A stretch of DNA of 64,000 bases, from positions 612,764-676,763 of the forward strand of contig NW_022985076.1 in NCBI RefSeq assembly GCF_010015585.1, given 5' to 3'. Every line of letters begins with the position of its first letter. Positions within the stretch are counted from its first letter, which is position 1. This document shows, piece after piece, positions 1 through 64,000 of this stretch. The notes beneath the pieces are model-generated. The model was not told where the DNA came from, did not search any database, and saw only the letters and a list, made by a program, of their open reading frames with translations. This DNA comes from Eremomyces bilateralis CBS 781.70 (lineage: Eukaryota > Ascomycota > Dothideomycetes > Eremomycetales > Eremomycetaceae). Both the position numbers and the translations under genes were made by a program.

Positions 1-1165
1 ATTGGAGACTCAAGAGTAAGCCTTTTTGCCATTGGCTAGATAAGAGTGATATACTGACTGATACGACAGGATCATCGATGGCGCCCAACGGACGACCATA
101 AACTATGGCCCGTACCAGATCCCTCCGAATGGCATGCTATCTAAGCCTACGCTCAGGGCCGAGACTCCTTGCAAGGATTGTTTCGTCACTGCTATCCAAG
201 CCAATATCCTGTACCTAGATGGCAAAGTTGCCAACGTCAACACAGGGGCGTGGCTGCACCACATGGTATTTTCGACACATCCAGCGACCCCTTCGGCAAC
301 AGACAGTATTAATACGTTGGTTAGGTAATAACCTCCGGAATTTCGCCGATTTTCGCCTCTGGTAACGAGCGAACTCCTCTTCGTGTGAACGGGAAATATA
401 AATATGGTATCGAGTTGGATGCCAGGTCCAGCTTCATGTTTATCACCGATCTCATGAGCCTGAGCTCCGAAACCCAGACAGTCAATATGGCTATCACCTA
501 TGAATGGATTCCCAAAGCCCGGGCTACAGGCTACAGGGACGTCTACATGGTACGTAATGAGTTGGTCGGGGGGGCACCCCTGACCCCTTACCCCGACTGA
601 GAAAATGTGCTAACGCCTGACAGAAATGGAACGACGTTGGTCAACCGAACGCCAGAGAAGGACAATACAGCTTCAAGTCAAGAGAATCCGCAGTCACCGT
701 GTCCGGTAAGTGTCATGTCCAACGTATATTTTTGATTATAATTTGCTAAACACAAGACTAGGACGTCTTCTTTACACCAATGGTCATGTGCATGACGGTG
801 GCACGCACACGATTCTTTACGTCGATGGCAAGGAGGCGTGCAAATCCGTAATGTTGTACGGCCGCCGCCCCGGGTTCTCGGAGGCTGGTTCTGAAGGTGC
901 TGGAGCAACCGAGACCCCCGCCGCGGGCCATGATGCTGGTGCTCACGAACACCGTCGCGATCTCGTCGCTCGCCAAGGCCATGGTGGGCATGCCGGTTCA
1001 CTTCATATCTCCGATTCCTCGACCTGCGTTGACTTCGGCGATGTCCGCTCGGGGCAGAAAATGCACGTCGAAGCGTTCTATGATTCAGATAAATACCCGT
1101 TGATGGAGCACAACGGCGAGAAGGAGAAGCTGATGGGAATCATGCGTGTATATGTTGGCAGCTGA
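1..1165 (+). CDS. SURNod19-like secreted protein, 3' part of gene
   Basis: The 5' end lies outside the window. Proposed exons are <1..15, 70..265, 325..549, 624..705 and 762..1165; all junctions are GT-AG and keep one frame. The intron 266..324 removes in-frame stops and joins WLHHM to a segment that runs into ASGNERTP. Visible features are a paired-His segment (LHHM), a second His cluster (NGHVHDGGTHT), a variable Gly/Ala/His linker near 890-980, and a C-terminal segment ending in GIMRVYVGS. Paired His segments of this kind resemble the plant stress-up-regulated Nod19 (SURNod19) family and its fungal homologues, which are distant relatives of copper-dependent PHM-type folds; I infer that from pattern, not from a search. 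The biochemical role is unknown. It converges with palC, whose stop lies 163 bases away. Confidence 0.6.
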
Positions 1166-1328
1166 GTGTGATCTGCTTGGTTCGGTTGTATATCGTTGGA
1201 CGCATGCCTTCACATTCATTCCCGAGGCTGCCTATCTATTCTTATGTAGATATTTGATCCAAAGAGACTGCATCTTGCCTCCTCAAGAAACTCGATGAAT
1301 CCTTTGTGTAACTGTCAAAGCATACTCA

Positions 1329-2796
1329 TTAGTAGTACACGTTTGCCGAGGTGCTCGTGGCCTGGGAGCCCAGGAAAGCCCCCGGAGGAGCAGGGTGTTC
1401 TTCATCGTCAGAGTCACTCTCGCCTTGCTTGGTATCATCATGATGGCCAGGAGGGGCTCGCATCCGGAATACGATATCCTCTTCGGGGTTTGGGGCTTTG
1501 AAGGGCTTTGGGGTATGGTACTCTCTCCCCGATGGTATTGTTGATAGCAAAGGATCATACGGGGGGATAACCTGAACATTAACCTTTGGTGGATCAGCAC
1601 ATGACTGGCGGGTAACAGGGTAAGCGTGGACTTACGGTATCGTTCATCTTTGCCCACTTCTTCTCCAGCTTGTCCACGATCCGTGCTTCCTCAAATCGAC
1701 CCGCATCGGTGCCCCAGTCAACACCCCTCTTAATCTTCTTATCCTCTCTCTTCTCTGCCCAGTCTTTCCTAAACCTCGAAAATCCTTTTAGCTTGCCATC
1801 GTCCTCACTCGTGCTCGCTCCAAAACCGAGTTCCGCCTTCGCTCCCCTTAACCAGGCAATGCCCTCGCCCGTTCTCTCCGCTAATTCGGCATCGATTCCT
1901 AAGAATCGGCACGCTTTACCCCTCGCGGTCCGCCTCAAATCGTCGGAATACGCCAATAAGTCCTCGTCTACTTTGCCCGATGAGCCGAACAGGGCCCGCG
2001 CTTGCGCGGCATGCCCGGCTGCTGCGAGGCAAAGTCGCGCGAACAGATGGGCGCGAACCTTGGGGATTTCCGGGCTCTTGAACATCCAGTCCTTAACGTT
2101 CTCATTGCGATCGTCAGCGACGACAGAAGGGTAAGGGTCGTCTTTCAGAACCGTGATGAGCGTCGCCTCTGCCATGGTCAGGGAGGCCAGTGCACTCTGT
2201 AGTGCTTGGGATATGTCCGCTGTTGCTGGCGGGGTTGTCCACTGCCCTGCTCGTGCGGCGAGATAAGAGTGGATGGAGTTTGCCTCCAGATAATACCTCA
2301 TCGCAGATGTGATGGCTGCTGTCCGCTGAGCGCCGTCTAATACCGTACCATTGTACAAGGTATGCATCTGAGTTCGAGCGAGCATCGAGTTCGCGAGAGC
2401 CAATGTGGACAGTATAAATGCAATTTCTGACTCGAGACTTCGTACTCGGACTCGAGGGGGCTCTCGGCCTCCCACTGTCGATGAGAGCGTCGCCCGCCAT
2501 TCTACTTCCAGCTCTTTAACTAACACGACGTCGACTTCTTCCCCGGATATCTTCGACCCGCTTAGGCCTACATCGGCCATGAACAAATATGGGAGATATT
2601 CATTGATGGACGACAGCACATTCGACAGGTTGCTAGCCTGAGACGAGGGCGGAAGCCGCTTGTGCTTCTTCAACGCATCGCGAACCACTGCACGCCTGGT
2701 GGTGAGAGTTATCGGCAACGATGGATGGGTTGTGCTGCTGAAAAATTCGGAGAATCTGATGAAGGAAGTCGTCGGAAGGATAAATGGAAACGGCAT
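1329..2796 (-). CDS. palC: pH-response regulator PalC (BRO1 domain)
   Basis: Exons complement(1636..2796) and complement(1329..1571) are joined by a 64-base GTAAGT...CAG intron; the protein is 466 aa. The N-terminus MPFPFILPTTS followed by LTTRRAVVRDALKKHKRLPP matches what I know of fungal PalC. Almost the whole first exon is an alpha-helical BRO1-type domain, and the second exon adds a Pro-rich and acidic tail (DSDDEEHP). In Aspergillus, PalC links the plasma-membrane pH sensor complex to ESCRT-III (Vps32) and is needed for proteolytic activation of PacC at alkaline pH. No pH-related partner gene is visible nearby. The start is the only Met that gives the conserved N-terminus. Confidence 0.9.
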
Positions 2797-3270
2797 TGTC
2801 TTGATAATTATGCGAGTCGCGGATCCGTTGCTTGGAGCAGTTGGTTATCTGGGTTGGGCCCTTGAAAGCGAACGGGACAAAATAGAGGTTCAGAAATTTG
2901 GTTGCATGAGCGCATCACTTGGCATCAACCATTGATGTATCAGACTGAAAAGCGGCAAATTCGCGCATGTGGACGTGGTGACACTTTTCAAACGTGATGG
3001 CATTGAACATTGAGTGTTTAAGTATATACATGTGAAGTTTGTTGACTTCGAGGTCCTGTACCTGATCCGGTCGAAACCACTCCATGCTATGCAATTGCCG
3101 TTGCTATAATCAGCCGTCCAAATGGAAACCCTGAAGAGTAATTCTTCCTGTCCCTCCCATTTCGAATCGACGCTTGACTTTTGAGCAGCCGGTTTCAGCA
3201 CATGGAGGGCTTTGGATACCGTCGCTGTGCACTGGAACTCATCCCGATTGATCCCAAACACGCAAAGCGT
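2797..3270. other. intergenic, palC promoter and nuo-12 3' side
   Basis: A 474-base gap between two minus-strand genes. It should hold the palC promoter and the 3' UTR of the complex I subunit gene. A 123-codon minus-strand frame across 2890-3261 has no recognisable protein and overlaps the expected 3' UTR, so it is not called. Confidence 0.6.
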
Positions 3271-3684
3271 CTATTCCGGCTTTGTGACATAATTCTGCTG
3301 CTCGAAAAGGAATCCCTTGATCTTCGTATTCGGTAATAGTTCGAAGTATCGCTCTGTCAATGCGTGTCAATGATAATTCCTGAATCACCACGCTTAAGAA
3401 ACAAAGAAACGACGCTCGACCGCAATCCGAGATCATGGGGATCTAGATATCCACTGACCTCTTAATTTCCCGCATTTCTCCAAGTGATTGACACCTTCTC
3501 TTCGATAGCAAGTGGCTAATTCCTCTCTCACCAACCGAGCCATCATCGCCTTAACCCACTGCTCGCGAATGATCGCATCTTGAGCCGCTTTGACGGCCTT
3601 GTGGTCTTCGAAGTCGACACCGTCAAAGGTTGGCGGAACCTTCGGCTTCTTCGCGAGAAAGGCTTCTGATTCGGGGGTCGGCAT
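3271..3684 (-). CDS. NADH:ubiquinone oxidoreductase 12 kDa subunit (complex I)
   Basis: Exons complement(3459..3684) and complement(3271..3353) are joined by a 105-base intron (GTCAGT...CAG); the protein is 102 aa. It begins MPTPESEAFLAKKPKVPPTF and contains REELATCYRREGVNHLEKC, then ELLPNTKIKGFLFEQQNY at the C-terminus. This matches the fungal 12 kDa accessory subunit of mitochondrial respiratory complex I, counterpart of animal NDUFB10/PDSW. The second exon is recognised only after splicing, because the unspliced frame stops in the intron. A TCACGTGAC palindrome lies about 240 bases upstream of the start. Confidence 0.9.
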
Positions 3685-4002
3685 GTTTTATGGTCGATTG
3701 AAGGATGTCTAGGTTTCGGGGGTTGACTCGATGGGTGATGGGAGTGAGAATAGCTCTTTAGATGCAGTCGTCGGGTGGCCAGGAATTGTTCCTTGCTCCC
3801 TCGAGCCAATTGCTACAAGTAATATAGAATTGAGTCTCAAAGATTTGGAGTATGAGAGCTTGACAACAATAAGGATCCAGTTGATGGAGCTGTCATAGTT
3901 CAAGATAGAGTTGAGGTTTGTTCACGTGACAGCATTCATTTCATGCCTGAGGCTGTGAGGCAGTTCCGTCCATTTAAATTCGAATTGACGTTTCGCCGTT
4001 GC
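3685..4002. other. intergenic, complex I subunit promoter
   Basis: 318 bases upstream of the complex I subunit gene, also holding the 3' side of the next minus-strand gene. It includes the TCACGTGAC motif listed separately. An 88-codon minus-strand frame across 3543-3809 overlaps the real gene in another frame and is not called. Confidence 0.6.
3922..3930. promoter_or_regulatory. CACGTG (E-box/bHLH-type) motif
   Basis: The sequence TCACGTGAC sits about 240 bases upstream of the complex I 12 kDa subunit start. Such palindromes are bound by bHLH factors of the Cbf1 type in fungi. Similar motifs occur upstream of CFIm25, cmc2 and tim10 in this window. Confidence 0.4.
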
Positions 4003-4560
4003 TCACTTTCTCGAGCTTCCACCATTCCTATCCGTTCCCCAAACATTGCTGAAAACCTCTCCAATATTGGGCATGCCCATTTCGCTCCCAATGCTTCCCA
4101 TCATAGCTCCAATGTCTCCTCCATTGCCCCATGCACTCCCCGCATCGCCCCATCTCTCCCACGCCTTCTCCTCTGCGCGAGGACTCCTGTACGCAACTCT
4201 CCACTTCCAATCCTCGAATCGAACCTCCTGTTCCGTTACCACCTCCTTAAGCCGTTCATTCTTTTCGCGCGCACATGACAGGCAGAGTCTCTCGATCTTG
4301 TTCGCGCGGAAGGGATGTGTGCGCGGCTCACAGGGAGTTGGAAAGAGGCGGTGGTATGTGCTTCGTGCCCGGGCGGCATGTGAAGGGTGCGAAGGGTGCG
4401 ATAGAGTGAGACGAGATGGCAATGTGGCGGTAAGGCTGGGTACTGCTGTGCCCAGTGATGATGCGAAGGCTCTGGCACGAAGGCAAAGTGGTGGAATGGG
4501 TTCGGGTTCGAGGATGACATGACCACAGTGCATGAAGATGTAGAGCTGATGGTAGCACAT
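4003..4560 (-). CDS. hypothetical Cys/His-rich fungal protein
   Basis: Single exon, 185 aa. I chose the Met that gives MCYHQLYIFMHCGHVILEP, because this short Cys/His start is typical of a fungal family of uncharacterised proteins; the open frame continues 46 codons upstream to 4698 without a convincing N-terminus. Visible elements are the HCGH near residue 12, a second Cys pair (LCLSCAREKNERL) near residue 115, and a Trp-rich stretch (EDWKWRVAYRSP). These could bind zinc. The C-terminus is Gly-, Met- and Asn-rich. No function can be assigned. Confidence 0.6.
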   Translation of the reverse strand: MCYHQLYIFMHCGHVILEPEPIPPLCLRARAFASSLGTAVPSLTATLPSRLTLSHPSHPSHAARARSTYHRLFPTPCEPRTHPFRANKIERLCLSCAREKNERLKEVVTEQEVRFEDWKWRVAYRSPRAEEKAWERWGDAGSAWGNGGDIGAMMGSIGSEMGMPNIGEVFSNVWGTDRNGGSSRK

Positions 4561-5254
4561 ATTCTCTCCTTGATTTTTGGTCATCAAGTCTTTCGTGTTA
4601 TCTGAGTTCTTACTATGTCTGAAGTTTATACATCGTTCAGTTTGTCTTTGTCGAAGGCTCTTCTTTATATACTTCGCAGGACTTAAAAATGCTTTCATTG
4701 TTGTTGCGAGTGAATATCAGTCTGCCGGATATGGAATTCATGATTCATTCAGTCACAATCGCGAAGCATTCCTTCCGCCGACTTTTTGCGAAGGTAATTC
4801 AAACCTCGAATGCCTATCTTATACTCTATTGGGTGGATGCGAACTCCTAATTCGACCTTCAACTTACAGAGCCGAGCCTGGCCTTTTGGCGATATAACGG
4901 ACATCTTCGCCCCAGACAATATACTTTTCAGCATTTAAACGGCGAAATATGCATTTGCATTGGCACTGCGACAGTGCATGAAATCCCCTCAGTCGGTGCG
5001 TGTGGATTCGTTCGTCGCATTCACGCCACGGACATGGAGAGATATACAGTGTTTGGAAAGCAACAAGCTCGAGTATCTACCTCCAGCACTATGGTAACGC
5101 GATGCGAATCTGCAAGAAATATATTTTTCCAATATTAGGACAGAATCAAACGCCTCCGAAAATATCATGCATTAAAATCCAAACCCCATGACCGTCACAA
5201 AAACACCTTACCACATGGACGATATCTATGACCAACAGCGTATCGGCGCGAGCA
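4561..5254. other. intergenic between hypothetical gene and siderophore NRPS
   Basis: About 690 bases upstream of the Cys/His-rich gene and downstream of the NRPS stop. Only short shadow frames are present and I see no motif of note. It marks the left edge of the siderophore cluster. Confidence 0.6.
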
Positions 5255-8200
5255 CTAGGAAAATAGCAGGGACGATGGTTCGAGCAGGTGTCGCATGGCC
5301 GACTCCAGCTCTTCGAGAAGAGTGGCTGCAAAACCTATCCAAGACTCGAATGTCACAATCTCCAATATCATCTCATCCCCTTTGATGAACGCCTGGATCT
5401 TCCATTCTCGCAGAGGCTCAAGGTGCGGATAGATCGTCTCCATCCTGCAAGGGGTCGATCCAAATGCCATTTGCTCCACATGTTCGACATCTTGATGTAC
5501 GACCGTGTCGAACCAGTCAACGGTCTCTGGCCAGTCGGTGCAATGTTTGACAATCTCCTTCAGTCCGATGCCTTCGTACCGCGTCCGCGAGATGTGTTGG
5601 TGCTGGATCGATTGAAGCAAGTCGAGCACAGTCCAGTCGGATTCAAATTTCACCCTGGTTGGAACGTATTGCCAGCTTGGTCCCATCACGGCTTCGCAGT
5701 CTGGAAGCTCCAAGTTGCGTCCGCTGGCAACCTCACCGAATGTCACATCTCGAGACGAGAGACGCCGCGCCAGGCAGAGCGCCCATGCGGCTGTCGGAAG
5801 CGTTGCGATGGTGATTCCTTTCGGTCTCGAGGAGATGTCGATGGCCTTGTGGACACTGGCTGACTCTTTAGACGTCAGGGGGATATCGGGTCTGAGGACA
5901 GACATCGAGGAACCTTGCAGGGTTTGTCTCCAGTACTCGAGGCTCTGGGGAATATTCGTACGGACGACATGTGAGACGAATCTGGAGAATGGAACAGCTT
6001 CCTGGACCGGTGTACCGTTGAACAAGGCCGACAGCTGCTGTAGTAGGATTGGGAGACAGATCTCGTCATACTGCGCATGAGAAATTCTCATCATCAGACA
6101 ACTTTGGTTGCGATCGCCCTTGATGTATAAGAACTTGAGGAAGGGCGATCCCATCGGCATTCTCGTTTGAATATCCAATTCACACAACTTCTGCGCGAAG
6201 GACGGGACATCTCCCTCGATCTCGTATTCGACAATAGGGACCTCGATATCCTCCACGACTACACCGTAGCATGCGCTTTCGTGTTCGATGAAGACTGTTC
6301 TGAGGATTTCGTTTTGGGCCACCAAATCATTACAGCTCCTGAGCAGCTTCGTGCCATCTACGGAAGCACTAAAGTGGAATAGTTCGTACCGAGCCGAATA
6401 TCGTGGCAGTTGGGTGGTTCCCTTGACTGCAATCTCTTGTAGAGGCCGAGCAGGGAGAACATCGACGATCTTCCAGTCATTCCGGGCCAATGCAGGGCGG
6501 ACAGCTGTCGCAACAAACGAGTCAACGTCTGGAATTTGGAGCGTCCCGAACGGCGAGAATGTCTCTTGGACAGTTTTCACGGACTGGGTGTCTTCTGCGA
6601 CATCAGCTAGATCCTTGAGTTGCCTGAAACGGAAGATTTGGGCGACCGTCAATTTGAGGCCGGCGATCCGCGCTTCGGATACCAGCTTCATGGCACTGAT
6701 GGAGTCCCCGCCGATGTCGATGAAGCTATCATTCAATCCGATCTCAGTCTCCGTGATGCCTAGAAGTCGGCTCCATAGACCTCGTAGCTTTTCCTGCTTC
6801 GCCGATGTCACCGGGGCCCATTCGGTATTGCCTTGAGATTTTTGGATATCCGTCCTCAGCCTCTTCAAGTCGCTCGTCTTTCCAACAATCACTATTGAGC
6901 TGTTGTCTGCGAACTTCGCAAGATACCCAGTTTTATACAGTCGCAGCTGATGATTTGCACCGTCGGTTGACTGAACATTCGCCCATTGCGGCTCCAAAGC
7001 GTCGTCGGTGTGACTTGTCGGACGCCCTGTCAGCAGCTCACCAACCGCACCGATCGGCACCAGGGCGTCTGGATCGGTAGGACAGACGATCCAGCTCGAC
7101 CCTGATGATTCAAAGCTGTGCAGATCTTTCTCGCTGGGGAGTAATGGTGCTCCGCTCAGTTCCCGAATCTCCGCTCGTTCCACATCGGTGAGAACATCAA
7201 TGGTACCAAGAAGGCTACGATCATCAGCACAAAGGTCCTGAACAACTTGTCCGAACTCTTTCAAGATTTTCTCCATCAAAGGCTTTCCGACTGTACAGGA
7301 ATCAAAGCTTGCCATGGTGAGGAAACCGTTCGAGTCCAGTGAGCAGACGAGCATGAGCGCGTACGAGTTGAACTTGAGCGCTTCCCGAGCAGCGTCTTCG
7401 TCTCCAGCTGGGACAAAGCCATTAGCAGGCTCACTCTCCAGCGATTGGGTGATGGCCTCTTCGGTACTCGGGTGAAGGACCATGCCAGTCCTCAGCTCGC
7501 ACGCGTCAAAGGCGTCCAGACTGAGCCTTCGGATGTGCTGCAGCCCCATATGTTCGTGAGGAATGCGCAGGACTGTCTGCTGGTGGATCGCTTGCAAGTA
7601 ATCCAACTTGGATGCGCCACGGTCAACGGTGACTCGGACCGGCACTGTGGTGATCATTGGACCTTCGATTTCCTCCACACCAGGGATCGCGGCGTTTCGG
7701 CCGGTCAGAGTCTCGCCAAATACTACATCACTAGATCCAGTGTATTGAGCAGCAATGAACGCCCATGCTCCACGGATAGCGGTCGCCAGAGTGGTTTTGG
7801 AGGCCACATTCTTCGTGATAGGTACGTAGTGTTCGAGCAAGGAATCTGCCTGTGGTTGATATCCTGCGAACGGCAGAGCCGGAAACTGTGGCCCTGTTGC
7901 TCCCTCCAACTGGTCACGCCAGAAATGGCTGGATTCAGAATTGTCCTGTGAAGCAAGGTGTTGAATGAACTGCTTGAACGAAGCTGAGCGGACGATTTTC
8001 TGGCCATTGAAGGCCTTGTTTATCCGCTCCACAATCAGCGGCATAGACCAGCCATCGTAAAGCGCGTGGTGCATCGTCAAGACGAATTGTATATTGCCAG
8101 CCGCATCACCATTTGTGCTGGATGGGTCTGCGACAACACCGTATCGGGCAAGAGGCGTGCCAAGATCCATTGCCTCTTCAGCATCTTGCTGCAGATATTC

Positions 8201-11200
8201 TTGAAGATTGGCTCCAGATCTCCAACTGATGCTCTCATTTACAACCGCTTGCATGAGACCATGGCCGGGGACCTGGATGATCCGGGTGCGCATGATCGGA
8301 GAGTCGGCCACTACAGTCTCGAAAGCGGCTTGTAGCCTCTTAGCAAATGCGAGATCTGGTAGTGGGACCACCCTTTGCGCGACATAGGCCTCGTTGACCT
8401 TTGCAGAAAGTGCCATGAGGCCCTCTTGCAATGGGGTGCAAGGGTATATGTCCTCAATCTGATGCGGTGCCAGACCGCACAGTTTCCCCACTTGGAGACG
8501 AGCGTCGTCAATGTTCCACGTTGGCCCAATTAAGGAGAATGGAGCCGATTCTTCGGTGCTCGCATCGACACTAACGCGACCCATAGCCCTAGCCATGTCC
8601 CGTAATATTGGATGACGGAAGATGTCGGCGACGGTCAACACCAGTCTCTCCGCTCGTGCAGCTGCCACCAACTTCATTGCCCGGAGAGAATCGCCACCGA
8701 CACTGAAAAAGTTTTCCCCAGAGCTGATTTGATCCTTCGAATCGAACAAGTTCATCCAAAGTTGCTGAAGACCTTTTTCCATTTCAGTCTGCGGCGCAAC
8801 GGTTTCGGTCGAACTAACCCTGAATTTGGACAGCTCTTGTCTGGAAAAGGAGGATCCAATCTCTCGCAGCTTCTTGCGGTCTGTTTTGCGCGAGACAAGA
8901 GATGGCATCTCTTTCAACGGAATGTATGTGGTGGGTATCATGTAACTCGGAAGGTCCTCCGCAAGCTTGGTCTCAATGACTTCTACCAATTTTCCAAGGC
9001 CTGGAGAGAAGTGGGTGAGGAGATCTGTCGGATCCGCGGCATCCGAGTAATTCGGTTCAGAGATGAAAGCGGCAAGCATGGGTTCACTGCCAGGACCGGC
9101 AGCTGTGATAACTTCCACAGTGATCTTCGTCCCCGACGGAAGATGTCTTGCGATATGATACTCTACCTCTGCCAGTTCGATCCTCTGACCACGAAGCTTG
9201 ACTTGTTGATCTTTCCGGCCCATAAAGACGATGGCCCCGGTGCCATCTTGATCGTATCTGACAAGATCTCCAGTCTTATAAAGCCGACCATATCGAGCCG
9301 CGGCAGTCCGGTATCCGTCATCCAGCCACACGGGATTCTCGATGAACACATCGGCTGTCTTTTCTGGTTCACGGAGATAGCCTTGCCCCACAACGGGACC
9401 TTCTATGAGCAACTCGCCAACCGCGCCGATAGGAACCAATCGATTGTGGTCTTCAGGATCAACTATCCAAGTGACACCACCAACGCCTTTACCGATGTTG
9501 GTATATGATTTTCCGTGGCCGATATCATTATTTATTGTGCAGCCAACAGTGCACTCCGACGGACCGTACGCAATAACCAGTTTCGTCTTCTGGTTCCAAA
9601 CGGAGGCATCCTTCGCAGATATTGATTCACCGCCGAGTCCGAGTACTTCCAAGGAAGGCATGATATCAGGGTCCAGAACCCGAGCCACAGACGGGGTCAT
9701 ATGAGCCATATTGACTCGCATGGATCGTATGGCTTCGCTGAGATCATTGACGCGTGCGTCTTCGGACGGAACACAAATGCAACCACCATTAGCAAGCGTG
9801 CAAAGCATACAATCAATGCTGACGTCAAAGGCATAGGATGGGAAGTCGAGCACTCGTGAGTGCGGCTTATAACCAACGAGTTCTGCTCTCGGAAGTGCCC
9901 CGCTGGTGAAGTTCGTGTGGGAAATGATGACTCCTTTCGGCTTCCCAGTGCTCCCAGATGTGAATTGGAGATACATGGTCAACACGGGATTGACGGGAGG
10001 AAGTTCAACGACTGCCGGCAACAACTCGGGCCGCATTGACTGGTCATCAACCACGACAACTGTCGCATTCGGTGCGATTGCGGCGCCGAGTTTCGATTGG
10101 GCTTGGGAAGTTACAACCAACCTGGCGTTAACTTCTGTCGCGATAGTTCGCAACCTTGCCTCTGGCTGACTTGGGTCCGTGAGCACGACGGCGCTCCCCG
10201 TCTTCATGACCGCAAGTAATGCAACCACTGTCCATTTGCATTTTTCGAAGGAGAGAGGAATGGTTCGACCGGGACCGGCGCCAAGATCGAACAGCCTGAC
10301 CGCGAGTTGCGTTGATAGGGTATCGACCTCCCCATATGTAAGATCCCCGTCCCATGAAGTGACTGCGGGACGATCGGGGGATTTATGGGCGATCTCGGAA
10401 ACGATGTCTTGCATGCAAAGTTTGATCGTTTCGGGAACCGTACCGTTCCACTTCCAGAGTTGAGTCAACTCACTTTCCCCGACACGGACCGCCTCCGTAA
10501 CGGAATGGAATTTTTTCGAGGCCAGGCCCGTTAGAATGTCCATACAAGTGGATAGATATAAGGAGACTGTTCCGGATGACATGTCGCATGGAGTTTGCGT
10601 AGGACGAATCATGACTTCGTCTTGGATCATCTTGACTTCGATGGCAAACGGCCACTATGAGAAGGTCAGCACTATGAAGAATTGAAGTACAGGACAGTAT
10701 CACGTACATTGCCTTCATGCAGCACTGCATCGGATGTACTGGCAAACAGGCCAACCCCTCTCCTGTTGGGCATCCCTTGACCAACCCCTGAAGCAACTTT
10801 CCGGCGCATGGCCGATACGACTTCCAGATTTCTAGGAATGTCTTCGTCATTGCTGGCGACTACGTCGACCAATTGACCGATCAACTCTGGGGCATCAAAG
10901 CTGCAGCTATCGAGGGGTACAGAAAAGCCCCAACTGTGCGCAATATCACCTCCGATACCCACGCCCCGATAAAGGAGATATATCCATGCCAAGAGGATCA
11001 AATCAGCCTGCTGGTCGGCATCCTTGAGACCAAAATGAGGAATAATTGTTGATGTCCATTGCGATCGTTCATTGCTACTGTCTTCGGAGACACCGCCTTC
11101 AGTAACAATGCTCGAGCTAAGATCTGGAATGGATGTTGGAGGGGTTATGGTCCCGATCGCAATGAATGTTTTATCTCCAGCTCGACTTTTGTCCGACGGA

Positions 11201-11223
11201 GAGACGGGGGAATAGGGGAGCAT
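5255..11223 (-). CDS. sidD: SidD-like fusarinine C nonribosomal peptide synthetase
   Basis: Exons complement(10708..11223) and complement(5255..10654), with a 53-base GTACGT...TAG intron, give 1971 aa. After an N-terminal extension of about 240 residues come a full adenylation domain (A3 LQFTSGSTGKPKGVIISH near 401, YGPSECTVG near 535, YKTGDLVRY near 631), a thiolation site (GGDSLRAMK near 826), and a condensation domain (MHHALYDGWS near 1033). A short remnant of a second adenylation domain follows (VCPTDPDALVPIGAVGELL), lacking the A3 core, then a second thiolation site (GGDSISAMK) and a terminal condensation domain with SHAQYDE. This A-T-C-dA-T-C layout is that of the NPS6/SidD family, which joins and cyclises three N5-acyl-N5-hydroxyornithine units into fusarinine C. 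The neighbours (sidF, sidI, sitT, sidG types) agree. The nearest SreA-type motifs lie 1.4 kb upstream. The last His motif has Glu where Gly is usual. Confidence 0.88.
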
Positions 11224-13566
11224 GTCGACTTCTGCTTCCCTTGAACTCCAACTCTTTGCTTGTATTCAATCACCCATTAAGGTAATAAGAAGTTCCAAGC
11301 GACCGATTCGACAAATGATTCTTTAGGAAGCGACTGGACTGATGCCTTGGACCTTTCCAAGAGATTCACGGGATAGAGCTTCGAAGAAGCGAAAGGCCTC
11401 TTTCAACAAAATGGAAGCTTGCAAGTCCAACTCGAGAATGGCATTACAGGGTACTGCATTTGATACAATTCCGGTCGTAACGAATTAACACCCACCCTAA
11501 ACGCAATCTCGGAAGAACATCCCGCTTCCATACGCCTACAACCCAGCACCTTGATTCCGTTCCATTTCCAAGGGAACGCGAATCACCTAGACTGTCTTTC
11601 CACTCTTTCCACGTTGCCCACCCCACCATGTGAGGCAGCGGCTAGAGTGTGGTCCAGTTTTTGATCTTCCATGGCTCGAACACGGCCAGGATGGCACGAT
11701 CTCAGGTTTCCCGAGGCAAGCTCCACGAGTACGACCCCTTCGTCATTGATCACCATGTCCGAAACCGTTTCACACGTCTATAGCATTTTCCACTCGGGTG
11801 GGGAATTATTTTCAAGTTTCTCGCAGCAAGGATGGTAGCGCAGGATTTGAGAGTATTTGACGATTGGCGCCTGGTGGAGTGAATTCAGTGCCGGGCCCAG
11901 GGGTTCTAGTATCAGTTAGTTGAAATAGCCCCCGATTTTCGCGTGCCATAGGAGAAATAATGGGTTCCGTGATCCGTCAAGCAATAGCCGGAATCTATGA
12001 TTCAGCAAACCGTTTAAGTTTAGCTCCAACCCCCCACCCTCCCCACCCCCATTCTCGAATGCCGTCTACCTGACCTCGGATACAGTGGTAGTTGCTATTT
12101 ACTATGTATTATGTATATATGTAATCATATTAGCCAACGCTGTCAGCCATTCAGTGCCCCCAGAGGTGCGGATTTTTGAATTGGTTGCAGGATCGTTGAA
12201 CGGTTGATCTCGGGAGTTTGCAGCAACGTTAATTAGGTACCCTACGGAATAATGCCGAACTCGATGTGCTCGGGACGAATCGCGAATAACCTCAGGGATC
12301 TCCCTGGGCTACAGAACCAGGGATGGACAGGATCACACGATGATGCCGATTAAAATGGCGTGAAAAAATTGAACAGACCAGGCGGAATAATGCGTCTGCA
12401 CTCTGCAGTTTCAGTCAGTGAACAGGCTATTTATGCTGTTGAACACGGGTATTAGGTATTCCGTACGGAATACACGACAAAGAATCTTGAAAATGTCGAG
12501 GCACGGGTTGATATTTGCGAAAGAAATTTGTTCGAGGATGATCCCTGCGATTGGTAGGCGTTTCCTGTATTAATCCTTGTCACATCCTTGCAGCTTGGCA
12601 TCTGATAACTTTAATTACATGTGATCTGATGATCTGATAACCTCCCTAAAGGATCTGATATGATAACAGGGGCAAGTGGATCATATAGATCGACGTTTGA
12701 CGCTTCAGTTGGCGGGCCGGAATCGGAGCCTCTAACAGATTGTCCCTTAGCGAGGAGTATTCCCATTTAGTCAAAGTTTTCACGTACCACTTACCAGCTG
12801 CCACGCATCTAGGCACCGCCATGGAAGTCTCTCAGTCCAGACTCTAGAGTGCCGTGAGTGCTCATGTTGCGTGCGGCCCATTGACCCGAATCTGCCGTGA
12901 CCTGACAGACGATAGTAGCAGGAGAGCAGAGAGATGCGTCACTTTTTGTGTGTGCGCGCTAAGTGCTCACTGCGACTTCACTAGATGTGATGTCGTCTTC
13001 CAGTGTCATCGGGCGATATCGCTTTATCGTCCAGCCCACTTCGTTCGCATCCGGAGAAGTTTCTGGCTTTCCCACATATACAGCATTATAGTTCATATGC
13101 ATGCACGGGTATCTGGCCACTTTGGATCTCCTCCGGGGTCATATTTACAGTGAAATGGATGAACACTAACCTCTCGGGCATGGGACTCTAAAGGACGAGA
13201 TGGTTGACAGTCTCTGATAGGTTGGCGAAACCGTGGGGTGGCAGTCTTCTCGGGCCAAGGCAACCCCCAAAAATCACCCTCCAGCGTCTAGCCACTCCAC
13301 CAGGGGTAATAAACAGTTGACAATATCACCAAATTACTGTGGCCAGAGGTTTGAAATCATACCGTTGCCCGGCCCAGATATGCTTCCAGGGACGAAAACG
13401 GGCATAATGGGGTGGCTGGGTGCACCCTGCTTGCGTCGATGATCCACCCTTGGCAAGCCATTACACCGCAGATAAGAATGACGATTTTTTTTGAAATCAA
13501 TGGTCTTGATTGTATTATTAAGAGCAACTGCTTTGTCGATTAAACATCCCAATGAGGAACAGTTTA
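11224..13566. other. 2.3 kb sidD upstream region
   Basis: Between the sidD start and the sidF stop, both on the minus strand. No frame here looks like a real protein; the 99-codon plus-strand frame at 12854-13153 is compositionally unremarkable. It should hold the sidD promoter. The clearest structure is the GATA motif cluster at 12600-12666. The C-rich tract near 12030 and the AT-rich run near 12105-12130 are otherwise unexplained. Confidence 0.6.
12600..12666 (+). promoter_or_regulatory. cluster of SreA-type GATA motifs
   Basis: Two exact ATCTGATAA motifs (12600-12608 and 12632-12640) lie with near matches at 12624-12632 and 12653-12661 and a TGATAA at 12661-12666. ATCWGATAA is the established consensus of the iron-sensing GATA repressor SreA, which shuts off siderophore genes when iron is plentiful. 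The cluster lies about 1.4 kb upstream of sidD and 0.9 kb beyond the sidF stop, so sidD is the likely target. Confidence 0.7.
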
Positions 13567-14956
13567 CTACAATCTCGCCATCGGTCCGATGCCATCAGCA
13601 CCTTTGACAACGCCATCGTACGCCATGGGACAGAGTTGGAAGAAGCGCTCCCGGGGACAGACCATTAAAGCAGATCGCTTGTGTGGGAGGTCAACCCACT
13701 CATGCACCGCGAACCCGTTCGCAAAATCATAAGCAAGAACCGTCGCATTGGTCGCTTTTGGCTCTCCTACGACGCGCATGGTCCGGGGCTCATCCAGGAA
13801 AATGTAGTGCAGAATCGCTGCCCACCACATGGCAACCCGGTGAGGACCCCGGAAACGAACGTCTCCAACGAGAGAGTGTCGACCGCGATCGTGAGGCTGG
13901 AATTTGTGGTATGCGCCCAAGTTATCTTCCTGTATTGCCGTTAGCGTCACGCTCCATTCTCATCTAGACGTCACTTACCTGGGCCCAGTATATCTCATAA
14001 TACGCGAAAAACGTATTATCGAAACTTGCCAGGACCGCCATTTGATGCGGGTCGTTGTGTATATCAGTCAAATACTCGAGATGTTCTTCCATGGTCCCGC
14101 TTTGGTTCCACCCTTGGGCGACCCGTGGATCGTTCTGCCATCGATGGAATAGGTCGAGGTGCTCCTTGTTTGCGATGTCCAAGGCAACCATGGAAAAGTG
14201 CTCCCGCAGATGCGGGATGTATCGGCTGTATATGGTTGAACCAGGCTGCGGCTTTGCAGGCCGTCGAAGGTGTCGCGTATGGACGCGGCCTTCAGGGAAC
14301 GATGTTGTCTGCATGTAATCCAGCGGCATTGGAGGATATGTGGACAATGCCTTTTGGCCATCAAAGGGAGTTTCTGGGAGCCATACAGGACGAGCGCCGA
14401 ATGGGGACCCAGCACCTTGCCAGAAGGCGCTTCTAAGGATGATACATTCGGTAGGCAATGGCGACCATGGAGTTGCGATACTTGAGAAGACAATCGGGAG
14501 AGGGTGTTGGATGGCCAGCATAACGGTGCAGAGTTGCTCCTTCAGAGCTTCCGCGCCGGATCCCTTCAGGCTGAAGCGAAGCTGCTCCAGCTGGGGAGAC
14601 ATCTCCAAAAGGACGTAGATAGCCAGCCATGATTGCGCTAGGGTCGGTTTTTCGGAACCAACCCATTCCAACGTAGCAAGCGGACTACGACGGGCTCGTC
14701 CCCAAGCAGTATTGTCTGACTGTGGCGGGGCATCAGCCGGTCGATCGGCAGGTTGCGTTATGAAGATGGAATCGGACTCGAGCTCGTCTGGAGGCGGGAT
14801 TCCTTCTGGGAGCGAGTTCGGAGCCGGATTGGCTCTTCTAATCTGCAATACCAACTGCTCTTGCGATGATTTTGAAGACTTGTAGGCCTCGTACGTCGTC
14901 AGGTACGGATGAGGAAGACGAATGGTGAACGATTCGAAAGGAGTAGACGACGTCAT
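13567..14956 (-). CDS. sidF: SidF-like N5-hydroxyornithine acyl-CoA transacylase
   Basis: Exons complement(13979..14956) and complement(13567..13929), joined by a 49-base GTAAGT...CAG intron, give 446 aa. The C-terminal half carries the IucB/AlcB-type GNAT acyltransferase signature: HRWQNDPRVAQGW, FAYYEIYWAQEDNLGAY (spanning the splice site), SLVGDVRFRGPHRV, LDEPRTMRVVGEPKATN and WVDLPHKRSAL. SidF moves an anhydromevalonyl group from CoA to N5-hydroxyornithine for fusarinine-type siderophores. The related SidL uses acetyl-CoA, and sequence alone does not separate them, but the adjacent SidI-type ligase favours SidF. The protein ends MARL, a PTS1-like peroxisomal signal, which fits the known peroxisomal location of this step. 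The start MTSSTPFESF was preferred over a Met 40 codons upstream. Confidence 0.85.
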
Positions 14957-15865
14957 TGTGAAAACGCGACTGATATGGTTTGTTGACTGACGATTGAGGA
15001 CTTGTGAAGGCTGAAGAAGACACTTGCAGAAGACACAGGAAATTATTGAACGGTGGAAAGTTTCAAAGCTTCGCAACAGCTACACAACATGATCCATACC
15101 TCCCCGTCCTGGATCCGGACCTAAGCCGGCAAACTTAGCCATCTCACCCTTCGATTTTCACGCCTCGCGTCACATCTTCTCCGCCGTCGCTCTTAAACCT
15201 GGCTGCTGGCATGGTCTGACGACTGACCCCGTCCAGGCCGCCTCTGATGATCTGATTAACTGAAAGCGTGAACCCCCGCTTCACAGACCCATCAGCGATG
15301 GGGGCACCGTAATTGAGGCATCCTGGGAAGGGTGCAGTGCAAGGGCCCATATTAGTGTCTCCAGGCGGTAAAATTTTTATCAAACTGCGGTAATTTTGGG
15401 ACCATCACGGACTCACGGTTTATGGTGAATTTGAGATGGTGGACATAGCGCAGGCGGAAGAAAAGTGGAAGGATGGACGCGTCCTGATTGATCAGATAAG
15501 ATTGCAATCCTTGTGTTGTTGTGATGGATCATCACGCTAATGCAACTGCGATTGTCCCCGAATATTATCGAATCTCGCCTTTTCATGGAGACCAGTCGGC
15601 ATACTCATTCCTGAAATTTATCTTCGATTTGGTAGGGACCCGAAATCGGTGCCGAGTCTCCGCCGTGCCTGATGCTAGTACGTGTATGTGAGAACATTGG
15701 GGTTGACTAGTAGAATGATGTCAATCCTGTGTCTGGCGCTGTCTGGTCTGTGTCTAGTTCTATCGAGAATAGTTCGCATGTTTAGGTGTTGTGAGGACAT
15801 CTTTGATCGCAATGCGCTTGAGATCTATTCATTGAGTTTGGTTATGCCGTGTAAACCAATTCACC
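14957..15865. other. bidirectional promoter between sidF and sidI
   Basis: A 909-base gap between the divergent sidF and sidI starts. It contains one exact SreA-type motif and one near match (ATCTGATTA at 15250-15258), so the two enzymes that make and transfer the acyl group are probably co-regulated from it. No protein-like frame is present. Confidence 0.65.
15491..15499 (+). promoter_or_regulatory. SreA-type motif ATCAGATAA
   Basis: An exact match to ATCWGATAA in the sidF-sidI divergent promoter, 367 bases before the sidI ATG and 535 bases before the sidF ATG. Confidence 0.65.
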
Positions 15866-17742
15866 ATGTCTGCAGAACAGAGTCTCTACGCTCCTGGCGA
15901 GCAACCCGCCAATGACCTTTCCATCCTCCATGGGCCTTCAGACCCTCCCTTAGTCTCTTTAACGTTAAGCGGACTACTAGATCTACAGTGCTTCCGGTAT
16001 GGCGAGCGAGAATGCCTCATCGTTCCTTGGACGGGAGCTCGCTGGACGTACAGCCAGCTACGAGACGAGAGCATCAAGGTAGCGAAGCTCCTTCTCGATG
16101 TTGGTATTCGCAAAGGGGACCGAGTGGCTATCATGGCCGGTAACTGCGAACAATACGTCGCTGTTGTCTTTGCCGTCGCCAGGGTTGGGGCAGTTTTGGT
16201 TGTACTGAACAATACGTACACTGCAAATGAAGCTCTCCGGGCAATGCGACATACTGGCAAGCTCCCTTGCGCAATTGATTTTTGGGATGTATCTGCTAAC
16301 TATATGCAAGGCTGCAAATTGCTCTTCACAACATTTATGGTCGGGAAGCTTGACAATGGTCCATTGATCGCGAAGCTTTGTGAAGAGCCGCATCTCGCCC
16401 CGTCCATGGAGGAGATCATCATTCTCCGTGGAGAAACACACGGTTTCAGGGCATATGATGACGCGCTCCTAAGCGGTGAAATATTTCCTGAAAGCGTCCT
16501 CAATGGACCTGGCAACCGAGCCTTCCATCATGACGTCTCAACACTGCTATTCACAAGTGGGTCAACTGGGAATCCCAAGGCCGCGATGCTTACTCACTAG
16601 TGAGTCTCTCTTCTAATATATTATACACCATAGCTAACCAGACTCTAGCGGGGTGGTCAACAACTCCCGTTTCATTGGAGATAGGATGGCCTTGACCCCT
16701 GACGATGTCCTTTGCTGCGCTCCTCCCCTATTTCATTGCTTTGGCTTGGTCCTAGGTCTCCTAGCGGTGATAACACACGGATCGAAGATCGTCCTACCCG
16801 CCGAGATGTTCGACCCTCTAGCAACCCTTCGGTCCGTATTCACTGAGAAGTGTACCGCACTTCATGGTGTCCCAGCAATGTTCGACTCCATATTCACTTT
16901 ACCTCGAGGCAATCTGCCAAAGTCACGTCTTCGTACTGGCATTATTGCCGGTTCACCTGTCCCAAGGCACCTTATGGAGCTTATGTTCAGAGATTTTGGA
17001 ATGACGGAATTTACAAGCAGCTACGGTACGGGTTCTAGGGTCCATTCTATCCCCTCTCGATTTTGACCGGATTATAGGACTTACAGAAGCCTCGCCAACG
17101 TGTTTTAATGCATTTACCAGTGACACGATCGATCGGAAACTGAATACCGTTGGAAAGTTAATGCCTCATGCCCATGCCAAAATTGTCGACGTCAATGGAA
17201 AAATTGTTTCTATTGGCACAAAGGGAGAATTGTGCATTGCGGGATATCAGTTACAGGCTGGCTATTGGAAGGATGTTGATAAAACGGCCGAATGTATGAA
17301 GATTGACGAGAACGGTGTGTTGTGGCTTCATACCGGCGATGAAGCCGTCTTCGATCGCGAGGGCTACTGTTCTATCACCGGGCGATTCAAAGATCTCATC
17401 ATTCGAGGTGGTGAGAACATCTATCCCTTGGAAATCGAAAACCGACTAGTGGAACACCCTTCGATTGAGCGAGCTATCGTCGTCGGTGTCAAACATCCAA
17501 GGTTAGGGGAAGTGGTCGGAACGTTTCTCCAGTCCTCGCCAAGACAGAAGCCTATCAGCCAAAGAGAAGTCAGAGAGTGGACATCTGCTACACTGGGCAA
17601 ACATAAGGCGCCGGCCCATGTGTTCTGGCTTGGAAGAGACGGTATTCCTAATTCAGTTCCGCTGACTGGCAGTGGGAAGATCAAGAAGTATGAGCTTCAA
17701 GCACTTGCAGAGCAGATGTTACACGGTGCGCCGAGGCTCTAG
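15866..17742 (+). CDS. sidI: SidI-like acyl-CoA ligase (mevalonyl-CoA ligase)
   Basis: Exons 15866..16256, 16311..16599, 16649..17025 and 17078..17742 give 573 aa. The first intron is GC-AG (GCAAGC, branch CTAAC, AAG end); it is 54 bases and stop-free, so an unspliced message would only gain 18 residues. Removing it restores the usual RHTGCKLLFT of the family. The AMP-forming ligase motifs are LLFTSGSTGNPKAAML near residue 209, SYGLTEASPT, WLHTGDEAVFD, GRFKDLIIRGGENIYPLEIE and GSGKIKKYEL. SidI activates mevalonate for the siderophore acyl group. The C-terminus APRL resembles a weak PTS1. In A. fumigatus sidI is, as I recall, unlinked to sidD, whereas here it is divergent from sidF. Another acyl-CoA synthetase of the same clade is possible. 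Confidence 0.75.
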
Positions 17743-17860
17743 AAATGGGCGTTTCTGGAAAATGAGGGGATGTGTCGAATCTACAGCGTTTGATTTTATA
17801 TAGGTCTCATTATCATCAATAGATTTCCAAAAATGAACTTGGTTAGCTTAATGCATTACA

Positions 17861-19301
17861 TCACACCTCCAACTTTGCGGAGCTTCCAACACCCTCCGAC
17901 TCGCCCTGCGGCCATGAACTATCTTCAAACGGTGTCACTCCCATGTGCCTCCATGTCCCGTCGCACATGAGGGCGGGGTCCGTCTCTTTCCCGGGGAAGA
18001 CCAGTTCCGTTTTTCCGTCACCAAAGTGGGTGACAGAGTTTTCCTAATAAGATCAGTATCGTCTCATTGCTTCTCGTTTTATGGCGACTACTTACTAGTC
18101 CTAATGTGAGCTTGATGACGGCTTCACCCCACCAGGGCTTGTAGTGGTGGGATGGCTTCTTTCCCCAGGTGACCCGAGTGATGTTGTCTGCAGCTATCTG
18201 TCCCTGGCGCATCGCAGATCGAGCATTTGGGTTGCGTGTACCAGTGTCCGCAACATCGCCGATAATGTATACGTTGGGAAGCGAGTCATCAGCAATCTGT
18301 AACGTCGGCTTCACGCGGATATGGCCCGACTCGGAAATTGATCCTGGAGCAAGGTCGGAAAGGAGCTGTGACGATGGTTTCTGCCCAGTGCAGTGTATCT
18401 AACCGATCAGTCGGCAATTGGAAGAAATGTTCGACATGGGAGAACATACCACGGCATCGCATTCTAGGACTTTGCCCGATTTCAATAATACTGTACCAGA
18501 TTCCACATCTTCTGATACCATTCTTTCGCTGAGGTGAACTTCGACACCTAATCTTTCCAGCCCTTCCAGAGCGGCCGCCTGGAGCTCCGAACCAAAGCGC
18601 TGCATGACTGTCGGGCGAGAGTGGACCAGTGCCACATGTTTCTCCGGGTATAGCGATTTGGCATCTGTGGCCAACTCGACACCTGCCGCGCCTCCGCCGA
18701 CAATCAAAGGTCTCTTCGACTCCTTGATGCGCATCTGCATTTTCCTGCACCGCTCGACCCCCTCCGGCTTGCCTGGAGCGCCCACCCGCGAGGGTAATGA
18801 GTCCTCCGCACCCGAGCCAGTTGCGATGATCAGAAATGCGTATGGGATTTCTTCGGTACTACTCTGCAGTCGAATGCTTTCTTTGCTTACACTGACCACG
18901 CGGTCCTGGATCCATCGAACCATGCTCTTGGGCGCCGGCTTGAGGTACGGCCCATAAGGGATGAATGCCTTGTGTTCGTGCCCTTCAACGACGCAGAACC
19001 GTGGAAGAACCCAGGTGAACTGAAAATGGCTGTTCGGTTCCACCACCACTACCTGATACGGGCTGTTCGGGGGAAGGGAGTTGGTCAGCAACTTTGCAGC
19101 ATGATAACCAGAGAACGACGCCCCGATCACAACGATATTCTGTAGCTCTTTCGGCGACTCGGGAGAGGTGACTCTGGACTTTGCTCGCCGGCCATGCACT
19201 GAAGCAGCGATTGATTGGGTTAGGACATCGAAGTAGAGCTGAACGCTATAGATGACGATCTTGGCGAATAGGATCGACTTTGCAATCTTTTTGAAAACCA
19301 T
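17861..19301 (-). CDS. AIF/AMID-like FAD-dependent NAD(P)H oxidoreductase
   Basis: Exons complement(18450..19301), complement(18096..18398) and complement(17861..18043), joined by GT-AG introns of 51 and 52 bases, give 445 aa. A hydrophobic helix (ILFAKIVIYSVQLYF) at residues 10-24 suggests membrane anchoring. It is followed by the FAD site VVIGASFSGYHAAKLL, IATGSGAEDS, the NAD(P)H site LIVGGGAAGVELATD, then IHCTGQKPS and VYIIGDVADTG. These are the two-dinucleotide-binding-domain flavoprotein marks of the AIF/AMID (FSP1, NDH-2-like) group, whose members reduce quinones or similar acceptors. It lies between sidI and sitT, converges with sidI 118 bases away, and has an exact SreA-type motif 157 bases upstream. 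An iron- or siderophore-linked role is inference; a bystander is the alternative. Confidence 0.8.
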
Positions 19302-20007
19302 CGGGAATTAATAGGTGCCCTCCTTGTCATTCCAAGGAGACTAAAATTTAAGGAATAAAAGAATACTGCCCATCAGTGGATTGAGTAAAAGATGGCGGTT
19401 GTCAAGAGCACCCAAAACCGGCAGACAGGATGAAGGCATAAGGAAATGTATCGGACGATCTGATAACGAGAAAAACACTAGTTGCTACTACTGTTGAGAA
19501 ACACACACAAGTAAGGACGAGCCGAAGCGACCGTTTGGATGAGGTCCGGGCCATATTTTACATGCATAACCAAGGCTTAGGAAAACGACGGCGTCACCGG
19601 CTACTGTAGTCTTTTGCGCCGGGATAGCGAGATCGGAGTCCTGTCCATCCTGGTCCTCAGGCATTCCATGGACAATTGAAATTTGTATCCATGTCGATTG
19701 TCGAACGATGGTAGAGTAGCCAAGAAAAGGAATCGACAAATACCTGCGGCATTACAGCGCTTAAGATGAAGTAGAGTAGGAAGTAGAATTGTCAACTCTT
19801 TGGGATGGCTTCAGAGCTCAGTTCAACCCCTGAAAGTGCCCCACCTCAGCATATGGCGTTCTCTCACAACATCTATGCATTATCGCTCACAAATAGTGTC
19901 CAGCAACATACACGCCTAGCATTTAGCTATGCCCCTCATAGCATTGAAAATCTAACTATTCCACCTAATTACAGATTAACAGCCTAGTTGTAAGAATCCG
20001 GACCCAA
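19302..20007. other. intergenic, FAD oxidoreductase promoter
   Basis: 706 bases between the oxidoreductase start and the sitT stop. It holds the oxidoreductase promoter with one SreA-type motif. A 60-codon plus-strand frame at 19805 has no recognisable features. Confidence 0.6.
19458..19466 (+). promoter_or_regulatory. SreA-type motif ATCTGATAA
   Basis: An exact match, 157 bases upstream of the FAD oxidoreductase ATG and the closest motif to any start in the cluster. It is the main sequence argument that this gene belongs to the iron regulon. Confidence 0.65.
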
Positions 20008-23000
20008 TCATCGCAGCATTTGCCTCTCTGCATTCACCCTGTAGCTCTCACTGGTTGCCATCAATTCCTCATGGTTCCCCGTTTGTACAACCTTCCCTTC
20101 CTCCAAAACCAGGATGACATCGGCCGCCTGCACAGTCCGTAGTCGATGCGTGATCGCCACGACGGTAATCCCCTTTGCCGCCTGATCCAATCCATCCTGG
20201 ACCGCTGCTTCGCTCTCCGCATCCAATGCATTCGTGCTTTCGTCCAACAACAGTAATCTCGGCTTGCGAACCAACGCTCTCGCGATTGCCACCCGCTGTC
20301 GCTGGCCACCCGATAAACGGGATCCGTTCGGCCCGATCTCCGTGTCATAGCCGTCGGGAAGAGCTGCGATCGTCTCATGTATGTTGGCTAGACGACAGGC
20401 GGCTTCAATCTCTGCGTCGGTCGCTTCATGTCCGCGACGAGCGCCAAGGGCGACGTTGAAACGAATGGTGCCGTCGAAAAGTGCAGTATCTTGAGGCACG
20501 ACAGCAATGTCGTCGCGGAGAGCAGCAGCATCTGGGCGAGAGAGATCGAGACCGTCGATGGTGACAGAGCCGGATGGCGGATTGTACAAACCTTGAATGA
20601 GGCGCATGATCGTAGACTTTCCGGCCCCAGAAGGGCCGACGAGGCCACAGAACTGTCCCGGCCGAATGGTAAATGACATACCTTGGAGGATTGAAACATT
20701 TGCTGCTGAGGGATAGGAGAACGAGACATCGTTGAATTCGATGTTCACACCTCGACTCAACGGAAGCGGCTGTGACTTGGCTTCCCCGACGGCCTCGATA
20801 TCCTTCTCTGTTGCTGGAGTGGGTGAATCCCCGTCGAGTTGTGGGGGATTGGAACCTTTATCTGATCCAAGATTGATGAGGTTCAGAATGCGAGACGCCG
20901 ATGCGTGTGCTCGGGAAACCTCTGGGGCTAATGAGAACATCTGGCCCCAAAGCTGGGCGCTAACAAGCATAGCGACGAGAACAATGAAAAACTGCGTTTG
21001 GTCATACCGGCCCTCCATGATCTGCTTGGAGCCCCACCAGTATGCGAATGCGTAGATAAGGAATCCCGTGCTGTTGGCGAGAGCAAGCCAAAAGTTGGTG
21101 AAGACACTGGCAAGACCGAGCTCTTTCCTTGGAGCATGTAATGCTCGACGATATGTTCCCAGTACTTCATCTTCGAGGGACAGTGTTGCAATGGTTTTGA
21201 TTGAGTTTACCGCTTCAAAGGTGATGGCGTTTGCTTTGGAGTAGGCATTCGCATGTCGTGTCTCGAACCTGGAGAATGACCACAGTTGCATGATACCGGA
21301 CCCTAGAAGCACTGGGACCGTAACAAGGCAAACAATTGCAATCTTCCATGCAACGATGTGCGAGAGAATTATTGCCACAAGCATGTTAATGACCACGGCA
21401 AAGATCGTTCCAATGATCGAGCCGGTAAGGCCACCGACAGCAGCGCTGTCTTTTGTGATGATTGAAAGCAACGACGAAGGGTTGCGATCATGAGAATGGT
21501 GCCATTCGAAGGACTGTTGGAATAGCGAGCGGAACGAGAGTACTCGGATTTTGTACAACAGTCGTTCAGCCACCACTCCGAACGACGACCAGCTTGTGCA
21601 GTTCGCAAGGAACTCTACACAGGCAAGCATGAAGAGCAAACCGCCGAAGAATAGACCACTGGATATAATGCGCTCTGCTGTGTTGAGACAAGGATTCAGA
21701 GCACCGACGGTATGACCAAAGATCAATCCCGCAGCGGAAAACATGCATCCAACGAAGATGGCTGCAAACATGGCCAGGAGCAGCCAAAACGTGTTGGGTC
21801 GAACGAACGGGAACATTCCTTTGATGACGATCCAAGCGGAATGTTTAGTGTCGATATCTTCCTCAGGTTCCTGGGAGTTCGTTTCGCCCACGGTATCGGC
21901 GGCTCCTGCATCTTGCGCGCTGAGAGAATCCTTCACCGGATGTTCGACCGATTTGATCTTACCCAGTTTCTCTGTAGTGATATCCGAGGATACGTTGATG
22001 CTGTCCGGTCTCGACAAATCGGAATCAGTAGCCTGTTGGCCCGGACCGATGGCCTGGAGACGAGCCATTTCGGCAAAGGCGCCATTTGCAGATACCAGGC
22101 CGGTATAAGTGCCTTGCTCCACGATTTCGCCTTTCCGTAAGACGATAATATTGTCGGCATTCTTGACCGTTGAGAGACGGTGAGCAATGGATACTACGGT
22201 CCTTCCTTTTGCAATGCGGTCAATGGCCATCTGGATACGCTGCTCACTTGCGGAGTCCAAGGACGACGTGGCTTCGTCAAGGATCAGCAGCTTTGGATCT
22301 CGAATGATCGCGCGAGCTAGGGCAATCCGCTGCCGCTGACCTCCACTAACCAGCTTGCCGCTGGATCCGACCATTGTGCAGAATCCATGGTCCAGGCGTC
22401 CGATGAAATCAGTAGCATCGGCCAGATCGGACGCTTCGCGCACTAGTTCGATGATTCGTGCTAGATCTGCGTTTTGCGGAGTCGAGGCGGTCAAGAGTTT
22501 ATCCCCCTTGGCGGCAAATTCGGTCAGTTCGGGCCCATGGAGAAGTTCCTTTAGCTTCTGATGCTGTGGTTGCGGGGAGCTGACAAGGCCAAGGGCAATA
22601 TTCTCAAAGATGGACCGATCCAGGAGCAATGGTTCCTGCGGAACAAGGCTGATAGAGCCTCTTAAACTCCGTAGGTTTAGCTCACGCACGTCGCTCCCAT
22701 CGAACAGGATGGACCCATTGGATGGGTCGTAAAGACGAGCGATCAATGCTGCAATCGTGGACTTGCCACTGCCAGAGATTCCAACCAGGGCGGTATGTTG
22801 TCCAGCCGGGATGCTTAGGTCGATGTCCTTAAGGACGGGGTCGTCTGGTCTTGACGAGTAGACGAAGGATACGTTTCGGAACTCGATTGCTCCAGGGGTG
22901 TCGTGCGCCAGTTCGCGGCCGGTATCGTTCGTGCCATCAATTTCTGGGGTCTGGGCAATATCGGCGCGCAGTCTCTGAAAGGCGGAAGCTGCGGTCCCAA

Positions 23001-24182
23001 AAAGGGGTAGGAGTGGTGCGATGGCGCCGAGCATCACGCACGCGTCAACCAGCAAGAAGACCACGGTGTAGACCTCGCCGACCGTAGATCCTCCCTCGCC
23101 ACGAACTGCAGCAGCGACAAGCCTGCTTCCTTGCCAAAATGCAAGGGCATTGGCGGAGTATGCGATGAAGAAGAGCAACCCGGCTTGGACACCAGAGGTG
23201 ATCGCCTTTTTGATTCCCGCTTTTCTGGCTTTCTCCATGTGGCCACTGAACTTTGACTCCAGCCTGGGGGCAGCGTCGAACGCCTGCACGACCGCTACGT
23301 GCGTCAGAGCTTCGGAAGCGATGGACGCCGCCGATGCGGTGGCATTTGATATGCGCAACGAGAACTTCTGCACGAAGCTGCCTCCAACCGCGCCCATTAA
23401 CAGGAACGCCGGAACCAGAGAAACCAACATGCCTGCGAGTTTCGCTTCTTTCATGAAAGCAACAATGTATGCCGTGAGGAAGAAGGAGATACTGGCGATG
23501 AAGATTCCCACTTTCTCCGAGGTTCCGGACTGCACGGCTTGGATGTCTCCATTCAGCTTCGACGCAACCTCACCGGCGCTCCGGCGGTCAAAGAACGCAG
23601 CATCCTGTCTGAGAAGGCATCGGAAATACTGCTCGCTTAGCCTTTGGCCTAACCGTTGGCTCAAAAGGTTCCAGCAGAGTACATATATATAGATAAGCGC
23701 AAATGCCGCAATGGCGATGTACACCAGCAGAACAACTTTATCCTGGATTTGCGATGTATACGACGACCCGGAACCGGTTGCGGTGGCCTCGCAGGACGCT
23801 AAATTGATGTCATCGACCAATTGACCAAAGAGGATTCCCATCAAAGGGAAAGGCACACCGGCGGCGGCGGCAGCAATAGTACCAACGACTAGAAGGACGA
23901 TATCGAGCCATGAGGGGTTTGCCGTGACGAGGAGACTAAGGAATGCAAACAGCGCATTCTGAACCTGGAGCCGTGTTAGAGCAAGGCTCGAGAAGCTCGT
24001 GGTTATGATTCTTAGGAGGGGTTCCTGGAAATGGGGATGTGAAGACGATTGGGAGCATGCCATTCTCGTACCTTAGGCTTGGCGTTTGGAACCGAACTCT
24101 CTTTCGTCTCTTGAACCGTTGTGACTGCTGTAGCAGGTGCTGAATCAACAGATTTCTCTGTTTCCACCTTGGACTCAGCCAT
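20008..24182 (-). CDS. sitT: SitT-like ABC multidrug/siderophore exporter
   Basis: Exons complement(24072..24182) and complement(20008..23964), joined by a 107-base intron (GTACGA...CAG, branch CTAAC), give 1355 aa. The first exon supplies a 37-residue hydrophilic N-terminus starting MAESKVETEK. The layout is a full-size ABCB transporter, (TMD-NBD)x2. NBD1 has Walker A GISGSGKST near 431, signature LVSGGQRQRIALARA and LLILDEATSSLD. NBD2 has GPSGAGKST near 1130, LSGGQRQRVAIARA and LLLLDESTNALD. A. fumigatus has an ABC transporter, SitT, next to sidD, and this gene occupies the same setting. Export of siderophores, intermediates or their breakdown products is the likely role. Two SreA-type motifs lie 260-282 bases upstream of the start. 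Confidence 0.85.
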
Positions 24183-24441
24183 TATGGTTCGACAGCAACT
24201 CACTTGACATCGACCTTCCTTGACCAGGACTGGATGACAACTTGTAGGTCAGTTCTTCTGATGTTGAAATTGAACTGCTGGTGTCATGTCGCAGAAACAT
24301 GTGCCACGGGTAGCGTGGGATCCAACACCCCCGCTAAAATCGTCAACGGCGTCATTTTTCACAATACACGCTATGGAGTAAATCGGTGTAATCTCTGTAC
24401 AATTCCCTCTGCCGATGCCGGACCATGAGCGACAGATCCGG

Positions 24442-24464
24442 ATCAGATAATTCCGATCAGATAA
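24442..24464 (+). promoter_or_regulatory. paired SreA-type motifs ATCAGATAA
   Basis: Two exact ATCAGATAA motifs at 24442-24450 and 24456-24464, offset by 14 bases, 260-282 bases upstream of the sitT ATG. Confidence 0.7.
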
Positions 24465-24830
24465 AATTTTCACTAGGCCAAGAAGTGTTCGAACCGGGGT
24501 CTTGGCCACGATAGAGACTGAATGACTGCTGAACTGACGCAATCATCTTCCGTCTCCACCCTCCATGGGAAAGTCAAAGGCGCCGAGAAATTTTCAAGGA
24601 CCAGGATATTTCAAGGACCAGGATGGTGTCACAGTGCGGATCTAGTGAAGAAAAGAATATGGAGGAGCGGGTCGATGGAGCAAATACGAATTACGAAGCA
24701 GGGAGGAGGAGGTTGAGGTGACATGGGTGTACATGGATCAAGGATATAGCCGGGGCGTTTTCAGGGGTATGGCCAGGGGTAATTTCCGACACTAATCAGG
24801 GTTTGTGCATGGGGCAGCGGATCTGATAAC

Positions 24831-24839
24831 TTTAATGTA
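24831..24839 (+). promoter_or_regulatory. SreA-type motif ATCTGATAA
   Basis: An exact match in the sitT-sidG divergent promoter, 662 bases before the sidG ATG. The 16-base context ATCTGATAACTTTAAT is identical to that at 12600-12615. Confidence 0.6.
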
Positions 24840-25500
24840 TTTTCTTGGCTTGCTAGGGAATAACGGAAAAGAAACTTCAGGATTCCCGCTCCACCGACCA
24901 CCGATTATTATTATTATCGCAGGTCACTAATCCCCCGTCTATTCTCTCTTGTAGTCTTGTCCCGCCCTCCAGGCACATTCAAGCCATAGATCCTAGCTAT
25001 ACGGTCTACCGAATACGCCAGCTCTGAGGAGTACCAAGAACTTGATCCTTCACCAATGTAGCCCAGAATGTGGACCCTGCATTTGTTAGACATTTTGCCG
25101 ACACCTACCGTAACTTAGTCGCTTCGCATGTTGTCCTCTATGGACTCATTGTTATTAGATGCTTCATTGAAAAAGCCACAATCAAGAACTATCGCCTGAT
25201 CTCTGGTCTGGACTCTGATCTATCTTATCTCTGCTAGGAAGCTTGCCATCATTCTCGGATACATTCGATTTGGTTTCTTAGCGTGGGATAAATCGCGCCA
25301 TTACACTGCGACTCCGGCGTCAAACTCATCAAAGTTGGAGCTTCAGCGTTTTTCCAAGTTATTTTAAACCTTCCTTCGCTCCAGTTTGGTTACGTGCTCC
25401 TAGGTCTCTTCCTTCTCAGTGTCGATCTTTCCTCTCTACTTGTGCCCCTAATCCAATCCACAGTTTCACTTAGCTAAACAATTGCTACTCCCCTTCCACG

Positions 25501-26284
25501 ATGGGTCTTGTCGTCCTCCCCGCATTGATTCCCGATATCGAGAAGATTTATGATGTCTACTTTTCCGCCTTCGGCAACGATGAAATGGGCTCCATCATGG
25601 TTGACGTGCTCTTCCCGTCTGGGGTAAACGCGGAATTCCGAAAAGCACACACCGCCGCTACCCTGGACTGGTGGCACAAGAACCTCGTGCAGTACACAGT
25701 GAAGTGCGTTGATACCGATACAGGCGAGATCGTCGGCATGGGACTGGGAGACTTGTACCTCACCGAGCGGAGTGAGGAGGAAAGGAAGAACGGAGGAGTG
25801 CCGTGGTTGACGGGCAAGGAGAGAGAGAGAGCCGAGGCGATTCTGGACCCCTTATGGGCGGTGAAAGAGAAGTTGTTAGGTGGCAATCGACACATGTGTA
25901 AGTCCTCCTTTCCCGGTGGTTGGCGTGGCCACCTCCCAAGTGAGAATATCCCATTCTTTTTCTAATCAGTCCATAGACTGCCATGTCATCGGAGTCACTC
26001 CAGAGCATCAAGGGCGGAGAGGGGGCGTCCTTCTTACGGAATGGGGCATGGAATTGGCGGAGAGATCTGGGGTGCCACTTTATTTTGAATCGTCCCCGAG
26101 CACGTTGGCCTTTTATCAGAAGCTGGGTTTCGAGACTCTCTCTGAGAAAATCGTGCACAAGAAGGAGTTGCTTGGCACGGAGAACGATATTGAGGTTCCT
26201 CTGATGGTCAAGATGCCTTCAGCTGCTGGAGGTATGACCTTTGAGGAGTGGCGTGCCAAGGGATACCCGAAGGGCTACAAATGA
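25501..26284 (+). CDS. sidG: GNAT acetyltransferase, probable SidG (fusarinine C acetylation)
   Basis: Exons 25501..25897 and 25977..26284, joined by a 79-base GTAAGT...TAG intron, give 234 aa. The start MGLVVLPALIPDIEKIYDVY opens a GNAT fold. The acetyl-CoA-binding motif is GVTPEHQGRRGG just after the splice site, followed by ESSPSTLAFYQKLGFE, the usual GNAT motif B. SidG is a GNAT enzyme of about this length that converts fusarinine C to triacetylfusarinine C. The assignment rests on family, size and position in the cluster, since many fungal GNATs look alike. The gene is divergent from sitT and shares its GATA-containing promoter. Confidence 0.65.
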
Positions 26285-26647
26285 AGAATGAATTGGTTGA
26301 CGAGAGCGGATCGATGGAATTGGAATGAATGCAACCGATATTGTTAGATATCAGCAGGTGTCTGAATGCCCCAACAACGGTAGCAACCACTGACTTTAAT
26401 AGCGAGCGCTTCTTTCTGTGTGTAATGCAAGATTATCATGAGCCTTGGTTGGTGCAACTCACACTGTATCCACTGTGGTTCCTCCAGGTTTATTGGCAGC
26501 AGAGACTACTTATATACGTACTATGCAAAGGCTTACGGGGTTACCGACCCCTGCTCCTCATGGTCCTGAAATAAGCAATAGATATTCCATCTGTAGATTG
26601 AAGAGGCATTACATCATTCCAAGTTCCAACCCTGTGAATGAGTGCGG

Positions 26648-26656
26648 ATCAGATAA
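26648..26656 (+). promoter_or_regulatory. orphan SreA-type motif ATCAGATAA
   Basis: An exact match with a near repeat (ATCAGACAA) at 26662-26670, located 364 bases beyond the sidG stop and with no confident gene downstream. It may serve a gene that has been lost or that I failed to see. Confidence 0.5.
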
Positions 26657-27000
26657 CGTGGATCAGACAAGGGACTCTCTGGCCTCTGTAGATCCTGTGG
26701 GCCGTATTCAGCGTTCAGGGGGATTCATCATTCAACGAACTCGAAGCGAATTCAAGAAACACACTTAGGCATAGGGTTAGTCTAAGAAAGGCGTAGGCTC
26801 TTTATTGCAGTGATGCCATGGTGTGTCACAGGTGAGAAGACCGCAGACGGCCACGCCCATAACTTGTGAAGGGAGTACCTATGACTTCTAGACCATGGTA
26901 CTAACTAAAGGAGGATAGCTACCTACTTTCCTGTAAGACAAGTTCGATTCTTCCTTGGCTTCGTTTTTGCCGTCCGACCTTTCGACACTGCCTCCACAAG

Positions 27001-27342
27001 TGGGGCTTTTGAAAACCGCTACCTAGGTAGGACTTTTGAGAACTGCCACCTACAATAGTCACCCCTTTTCAAAACCACCCAGGTGGGACTTTTGAGAACC
27101 GCCACCCTTTTTCCAGACCACCATACGTATGGGATTTTTAAGAACCTGCCCCCCCTTTTCAAAACTGTCATACGTATGGGACTTTTGAAAAGCTGCCGCC
27201 CCTTTTCAAAACCACCACCTAGGTGGAACTTTTGAGAGCTGCCGCCCCTTTTGAAAACCGCCACCCAGGTGATACTTTTGAGAACTGTCACCCCCAAAAG
27301 TCCCACCTGTGTGGTGGTTTTGAAAAGGGCTGACAGTTCTCA
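27001..27342. repeat. imperfect tandem array of palindromic units
   Basis: About six or seven units spaced 47-57 bases apart. Each has a palindromic core such as CTACCTAGGTAG (27019-27030), CCATACGTATGG (27121-27132), CATACGTATG (27169-27178) or CCACCTAGGTGG (27215-27226), followed by a conserved arm like ACTTTTGAGAACYGCC and preceded by CCCCTTTTCAAAACC. The arms are themselves partly inverted copies (TTTTGAAAAG versus CTTTTCAAAA), so single strands could form extended hairpins. The core letters vary while the arms persist. I do not recognise a described family. Confidence 0.75.
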
Positions 27343-29623
27343 TAGATTCTAGGAAATAAGTTTCAGTGATTTCAGTAAAACTATTTTTACAGGGAAAGGA
27401 ACCAACACCTTTCTTCCTGTGGCAAGGCTCTTTTCCGGGCCAACCGTTGAATTCGCCGTCGGGCTAGCTTCCATCAGTGTTTCCAACATGGCCACATGTC
27501 TAGATTCAACTTCTTCTTGACGATGATGACCCATCAGAACGACTCCATCGTCGGTGAACGGTTAAAGTAGCTGATCAAGATAACCAACAGGGCCGTCCTC
27601 TCTCATCTGGTCCCTCAAAGTTCCATATCGGACGTTCACCTGCACCAGTGGTGAGGCTTCGAACCCTACTAGGTGACCAAGGCATGCCAGTATATTCGAA
27701 TCCAGCGTTGCAACTCACTCCTGCGAATGATACATTGGAGACATAGTCTTTCGCAAGGGGCACCTCGCGGGATTCCCAGTTTTGTGAGGCGCTCCCGGGG
27801 ACAGGTCGGAATTCGGCCGCGCCATGCGAAGCGAGAAGTACCAGAGTAATTCAGTCCCACGCGAGGTGACTATGGGCCTATGAGGGTGTTGCTGTCAAAT
27901 CTACCCAACTACGCTATATCCCCAAAAGGGACGCCCTCCTATGGATCTAGGAGAAGGGTAGGTATAGCAAGGTTCGACAGTTGCCAGCCATGGGCCTCTC
28001 GCGTTTAGATGCCTCAATCTCTTCTGATTCTCGTTTCGGCCTGGGTGCATTATAGCGTTGCGAACCACGGTTGAGCTTGGTGCTCCCAGGCACCGATGAA
28101 GCTCTCCTGAATGCGACTTGTAAAGTGACATTGTGATGCAACGACCCTTGTGAGAACCATTTCCGGTCCACCTAAGTCGAAGCCCTCTATCGGTTTCAAG
28201 ATTCATGTGTCGAAGTCAAACTAAGCTCACCGCTAGTAGTATCGCTTTCCATACATCGTATATTATGCCAACGGCCACATTTGGTGCTTAATGCTGCGTT
28301 CCCATGGTTCTTGACAGGGGCAAAGTCCACAACAGATCTTTTCTCCCTTCTCAACACGATTCGTGTCTTTTATGATAACATGGGCCCCCGTAGGTGACAA
28401 GGCTGGAAATGGGGTCGATTACGAGTGGCCGTTATGACGGGAAAGGCAGCCTTGCCAGCGGTGCGTGTCGTCACTAAGCGAGGGTTGGACCGAAGGTAAT
28501 GAAAATGAAAAGTATCCTGATCACAAAAATGGCAGAGATATCGCGAGGGATTGGGGATCATGAAGATATTATCCAGCTCTTTGTCAATGGTGTCAGAACG
28601 AGAGTCAAGGAGGCTGATCAGTGTTCCATAATCTGATTCACTGTTCTTAAAGGAAGTCAAAGAATGATAGACAATTATCAACTTTGGATATGGTTTGGAC
28701 GAAACCTCGCGGTCTTTCAAGGGCCCTGATTCATTGACCCTGGAGCGTCTCGGGAGAAGAGAGAGACATAAAGAATATCTGTCTCGACACCAGTGTCAGC
28801 GAGATCTGTGTTGTGAGGTCTTCCCCAGCAGATGTCTCACTATCAGTGCTCACTTGTGTCGCAGCTCAGAATACCAACAAGTATAACTATGATACTGGAC
28901 TCATATCGTGAACAAATAATTGTCCGGTGGAGAGACATACCGAATGGTGGCTTGTTGAGCCTCGCGAAGTCAGAGTCGTCGGATGAGAGTTGCCCTGAAC
29001 CACATACCCAGTGTTTCAAAACCGCAAAATCATTACCTTGTTTCATGCTAGCCTCCTCCTGTCTCGCTAGGAATGAATGAGTGGCGTTTCATGCTCGTCA
29101 ATTGCGGAAGATCGTCCCAGGAGTGGGCCTTGATGGACTGTACTTCCACAAGTCCAAGTGGTAGAGGTTTCGACGCGATGACTGGAGCCTCCACACCACT
29201 ACCGACACGATGAACTGCACTGTGGACGAGATTATTGTAGCAAGAGTTGTAATTATCTCTTGTAGAGCGTCATGACGAGCAGTTCGGAGCAGTTCAGAAC
29301 AGTTCAGACAGACATGGAGAGGGATCTTGGCATCAAATTGAATTGGCAACGTACAGGAATCAATGCGTGATGTCTAAGCCCGATTTCATATCTTTCCCTA
29401 TCTGAAAAGTGACTTTTATCTGCTATCCCAACGACGGTTTTCTCCCAGTGTCACCCAGCGGGACTATCCAGTTTGCGGGAAAGGTGTGGGAGAATGAAAG
29501 AGGAGACGCCAGGAAGTACCCGATGTGGAGGCGGCATGATCCTGCTCGCTCGACTTACTATTGTTTCGCCGGTGCCCAGTAAACGCCATGTGCAACACCA
29601 TCTATTACCCTTTGCCTTTGAAA

Positions 29624-30494
29624 TCACGAAGTTCCATTTGTCCCGTCCTCGACAGCTATGTCGCCCGCTAGCACCTTGGTCTGGGGAGCCTCGCCTTGAT
29701 ACGGTCCACCCCCAGGCGTCACGGACGTGGGATTTCCAGCTTCATCCACGAACTCGAAATTGTATCGCGATAGCAGATGGGGGATTGCAGACAGTTGCGG
29801 ACCGTACCTCGCGGTATTGTCGTACAGTTCGAATAGAGGAACGGCAAGGAGCTTCATGTTCTTCGGAACGCTGAGGACCTCTGCAGAAAGGTTAGCCAAA
29901 TAATTTTCTAATGTTCGGTATACATATGCCGTATCAGCATGCAGATAACTTACTGCTCCGAGGGAGTTGGATGAAGTACAGCTTCTTGCACTCCTTTGGC
30001 CGCGTAACATGCGCCGGGATGAATGGGTACATGAACGTCTCGAAGTTCGGTCGATACCACTGCGCCAGCGTATCGCCAATCTGCCATTCATCGTTCACAC
30101 CCTCGCCGGAGAATTGACTTCCGACCGGAGCCAATCGCTCATTCAAGCGGGCCTTGAACCCTTCGACCTCGTCATCTTCGGGCCGAAGATAGTCGCCAGG
30201 CAGTTTGAAGAATGCGTTGGCAATCTGCAACATCAGGATATGCGGATGGTTGTGCTCGTGGCACACCAGAATCCCTTCACAGGTTCGTCGCATGCCATGG
30301 TGCTTGTAGTGCTCTTCTAGTCGAGTGAGCCTAGCAACGACCGAGGGGTCCTCTTCTGGTTGGTTCTCCTTCGTGCCGAAAGTGTAGTTGCTGAGAGGGT
30401 ACAGCCTAATGGTAGTCGGTTGATTCGCATTGAAGGATTTGGGGAGGATGGGGGGCTGGGAGCTTTGGACAGCTGTTTCTGTGACGGTCGACAT
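29624..30494 (-). CDS. cleavage factor Im 25 kDa subunit (CFIm25/NUDT21)
   Basis: Exons complement(29954..30494) and complement(29624..29880), joined by a 73-base GTAAGT...CAG intron, give 265 aa. The strongly conserved series IRLYPLSNYTFGTKE, RRTCEGILVCHEHNHPHILM, ANAFFKLPGDYL, EWQIGDTLAQWYRPNFETFM and VPKNMKLLAVPLFELYDN identifies the Nudix-fold subunit of pre-mRNA 3'-end cleavage factor I, which binds UGUA in the nucleus and acts in poly(A) site choice without hydrolysing nucleotides. The fungal protein adds a short Ser/Gln-rich N-terminus and an acidic tail. A CACGTGAC motif lies 166 bases upstream. Confidence 0.93.
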
Positions 30495-30996
30495 GTTTAG
30501 CTGAAGAGGCTCGCAATAGGTTGATTGATGGATATAGTGAAGGTCTTTCCAAAGATTATAGTAAAATCATGGCGGATAAACTTGCCAGGCAGATGGCTAC
30601 ACGTTACAGTCTGGGAGTGATATCGAGACATCGTCAACACCTTGTTGCCGGGGATGTGCCACGTGACCGGATATTTGATGGAACTGTTGATTCTGCAGCT
30701 CAGCGATTTAAATTTAGCGTTCTGAGTCCAGAACATGCACTTTGAAAAAGGCAGGTTACAGTAGTAACGCTAAGGTTGACTAAGTGGAACGACCTCCAAG
30801 CAAGAGAAATTATTGTGTCTCATGATCTACTGGTATATTTGGAATTCCTGTGAATCAGTGATGCTTTGAGGAAAACACTTCAGGTCCTTCAATTACTTGG
30901 TGTCGGTGAAGCTCTTTGTTCCACAGAATCGCTAGAGAGTTGTATTCTCTCGCTTTCTTTATTCACCTTAAACCATCAAAGTCAGCCATAATCAAC
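30495..30996. other. divergent promoter, CFIm25 and ribokinase
   Basis: 502 bases between two divergent starts, with a CACGTGAC motif at 30660. Short frames on both strands have no family resemblance. Confidence 0.6.
30660..30667. promoter_or_regulatory. CACGTGAC motif
   Basis: A CACGTG palindrome, 166 bases upstream of the CFIm25 ATG and 330 bases before the ribokinase ATG. Confidence 0.4.
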
Positions 30997-32219
30997 ATGT
31001 CTTCGCCCGTAATCACTATTGTGGGCTCCCTCAATGCCGACCTAGTTACGAGGACCCCTCGTTTCCCCAATCCGGGGGAGACCATAACGGCGCACGCCTT
31101 CTCGACCGGCTGCGGGGGCAAAGGCGCGAACCAAGCTGTCGCTGCTGCGCGACTCTCCGGCACGCCTGGCAAACAGGTGGGAGATGGGTTCGAACCGCCG
31201 GCGGCCGAAGTTCGAATGATAGGGGCGGTTGGGCAGGATCAGTTTGGAACCATGATGCTCGATCAACTGGAAGAAGATCAAATAGATGCGTCCGGCGTGT
31301 TACGAGTCAAAGACTCGACAACGGGGACGGCAAGTATCACAGTGGACGATTCCGGCGAAAATTCGATTCTCGTCGTCCGGGGTGCAAATGGAAGACTACC
31401 GCACGATCGATCCCTATTGAAAGGCGATGAGACCATCGTTTTGTTTCAGCTCGAGGTCGACATTGAAGTGGTAGGCTCAGACAATGCGACGCAATGGCGG
31501 TTCCGGATGGAACTGTGCCATGCTCGACACATGATTTTCCTACGTGGTATCTGACGAATATCAGGTTGAGAAGAACCTCAAAGCCGCTAAGCAGAACGGA
31601 GCCATTGTATGAGTTCCAACGTCGGTTAGGTTGTGCAACCGCTAAGTGATACGCAGACGATTCTGAATCCAGCCCCTGCCGCGAGGCTGTCGGACAGCAT
31701 TCTTAGTAACGTCGACATCCTCGTGTTCAATGAACATGAGATGGCCATCTGCGGGCCGGACCCGGCAGAACTCGGCGAAGACAAAACCCAGAACGGAGCC
31801 GAGTGGTTCATGGCAAGAGGGGTGAAGTATATCGCATTAACACTGGGGTCTAAGGTAGGTAGAGCAGCAATCGTATCTTCACTAGGTCTGACATGATATA
31901 GGGCTCCAAGACGTGGTCATCCAATGGGGAGACTTTTGAGAGCGGAGCTGGGGCCGTCGAAAAGGTGGTGGATACGACAGCGGCCGGAGATACATGGGTG
32001 GGAGCCTTTGCTGTAGTCATAGCACTGGGAGCTGCAAACAGGAAGGAGGCAGGACAGGCGCAGAGCATCAACATGACAACAATTAAAGATGCGGTACGGT
32101 TCGCCCATGTCGCCGCCGGCAAGACGGTGGAACGCAGTGGAGCCATCTCATCGATTCCTCAAGGAAAGGAGGTTCAGGCAGCCTACGAACCGATCCTGAG
32201 GCTCTTGCAGAAATCTTGA
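30997..32219 (+). CDS. ribokinase (PfkB family)
   Basis: Exons 30997..31470, 31565..31606, 31657..31854 and 31902..32219 give 343 aa; the second exon is only 42 bases (14 codons) and restores the helix VEKNLKAAKQNGAI. PfkB signatures are GGKGANQAVAAARLSG near residue 40 and VVDTTAAGDTWVGAFAV near residue 260. Ribokinase phosphorylates D-ribose at O5 with ATP for entry into the pentose phosphate pathway. The catalytic loop reads AAGD where GAGD is usual; the Asp base is kept. The start MSSPVITIVGSLNADLV places the first beta strand correctly, so the longer upstream frame from 30916 is not used. Confidence 0.9.
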
Positions 32220-33256
32220 GACGGGTTCAATTCCGTGACACGCACCATTCGATGATAAAGAACGGGCAGGCATTCTCAAGGAACGAGAGAAATGTGGATG
32301 AGAAATGTGGATGAGAAATGCGGGAATGGAACATTTTGCATATGCAGGCGCAGATCCAATTGCTAAATCTTGGTCATTAATTAGTAGAGTAGATATGAGA
32401 CGAGATGAATGGATAGACACGTATGAAAAGTAGGACGCGACGAGACATGGTCAGTGAGCTTCATGACGCACTTCACCAGCACCGGCGATGCCATTTCGTC
32501 TCACGACGGTCAAGGCAGAATGTCGATGCCACGAAGCGCCGACACGAGCCTCACGATCGGCTGGATATCTGCAGCGGGATATGAATGATGGAGCAGAAAG
32601 TTGCCGGGCAGCGAGTAGAAATAAGAAGCTGCATGCGAACACGGTCGTGTGCAAGTCGCGCAACCTTGCAACGGCTTGCATTGGTGTAGCAAAGTACAGC
32701 ATGGGAGAGGAGGGCACAGGATAGTGAGGGTTGCGTGACAGCCAATCCCTCGGGGACTCTGACGATGGCTGTGTTGCTATGGCTGCATCGCTTAAGGGAG
32801 TTGAGGCACAGCCTGGCGTAAAGTATCGACACGATGCAACTCTTCAACGCGTCGCAGCTGGAGCATGGAACCCCCTTAACCCCGATGCGTGTTTAGCGTG
32901 TCGCGTCTATCCGCCATATCATATCATTTCCCTCCCTTCCCCTCATCTTGAGTACGGGATATGCATTTCAATCTTCGTGCATTCTACATTCTTATGATTC
33001 TCCAGAACTACTATTAGAGCAGCATCGCCAGTTGACAGCTCTTTGCAACCCATTCTTATGAGCATCAAGTCCTTCGCTAACCATTTTCACCTCATCTCTA
33101 CTCGCTATTGTGTTTACGCGTGATTCCGATAGCCAAGGCTTGCTGGACTGTCAACAAATTCAATACGCCCGACGACACCTCGTTAACGCGGTGGAAAAGG
33201 CCTCCAAAGATTGATCTTGATTGTCAATTATCTTTCATAACTCGGCTTCGGAAGCA
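32220..33256. other. 1 kb intergenic between ribokinase and KEN-box gene
   Basis: Noncoding as far as I can see. It includes two and a half copies of a 13-base unit GAGAAATGTGGAT at 32287-32320, likely in the ribokinase 3' UTR, and a pyrimidine-rich stretch around 32930-33120, probably part of the next gene's promoter. Confidence 0.6.
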
Positions 33257-34461
33257 ATGGCTACCATTCGACAACCGTTCGCTGAGCTAGGCACTCCTCG
33301 CCTGCAGCAATTGACCAGTATCAAGAACCGTCAGAATGGTATGTGGGACGCTCAAGACTCCGATCCCACCACCCCGTGTCTACAGAGAATATTCGTCCCG
33401 AGTATCCATCCTTACTTACACGTCCATTAGCCCTCACCGAGTCGCTTTGCCAATCTGCTCCAGCGAAGCCGACCATGGCCACATTCGCTTCTCCCGCCAA
33501 AAAGCGGCTGGCACCGCTCGATTTTGATGAGCCGGACACAGAGAACATTGATCCTACGGTTTTCGATTCTCCGAGTAAACGGACCAAGAACATCCACGGC
33601 CGCGCCGTGAAGACGCCCGTCTCCAAATTCACCCTGACGTCCGCGGCTAAGGCGTCCACCCTTCCAAGCTCCAAGTCGCTTTCGTTGTCAATTCCTTCTT
33701 CCACTTCGACTCCAATCAGCACTTCACGTGCTTCGCCTAAACACAAACGCATCGCTCACCTATCTAACCGCCGCGTCTCATCACCCTCCATCCGACGCGT
33801 CGATCCCCCCCGTTCCCGCTTACATGCCCCCGCCGCCACCCTTCCCTTCTCCATTGATGCCGCGCTTTCCGGCACGCTTTCCAAGCCGCCTCCCCCATCG
33901 GAGCCTAAGGAAGTCCCGATGCCAACGTCATGGTTTTTTGACATCCATGTGGACACTCCCGAAGAGGAAGCGTCCAACCTCATGGAACACTCCGCGGCCG
34001 TCCTTGATATCAGCTCCGACGACGATGCGGCCACGCGCCGCAAGCGCGAAGAGCTAGAGGAGCGCGAGCGTGGCAAGGAGAACATCCCGCCACCTGACTT
34101 TGTCGCTGCGGTCGGGAACCGGAACGCGAGGGGTGATGTCGCTGTCGATGCATCTGCAGATCTCCAAGGAGATGCGATCGCGGTAGCCAAAACGGCGAAT
34201 CGGAAGTGGAGGGAGAAGCTCGCTGCAACGGCTATGGACGAGGATCGAAATCCGTTGGGTGATCTGAAGCCGTCGGATTTCTATGATGAAAAGGCAGAGC
34301 TGGTGCACGTCGTTGTCGAGGACAACCAATCTGAGCAACCTTGTGTGGCGTCAAAGGTGGAGGAATTTGAGGGTACCGCTCCGGTAGTCAATGAGGAGGG
34401 AGGCGCCGAGCCGACCAAAATTGCCAAAGGCGAAGAGGTGACGATATTCCAGGATCAGTGA
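33257..34461 (+). CDS. KEN-box-containing disordered protein, possible APC/C substrate
   Basis: Exons 33257..33338 and 33431..34461, joined by a 92-base GTATGT...TAG intron, give 370 aa. The first exon encodes MATIRQPFAELGTPRLQQL. The body is low-complexity and Ser/Pro-rich with many SP/TP sites (for example FDSPSKRTKN, VKTPVSKF), two EN(I)-Pro acidic patches (DTENIDPTVF and GKENIPPPDF), and a conserved-looking KWREKLAATAMDEDRNPLGDL segment. GKENIPPP contains a canonical KEN degron with trailing prolines, as in securins and other Cdh1-APC/C targets, and RSRL gives a minimal D-box. No enzyme domain is visible. A cell-cycle role is inference from motifs only. Confidence 0.7.
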
Positions 34462-34910
34462 CGAATCCAATGTATGCTTGGGGCCTGTTTGCAGGGTGTT
34501 TAAACGGCGTTGTTTGGAATATATCAGGCTGGGAGGTATTGTAGGAAGGTAATATCAGTACCGGCGTCACATTTGGTCATAGGGGTTCTTCATTAAAGAC
34601 TGGTTAGCTGGACTACTTTTATCGAATCAAGTTCGTTGAAGCACCACGGATTGAACAGACCGTGTGCCGTCCTAGATCGCCATCCCCTAAGCCATGGGAT
34701 AATTTCATTCAGAGACCCCCGAGCGTCTTCAATGTTTACAGATCGGTCAGATCCAAATCGGTGGCTGACTTTCGCATCGTACATGTGTAGAATCCCAATG
34801 ATACTTGCGTCTATACGTGAGTCCCTTGCCGTCGTCTCTGAGCCTATCGAGCGGCATGAGAAGATCGCTCAACTCCTAGTCTCTTGATGCATCCCCCGGA
34901 TTCAGCTGGT
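34462..34910. other. convergent intergenic, KEN-box gene and mim1
   Basis: 449 bases between converging stops, expected to be 3' UTRs. The plus-strand frame at 34636-34887 has no recognisable content. Confidence 0.6.
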
Positions 34911-35455
34911 TTATTCTAAACTTGTGTACATGTCCATCTCTCGCCCACTTCTTCTCCTCCGCTCGTCAGGGCTCTCACGCACCTCAACACCCGGACCAGC
35001 TCTTCGTGTATCGCTTCGACGGGAGGGGAATACCTGGGGGCGGCGTTGTTAGCTGATGTTGTACCATGGTGTGGCTCAGCGCGTAGCTAGTCAACCCGAG
35101 CGGCCGACTCCGAACAAGAGTGAATCGCTCTCCAAAGGGAACCAGAGAATATTAAGCCGGGGAATCTAACCTTTGTCCGACTCCAACCCAACCGGAAAGC
35201 AATCTCATGAGCAAACAATTCTCCGAATCCCAGCATCAATCCATTTACGAAGGGTAAGAATAAGTTGATCGTGGCACCGCGTATCAAGCCCCACATAGTC
35301 GGGGGATGGTAGAGGATCATGGGCGTGTCATCGTTGCGGTGGGAGGGGGATTCGGAGTGTGGAGATGGGTCGAAGGACGGGTCGTTGGGGTGATTTGCAT
35401 CGTATATCTCGCTGTCAGATGGAATGGTCACAGCGGAATCGGCGAGGTTGGCCAT
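34911..35455 (-). CDS. mim1: mitochondrial outer-membrane import protein Mim1/Tom13
   Basis: Exons complement(35171..35455) and complement(34911..35033), joined by a 137-base intron (GTTAGA...CAG, branch CTAAC), give 135 aa. The acidic cytosolic N-terminus (DSEIYDANHPNDPSFDPSPH) precedes one membrane segment, MWGLIRGATINLFLPFVNG then LMLGFGELFAHE, with Gly spacing typical of Mim1, and a basic tail (FPSRRSDTRRAGPGVEVRE). Mim1 helps insert alpha-helical proteins and TOM subunits into the mitochondrial outer membrane. The start MANLADSAV was chosen over a Met 24 codons upstream because it matches fungal Tom13 proteins. The second exon was found only by splicing. Confidence 0.88.
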
Positions 35456-36054
35456 GGTGCGGATCGGAGGGAAAGGGAGGTAGAGTTGGAGGGAGAAGCC
35501 GAAGCAGAGACGTAAGGTTACGTTCAAGTGGGGATATGAAGAATGGATATAATGGGAAGCTTAGAACGGGCGAACAAGAGTTCAAGGGAGCCCGAGAGCA
35601 TTCGATGATGTCGGGGAGGTGGAAGTTCAGCATCCCCAGGCATTAATATAAGGCATTCAGGCAGCACCTGACGTCCGTTCGGAGGCTCCTTGCCAGCTCA
35701 ACCTCCTCCGCTTCTGCCCTCTCCGCCCAGTCCATCCAGTCATCCCAACAAGCAAGTGTAGAAAAACCTTAGGAGAGAACCATCGTAACCATACATTGTG
35801 ATATGGAGGTATGCCAATATGCCATATTATCTGGCTATTGCATCTGGCCCTGTATAGAACCGCGACTTGACGGATTGACATTAGATCCTCTCACGACATG
35901 GCAGCTATATTAAGAGATTGGGGTTGGACGATTTGCAACTGGAATTGAATATCTTCATCATGTTACTCTCCTCTGTTTCCATAGAGTCCTATTGCTTTAA
36001 GCCGCATCACCCCCTTTGCATTGCCACGTCTTTTCCGTCATCCACTTCGCGCGC
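35456..36054. other. intergenic, mim1 promoter
   Basis: 599 bases containing the mim1 promoter and the 3' side of the SH3-protein gene. Only shadow frames are seen. Confidence 0.6.
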
Positions 36055-36708
36055 TCATCCGAATCGATCATCACAGACCTGACCCATGAGCACAAATAAC
36101 TCCGAGGCCATCTCCGACCCCTTCTCCTTGAACGACTCCTTGCAGCGCCTCCCAAACCAATCCGGATGAAACTTCTTATGATTCTCGACGCCCCATCCCC
36201 AAGCATCATCTCCCCCGCTGTTCAGGAGCGCGATGATATCGTGCTGGCAGGCCCGGATAGCCACCCCTTCCACCGCCTCGGTTCCCGGCCGTTCTGCCAG
36301 GCCGTATTTGAGCACGCGACAAGCAACGATCTGACACCCCTTCTGCGAATGTTTCTGAATGATCTCCTTCGGGAGCGTCGGAAACTCGTCGAGCGAGCTC
36401 ATGGGTGCGTTGAAAGCTTTCTCGGCTTTGCCCACCCATTTCTCGAACATGGAGCCTTTGGTGTACCTTGGTGGTTCACTGGAGCCTTGGATTTCGGATC
36501 CTCGATGGTTCTTATCGAGAGAGACGATGTGAGGCGACACGTAGCCTTCCTTACCGTCAGCGGTCCGGGCAGTGTACCACCACGGGCCTTCCTCTGTTAA
36601 GATGAATATTTTCTGGTCTTTCTTGAGCTTCAGCTCGAATTCATCGCGAGGAGTCCAATTACGTGTTGCTCGGGCAGGATGAGGGGGGTAGAACTCTGGA
36701 GGTGACAT
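36055..36708 (-). CDS. SH3-domain protein with J-like C-terminus
   Basis: Single exon, 217 aa. Residues about 15-65 form an SH3 domain (DEFELKLKKDQKIFILTEEGPWWYTA then DGKEGYVSPHIVSLD). A conserved middle segment follows (KYTKG-like linker, FEKWVGKAEKAF, KGCQIVACRVLKYGLAERPGTE). The end reads NHKKFHPDWFGRRCKESFKEKGSEMASELF, which resembles helices III-IV of a J domain but lacks the HPD loop of a true DnaJ (it has HPDW without the preceding helix II pattern). Function is unknown; SH3 proteins of this build may be adaptors. The start MSPPEFYPP is the only Met of this frame before the SH3 domain. Confidence 0.7.
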   Translation of the reverse strand: MSPPEFYPPHPARATRNWTPRDEFELKLKKDQKIFILTEEGPWWYTARTADGKEGYVSPHIVSLDKNHRGSEIQGSSEPPRYTKGSMFEKWVGKAEKAFNAPMSSLDEFPTLPKEIIQKHSQKGCQIVACRVLKYGLAERPGTEAVEGVAIRACQHDIIALLNSGGDDAWGWGVENHKKFHPDWFGRRCKESFKEKGSEMASELFVLMGQVCDDRFG

Positions 36709-37303
36709 TCTGCCTTAACCTGTTGTTAGTCACTTGGAGTCAGATTGGATCAACAGTGAGTACCGGATTGTTAGCTTGAGAGTTCAAACAGATGGAGAGG
36801 ATGGTTCGAGGCACGAGAGGGTCTTGTCTGGTCGTCGTTTAGCCTTGCTTCACTGTTGGAAAGCAACCAATGATTGTAAGCAGGCACAATGTGTTTAGTC
36901 GCTTCCTTGAGTGGAGTCGAAGGAGTGAAGTGAGGTCTCAGAATATGAATGATGTTTCAAGCCAGAACAAATATCCCACTGACTGGAAATCATGGATCAG
37001 CTTGCCTTGGTGCTGAATGTTAGAACTACCCATCCCAGATGATTGCGTGCACTTGTTACAGACCAAGAGCATTTGGTCTTACCATTTAAGGAGGGGAATA
37101 CTTTCATACTTGGATGTTCCCTTTCATTTCACTCTCTAAGGATGCCAACTTAGGGCTATTTCATCCTCATTCCTCATCACTCCATCAGGGTACATTTTTA
37201 TTGCCACTGTGACTTCGTCACCCCTTTCTTCCAAATGCATCTTCCCACCTAGTGACGTGCGTAGCTGAAGAGCGAGGCTAGAATCATAAGAACTAGGACC
37301 TGG
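36709..37303. other. intergenic, SH3 gene promoter
   Basis: 595 bases between an upstream start and the UBX gene stop, both minus. No frame or motif of note. Confidence 0.6.
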
Positions 37304-38341
37304 TCAAGTCCATCTCTGCACGACCACCCCTCCCCTCTTGAATTCGGCCATGTCGCCAAGTACCGCCGCCTTGTCCTTCAGCTCCGTACTTGGGAAAGTG
37401 GTCATCAGCACATATGGCCGCTCCGTGTTCGCCCTTGCGGCGGCATCCACGAAATTGTAGACGTCCCCGATTGTATGCGTGGTGTTGAATTGAGACCGCA
37501 GCGAAGTGCCGTCACCAAGTCGAATCTGGAGGGTGATTGCGGGTACGGAATCATCGACGGTGATGGCGGGTGGGTTGGCAGAACTAGCGCTGGCCTCGGC
37601 GGACTGCGTCGGTGTTGATGTGGAGGAGGTTTCTGCGCCGGGCACTGGACTGCCCAGTCGGTTCCCCGCTCCTACGAAAGGCTTCCACTTCTTTGTGGGC
37701 GGCTTATAATCTTCCTCCCGGTGCGGGTGGACTTCCAAGTTGACCTCCTGCCCTTGCTGCACGTCCAGGATGCTCATCGGCGCGCGACCCGAGTTGATCA
37801 TCTCCAAGATCTCCGCGTTGTTCGGATCATCGTACCGGTATAGAGCTCCATCGTCGATGCTGAACCCGTCGCGCCACAGATGCATTCGTCGTAAGACCCG
37901 AGGTGGCGGAGTGGAGGACGAGCTGCCCGCGCCAGGAATGATGACGCTGGGTGCATCGTCGCCCCCTAATGTCTGTCCCGGTCCTGAGAAACGGCTCTGC
38001 GTCGGCACCTCATCCTCTCCACCCGGCCGAGGAACATTCCTACACTATCATCAGTACTGAGGATCGGAATCGGTTGGTCACACATACTGTCTTGCGCGAT
38101 CGATTATGCTGTTGATGAAGCGGTTGGGACCCGACCCTGGTTGCGAGCTAGGTCCACTGTTCGGGTTCTGGACAGCGAGACCTGATTTCTCCCCACCAGC
38201 AAAGAAGTCTTGGTCATCAGAGTCATCGCCGTCATCATGAGAGTGAGCTTGGGGGGCACTCGACCCGGAGTTCTGAAGGTCACCCAGGGTCACTGGACGA
38301 CCGGGAGTGCGCCGTCGGTTCGGGTCAGTTGGCGGTGCCAT
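37304..38341 (-). CDS. SEP-UBX Cdc48/p97 cofactor (p47/p37, Shp1-like)
   Basis: Exons complement(38088..38341) and complement(37304..38039), joined by a 48-base GTATGT...TAG intron, give 329 aa. After a basic N-terminus and an acidic patch (DDGDDSDDQDFFAGGEKSGL) comes an SEP domain (LWRDGFSIDDGALYRYDD, ILEMINSGRAPMSI), a linker, and a C-terminal UBX domain (TLQIRLGDGTSLRSQFNTTH, MTTFPSTELKDKAAVL). Such proteins recruit AAA ATPase Cdc48 to ubiquitin-related and membrane-fusion work. The FFAGGEKSGL stretch is a known SHP-type Cdc48-binding box. No UBA domain precedes it, so it resembles p37/UBXN2B more than full p47, unless an unseen exon lies upstream. Confidence 0.88.
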
Positions 38342-39123
38342 TTTCCAAAGCTTCTAGTTATGAAGGTTGAACAAGCTTAGCCAGGGAGGAAGGACGATGT
38401 GGTTCGCGTGTAGGTCTCGTTTTCGAGCTCGGGCAGAATGGTTGCAGGCTGACAGCAACTACGTTGATTGATGGAAGTAGGAGCTTGGGATGGCCAGAAA
38501 GGTACAGTTCAACAAGGTGAGAGGTGTGGAAGGTGTTCCATGTTAGGATTATGTTGTTGTAATTATCAGAGAGCTCGCCATCAGTTTGCGTTGTGGATTG
38601 TCATCCTCCACTGTTCACATTCAGCAACGGTGTGCTCAGGCTGCAGCGCATGCGGTGATGTGACGTGCCCCACCACACTGACACAGACACACAAATGAGG
38701 CGATAAGGCGACAAGGCGACAAAATACATATCTATTCATGTGACTTGATGCCTTATATCTTTCCCTGTCCAGGCCACCAGGCATTGTTCCAACTCAATTG
38801 CCAGACTGACAGGGGTCTGATCTGGTCCGACTTCATCGCAGTATTCCAATCGGAGATTTAATCGCGAATTTCTTTGAAGTTTGAACTTGAACCACGACGA
38901 CAGCTGAGATATCAGGTATCTGCATTTGGCACCGCTGCCACCCGGAGATTCTAGTCCATTATTTGTATACAGCTGCATCTTTTACCTTTCTCCGTCCTTT
39001 TCACGGTTTTCTTGCGCTCAATCGGATTGGTCGCAAGGACATTGATACTTCCCTTAACCCTCGGAGGTCGACCAGACGTCTGGACGATTCAACCGCGAAC
39101 GGTCCTTTATTGTATGATCCACC
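38342..39123. other. divergent promoter, UBX gene and oxa1
   Basis: 782 bases between divergent starts, with short frames only. It contains a small repeated GGCGATAAGGCGACAAGGCGAC-like run near 38699-38720. Confidence 0.6.
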
Positions 39124-40664
39124 ATGATGCCCGTACTGGTCCGACGGCCCATCACGGCTGCGGCCTCTTTCACAGCACGAACAACCCTATCCAGACCATG
39201 TGCTAAGGTGAGCAGCATCATCCTCGAGCGCAATCACGAAGCTAACCTTCCCAGACTACCTACTCTGCGCATCGGCAGATTCATATAGCTAGGCAGAGCG
39301 GCGGAGCAGCCCGAACACAGCAATGGCTTCCTTCATCCAACCTTTCTCGACCGACCCTTCTTCAACCAACTAAACTCCAATGGCGCGGTCCCAGCGACTT
39401 ACGGGCGTTTTCTTTTGGCGGCTCGGCTCCGTCCAAAAAGCCAGGTAACGAGTTACCCAACTTTGCGGACTCCACCAACGTCCCTGCTGCGGCCGCCTAC
39501 CCCCAGAACACACCACCCGGCGCTCCAACAGGTGGAATTCCACCCCCGACACAGACAGTTCCTTCCGAACCCGCTCCGCTCACCGACAACATTGCCGGGC
39601 AGCCACTAGATCTTGGACTTCCCGATTTTTCCGACTCCCTCCCACAGATCTCCGAGCAGATACGAATCGGATATCTTGAATCCCTTGGACTGGAGTATTC
39701 CTTAATTAGTCCAACGCATTGGGCAGAGTGGATGTTGGAGCATGTTGCCGTATACACCGGGCTGCCTTGGTTGGGTTCGGTCGCGGTGACCGCTTTACTG
39801 GTGCGGCTTCTCTTCCTTCGGTCTCAAATGAAGATGAGCGATATAGCGGCGACGTCCGAACGTCGAGCGCCTGAAATGGAGGCGGCAAAGGCCAAGCTCG
39901 AACAATTCCGTAAAACCCAGGATCACACCCTTTTACAAGATCCAGTCGTGCAAGAGCTTCGAGGGACGATGCTGAAATCGTTTGGTACAATGATGACCAT
40001 GATTTTTGGCCAAATGTACCTAGGATTCGGATCCTTCTATCTGCTCAAAGCGATGGCGACCCTTCCTGTTCCAGGTCTTGAAACAGGAGGCCTTGCCTGG
40101 TTCACTGATCTGACTGTCCCCGATCCTCTCTATGTTCTACCTGCTACTTTCGGCGCAACGATTTTCTTGACCATGAAGGTATGTTGATCCCTCTGTCCCT
40201 CTGTCCCTCTGTCCCTCTGTCCCTCTGTCCCTCTGTCCCTCTGTCCCTCTGTCCCCCTGTCCCTCTACCAGCGACGGGGGCATATGCGGTGCTGAAAATT
40301 CACTAATGCCGATTCCATCCAGTACACAATGCGACCTGCTCGAGAGGAGAAAGCTGCGCAAATCCAAAAGTATTTGCCTGTGGTCCTTCCTGGGCTTAGT
40401 TTCGTCGTCAGCATATTCTTGCCTGCTTTGGTGCAATGCGCCTTTCTCGTCACGTCGGTGGTTTCAGGCACCATTTCATACCTGATGAACGTTCGCGCAG
40501 TACGTGCACGACTCGGACTGGGACAATTTCCGGTTGCCGCCGCCGCTCCCGCCCCCAGAATCCCGCAATTGCGCATGAAGGACTGGAACGCACCGAGCCC
40601 CGCGAATAGAAGCATTGGCATGAAATCGTATCAGGCACCGCAGAGGCGTAACTCGAGGAAATAG
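39124..40664 (+). CDS. oxa1: mitochondrial inner-membrane insertase OXA1
   Basis: Exons 39124..39207, 39255..40178 and 40323..40664, with introns of 47 and 144 bases, give 449 aa. The N-terminus is a basic, Ser/Ala-rich presequence (VRRPITAAASFTARTTL). After a Pro-rich linker the YidC/Oxa1 core starts at IGYLESLGLEY, with membrane segments around LPWLGSVAVTALLVRLLFL, TMMTMIFGQMYLGFGSFYLL and ATFGATIFLTMK, and continues after the second intron (LPVVLPGLSFVVSIFLPALV). OXA1 inserts mitochondrially encoded and imported proteins into the inner membrane. The second intron contains an octanucleotide tandem repeat. Confidence 0.88.
40189..40268. repeat. octanucleotide tandem repeat (CCCTCTGT)n in OXA1 intron
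   Basis: Eight perfect copies of CCCTCTGT, one variant (CCCCCTGT at 40253-40260) and a partial copy, all within the second oxa1 intron starting ten bases after the donor. Copy number is likely polymorphic. Confidence 0.9.
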
Positions 40665-41180
40665 ACTACAAGATCTATCGGCGAAGATCAATAGCCTTCA
40701 CCTCTATTTCACGAGCCTTAGCGGTCACTTTTGATTTGGGTCTTGCGAAAATCTTGGGAACGACACGGGGTCGTGTCCAAACATGATGCATGTTCTGGAA
40801 TACATTGTACATTAGAATCGCTCCTCCAGTACTGTGTACCGTACTCTGTACTGTAGTGTGTGCCGTAGTGTGTACCTGTACATTATATATACTTAGAAGA
40901 TCTGGCAGCAGAAAATCTGGAACCACACATCGTTGATGTACTCATACATCAAGATATTTATTCTGCATGTAAGCTCAGGGGCAGGGGCAAGTGCACGTGA
41001 TTCGTGGCAGGTCGGAACAATTGAGGCCTTATGGCCTTATGGCCTGACTTCACTCCGACATGAGCATCAAACCGTCAAGCTGCACATGCGGTCATAGTCT
41101 AATATCTGCCATCTCATCGATGCCATACCAGAGCAACGAACTCTCTTCGAAGAGCCGTACAGCTGCCGCGCTCTAATCCA
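40665..41180. other. intergenic, vps3844 promoter
   Basis: 516 bases. It holds a GTAC/GTGT-rich stretch (40828-40880) with imperfect GTACTGT and GTAGTGTGT repeats, a CACGTGA motif (40994-41000) and a GGCCTTAT duplication (41025-41044). No coding frame is convincing. Confidence 0.6.
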
Positions 41181-42509
41181 ATGCAGCTATTTACTCCCCT
41201 CTGGTTAGGCGCGTACCTGGCCTCGGGCGTCGTCGCCTCGTCCGGTCGAGTGTTTCTCTGGGATCCCGATCGAACACCTGCACAGGACCCCGACCTCCCT
41301 TCAGTCAGCGCCGAGACAGCACGGTTAATACTGGCTCAGCGGCTAGGACTCGGGCAGTTCCATTCTATCCCGGAGGATGATGCGCAGGTGCTGGATGTGT
41401 TGAATCGATTTGGAGCTTCGGCACCGCTTTTCCAGGCAACACCCGTGTCAAAACAGCCCAAGGCTCTAGTGGTGATTGAGGGATTGGAGGAACCAGAGCG
41501 TAAGATAGCACTATCAGCTTTATAGAGTTGGGACGCTGACCGACTCGATATACAGAACTTGTCACCGATGGCCGATATACTCGATTTGAGATCGGCGACG
41601 TTCCCGATGACGCTAGGACGCAGCAACTATTGAAGGATATCACGACGCAGGCGGCATATCTGGGAACCGAGCATTCAGAGAGACACAGAATTGGAGGCTA
41701 TGCTTTCAACGGCATCAAGCATTTTCTTGAAGTCGACGAGTGGAGTCTTTTCGAGAACCACAACGGAAAGATTGTTCTCCACCTTTCGGGGCTTTCGGTA
41801 AGCGTTGGACCTTGATAGCCATGAGATATTGCTGACGAGACATGCATAGGATATCGCCACGAAAGAAGGCTTGAAATCCACTGCTTATCAGAAAGCTCTT
41901 GCCAGGGTGACAGAGGAACTCGATGGCATTCTGGGCTTTGCTCGGGACGAATCCATCTCGATCACGGTTGCTGCCTTACCATATTCCTCCTCCACCGGGT
42001 CAAGGAGTTCGTACGGCTCATACCAGCTACCCAAACGCGATCTCCTGAATGCAGAAGCACCAATGTCGGAGTCGATACCTACTTCACGACCCCCGATCCC
42101 GAAAGCAGAGTCACCAGCTGTGGGACCCTTCGAAGCAGGACCATCGGGCATCATCCCGGTATGTTTCTCCTCCCTTTCGGCCTGCGAATCCACTACGCGA
42201 AACTGCACGGGACATGGCGAGTGCCTTCTCAAATTCAAAACGCAAGACGACGAACCAAAATCCTGCTACGCCTGCGCGTGCACCAAACCCGTTGTCCGGA
42301 CCAACGAGGACGGATCCAAGAAAACCACCTACTTTGGCGGCTCCGCATGCCAGAAAGAGGATATCAGTGTGGCTTTCTGGCTTATCGCGGGTTTCACCAT
42401 TTTCCTGATCTTTGTGGTGTCATCCGGAGTTGGGCTCCTTTACTCCATGGGATCGGAAGAACTGCCCTCGGTCATTGGGGCCGGTGTGTCGGGACCTAGA
42501 GCCAAGTGA
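41181..42509 (+). CDS. Vps3844/DUF3844 ER-vacuolar membrane protein
   Basis: Exons 41181..41499, 41556..41797 and 41850..42509 give 406 aa. A signal peptide (LFTPLWLGAYLASGVVASSG) is followed by a luminal region beginning RVFLWDPD. A Cys-rich module comes next (CESTTRNCTGHGECLLKF, SCYACACTKP, FGGSACQKED), then a single membrane helix (FWLIAGFTIFLIFVVSSGVGLLY) and a short cytosolic tail. This order is that of the fungal Vps3844 family (DUF3844 at the C-terminus), a single-pass protein linked to vacuolar sorting. The Cys module looks EGF-like. Splicing is needed to keep the frame: both retained introns contain stops. Confidence 0.82.
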
Positions 42510-42855
42510 TGGTCACACCAAATCGGATCGAATGTAAATCTGTTTGTAGATTGATACTTTACAGGGGAATCGCCTGTGTCCTGGGTCTGTATGATGGAAT
42601 GGCGTTAATAGTCCATGGATGATGGCATCAATTGTTTTACGGGCATTTCTAGCGAAATAATAGGCGGTTGCATTAAATTTTCATCAACATAGTACCCATG
42701 CTCTAGATGGAATGTACGGCTTTGTTCCTTTGGGTGTGGCAAGCAGTCTTTGTTATGAGGTATTTGACAATGCATCACTACGGATTGGGTCTTTGATCTT
42801 TTTGACATCGCGCTTCTATCCAAATCACACAAGGCGGAAGAACAGACTAAAAGTC
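42510..42855. other. intergenic, promoter of hypothetical gene
   Basis: 346 bases. The frame of the next gene is open back to 42712 but the extra 48 codons do not look conserved, so the start was set at 42856. Confidence 0.5.
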
Positions 42856-43794
42856 ATGGATCAAACCCAAAGTCCAAGAATCAGGAGCCCAGATGGACCA
42901 GACCAGAAACCTACGGTCGCGGTAGACAAGATGGGTCTTCATAGACGGCGGCGGGGGCAGCAAGCGGTCATAAAATCCGTCGAAATCCTCAAGAAAGAGA
43001 CAGCATATTTTAAGGACCGGCCTTTACCATCAACACCGGCGTCCATCCAAACTACTCCGGTTGAGCTGTACGACCTTAAGGTTCCCTCACCACTACGGCA
43101 AGAGAAGCATGAAAATGCCAAGAGTCAGTCGCAACAGGGAGCGACACCTAACCTACTACTAGTACCGATCAAAACCGACCCCGCGTCCCTCTCGACGACC
43201 TTGAGCGCATTGCCCGAAGGCAAAATCATCAACTTTGAAGGCAGTAAATTCAGCGCCATGCGCACCCGGAGGGGGTCTGTAATAGCAGTAATAACTCCCG
43301 AAGGGACATGGCGACGATCAGTGTATATCCCAGGACCAATCAGATTGCCAACGCTTGGAATGAAATCCTTATATTCCATGTCCAACCTCGACTACCTCGA
43401 CGATGGCATAGAACTTCCCGGGGAGCCGTGGGGAAGGAGACTGTCAGAGGATGGGATGATTGATGACATCGTGTCCTTCTTCGAATCCTTCAAGTTTGAG
43501 CGTGTCGGCATCGAGACGGAAAGCGGATGGGCAAGGCCGCCATTCAACGATGCAGACAGCATCTATAGCAGCACATCCCTCGGCTTCAGTGACAACCGCA
43601 AGTTGGTAAAGATGTCGCAGTCCAGCACCCTCCCCATCCCACAGACACAGCTGCAAATCAGTCCCCTATCACGGACCGCATCCCCATATTCGCCAAGCAA
43701 ATCGTTGCCGGCGCAAAATCGTCGCAAGCGGCCGGCGATACATCAGAAGTCGGGGATCAGGCGGTTTTTGGCTAGCGTAACCTCGATCGTGTAG
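42856..43794 (+). CDS. hypothetical protein, disordered with a central folded segment
   Basis: Single exon, 312 aa from MDQTQSPRIRSPDGP. The ends are basic and Ser/Pro-rich (KMGLHRRRRGQQ; NRRKRPAIHQKSGIRRFL), as in nuclear or membrane-associated disordered proteins. The middle, about residues 95-200, looks folded, with ALPEGKIINFEGSKFSAMR, SVIAVITPEGTWRRSVYIPG and an acidic amphipathic segment (GMIDDIVSFFESFKFERVG). I do not recognise the family. The stop lies 213 bases from the convergent cgr1 stop. Confidence 0.65.
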   Translation: MDQTQSPRIRSPDGPDQKPTVAVDKMGLHRRRRGQQAVIKSVEILKKETAYFKDRPLPSTPASIQTTPVELYDLKVPSPLRQEKHENAKSQSQQGATPNLLLVPIKTDPASLSTTLSALPEGKIINFEGSKFSAMRTRRGSVIAVITPEGTWRRSVYIPGPIRLPTLGMKSLYSMSNLDYLDDGIELPGEPWGRRLSEDGMIDDIVSFFESFKFERVGIETESGWARPPFNDADSIYSSTSLGFSDNRKLVKMSQSSTLPIPQTQLQISPLSRTASPYSPSKSLPAQNRRKRPAIHQKSGIRRFLASVTSIV

Positions 43795-44007
43795 ATACCA
43801 AAGCGCTGGGTAGATATACGCTTCAATTATCTCGATATGTTGTTAGCGTGATGGAGCTCGTAAGAGCTGGCTTCACGTACCATTAATGGAATCATTACCA
43901 TCCACAGATGGATCGACGGCGAATAGCATGGCACAGTAGAAAATGGCTTCTCCACCGAGTCCAAATGGACGTGAGTACAGCCGTCCGGGGTAATAAAGGC
44001 ATCGTTC

Positions 44008-44474
44008 TCATGACTTCAGCATTTTGTTTCGCTTTTCCCTTCTCCTCAGACGCTCCACCCGTTTCTGATGCATGGTCTCGGCCATTTTTGCGTATCTTTC
44101 CTTCTCTGCCTTTGCCTCGCGGCGGTCCTTGATACCTTGGATCCATTTCTACGAAGGTCAGCCGATGAACTGGTGTTCAAGAGTGGGGTAGACCTACTTG
44201 TCGCGATGCTGCTTTCTCCTCCTTCATTTCTCGTTCCTTTGCTTTGACGGAGTCGAGGGCCTTTTGTTTCGCCATGCGTTTGGCGAATGATGTCAAGCCA
44301 GCGGTAGGGCGAAATGCGGTTTTCGGTTCGTGCCAATTTTTGCCTGATGAATTAGTCCGACGTGCTGCGGGCGGACAGGATTGGGACTGTACCATTCACT
44401 CGCTTTCCTAAGGTCATTGGGTTGGAGTCGGATTGCTCCGTTATGGTTGTTTGAGTGGCCTGTGTATCCGCCAT
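44008..44474 (-). CDS. cgr1: rRNA-processing protein Cgr1
   Basis: Exons complement(44393..44474), complement(44198..44343) and complement(44008..44148), with introns of 49 bases each, give 122 aa. The marks are [18 protein letters not shown] (across the first splice), [18 protein letters not shown], the charged helix [31 protein letters not shown] and the end [14 protein letters not shown]. Cgr1 is a small, highly basic nucleolar coiled-coil protein needed for 60S ribosomal subunit assembly; the Aspergillus orthologue is of similar size. None of the three exons alone is a convincing gene, so it is easily missed. Confidence 0.92.
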
Positions 44475-44925
44475 TTTGAATCGGGTCGCTGGATGTGAAG
44501 CGAGTGTTGGAGGTAGGGTATAGGTAATGTAGTATTTGGATTTTGGAGTGATGGTTGAAAAGTGAAGTTTGAGGTTGGCCAAGGGCTGCTCTGATTGCAC
44601 AGAAATTTCAAGTGGGGCGATATTTCGATGCCTTTAGTAATTAGTAACCTGTCAGGGTGCAGCAGGGTACTAAAATACATACTGAGTCTCTGACCGTCGT
44701 AAGGCCGTACATAATATTATTAAAATGTTGATTCATTCATGCAATCCCTTTGCTGTGTCAACCATTCAAACTGTTGCGGATTATTCCTGGGTCGTGAAGT
44801 GCATCGCATTGGAAAGGAAATCTCGAAGGGATCCTACAGGGCATGTAGTGATGAAAGGAGATATATAACACTGTGATATAATCGTACACAACACCCAACC
44901 TCGACGCCTTGATCAACCAGCTTCG
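44475..44925. other. intergenic between cgr1 and cmc2
   Basis: 451 bases holding the cgr1 promoter and cmc2 3' side. AT-rich (around 44700-44740), with no coding frame of note. Confidence 0.6.
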
Positions 44926-45258
44926 TTATGAGTTGGCATCGATATCAGCCCAGATTTCCCGTATCTTGGCATTCTTGACCTTTGCTTTGTCCCGATTCTC
45001 CTGCGTCCGCTTCAGTCGTTCTTTACGGAGACACATGTTGACTGCATGCTTGGCTTTCGTGCAACCCCCAACCGTTTTCCAGAGAAAGCCTCGGGCATGG
45101 CATTCATCGAGGGCCGTCATGACCTCTTCGCAACCTGATGAGCATAAGCAGACTGTCGTCTCAGGCCTCTGGAACACCGCATCGGTAAAGATGAATGGTG
45201 TAAGGAAGTGCTTCAAAAACCCACCTTGGTTGTCTTTCGTGTGCAATAGAGGATGCAT
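44926..45258 (-). CDS. cmc2: COX assembly mitochondrial protein 2 (Cmc2), twin CX9C
   Basis: Exons complement(45225..45258) and complement(44926..45134), joined by a 90-base GTGGGT...CAG intron, give 80 aa starting MHPLLHTKDNQG. The retained intron stays open for 30 codons, so unspliced reading gives a false insertion. The protein has twin CX9C motifs, CEEVMTALDEC and CTKAKHAVNMC, and the conserved tail KVKNAKIREIWADID. It is an intermembrane-space protein of the Mia40 import pathway needed for cytochrome c oxidase assembly. The start was chosen seven codons inside the open frame because MHPxLHTKDN is conserved. Confidence 0.92.
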   Translation of the reverse strand: MHPLLHTKDNQGGFLKHFLTPFIFTDAVFQRPETTVCLCSSGCEEVMTALDECHARGFLWKTVGGCTKAKHAVNMCLRKERLKRTQENRDKAKVKNAKIREIWADIDANS

Positions 45259-46766
45259 TGTGGCCAATATGAGGTTCAAAGAATCGATGAATTGGTTAGC
45301 CCTGTTCCGTGGCGGATGCGAACTGCTCTCCTATATCAGATCTGAAATGGGTGGGCGAGGCAGAACTGACCAGACCTGTCGGCTCCAGGGAGGTCCTACC
45401 AATGCGGTTCTCCTCGGGAGATTGATCGCTATAAGATGGACTGCATACTATGAAAGTGGCTAGGTTGAGGGAATTTACGCAATATTCACCTAAGACTCGC
45501 TTTGAAGCCGACGGAAAACCGTGATGGCTTCAAGGGACAGTTCACGTGATCTTATGGTTAGCATTAGTCACATGATCAGATGATTGAGAGTCACATGACC
45601 TGGATACACACATGTGATTCGATTCTCAATTTTTGGATCATCCAGCCAAAATCTCACGGCTCACCTGTATTATCATTCTTTCTCCCGAACTTACAGATAG
45701 AATTAATGTTACTAATTACGAATCAATGCCTGTGCCATGTCCGTGCTGCTGTGCTGTCACTGCTCACTAGTTTCCAGGCGTCATCTATACAAGCTTCCTC
45801 CAATCCTCCTGTCCTCCAACTTTTCCCCACATCAGTCTTCGGCCAGCCACTTATAATGCAGTAAGCATCCGATCTGCATGTTGAATCTCCGAACAGTTCG
45901 AACCGAACTTTCCAAAAAGACTAAAACCCTAGCTACAGAATGTTTCTTCCGATATCTCAGGCCTGAAGCAGGGTTTCGAATTTCGATTATCACTTATCAG
46001 TGCTGTCAAGGAAACCTCTCAAAATGCTTATCTCTGACCTCGAAACCATTACCTCAAACACCTCAAAGCTATTACCGTACATATGAAGCCAAGTATTCAC
46101 CGTTTCCTTTATTCTATAATGTTTCGAGTCGGGAAATAAGTTTCACTTTGAAGATTTTATGAACGCTATCAAATGAAGTCCACTGCCGAATTCTTTCAAG
46201 TCTTAGTCTATGCCGGTTGGTGTCTAAATCGTATCAATATGACTTTACGGAGTACGTTCTAGTCGATAAGGCGTGCCAACACCGCCCTTATCTATATTTG
46301 AGGGATATATTTTCCGGGTCCTTGGTATCTCCCCAGTCCCCACTTCCTACCGCTGCTAGAAAACTGAAGGATGTCGGCAACGATCTATATCATCCTAAAT
46401 CATGATCTATACTGAAAGCGGAGTTCCGATCCTGCTCCCCCCTCAGAATGCTACGCGCCTACGCAACCAGCTCGAAGCTCCTCGGGGCTTACACGGAACT
46501 CTCCCAAGGATGCCGCTAACGTCATTAGTTGATACTTCTATATGCTACCGTGCGTGGGATCTCGCTCCGTAGTTGATAAGAGAATCAAATATCTCTGACA
46601 AGCATGTATTGGCCCCTTCAGTTCCGAATTTATAAGAGTTGAGCTTCCCAGCACGAAGCCAAGCTCCAACCAGGTACGGAATGCGCCCTCGAATCTGAGA
46701 GTCCTTCCCAGTAGTCGTCGTTGGCTTTTACATCTAAGTTCTTTTGGCCGAAACGTTACCTGAACC
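45259..46766. other. 1.5 kb intergenic, cmc2 and amine oxidase promoters
   Basis: Noncoding as far as I can tell. The notable feature is a cluster of CACGTG/CACATG boxes at 45542-45616, about 285-360 bases upstream of cmc2. Frames at 45580-45864 and 45878-46162 are plus-strand, Leu/Ser-rich and without family resemblance. Confidence 0.55.
45542..45616. promoter_or_regulatory. cluster of E-box-like CACRTG motifs
   Basis: TCACGTGAT (45542-45550), TCACATGATCAGATGA (from about 45568), TCACATGACC (from about 45591) and ACATGTGATT (from about 45610) lie within 75 bases upstream of cmc2. Four related boxes so close together suggest a bHLH-type binding region. Confidence 0.45.
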
Positions 46767-49460
46767 ATGGCCTTATTCAAAGTCTTTGGGGCTAATTGGC
46801 TTGCCGCGCTAGTGGTTCTCCTTTTCGCGGTTGGAACAGTCGTTTCTATGCCGAACTCATTGCCAAAACTGGAGAAGGTTCCGCACGGCTATGCAAAGAA
46901 CTGGCTTTACAGTCGTGGCGGAAAGCCGAGGAACGAGACGAAGCCGGTCAACGCAGAGTCTTGTGTAGCGCCCGTTGTGCAGACAATTACTGCCCCCAAG
47001 GAAAATATCTTTGCTGGTCTGTCTGATGTGGAGGCCGCCTCTGTCGTCGCCTTCCTCTTCGATCAGAAAACCCTCAACTTAACCACTTCCGATGAAGCGG
47101 GCAGCTGGGACAATACCATGTGAGCCCGAGGTTGATATGCTCACGACGCACATACTAACAGATCTAGTACTCTCGTGGAACTTTTGCAACCCAACAAGAC
47201 AGCCGCCCTCAGCTATTTGGACGGCAACGGTACCCCTCCTGTACGCTATGCTCATGTTATGCTCAATTGTCGATCAACCGAAGAACCCTATTACCAGGAC
47301 TTGACCGTCGGGCCGTTGCCCATTTCGAATGGAACGACTACGATCGCCGCTCTGGAGTATCCATACACTCGCAAGACTGAGGGCAAAGTCCGAAATTTGG
47401 ATGCCGATGCTGATGAAGCTCTCTACGCCGACTGGTTGTACGTGATTGCAGCAGAGATCCAGGATATTACTCTTGACTGGTTTGGAGGCGTCGCTGTGGG
47501 AGAGGACAATGACACTCTGTCTGTTTGGGTGAGTATCTCGTGAACCGAAATACCCTTCGATTCGGCCAGCTAACCGCTTGGCAGGGCATCGATCCGTTGT
47601 GGCAAGATGATGGAATCATTCGATGGGACCAATTTTGGAACACCCCAACTGGTGACTTCGACTCTGGGACACTGCTTCCAACCGGCCTCTATTTCGGCTC
47701 CAATGTCACTGGCAGGGATGCTTCTCAGTGGGAGCTACTTGGATGGTATTACAATGGGATCTATTACAAAACTACTGAAGATTTCAAAGCAGCATACGCA
47801 AGTCCGGATTTCGTCAAGCACAACCCGAATGTTGATGGCGACTGGGCCTGGACAGACCACCTGGGATCTAGTCCAGAGCAGGATGTTATCGCACCTCCAG
47901 TTTCCGTTGCTCCGTCTGGATCCCGGTATGCCGTTGACGTTCCGCAGAAGTACGTCAAATGGATGGACTTCGAGTTCTACATTTCTTTCAACCGAGATTT
48001 GGCCATGCAGCTGCATGACATCAAATACAAGGGTGAACGAGTGCTCTACGAGCTCGGCTTGCAAGAAGCGCTTGCACATTGTGAGTTGGGAATATATCCC
48101 AGTGTTATCAAGTGCTAACCCAAGACAGATGCCGGCCAAGGTATATACCATACCACACCTACCGAAGATTGCGCTAATTGAACTATTTGACAGACCCGAC
48201 GCAATCCGGTACTGCGTACCTTGATAGTTTTTACGGATTTGGCCCATATAGCTTCGAGTTGGTTGCTGGCTACGACTGCCCTTCCCATGCAACCTACTTG
48301 GACACCCAATTCTACACGGGCGAGACGACGCACACGCACAAGAATAGCATTTGCTTGTTTGAGAAAGAAGCGCAGCATGCCATGTCTAGGCATAGCACTG
48401 GCAGCTATGTCACGGTCAATAAGAACATATACTTCACCGTAAGGAACATTTGCACCATTGGTAACTACGACTACATGTTTTCATACGAATTCTACATGGA
48501 TGGGAGCATGAAGGTGGAAGTTCGAGCATCGGGTTATATCCAGTCGGTAAGCAGATGTGGTTGGGCGGATTGCAACGGAATCAAGGTTAACTCATGCAGG
48601 CTTTCTTCGCGAACAACGATGATTATGGTTATCAGATCCACGACTCACTTTCAGGATCCATGCACGATCACGTCCTCAACTTCAAGGCCGATTTCGATGT
48701 CCTCGGCACATCCAACACGTTGACTAAGACTGCTCTCGTTCCCACCACAGAAACTTATCCGTGGTCAATGGGGAAGAGCCGCAACACCATGAAGCTGAAC
48801 AAAACGCGAGTTGTCTCCGAGGACGAAAGCAAGCTCTTCTGGGACCACAACTCGCAGACTCAGTACCAAATCGTCAATCTTGACAAGCCGAACAAATATG
48901 GCGAGTCCCGAGGTTGGCGCATCTCGCCCTCCGAAGGAACGGCGCATCTTACCGTCGAGAACAGCAGCAATCTTCAAAATGCAGCCAATTGGGCGAAGTA
49001 TGACTTTGCTGTCACCCGTCGCAAGGATACCGAGCCGCGCGCTGCTCACGCGTACAACTCACAAGACGTCGCCAATCCTCCGGTTGACTTTGATGACTTC
49101 TTTGATGGCGAGAGCCTGGAACAGGAGGATCTGGTGGTGTGGTTCAATCTGGGAATGCACCACGTCCCGCACACTGGCGATCTGCCGAACACGGTGATGA
49201 CGAATGCGCATAGTTCGGTTCAGTTCTCTCCACTGAACTATTTGATGGGCGACGCTGGCAGGGAGTCAGTCAACATGGTCCGTGTCCAATATGGTGAAGG
49301 GGAGCCGAGTGACGTTGTGACATTCGGAGGACAAGAACCGCAGTGCTTGGTTGATATGGCCACCTTGCAGCCAGATCTGACCACCTACATCGGCGACGTG
49401 GTCATCAGGAAGTTTCCTTTCGACCCCAACAACCCGTACTTTGAGACGGGTTCCATTTAG
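46767..49460 (+). CDS. copper amine oxidase, secretory type
   Basis: Exons 46767..47119, 47168..47528, 47585..48080, 48129..48140, 48194..48546 and 48600..49460 give 811 aa. Exon 4 is only 12 bases (4 codons) and joins EALAHY to AGQDPTQSG. A hydrophobic N-terminus (WLAALVVLLFAVGTVV) directs the protein to the secretory route. Catalytic features are DSFYGFGPY with the base Asp, the topaquinone site TIGNYDYMF (Tyr is the cofactor precursor), a copper-ligand HDH (MHDHVLNFKADFD), and the distal His region (GMHHVPHTGDLPNTV). The enzyme oxidises primary amines to aldehydes with H2O2 and ammonia. No siderophore link is suggested. Confidence 0.9.
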
Positions 49461-49826
49461 ACAATGCTGTGGTCACAAGCCGGCGCTTGAGTCCGGAGCT
49501 CATAGGATTGGTGTTAGATGCAGCAGGCAGTACGTTGCAATGTGTAAATAGAGAATGGCGAATGGTGCAAGGGAATATAGAGTTGGAAGACTTGAGAAGG
49601 GTATCCAGCCAACAAGGCGATTCGCGCCATCCATCTATTGTTACATAGTCCCGCTCCAATTCTATACATAATAAGCCGAGTCAAGCACAAGAATGGTCCT
49701 CATGAGTCGCACTCTTGATCCATATCCGCCGCGTACCACGCAGCTTCAATCCCAAATGATCGCGCAGAAAAGCCCGACCTTTTACAGGCGACCGTCGGCA
49801 TCCGCAAAGCCAGGTGTCATGCCAAA
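49461..49826. other. convergent intergenic, amine oxidase and tim10
   Basis: 366 bases between converging stops, likely 3' UTRs. No feature of note. Confidence 0.6.
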
Positions 49827-50287
49827 TTACATGCCAAACATCCCTCCACTACCAGCCTGGCCGCCCCTTGCATTCGCTGCGTCCTGTTGGAACTTCTCGG
49901 AGACCTTCAAGCTGACTTCGACAAACTTCGCGGCGCAGCGGTCAAGACAGACAGACTCGGCTTTGTTCAGTTCGCCCTCGCGGTAGTCCGTTGGTAGGCA
50001 TTTTCGGGTGCAGGATGAATTGAGTCTAGGAGCGATGAGTGTCAGTAACGATGGAGAAAGGCAATGGCGATTGGGGATGATCTTGCTGCGCGTGTCCGAG
50101 AGTTGTGGGCGTTGCAGATTCGACTTGGATTGACTAGAAGCCAAGGAGGGCTGCGGAACAAGTGGAATAGGAAGAAGTATTATTACCTGCTAAAGGCGTC
50201 CATAACCATCTCGAATTCCATTTCTGCTTGGGCGATCTTCTCCGCCGAGCTGGGTTGCGGTCGCCCGCCGCCGAAGAGGAATGACAT
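49827..50287 (-). CDS. tim10: small Tim chaperone TIM10
   Basis: Exons complement(50187..50287) and complement(49827..50025), joined by a 161-base GTAATA...TAG intron, give 99 aa. It begins [20 protein letters not shown] and has the twin CX3C motifs CTRKC and CLDRC around the conserved [19 protein letters not shown]10 works with TIM9 as a hexameric chaperone in the mitochondrial intermembrane space for carrier and beta-barrel precursors. The Gly/Met-rich tail ([12 protein letters not shown]) is typical of fungal TIM10. A CACGTGAC lies 212 bases upstream. Confidence 0.92.
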
Positions 50288-51112
50288 GATCGGGGAGGTT
50301 GGTGTGAGGGTTCTGGCTAAGATATTGGGGAAATAGTGGCCGTAAGCTCGTCAGGAAGAATTGAATTGCTGAAGTTGTTGTATAGTTCACGACTGTTTGT
50401 GTATTGACTACAGTTATGTTACTCTCAACTTTTTGATGAAGCTGTAGACAATTCATCGTGATGCAACTGAGAAATAAGTGGGAAACGTCGGGCTTGCCCA
50501 CGTGACACCCCTGACTGTCCTATTCTCATGTCTACCTTAACTCTACTGGAGGAATTCACTACGGTTGTCCACCCGAGGGAAGTAAAATAAACCTCAAAGG
50601 GTTTGCCGCCTTAAAATGTAGAGCTTGGTTTTCTTCGCAGGTTGCCCGTTCCCTCGAAAGCCGAGCCTCAACCAATTCCACGAGACCAGGGAGGAGAATG
50701 TTGCAGGAGAAGACCAGTTTCGATTCTGGGTCATCTTAATTGAAGACCAGTATTATGCCATAACGGAAATTATCTAAGAGTCTATTGTCGGTACTTCCAT
50801 AACCTTGAGCAAAGATAGAAGACCTCTATTACTCAATAACTAAAACATCATTCATGCAGCAATGGGCTTGGACAGTAAAGATAGGCAAATATATCCAAAG
50901 TCATTTCGTCTAAAACTGCATGTCCTCTACAGAGTTGCATGTGAAAAATCCTCAGGGGAAGATCACACCCTTCGGTTCTGATGGTCGAATAAAGACATGA
51001 TTCATAGTACCCCGTCTATGAGGAATTGCGGAGGAAAATTGCATACTCGAACAAATGGTTTTACATACAAGCTCATGGCAGGCCATGGAAAACCTTCTGC
51101 CACTCATTCAGA
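50288..51112. other. intergenic, tim10 promoter and mrpl1 3' side
   Basis: 825 bases with the tim10 promoter (CACGTGAC at 50499) and the 3' UTR of the mitochondrial L1 gene. No coding frame is convincing. Confidence 0.6.
50499..50506. promoter_or_regulatory. CACGTGAC motif
   Basis: A CACGTG palindrome 212 bases upstream of tim10, of the same type as those before the complex I subunit, CFIm25 and cmc2 genes. Confidence 0.4.
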
Positions 51113-52195
51113 CTATTGTGATATTGAAGTCTGCGTGTCGGCTCGCCAATCGCTTTCTAGGAACACGAGTTGCTCCATAGGCAGAGACTTCTCGCTCCGG
51201 AATTGTCCGTTAAGGCTGAATCCAGGGGAGTTTGTGGAGCTCAGAACCTGCACGGTGATTAGCAATCGCCGGACTAGAACATGGGACAACGCCTTACCAC
51301 TTCATGAATGTCCTTGGAGATCTTTTCGCTCATCGCGGCCATATCTTTCTTCAACTGACCGATCAGGGCTGCCACATTCGACTTCAGCTTGTCCGGTGTG
51401 AAACCCAGCTGTCCAATGGCGACCCGTATCACCGCCCGACTTTCTCGATACTCGCTCGCACCGCCCATGTCTCGTAATGCCGCGGCAACGTCCTTTACGA
51501 TGGTATTCGTCTTCGCGCTTGGCATCAGCTGCCTAGGTCCTAGGATCCTCGCGACACCAGCTTTGTTCAGCTTTGCAACGGATTCGTCGTGCGCGATGCA
51601 TCGATCAAAGTCAATCTTTCCCGCCTTGACCTTCTCAAAAACTTCTTCTTCGCCGACAAGCGCGGCTCCGGCCTCACGGGCGGCGATCCCTTGTGGAGAA
51701 TCGGCTGGGCAGATGACACATATGCGGAGGTCGGTACGGACAGGGTAAGGGAGTCGGACGCGATTACGGATGACGGGGCCATCTTTGAGCGACCGGAGGC
51801 GAATGTGAAGCTCGTATTTTGGGACATTCGGAGGACGGCCGACTTCAAATGCTTGAATGATTCTATGACGAAGGGTCAGTTTTCCAGGCTCTCATGCCAT
51901 GTCGGGTTCATGGAAAATATACGCACCGCATCGCATCGCACAGCGTATACTGCTCAGCAAGCTTCAGGTTCGGTTGGCGATACTCTTGCGGACCCTTCTT
52001 CTTCTTCTTCGTTTCCTTCCCGGCAGCTTTGTTCTTTTTTCGATATTTGGCGGCATTGGCACTGGTTCCGGTCGTGGCATATCTTGTCTGCATCGCCAGC
52101 GGTAGCTGGAAGGCGGATCGATCGACTTGGAGATGCGATCGTTGGAAGAGGCATGACAGGCATTGGCGCCTGTATAGAGGAGCTGCGAACGCCAT
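51113..52195 (-). CDS. mitochondrial large-subunit ribosomal protein uL1m
   Basis: Exons complement(51927..52195), complement(51298..51862) and complement(51113..51247) give 322 aa. A presequence and Lys-rich linker (RKKNKAAGKETKKKKKGPQEY) lead into the L1 fold: QAFEVGRPPNVPKYELHIRL, the signature LNKAGVARILGPRQLMPSAK, and the C-terminal STNSPGFSLNG in the third exon. It binds mitochondrial 21S rRNA in the L1 stalk. The start MAFAAPLYRRQC is the most likely; Met codons at 52228 and 52276 are in frame and possible. The second intron is 50 bases and the first 64. Confidence 0.85.
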
Positions 52196-55100
52196 TGAGA
52201 CGGGTGGCTTAAGAAAAGATGCTGTCATCTCAACAGCTGGTTGTCTATTGAAGACGTCGAAAAGAATGTTAGACATGAATTGAAGTCAGAATGTGACAGG
52301 GGTCCGAAATGTGGGCCAACAATTGAATGTTCTCACTCTGTTCAATTCTCACACGTGCACAGCCAACTAGAGGCAATTGGAATCATTTTCATGCTGTTAG
52401 AATTAGATGCACACATCACGAAATCAAACTAAGAGCCCATTCAAGGGCACTTGAAGATGGGTAGAAGCTCTTTGATTCATCATCCAGTGTAGATTCTGTG
52501 AGTGTGCTCAACTCAGGTATACACTCAGGTCATCACTTGCATCAGGGGCAACCTTCATGCAAGACTGGCGGATAGCGATTCAAATTGGAGAAAAAGTTTG
52601 TTGTTATATTACCGAATCCCATTCCACCAACCGCGTTAGGGATTGAGAAAGTAGATTTGCTCGGATGGATAGACCTTCACCCTAGAGACGCGTAAGACAC
52701 TGAGCTTTCTCCGATGATATCACGCATCAATAGGCAGGACAGCACCTAGATCCTTTGTATCGCGGTCCTCGATTCGGTGGACCTGATAAATGCTCCATCA
52801 CAATTTGTTAGTTGCGGTTAAAACAGACGAGGAGCCTGGGAGAGACTAGTTGGATATCAGGAGCTCGGAACAGGAATCGTCGCCTATGGAATCACCTACC
52901 AAAATAACTATGGGAAAATGATGTGATGAGTGGGATGGAGGCCGGAACCAGACATGTCGTCGACGCAGATGGAGCCTCTAGATGACGATACCAAGCCCGC
53001 AAAGAAGGTTGAGCTCTCGCTTGGGGAGCAGTTTCCTCAAACGATGTTGCATTTACTCCTTGAGAACCGAAATTTCATTACCACATCACCAAAGCTCGGT
53101 CTCAGAATGTGAATGTAAATGGAATGACACCATTTGGACCAGTTAGCAACTCAGAATGTTGAGGCTGGCGAAATCCCGATGCTAAATGGCGTGAGGCGAG
53201 GCTGTTAGTACGACTATGTATCAGCTCGAAACCCGGACTCCTGGAGGGGACATATTCCGGTGGAGCAACCTTTGATGAACCAAACAGTAATTTGACCTGA
53301 CTGAATATCTGCGTCTGAATGATGTCCGAAGACCCTGTCAGACAGGTAATAGCCCCATGAAAGCGGTGGGCGGTAAGGTAGTAGCTATCGGAGGTTCGAA
53401 ACATCGAACTACGCTTGATCTCCGAATCTCTCAGCCTCCATCGAAAGCATGCTGGGCAGTGAGCACAGGTGCCATCGTGTTGGATATTGCGGTGAAAGCA
53501 CATGGACCCAAGAGTATGGTAGCATATGCCGATGCAGACCAAAATTCCGAGGAGCAAATTGAAAGCCATTTCCCCGCAATTCGTTTAATGTAGCCTTCAC
53601 CGGCGGATGGGGCCGTTGACTAGGTCAGTACCAACTGAAGCAAGATCCGGGGTACGATGGAGAGTTCAAACTTCAAATTTCAATAGACAGTAGACACTAA
53701 GACACAGCATGAGTGTGATTTCGGTGATTGGCTCGATCATAACCTGCTTCGTGGTTCCAAGGGGACTCGTCCGACATTGTAGAGTTGAAAGAGGCGACAT
53801 CGAGCCGACATATGTCGTGATGATTTATGGCAGTTGGATGAGAAGATGAAAATTGAAACCCCTAGCATCCTGTTTACACGACGTCTCACTTGGTCCCTTG
53901 GATGCATTTAAACGTAATGGAAAATTTGGGGTCTCCACCTTCTCCGCTTTCCCCGCATCAATCTTTTACAAAAGTGGATGGGAATAGCAAATTTGCGAAG
54001 GATCGCCAAACGGCATTCGATCTCTAATTCTCCATGGATGTGTGGCACCATTGAACGATGGGGACATCGGCATCTGGGGATGTGAACGCCGAACGCGACA
54101 AAGACGAAAGAAATAGGCACGAGGCGTTACCCATGTCATACCAAAGGAAAAGCTAGCGGTCCCGTGAGCAATCAAAGCCTTATTAAGGGCTCGTGAGACG
54201 TGCGCTTATGGAGAATGGACAATGACACGAAGGCCGGCGGACGGACGAGGAGCAAAAACATGACACATGGGTTGGCAGGATTTGCCAATTGGCAGAGGGA
54301 GCCGTGAAAGGATTTATTATGTGAGGGTAAGAGAAACTCATCATGGGCCATTCGGAAGGGGTTGGAGCAGGTTTGGGAGGAGCACGTGCTCAGAGGTCAC
54401 ATCAGCGACCAGAATTCAGACGTCACATCTTTATTTGATGGCTTCATCTAGGTTCATCATCACTTCATCAGGCAGTGATGATCACCAAGTACGCAGTCGC
54501 CCCTGGACTGGCTTGGCGCCAAGGTCATATCGCGTCAATGGGTCAAACAGAGTCTCAAAGACAGTGAAAGACTGGAAATCTACAAGGGAAAGAAGGGAGT
54601 GCGCGGGAGGCAGTCAACAATAGTAATTCATTCTTTAACCTTTCGTCATTAACTCGCCCCGACTTTCCTAGTTGAGCGAGTGAGTGTGAAAAATCCGACG
54701 GAAACCTTTGATGTTTGTTGGGTCCACTCTGCAGTTTTGCACCTTCCCCGAGTTCCGAGACCCAAGAGGGCCCAGACCCAAAGGACCATTGCCCATCGAA
54801 GGGCCCTGCACTGCCCCTGTCACCCCCCTGCAGTCGTGCGGCCCTGTGCCGCTCCAGCCAATAAACGGAGCCAAATTCACCGCCGAAAACCCAGCCTAAC
54901 ACATGACATAGAACCCGACCGCTTTGCAGCGGGCAACCGCCCAGATTGCCGCCAGATGGGTTGGAGTCACAGCCAGACTGGAGCCAAACTGGAGCCAAAC
55001 TGGAACCAGCCTCAGCCAAAGTGTGGACTATAGAGGGTGGACCTCGATCACCAATGGACCACAGCATGTCCACATCTCCACATCTAACCACTGACGCACT

Positions 55101-55487
55101 CACCACCACCACAGCTGCACCGTTGCTCGTCTCTTGCATTCTATTAGTAAACACATCCATCAAGGGAAAACTCTTCAACTTCGGTGACTAACTATCCATC
55201 AACCAATTCAACCCATCCTCGACCGGAAGATCCACTCTACATCACTGCCTTTCATCTCACATCCAACGTGTTTTCTCTTTAAAGCTTCCACTCCTCCCCA
55301 TTCTGTCCCCGCATTTCATCATTACCACTGCACCACTACTATCTGCTATCACCGCCACGACTACCACTCCCACCCACCTATAGCTATCGTTGTTGTCATC
55401 GCCTTCCCGCACCACACAGCGATACCAGTTGAGTAGTCCTCAGACTAGCAGACGTCGCTATATCGCGCCCAGCCGAGCGGCCATCTA
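52196..55487. other. 3.3 kb intergenic without a confident gene
   Basis: The longest gene-free stretch besides that after sidG. Frames up to 207 codons exist (54555-55178 minus), but they are Gly/Ser/Pro-rich, have no family resemblance and overlap frames on the other strand. The end (55080-55460) is C-rich and pyrimidine-biased, as expected for a long 5' leader of the F-box gene. An 11-base tandem repeat lies at 54971-55003. Confidence 0.55.
54971..55003. repeat. 11-base tandem repeat AGCCAAACTGG x3
   Basis: Three consecutive near-identical 11-base units (the first reads AGCCAGACTGG) followed by a degenerate AACCAG. They lie about 490-520 bases upstream of the F-box gene. Confidence 0.75.
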
Positions 55488-57103
55488 ATGAACATCAACA
55501 GTTTCCCTCCGGAAATCCTCTCCCAGATCCTGAACCACGCCGTCGCGTATAATCTACGGGATGGTGTGTCGTTCACCTTCGGTCTGTCCCAGGCTCCCCA
55601 GCCGGGCAGGCGTGCGAGGCTGGAGAGGTACGTGAGGGGTCCCAATCATCTTCGTGCCTGGGACGCTGCCTCTCCCCTTCGCCATGTCTGCTCCTTGTGG
55701 CACGAGTGGGCCGTCACAAACAGTGTGAAAGATGTCTACGTCCGCAAGCGGCAAGGATCGGAGAGATGGGCTGAATTGAGCCATAATCGAGGTATGTCTC
55801 CGTTTCCCCCCGACGTATCCTGGACATGAACTGACGTTTCTGAGCAGCTGCATACGGATCCTATGAACTCATGGACCAATCCAAACTGACGGGATGCTAC
55901 GTATACCGCGACCCCTTCACTCCTCTGCAGCAAACGAAGGGCCTTTTCGAGAGCCATGCAATGCTCGCATCCAGTGTACAGCGCCTCTGGATCCATGGTT
56001 TCAACGGCTTCGAGAACTCCACCGATGTCGCCAACATCGTCCGCGCTTGCTCGGGCCTCGTTGCCATCAGTCTTCCGTGGACCTTGCTTCGATACCTGAC
56101 CGCGAGCGACTGGGTCCGCCTGCTGCGACATGGGAGCGACAACCCCTTGGTCTCGCTCGAATTCCTTTCCGTCGACCTCCAAGAGGCTCAGACCAATGAC
56201 CCCCAGAACCGGGCCAACTTTCGTGCGCTGCAGGACTCGCGAGTAAACTTTGGGTCCCTCAAACGACTCAAACTGTTCGGCGATAGCACCTTCATGCCGA
56301 TCACGGATGATGATCTGTTCGCCATTTCCGCAACCGCCTCCGGGCTCGAGGAGTTCCACATGACATGCACATCGAGCATCACCATCAACGGTACGTGATC
56401 AGTTGATCGTTGTTGAACCAAGAGCCAGCACTAACGTCCATTTCTAGGTGTGATGTCCATTCTCAAAGCCTCCCAATCCACCCTCCGCGTCCTCGAGCAC
56501 GCCCCTCGCTCTCAGGATGGTTTCGATCACCCGCACCCTGGCTCACTGGCCGATGGAGAACACATCTGCGAGGTGCTGACGAGCTGCCCCAATCTTCGCG
56601 ACCTTTCCATATCCGTCCCGACCATGTGCGCGGACCTCTTTTCGAACGAGAACGTCCGCTGGAAAGGCGAATGCCAGGTTCGTGCCGCGCACCTGTGCCC
56701 GGAGGCACTATCACACGCCAAGCGACAGCTCCAGCAAAAGCCGACCAAACCCCGTGGCAAGTCGTCTCGCGATCCTTCACAATTGGCGCTTGCATCGCTT
56801 CTCGTCCAATCACGGAACCTCATCAATGCATGCAATCGACTTCGCGACCACGACCCGCTGTCGATCGAAATCTTCTTCTCCGACTACATTTTTGAGCCGC
56901 ATGCCCGGTCGGTTCATGGGTACTTCGAGCCGGCGGAGACGGTGTCGCACGGATTATGGCCGCAGTTGAAGGCACCCAGTGGAAAAGGACCATACGGATC
57001 AACCGGTCTGTATGGTAAAGGGGAAGAGGGGGTTTATGATCGGATTGACGAAGAGGAGTTCCTAAAGGGTCTGGAAGGGGACTGGATCCGGATTAATGAT
57101 TGA
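55488..57103 (+). CDS. F-box protein
   Basis: Exons 55488..55791, 55848..56390 and 56448..57103, with introns of 56 and 57 bases, give 500 aa. The N-terminus NSFPPEILSQILNHAV is an F-box, normally bound by Skp1 in SCF ubiquitin ligases, with LRHVCSLWHEWAVTN completing it. The rest has leucine-rich-repeat-like segments (LVAISLPWTLLRYLT, LEFLSVDLQEAQTND, LKRLKLFGDSTF, NLRDLSISVPTM) that probably hold the substrate site. The substrate is unknown. The start is the only Met ahead of the F-box in this frame. Confidence 0.8.
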
Positions 57104-57808
57104 AACATGGTTCAATCCTGGCGAGCCGCATAATCTTGCGAGGCTGGGTCATTCGATGACGACATTACGAATTCCGAAGCTGGCGTTTAGGTTTATTGGG
57201 CTTCATGATGGAAGCGTCTTTATTGGGCAGCACAATTAGCGAAAATCGGATATCAGGGAGCATCAAAAGTTGATATTGGAGGAGCAAACAGGACCGATTC
57301 CCTTCTCACGGGGTTATGGCACAAGGTGCATTACATGTATCTCATTCGCCCTTGGCAAAGGTTGCAGGATCGAAGTCCAGATGAACTTCATGCATATAAT
57401 AATCATTAGTCACCCACCCACAATCCTAGAACGCATGCTTGTGATTTTTTAATTGTTCTTTTACTCTAGCCAATCCTGCGGCTGATAGAAACAACCGTGA
57501 TGCAGGTCGATAGTACTACGACTGGCCCTCCCCTGAGTACTACGCTTTTCGCAGCTTTACAGTCCATGTTATACGGTTTCAATACTTAGATACGGAAATA
57601 TCAAGGTCCAGAACCAGATACACTTTTCATGATGATATGCATTCCAATGAATTTCGTTCACTCGCTAGAGAATGGTACACTTCACCGGAAGCCCACACGG
57701 ACCGTCCTTGTCCACATTCTTCTTCTGCAGTGTAGCTTTGGGTGATGCGATCCCCTCATCCGCCGTCCCATGTGCCAGCTTTTCCTCAGCACCGTTGCTA
57801 TCATCTAG
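57104..57808. other. convergent intergenic, F-box and WrbA-like genes
   Basis: 705 bases between converging stops, AT-rich near 57395-57450. Nothing beyond likely 3' UTRs is seen. Confidence 0.6.
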
Positions 57809-58683
57809 TCATGCGAAGTTGACTTTGGCGACGGTGGAATAGAAGGCCTTGCCCTGCTCCTCGGCGAGCTCGAGCTCCTTCGTGGTAGGTTGGCGCGAGC
57901 CGTCACCACCCTATAAAATCAGTCAGCTTGACTAGTCTCATGCTTCATGCAGTGTCATAGCCGCTAGGCAACGGGGAAGAAAGGAAATATTAAACGTACC
58001 GCGAAAGTGCCTGCACCCCATGGGCTTCCGCCGCGAACCTCTGTCAAGTCTGCGAGGTGGCCGAAGACCGTCTTGTATCCCAAGGGCACATAGATGATCC
58101 CGTGATGGGTCAAGGTGGACAGGGCGGCAATGGCGGTGCTCTCCTGTCCGCCGCCCTGGGTGCCGGAGGAGACGAAGAGACCGGCGTACTTGCCCCAGAA
58201 CGCGCCGGACGCCCATTGCCCGCCCGTGCTGTCCCAGAATGCCTTCCACTGGGCGGGGAAATTGCCATAACGGGTCGGGATGCCGAAGAGGAAGGCATCG
58301 TACCCCTCCAGATCGGCGGGCTTGGAGAGGACGGGAATGGAGGGGTCTTTCGGTGGGGCGTGCATCTTGGTGAGGATTTCTTCGGGGAGAGTCTCCGGAA
58401 CTCTGGAAGAATCAGTTAGTCTGAGGTACGCAAGGTAGTTATGTTCATCATGTCCAGGGGTAAGAACCCCATCTGGGAGAGGAGGAGAGAGTTAGATGGC
58501 AACGTACTGGAAAAGGTCGGCAGTGCCGCCAGCTGCCTCAATGCCCTTCTTTTCGGCTAGGGCCAGCTTGGCGATATGGCCGTACATGGAGTACTGTCGA
58601 GTCAAATGTTAGTATGTTCATTGATCCAGCAGTGCTGAGGAAGGGTGAAGCCGTACATAGACGATTGCGATCCTCGGTGCCAT
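57809..58683 (-). CDS. NAD(P)H:quinone oxidoreductase, WrbA/flavodoxin type
   Basis: Exons complement(58657..58683), complement(58508..58593), complement(58000..58402) and complement(57809..57910) give 205 aa; the first exon has only nine codons (MAPRIAIVY). The flavodoxin-like FMN site is formed by [16 protein letters not shown] (spanning the first splice) and [23 protein letters not shown]. The C-terminus continues [20 protein letters not shown] then [22 protein letters not shown]. Fungal members (Pst2/Ycp4 and the Alt a 7/Cla h 7 allergens) reduce quinones by two electrons and protect against oxidative stress. Confidence 0.92.
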
Positions 58684-59971
58684 CGTGAAGGAGATGTCTT
58701 CAAAAGACGTTACAGGTTATGGGACTAGATTGGGATGAGTTGATGGATTGTTCAGTGATTGCAGTGGAGGAATTGGATAGAGGATTGGGATGAATTGGAG
58801 AGAGAATTTGGACTGTGTGGGGTCAGGTAGGCCTTTATAGTTATCTCTGCCGTGCACAGCGGAAGTAGGACAGGTCCATTCAGTATTCCGCACTTGCTTA
58901 GTATTCATATTTGAATCTTTCTACTGGTAGACCCCCACCTATATTTCCCAAATCCCAACCGGAACATCCCCGCCATGAACTCAACTCCTGCACACCTGGC
59001 TGCACGACATGACTAATACGGCAATGATAAACACAGACTGGTACGGCAAATGATAAACACAGACTGGGTTAACTTGAATGCCTAGGTCGTCGACGTTCCA
59101 CCGTTCCTATTCTAATCCCTCATACACTGTGAGAACTCAAACACATCCATACATCCGATGTTCCACGTTGTTTACGATTCGTACTTGGTGGGGCTTGGAG
59201 ACTCGGAGCCATCGGTCTTGGCAGAGGACACCAAGGCGAACGATAATCCCAAATAGCTTAGAAATCGGCTGGTAATATAGCTATCCCTATTCCGTACTCC
59301 GTTATGGGCGGTTTCAACTGCAGGTCTGATGACCTAATCATTGGTCGATAAAGGTGAGCAAATTGCGGCTAGTTCCGCTATGGGTCAGAATTTCTAAGCC
59401 TTCCATCTGTTTGCTAATTCTTCTTGGTTGCTCTGTGGGCCGGTTGGTTAGTCATGTATGTGGACTGCGGAACCGGGCTGGGCTGGGGAGTGGGGATTCA
59501 TTCCGTCATGGAGTGTCCAAATTCCGCACTTCTTAATTATTCAGCAAATTCGGTTTCTCACGTCCCCAACCTGGCACTGACCGAGTGGCACAGTGTAGTC
59601 TCTCCAAAGATTTGCAATTGTCGTGCAACATCCTAATCACGGTCTAGTACACGTCTACAAGACCCCATTTTAGCCGGCCCTATTATTAGGACCGAGTTTG
59701 ACGGGCGACAGAAATGCGTAGCTCGGTTGCTCAACAGCTGATATTGATTCTTGAGATATTGACACTGGATAGGTAGTATTATTGCGTGTACGATGTTTGT
59801 CCGCACTCCATGCTGGAACAGGATCTTCTTAGACCGCGACAAGAGAGAGAATTGTCTTAATACAGGTGAAGGTCGATTCTCAGATTGTCTTGCCGTGACG
59901 CCTCCTGGATACTGTCTTTTTTCTTGTCGAACTTCCATCCCCTCCATTCGCTGTTTTCGGCTTGCGGCTAG
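58684..59971. other. 1.3 kb intergenic, WrbA-like promoter
   Basis: Upstream of the quinone reductase and downstream of the DUF4334-like gene. It includes a short tandem duplication (59017-59067). No convincing gene. Confidence 0.6.
59017..59067. repeat. tandem duplication of about 26 bases
   Basis: Two adjacent copies reading TACGGCAATGATAAACACAG and TACGGCAAATGATAAACACA, each continuing into GACTGG, differing by one inserted A. A recent local duplication upstream of the WrbA-like gene. Confidence 0.85.
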
Positions 59972-60713
59972 CTAGTCCTTCTCCGCGAAATCGATATGTT
60001 TGATCGTCACGTTTCCTTTCACCATCCTATAGTGTTTGGATATCTGCTGGTTATGAGTTTTATGACATCATGCTTTTGGACCCTCGTCAGACTTACGGAT
60101 TGGTGACATCAAATTTGATTTCGACTCCTTCAACCCTCTCCAACCAGAAATACGCGGGTTCGGCCAGCGATCCATTCCAGTCGCTCTTCCCTAGAATGAG
60201 CAAATCCTTCCCTGGTCTGACAACGCGGAAATAGTCCATCAATGGCACTTTATTGTAGATGATCGTCGCAGTGACAACACCCTGGTGCTCTACGTTCCGA
60301 GCTCGAGCGATGTCCTTCCTTGGGTACGGAAAGATCACGTCCTTATTGACCGTTCCATTCGTCGGTCCGGGGGGGTGGCAGAGCAACGGGTTGACAGCGT
60401 TCTCAGACGCAATCTGTTTCCCGAACCAGTTGATCGGGCTCGGTTTCTTACCCCCATCGAAATATCCGCCCCGATAGGTGCCGATCGCCTCGGACACGGA
60501 GAGTGGTGGCAAGGCAGACCACAGTGGATGCAGTGCTTCCGCTGGAACGGCCTCTCCAGCGGAAATATGTCGTAGGACTTGCTGTTGGGCGGCGGGACCG
60601 TCCATGTTCACTTGACAACTTGGGGGAGATGGAACTACGGAAGTGGATCCAACGATTGAAAAGCACACGATACCGGAGCAGATGGCAGCAGAAATGGAGG
60701 GTGAAAAGAACAT
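59972..60713 (-). CDS. GXWXG/DUF4334-like protein
   Basis: Exons complement(60097..60713) and complement(59972..60026), joined by a 70-base GTAAGT...TAG intron, give 223 aa. The splice is favoured because the first exon ends at a strong donor and the new end (MVKGNVTIKHIDFAEKD) reads well. Motifs are LHPLWSALPPLSVSEAIGTY with GGYFDGG, corresponding to the GXWXG segment, INWFGKQIASENAVNPLLC, and a C-terminal ATIIYNKVPLMDYFRVV with LILGKSDWNG typical of DUF4334. Function is unknown. The chosen start MFFSPSISAAICSG gives a possible signal peptide; an in-frame Met at 60845 would add 44 residues. Confidence 0.65.
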
Positions 60714-61545
60714 GGCGATGCGCCGTTTTGTAGTACCTCTGGTAATCGGAAGGATCGGATATCGCGGCTGCAGCGCATTGCCTATTCCTACGTACTTATG
60801 CAACTCTTGCGTCGGAGCGACATTACCAGATCGCTTGTCAACCACTGGAATCTCCCTGTCGGCTTCTCGGATTCATGTATAAACAATAGTGCTGTCAATC
60901 CCCGTATATTCCACAGCGACCAGGGTCTTGAAGCCATCCTTCAGCGCTAAAAAGTTCTGGCATTCTGGAATAGCTTATAGATCGGGTGCCAGGTAGCTCA
61001 AATATTGCTAGGTATTACTTTAAGGCCTGATATGACCAGGATGGAGACCTCTTGGGTGATATTCTTCGTGAAATTCATAGGTTCGACCTCGGTGAATGAT
61101 CTGTTTGGATTCCATGGATTGGTCGGTATGAATCCAAGGTGCCCGTCCCCAACATTGCCGCTGCAGATGCCGAATAGATCTCTCACCTTACCGACTTGGC
61201 TAATCTTAGTTGTGTATAGTGTCGATATAAAGTTATTGCCGGATATTAATGTTGTTGAACCATGCCTTGTTGAGTGAGACTTGAGAGAAGTCCAATTTGG
61301 TACGGTGGTATGGTCCCTGGCATTCAGGGAAGATTCCTAATGACTCGTGATTGCTGCACTGTGAATGGCACTGCAGGAACGCATGACTCGGGGAGATCCT
61401 GGAATCCGAATCACCACATCTTCGCGAGGCGACGCAAACATCGGGCAGAACGTTAATTCCAAACATGTTCTTGGGCTTCTGGGCCCGACTCCAAAGACAG
61501 AGATAGTTGGACATTCTTTATATCCCCCGAACGATATAACCTGGA
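60714..61545. other. divergent promoter, DUF4334-like and yth1
   Basis: 832 bases between divergent starts. Short frames only; nothing recognised. Confidence 0.6.
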
Positions 61546-62368
61546 ATGGCGACCGCCACCATGTCTGCGCAACGTCTTGCGAACGAGATCCTCCATGTTA
61601 CTCCCCCTCCCAAGTATGACTTCGGATTCAACGAGTTCCTGAAACGCGAATATCGGTTTGGACTCGATCCGGATCGTCCATCATGCAAAGCATACATGCA
61701 AGGGCACTGTCCCATGGGGAGCAACTGCCCTGACAAGCATCACATTCAAAGCTCGTTCAATAAGTATGCCTCGAGTGTCCTTTCAATCAAGAAGCGCCTC
61801 TAACGGTTGGAATCATAGCCTCGTTTGCAAGCATTGGCTCCGTGGTCTTTGCAAGAAAGGGGAACAATGCGAATTCCTTCACGAGTACAATCTACGTCGC
61901 ATGCCCGAGTGCAACTACTTCGCCCGCCACCAGACCTGTCCCAATGGCGACGACTGTCTATATCTCCACATTGATCCCGACTTCAAACGTCCTCCATGTC
62001 CGCATTTCGAACGGGGATTTTGCCCCCTCGGACCCCGCTGCGCGAATCGACACGTGAAGATGGAGAAGATTTGCCCGTTCTACATTGCCGGCTTCTGTCC
62101 CAACGGGAAACAATGCAAGGAAGGACATCACGCTAAGTTTGTCGATGACCTTCCGCCGCCGGAACCAAAGATCGTGAAGAGCAAGGAACAACTAGAGCAG
62201 GAGAAACTGTTGAGAGAGCAGGATTTGAGGGAGGAAGAAGAGCGGGAACGAGAGCGATACGATAAAGGTGCCGATCCAAGCTCCCAGCAACAGCGATTCC
62301 GAGCGAACTGGAGGTCGAAGCCAGGGAAAGCTGGAATCCCCCGTCCGAGGAGAGGAAGAGGGTTTTGA
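61546..62368 (+). CDS. yth1: mRNA 3'-end processing protein Yth1 (CPSF30)
   Basis: Exons 61546..61763 and 61819..62368, joined by a 55-base GTATGC...TAG intron with a CTAAC branch point, give 255 aa. Five CCCH zinc fingers are visible: CKAYMQGHCPMGSNCPDKH, CKHWLRGLCKKGEQCEFLH, CNYFARHQTCPNGDDCLYLH, CPHFERGFCPLGPRCANRH and CPFYIAGFCPNGKQCKEGH. The tail is charged, with a Glu/Arg coiled coil and an RPRRGRGF end. Yth1 is a nuclear subunit of the cleavage and polyadenylation factor and binds the AAUAAA-type signal. An internal Met at 61561 is an alternative start. Confidence 0.95.
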
Positions 62369-62931
62369 TCGCCTGAAACCCTTGGAATTTCTCAATTTCA
62401 TTGCAACATGGCTCTATCGCATGGTTCGCAGATGGTAGTCAACGTGGAGCGGAACGGGTGATATGGCCGACGCTTCGAAACAATCTACCAAGGGGCCCCT
62501 ACCTCTATACAGATTTCTCCTCTGGGAAGAAGAAGTGAGGAATGGATCATATGGTTTAAAAGTGAAGTCCAAACAAGAGACGATACTGGATTAGTTGAGA
62601 CTGCAGTCTCGAAGATGAAGGGTTAGGAGGGTGCCGCCCGAGGCTCTTGGTATGGATGAGTCTTAGGTGGAGTTACCTTACGGCCAAGCGCCATCTAAAC
62701 CTAGTGGTCCTTCAGACGGGGGTTGAATATGGCATAGGGGTTTCTACGGGGGTGGGTACCAATCCGAGAACGTCCCACTGTCTGCTGGGAAGGCAGCTAA
62801 AAAGAATTTCACAGGCTGAGGGAATTTGGAGGACAGACTGGGAAGAGCTTCATATCTAGCTAGTGTAGTGCGTAATGCTGGTACCTGTGCGCTATGAGAC
62901 TATATCTGGTGCACGCTTGAAATACTTCAGC
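62369..62931. other. convergent intergenic, yth1 and wss1-like
   Basis: 563 bases between converging stops, probably 3' UTRs. Nothing else seen. Confidence 0.6.
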
Positions 62932-64000
62932 CTATGAAGATGCTTTCATTGTCCCACATGCAGAGCATGTCCACCATTGTGATTCCATAAACGCACTGCA
63001 ATGCCAGCAGTTCCAACCTAGCGGCTTCTCCTTTGGGATTATAGGGGTGGATGCCAACCTAGACATCTGCCGGTCGGCATCCAGCTTTCCGTTGGCCTGC
63101 TTCGGGGACGAGATATAGGTGGGTCGTTCCGATCCGCATGCATCGCACGCCAAATAGTCCATCGGATTATCCAGAGTACATATGAGACAGCTCCAGATAT
63201 TGCTGGCATGTCCCTCTCCCAACGTTTCGGCTTGATGAGTAATAGGCAGTAACAGTAATGAACTTGTGTCTGACTGCGTTGATGGTACCGATTCAGTTGC
63301 CCCAAACGGCTCCAGAAGCGCAAGGCTTGCGCTTCGTCCCGCCTGGAGACCTGACTCGGAGCTCCAGATCAACCCGTCTTGATCGTTGGATATCGTTGCT
63401 TCCTCTTCCTGTAATTTATTTCCCTCCTCGGCCTCATACAACTCGACTAGGGCAATGGCAATTGCTGCATCATTCGCATCGTCCTCCTCTGCCTTAGTCC
63501 TGAACCCATTCTTAGAAGCATCCTTGGCCAGCCTTTGCCCTTCTTCCGTGCCCGAAGCGCAACCTTTTGCAATTTCTGTCCGCCTGGACGCTGCATCGGC
63601 CATGGCCTTTCGCATATCTGTAACATTCGATCCGGGTGTACCGCCCACTCGATGCCCCTGTCGGCCATGGGATTGTTTCTGACGCTCCGCAGCGGCAGCC
63701 CGAACTTGTCGGCGCAGTTCGTCATTAGGTATTCGCTTACCGCCGAGTTTACGGCCCGCGGATAGGAAGCCTTCGCCCGTGTACCCTTTCATGCGCAATA
63801 TTTGGTATTCGCCGCGAAGCTCGTTCCATAGTGTTTGGAAGTTGTGATTGTGTGGGCCCCAGATGATGTGGGATAGTCTATGGAAGTCAGCATAACGTGT
63901 AGGACCTGAGAGAGAAGGAACATGCTCGTGTAAGAGGGTGTCGATAACATTTTCTAAAGGGATGAACTGCCGCGGATCGGGTGTGAAGCGAAGTCGAATG
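62932..64000 (-). CDS. WSS1-type DNA-protein crosslink protease, C-terminal part
   Basis: The gene runs off the right edge. Exons are complement(63926..>64000) and complement(62932..63877). The 48-base intron is GC-AG (GCATGT...CCATAG); only this splice yields the WLM zinc-protease motif ENVIDTLLHELSHIIWGPHN with HExxH, while unspliced reading breaks it. After the WLM segment (NFQTLWNELRGEYQIL, GYTGEGFLSAGRKLGG) come a charged linker, a RanBP2-type zinc finger (WSCLICTLDNPMDYLACDAC) and a second (WNCWHCSAFMESQWWTCSAC). WSS1 and SPRTN-like proteases cut proteins crosslinked to DNA during replication. The N-terminus is missing. Confidence 0.88.
   Translation of the reverse strand, partial: IRLRFTPDPRQFIPLENVIDTLLHEHVPSLSGPTRYADFHRLSHIIWGPHNHNFQTLWNELRGEYQILRMKGYTGEGFLSAGRKLGGKRIPNDELRRQVRAAAAERQKQSHGRQGHRVGGTPGSNVTDMRKAMADAASRRTEIAKGCASGTEEGQRLAKDASKNGFRTKAEEDDANDAAIAIALVELYEAEEGNKLQEEEATISNDQDGLIWSSESGLQAGRSASLALLEPFGATESVPSTQSDTSSLLLLPITHQAETLGEGHASNIWSCLICTLDNPMDYLACDACGSERPTYISSPKQANGKLDADRQMSRLASTPIIPKEKPLGWNCWHCSAFMESQWWTCSACGTMKASS

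What the first reader, a model, noticed from the sequence alone, without database searches (positions are those of the whole stretch)
5255..26284. Compact fusarinine/TAFC-type siderophore cluster with sidI and sidG types inside it
Six contiguous genes read as sidD, sidF, sidI, an FAD oxidoreductase, sitT and sidG types. In the A. fumigatus arrangement as I recall it, sidI and sidG lie apart from sidD-sidF-sitT, so this would be a more complete, one-locus version. No enoyl-CoA hydratase (SidH), esterase (SidJ) or MFS uptake carrier (Mir type) is visible here, so those functions must be encoded elsewhere.
Basis: partly seen in the sequence, partly recalled or inferred. Interest (0 to 1): 0.7.

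Follow-up and report, generated by a model that had tools for sequence, protein, structure and literature searches.

The report
Iron-regulated fungal siderophore gene cluster

Summary
The six genes are real, at the stated places: NRPS (A-T-C-T-C), SidF, SidI-like acyl-CoA ligase, FSP1-like FAD oxidoreductase, ABC transporter, GNAT. SidF is secure: solved SidF 7qf6 matches at E 1.1e-129. The SreA-type motif ATCWGATAA occurs 10 times in the window, 9 of them in 11224-26700 (about 0.23 expected there; 0 of 1000 permuted motifs reach 9); each gene has at least one in the intergenic DNA upstream. So this is very probably an iron-controlled extracellular siderophore cluster of SidD/NPS6 kind. That it is unusually complete is not supported: sidI beside sidD/sidF is published for several fungi. 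'TAFC' is not established: five of the six genes match, in type and length, copA-copE of the P. roqueforti coprogen cluster, whose 233-aa acyltransferase acetylates coprogen B; the GNAT here is 234 aa. No SidG or CopE sequence was at hand. I put coprogen near 0.55, TAFC/fusarinine near 0.35. SidA, a SidC-like NRPS, candidate carriers, a siderophore-type esterase and a SidJ-like protein lie elsewhere in the genome; SidH was not resolved. Known kind, modest interest.

The parts
5255..11223 (-). NRPS of SidD/NPS6 type, domains A-T-C-T-C, 1971 aa in my model (one intron; N-terminus uncertain)
   Evidence: Pfam in order along four fragments: AMP-binding, PP-binding, Condensation, PP-binding, partial Condensation; model; solved relatives are generic NRPSs and the SidN A domain 3ite
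13567..14956 (-). SidF-type N5-hydroxyornithine transacylase, 446 aa, C-terminus ARL (PTS1 consensus)
   Evidence: solved SidF 7qf6, E 1.1e-129, residues 12-435; PF13523 161.6 bits; C-terminus
15866..17742 (+). SidI-like acyl-CoA ligase, 588 aa, C-terminus PRL
   Evidence: PF00501 240.9 bits, PF13193; solved relatives are generic ligases, so 'SidI' rests on family and place
17861..19301 (-). FSP1/AIFM2-like pyridine-nucleotide oxidoreductase, 434 aa (like OXR1/CopD by type and place)
   Evidence: PF07992 106.4 bits; ferroptosis suppressor protein 1, E 1.7e-21
20008..24182 (-). full ABC transporter of ABCB type, 1355 aa (SitT/ABC1/CopC position)
   Evidence: two ABC_membrane and two ABC_tran stretches; best solved match a-factor exporter 7qkr
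25501..26284 (+). GNAT acetyltransferase, 234 aa; CopE-like or SidG-like
   Evidence: PF00583 27.0 bits; solved match only puromycin N-acetyltransferase, E 8.1e-9; other matches in the genome at most 34 bits
12600..12640 (+). two ATCWGATAA sites, 1.4 kb upstream of the modelled NRPS start
15491..15499 (+). ATCWGATAA site in the shared promoter of SidF and SidI
   Evidence: 535 and 375 bases from the starts
19458..19466 (+). ATCWGATAA site upstream of the oxidoreductase
   Evidence: 157 bases
24442..24829 (+). three ATCWGATAA sites between the divergent ABC and GNAT genes
26648..26656 (+). ATCWGATAA site downstream of the GNAT, no gene model next to it

Best explanation
An iron-repressed cluster for an extracellular anhydromevalonyl-hydroxamate siderophore of SidD/NPS6 kind. 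Inferred route: SidA (elsewhere, beside a SidC-like NRPS) makes N5-hydroxyornithine; SidI makes mevalonyl-CoA; an unlinked enoyl-CoA hydratase makes anhydromevalonyl-CoA; SidF joins the two, probably in the peroxisome; the NRPS couples the units; the GNAT N-acetylates the product, most likely turning coprogen B into coprogen (fusarinine C into TAFC is the alternative). The ABC pump probably exports siderophore or breakdown products; the FSP1-like flavoprotein probably serves redox handling of the iron. A SreA-type GATA factor probably represses the six genes when iron is plentiful. Shown: gene content, SidF orthology, motif placement. Inferred: every enzymatic step, the product, the regulation. 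I hold the core (iron-controlled SidD/NPS6-type cluster) at about 0.95; the number below is for the whole with coprogen as product.
For: Solved SidF at E 1.1e-129. NRPS A-T-C-T-C, the layout described for coprogen/fusarinine NRPSs. Nine motif sites in 11224-26700, P about 4e-12, 0 of 1000 permuted motifs reach nine. Two of the six genome places with two close same-orientation sites are in this cluster; the other four lie upstream of two MFS genes, an FSP1-like gene and an OPT gene. Lengths 1971/446/1355/434/234 against 1898/442/1322/416/233 for copA/B/C/D/E of P. roqueforti, where loss of copE stops acetylation of coprogen B. M. robertsii, a coprogen maker, has sidD, sidI, sidF under consecutive tags, oxidoreductase and ABC next by accession (adjacency inferred). 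Histoplasma has NPS1, SID3, SID4, OXR1, ABC1 in one iron-induced region.
Against: No SidG or CopE sequence could be compared, so the GNAT is unresolved. The copA-E set lacks a CoA ligase and has copF and copG, which are absent here. A homologous cluster is reported in F. graminearum, a TAFC species by a title seen in a listing, so this gene set does not fix the product. A siderophore-esterase family gene and a SidJ-like gene exist in the genome, as in ester-siderophore users. The HapX-type pattern shows no excess. The two NRPS sites lie 1.4 kb from the modelled start; one site is in the ABC coding region and one has no gene beside it. No expression data. SidI rests on family and place.
Confidence: 0.55

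Rival explanations
1. One reading: a fusarinine C/TAFC cluster. The NRPS makes fusarinine C, the GNAT is SidG and triacetylates it, and ferri-TAFC is taken up by an MFS carrier and opened by an esterase.
For: SidF, a SidD-type NRPS, a SidI-like ligase and a GNAT together. Elsewhere an esterase of the siderophore-esterase family lies beside an MFS gene, with four motif sites between them and one beyond the esterase, and a SidJ-like protein exists. A homologous cluster occurs in F. graminearum, a TAFC species by a listed title.
Against: The esterase is closer to 6guo (445 bits) than to the entries named TAFC esterase or EstB (204 and 181 bits). The SidJ-like gene has no motif nearby. SidG was not found in six surveyed fungi with sidD-type genes, and one paper says homologues are known from only a few genera. 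The acyltransferase length and cluster content fit the coprogen cluster.
Confidence: 0.35
2. The same cluster, but the GNAT is not a siderophore acetyltransferase: it is a neighbour of other function, and the product is unacetylated coprogen B, dimerumic acid or fusarinine C.
For: The GNAT match is weak and generic; its nearest motif sites (24821, 24442/24456) may serve only the divergent ABC gene. Paracoccidioides makes coprogen B and dimerumic acid.
Against: A same-length acyltransferase acts in the P. roqueforti cluster, and Histoplasma G186AR has a second acetylase in its cluster.
Confidence: 0.12
3. A decayed or silent cluster without an iron function.
For: No expression data exist here; the site at 26648 has no gene model next to it.
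Against: All six models have open frames; motif concentration P about 4e-12.
Confidence: 0.02

Closest known systems
Penicillium roqueforti coprogen (cop) cluster, PMC12278577 (section 11, part of 14, passages)
   Same: NRPS, SidF-like acyltransferase, ABC transporter, pyridine-nucleotide oxidoreductase and a second acyltransferase of nearly the same lengths
   Different: it also has a sulfotransferase and an MFS gene and lists no CoA ligase; here a SidI-like ligase is inside and those two are not
Metarhizium robertsii coprogen/metachelin cluster, PMC8656255 (passages)
   Same: sidD, sidI, sidF under consecutive tags; oxidoreductase and ABC next by accession
   Different: the passages seen name no second acyltransferase in that cluster
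Histoplasma capsulatum SID1 region, PMC2275787 (passages)
   Same: NPS1, SID3 (SidF), SID4 (CoA ligase), OXR1, ABC1; same promoter motif core
   Different: contains SID1 (sidA type), NIT22 and RTA1; a second acetylase (SID5) only in strain G186AR
Aspergillus fumigatus sidD-sidF-sitT locus (Table passages of PMC5932178)
   Same: sidD, sidF, sitT together
   Different: sidI on chromosome 1, sidG further along chromosome 3, sidH within the sidD locus by locus tag
Ceratocystidaceae / Trichoderma virens / Metarhizium anisopliae cluster, PMC6563098 (passages, figure legend)
   Same: NRPS, siderophore biosynthesis protein, oxidoreductase, ABC transporter in one cluster
   Different: has a siderophore transporter and other genes inside

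Membership tests
SidD/NPS6-type extracellular siderophore cluster | one-A-domain NRPS with A-T-C-T-C layout | tested here: met
   (last Condensation match partial, profile 33-354 of 456); layout as
SidD/NPS6-type extracellular siderophore cluster | SidF orthologue beside the NRPS | tested here: met
   7qf6, E 1.1e-129
SidD/NPS6-type extracellular siderophore cluster | SreA-type motif upstream of the genes | tested here: met
   seven sites in the four upstream intergenic regions of the six genes
SidD/NPS6-type extracellular siderophore cluster | induction in low iron | not testable with these tools
   no expression data
Peroxisomal SidI/SidF | PTS1 or PTS2 on SidF and SidI | tested here: inconclusive
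   SidF ends ARL (consensus, as listed for P. nodorum SidF); SidI ends PRL, outside the stated consensus but like PKL listed for Leotiomycete SidI; no PTS2-like motif in 15300-15990
TAFC cluster | SidG orthologue | not testable with these tools
   GNAT present, but no SidG sequence at hand; solved match only generic
TAFC cluster | EstB-type esterase in the genome | tested here: inconclusive
   esterase closer to 6guo (445 bits) than to EstB entries (204, 181 bits)
Coprogen cluster of P. roqueforti type | copA-copE gene types | tested here: met
   five of five by Pfam type and length; sequences themselves not compared
Coprogen cluster of P. roqueforti type | acyltransferase of CopE sequence and coprogen as product | not testable with these tools
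   no CopE sequence and no metabolite data

The most novel reading that the evidence does not exclude
The FSP1/AIFM2-like oxidoreductase that recurs in these clusters (OXR1 in Histoplasma, CopD in P. roqueforti, the Metarhizium homologue) is a dedicated NAD(P)H-dependent releaser of iron from the siderophore, a reductive counterpart of the EstB/SidJ esterase route. A second, distant FSP1-like gene here (31% identity over part) lies behind the only place in the pattern search with three same-orientation SreA-type sites, which would make such flavoproteins a standing arm of fungal iron handling.
Probability: 0.15. Interest if true: 0.6.

Novelty: new member of a known kind. Interest (0 to 1): 0.3.

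Why it matters
One more fungus with a compact siderophore locus carrying iron-control motifs, and a warning: a cluster named TAFC-type from gene names can match a published coprogen cluster just as well. It leaves two testable gaps: which acyltransferase makes which siderophore, and what the recurring FSP1-like oxidoreductase does (called uncharacterised by the P. roqueforti authors).

Tried and rejected
HapX-type pattern CSAAT-N12-RWT (recalled): 19 in the window, 22 expected, no signal. SidH: 20 exon-level enoyl-CoA hydratase matches in the genome; 13 loci held were checked for the motif and 1 had it, at the 3' side of the gene, so not a promoter; the matches on C19 and at C4:154929 were not examined; four models look alike by eye and three end SKL, AKL and SNL, but I could not choose. 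C14 weak esterase hit: looks like homoserine acetyltransferase by eye, dropped. Decayed gene at 26285-29623: short frames listed only, not searched against families. Structure prediction was not used: the spliced proteins are not read letter for letter from the DNA and a GNAT fold would not separate SidG from CopE. SidG, CopE and other fungal proteins: no collection at hand beyond solved structures. The species was not identified. The background count (0 motifs in 29 loci, 106 kb) was made after loci known to carry hits were left out, so it is no unbiased control; of the 51 loci (some overlapping), 7 had the motif, two of these being this cluster.

Full report
Observation. I modelled them with a small gene finder of my own and checked domains with Pfam: an NRPS on the minus strand with A-T-C-T-C; a 446-aa acyltransferase with an Acetyltransf_8 domain; an acyl-CoA ligase on the plus strand; a pyridine-nucleotide oxidoreductase; a full ABC transporter; and a 234-aa GNAT on the plus strand. 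A low-threshold rescan of 24183-30600 found only the GNAT and a NUDIX_2 gene at 29624-30494. Of my 20 window models, 14 were scanned with Pfam.

What is secure. SidF: phmmer finds solved SidF (7qf6; its species, A. fumigatus, is recalled) at E 1.1e-129 over residues 12-435. The SidI name rests on family and place, since the best solved relatives are generic acyl-CoA ligases. The oxidoreductase is closest among solved structures to ferroptosis suppressor protein 1. The ABC transporter matches an a-factor exporter and ABCB1-type pumps best, so 'SitT type' is a matter of place. The GNAT matches weakly; the three other matches in the genome reach at most 34 bits. No fungal protein collection was at hand beyond solved structures, so SidG and CopE could not be compared.

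Regulation. ATCWGATAA was reported as over-represented upstream of SreA-regulated genes in A. fumigatus (passages of PMC2610380), and its core in the Histoplasma cluster promoters (passages of PMC2275787). Here it occurs 10 times in the window, against 0.96 expected from shuffles, of which none of 100 reached 10. Nine lie in 11224-26700: 0.23 expected, P about 4e-12, and none of 1000 permuted motifs reaches nine; the largest count, 5, belongs to a near-identical word. I chose that interval after seeing the hits, so P is a guide only. Seven of the nine lie in the four intergenic regions upstream of the six genes; one lies in the ABC coding region and one downstream of the GNAT. Genome-wide, two same-orientation sites at most 30 bases apart occur 7 times at 6 places; the mirrored pattern gives the same 7. 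Two places are in this cluster. The others lie upstream of an MFS with a TRI12 match, an FSP1-like oxidoreductase, another MFS and an OPT transporter. Two GATA matches in open frames of 246 aa lie about 340 bases apart on one strand of C18, as expected of a two-finger SreA-type factor (recalled trait). This is motif evidence, not expression evidence. The HapX-type pattern gave no signal.

The rest of the pathway. SidA lies on C8 (solved L-ornithine N5-monooxygenase, E 9.3e-144); beside it is an NRPS stretch with six Condensation matches, presumably SidC; two motif sites lie between them. Another Acetyltransf_8 gene, presumably SidL, lies on C6. On C3 an esterase of the siderophore-esterase family (6guo 445 bits; TAFC esterase 6gud 204) diverges from an MFS gene, with four motif sites between and one beyond the esterase; that this MFS is a siderophore carrier is my reading by eye, as Pfam gives MFS_1 only. 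A DUF1749 protein resembles 6gup, 'siderophore biosynthesis lipase/esterase' (180 bits; that this entry is A. fumigatus SidJ is recalled); it has no motif nearby. SidH was not resolved.

Which siderophore? The P. roqueforti coprogen cluster has NRPS 1898, acyltransferase 442, ABC 1322, oxidoreductase 416 and second acyltransferase 233 aa, plus a sulfotransferase and an MFS, and no CoA ligase in its table (section 11 of PMC12278577); disrupting the second acyltransferase gene removed coprogen and left coprogen B (passages). Here the five lengths are 1971, 446, 1355, 434 and 234. M. robertsii, which makes coprogens, has sidD, sidI and sidF under consecutive locus tags (passages of PMC8656255), and the oxidoreductase and ABC proteins follow by accession; adjacency is my inference from the numbers. 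Histoplasma has NPS1, SID3, SID4, OXR1, ABC1 and SID1 in one region, and strain G186AR a second acetylase. Against this: a homologous cluster is reported in F. graminearum (passages of PMC6563098, which do not say there that it holds the oxidoreductase), a TAFC species by the title of PMC4290682 (search listing only). So I put coprogen near 0.55 and TAFC/fusarinine near 0.35.

Novelty. sidI with sidD and sidF is in print for S. apiospermum, M. robertsii, Histoplasma as SID4, and C. carrionii, C. bantiana and A. melanogenum (as told in PMC10382037); for Paracoccidioides the passages name sidD, sidF and a sidI-sidA pair in the promoter survey and say that four of six genes lie in about 22 kb. 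A second acyltransferase in such a cluster is in print for P. roqueforti. I saw no paper listing exactly these six in one locus, but I saw only passages or single sections of 15 papers, found through 10 searches, and figures are not held. SidG is reported absent in C. sphaerospermum, S. apiospermum, C. carrionii, M. mycetomatis, V. dahliae and W. dermatitidis, so a true SidG here would be of some interest.

Papers seen as passages only, besides those named: PMC4886633, PMC5932178, PMC3895014, PMC10382037, PMC12198395, PMC6502550, PMC4059230, PMC3709128, PMC4144954, PMC6737921. PMC12278577: section 11, part 1 of section 14, and passages.

Noticed in passing
L052 (G000:C1:107001-115000), gene 2348-3785 (-), sites 4363, 4381, 4414: A second FSP1-like oxidoreductase (Pyr_redox_2, 102 bits) with three same-orientation ATCWGATAA sites in 60 bases about 0.6 kb upstream.
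   Followed up: partly
L057 (G000:C3:123001-132000), ORF 4250-5224 (-) and MFS 6728-8887 (+): Divergent siderophore-esterase family gene (best solved match 6guo, 445 bits) and MFS gene with four ATCWGATAA sites between them and one beyond the esterase.
   Followed up: partly
L054 (G000:C4:199001-206000), MFS 3115-5289 (+), sites 2437, 2461, 2474: MFS gene with MFS_1 and TRI12 matches and three ATCWGATAA sites (two +, one -) within about 50 bases upstream; candidate siderophore carrier.
   Followed up: partly
L055 (G000:C8:575001-582000), gene 3645-6976 (+), sites 3053, 3073: OPT oligopeptide transporter gene (577 bits) with two ATCWGATAA sites about 0.6 kb upstream.
   Followed up: no
L053 (G000:C1:2291001-2299000), MFS 2113-3981 (-), sites 4024, 4036: MFS_1 gene of unknown substrate with two ATCWGATAA sites just upstream of its modelled start.
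   Followed up: no
L059 (G000:C3:91001-97000), MFS 1407-3072 (-), site 3203: MFS gene with a TRI12 match and one ATCWGATAA site 131 bases upstream of its modelled start.
   Followed up: no
window 26285-29623: Gene-poor stretch after the GNAT with a lone ATCWGATAA site (26648) and, by eye, imperfect repeats near 26.95-27.33 kb; possibly the remains of a lost gene or element. Only short frames were listed.
   Followed up: partly
genome-wide pattern matches: All seven close same-orientation motif pairs read on the + strand of their contigs and none on the -; probably chance, not explained.
   Followed up: no
window 46767-49460 (+): Copper amine oxidase gene (PF01179, 419 bits) whose last modelled exon holds the one motif match outside the cluster (48629, - strand).
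   Followed up: no
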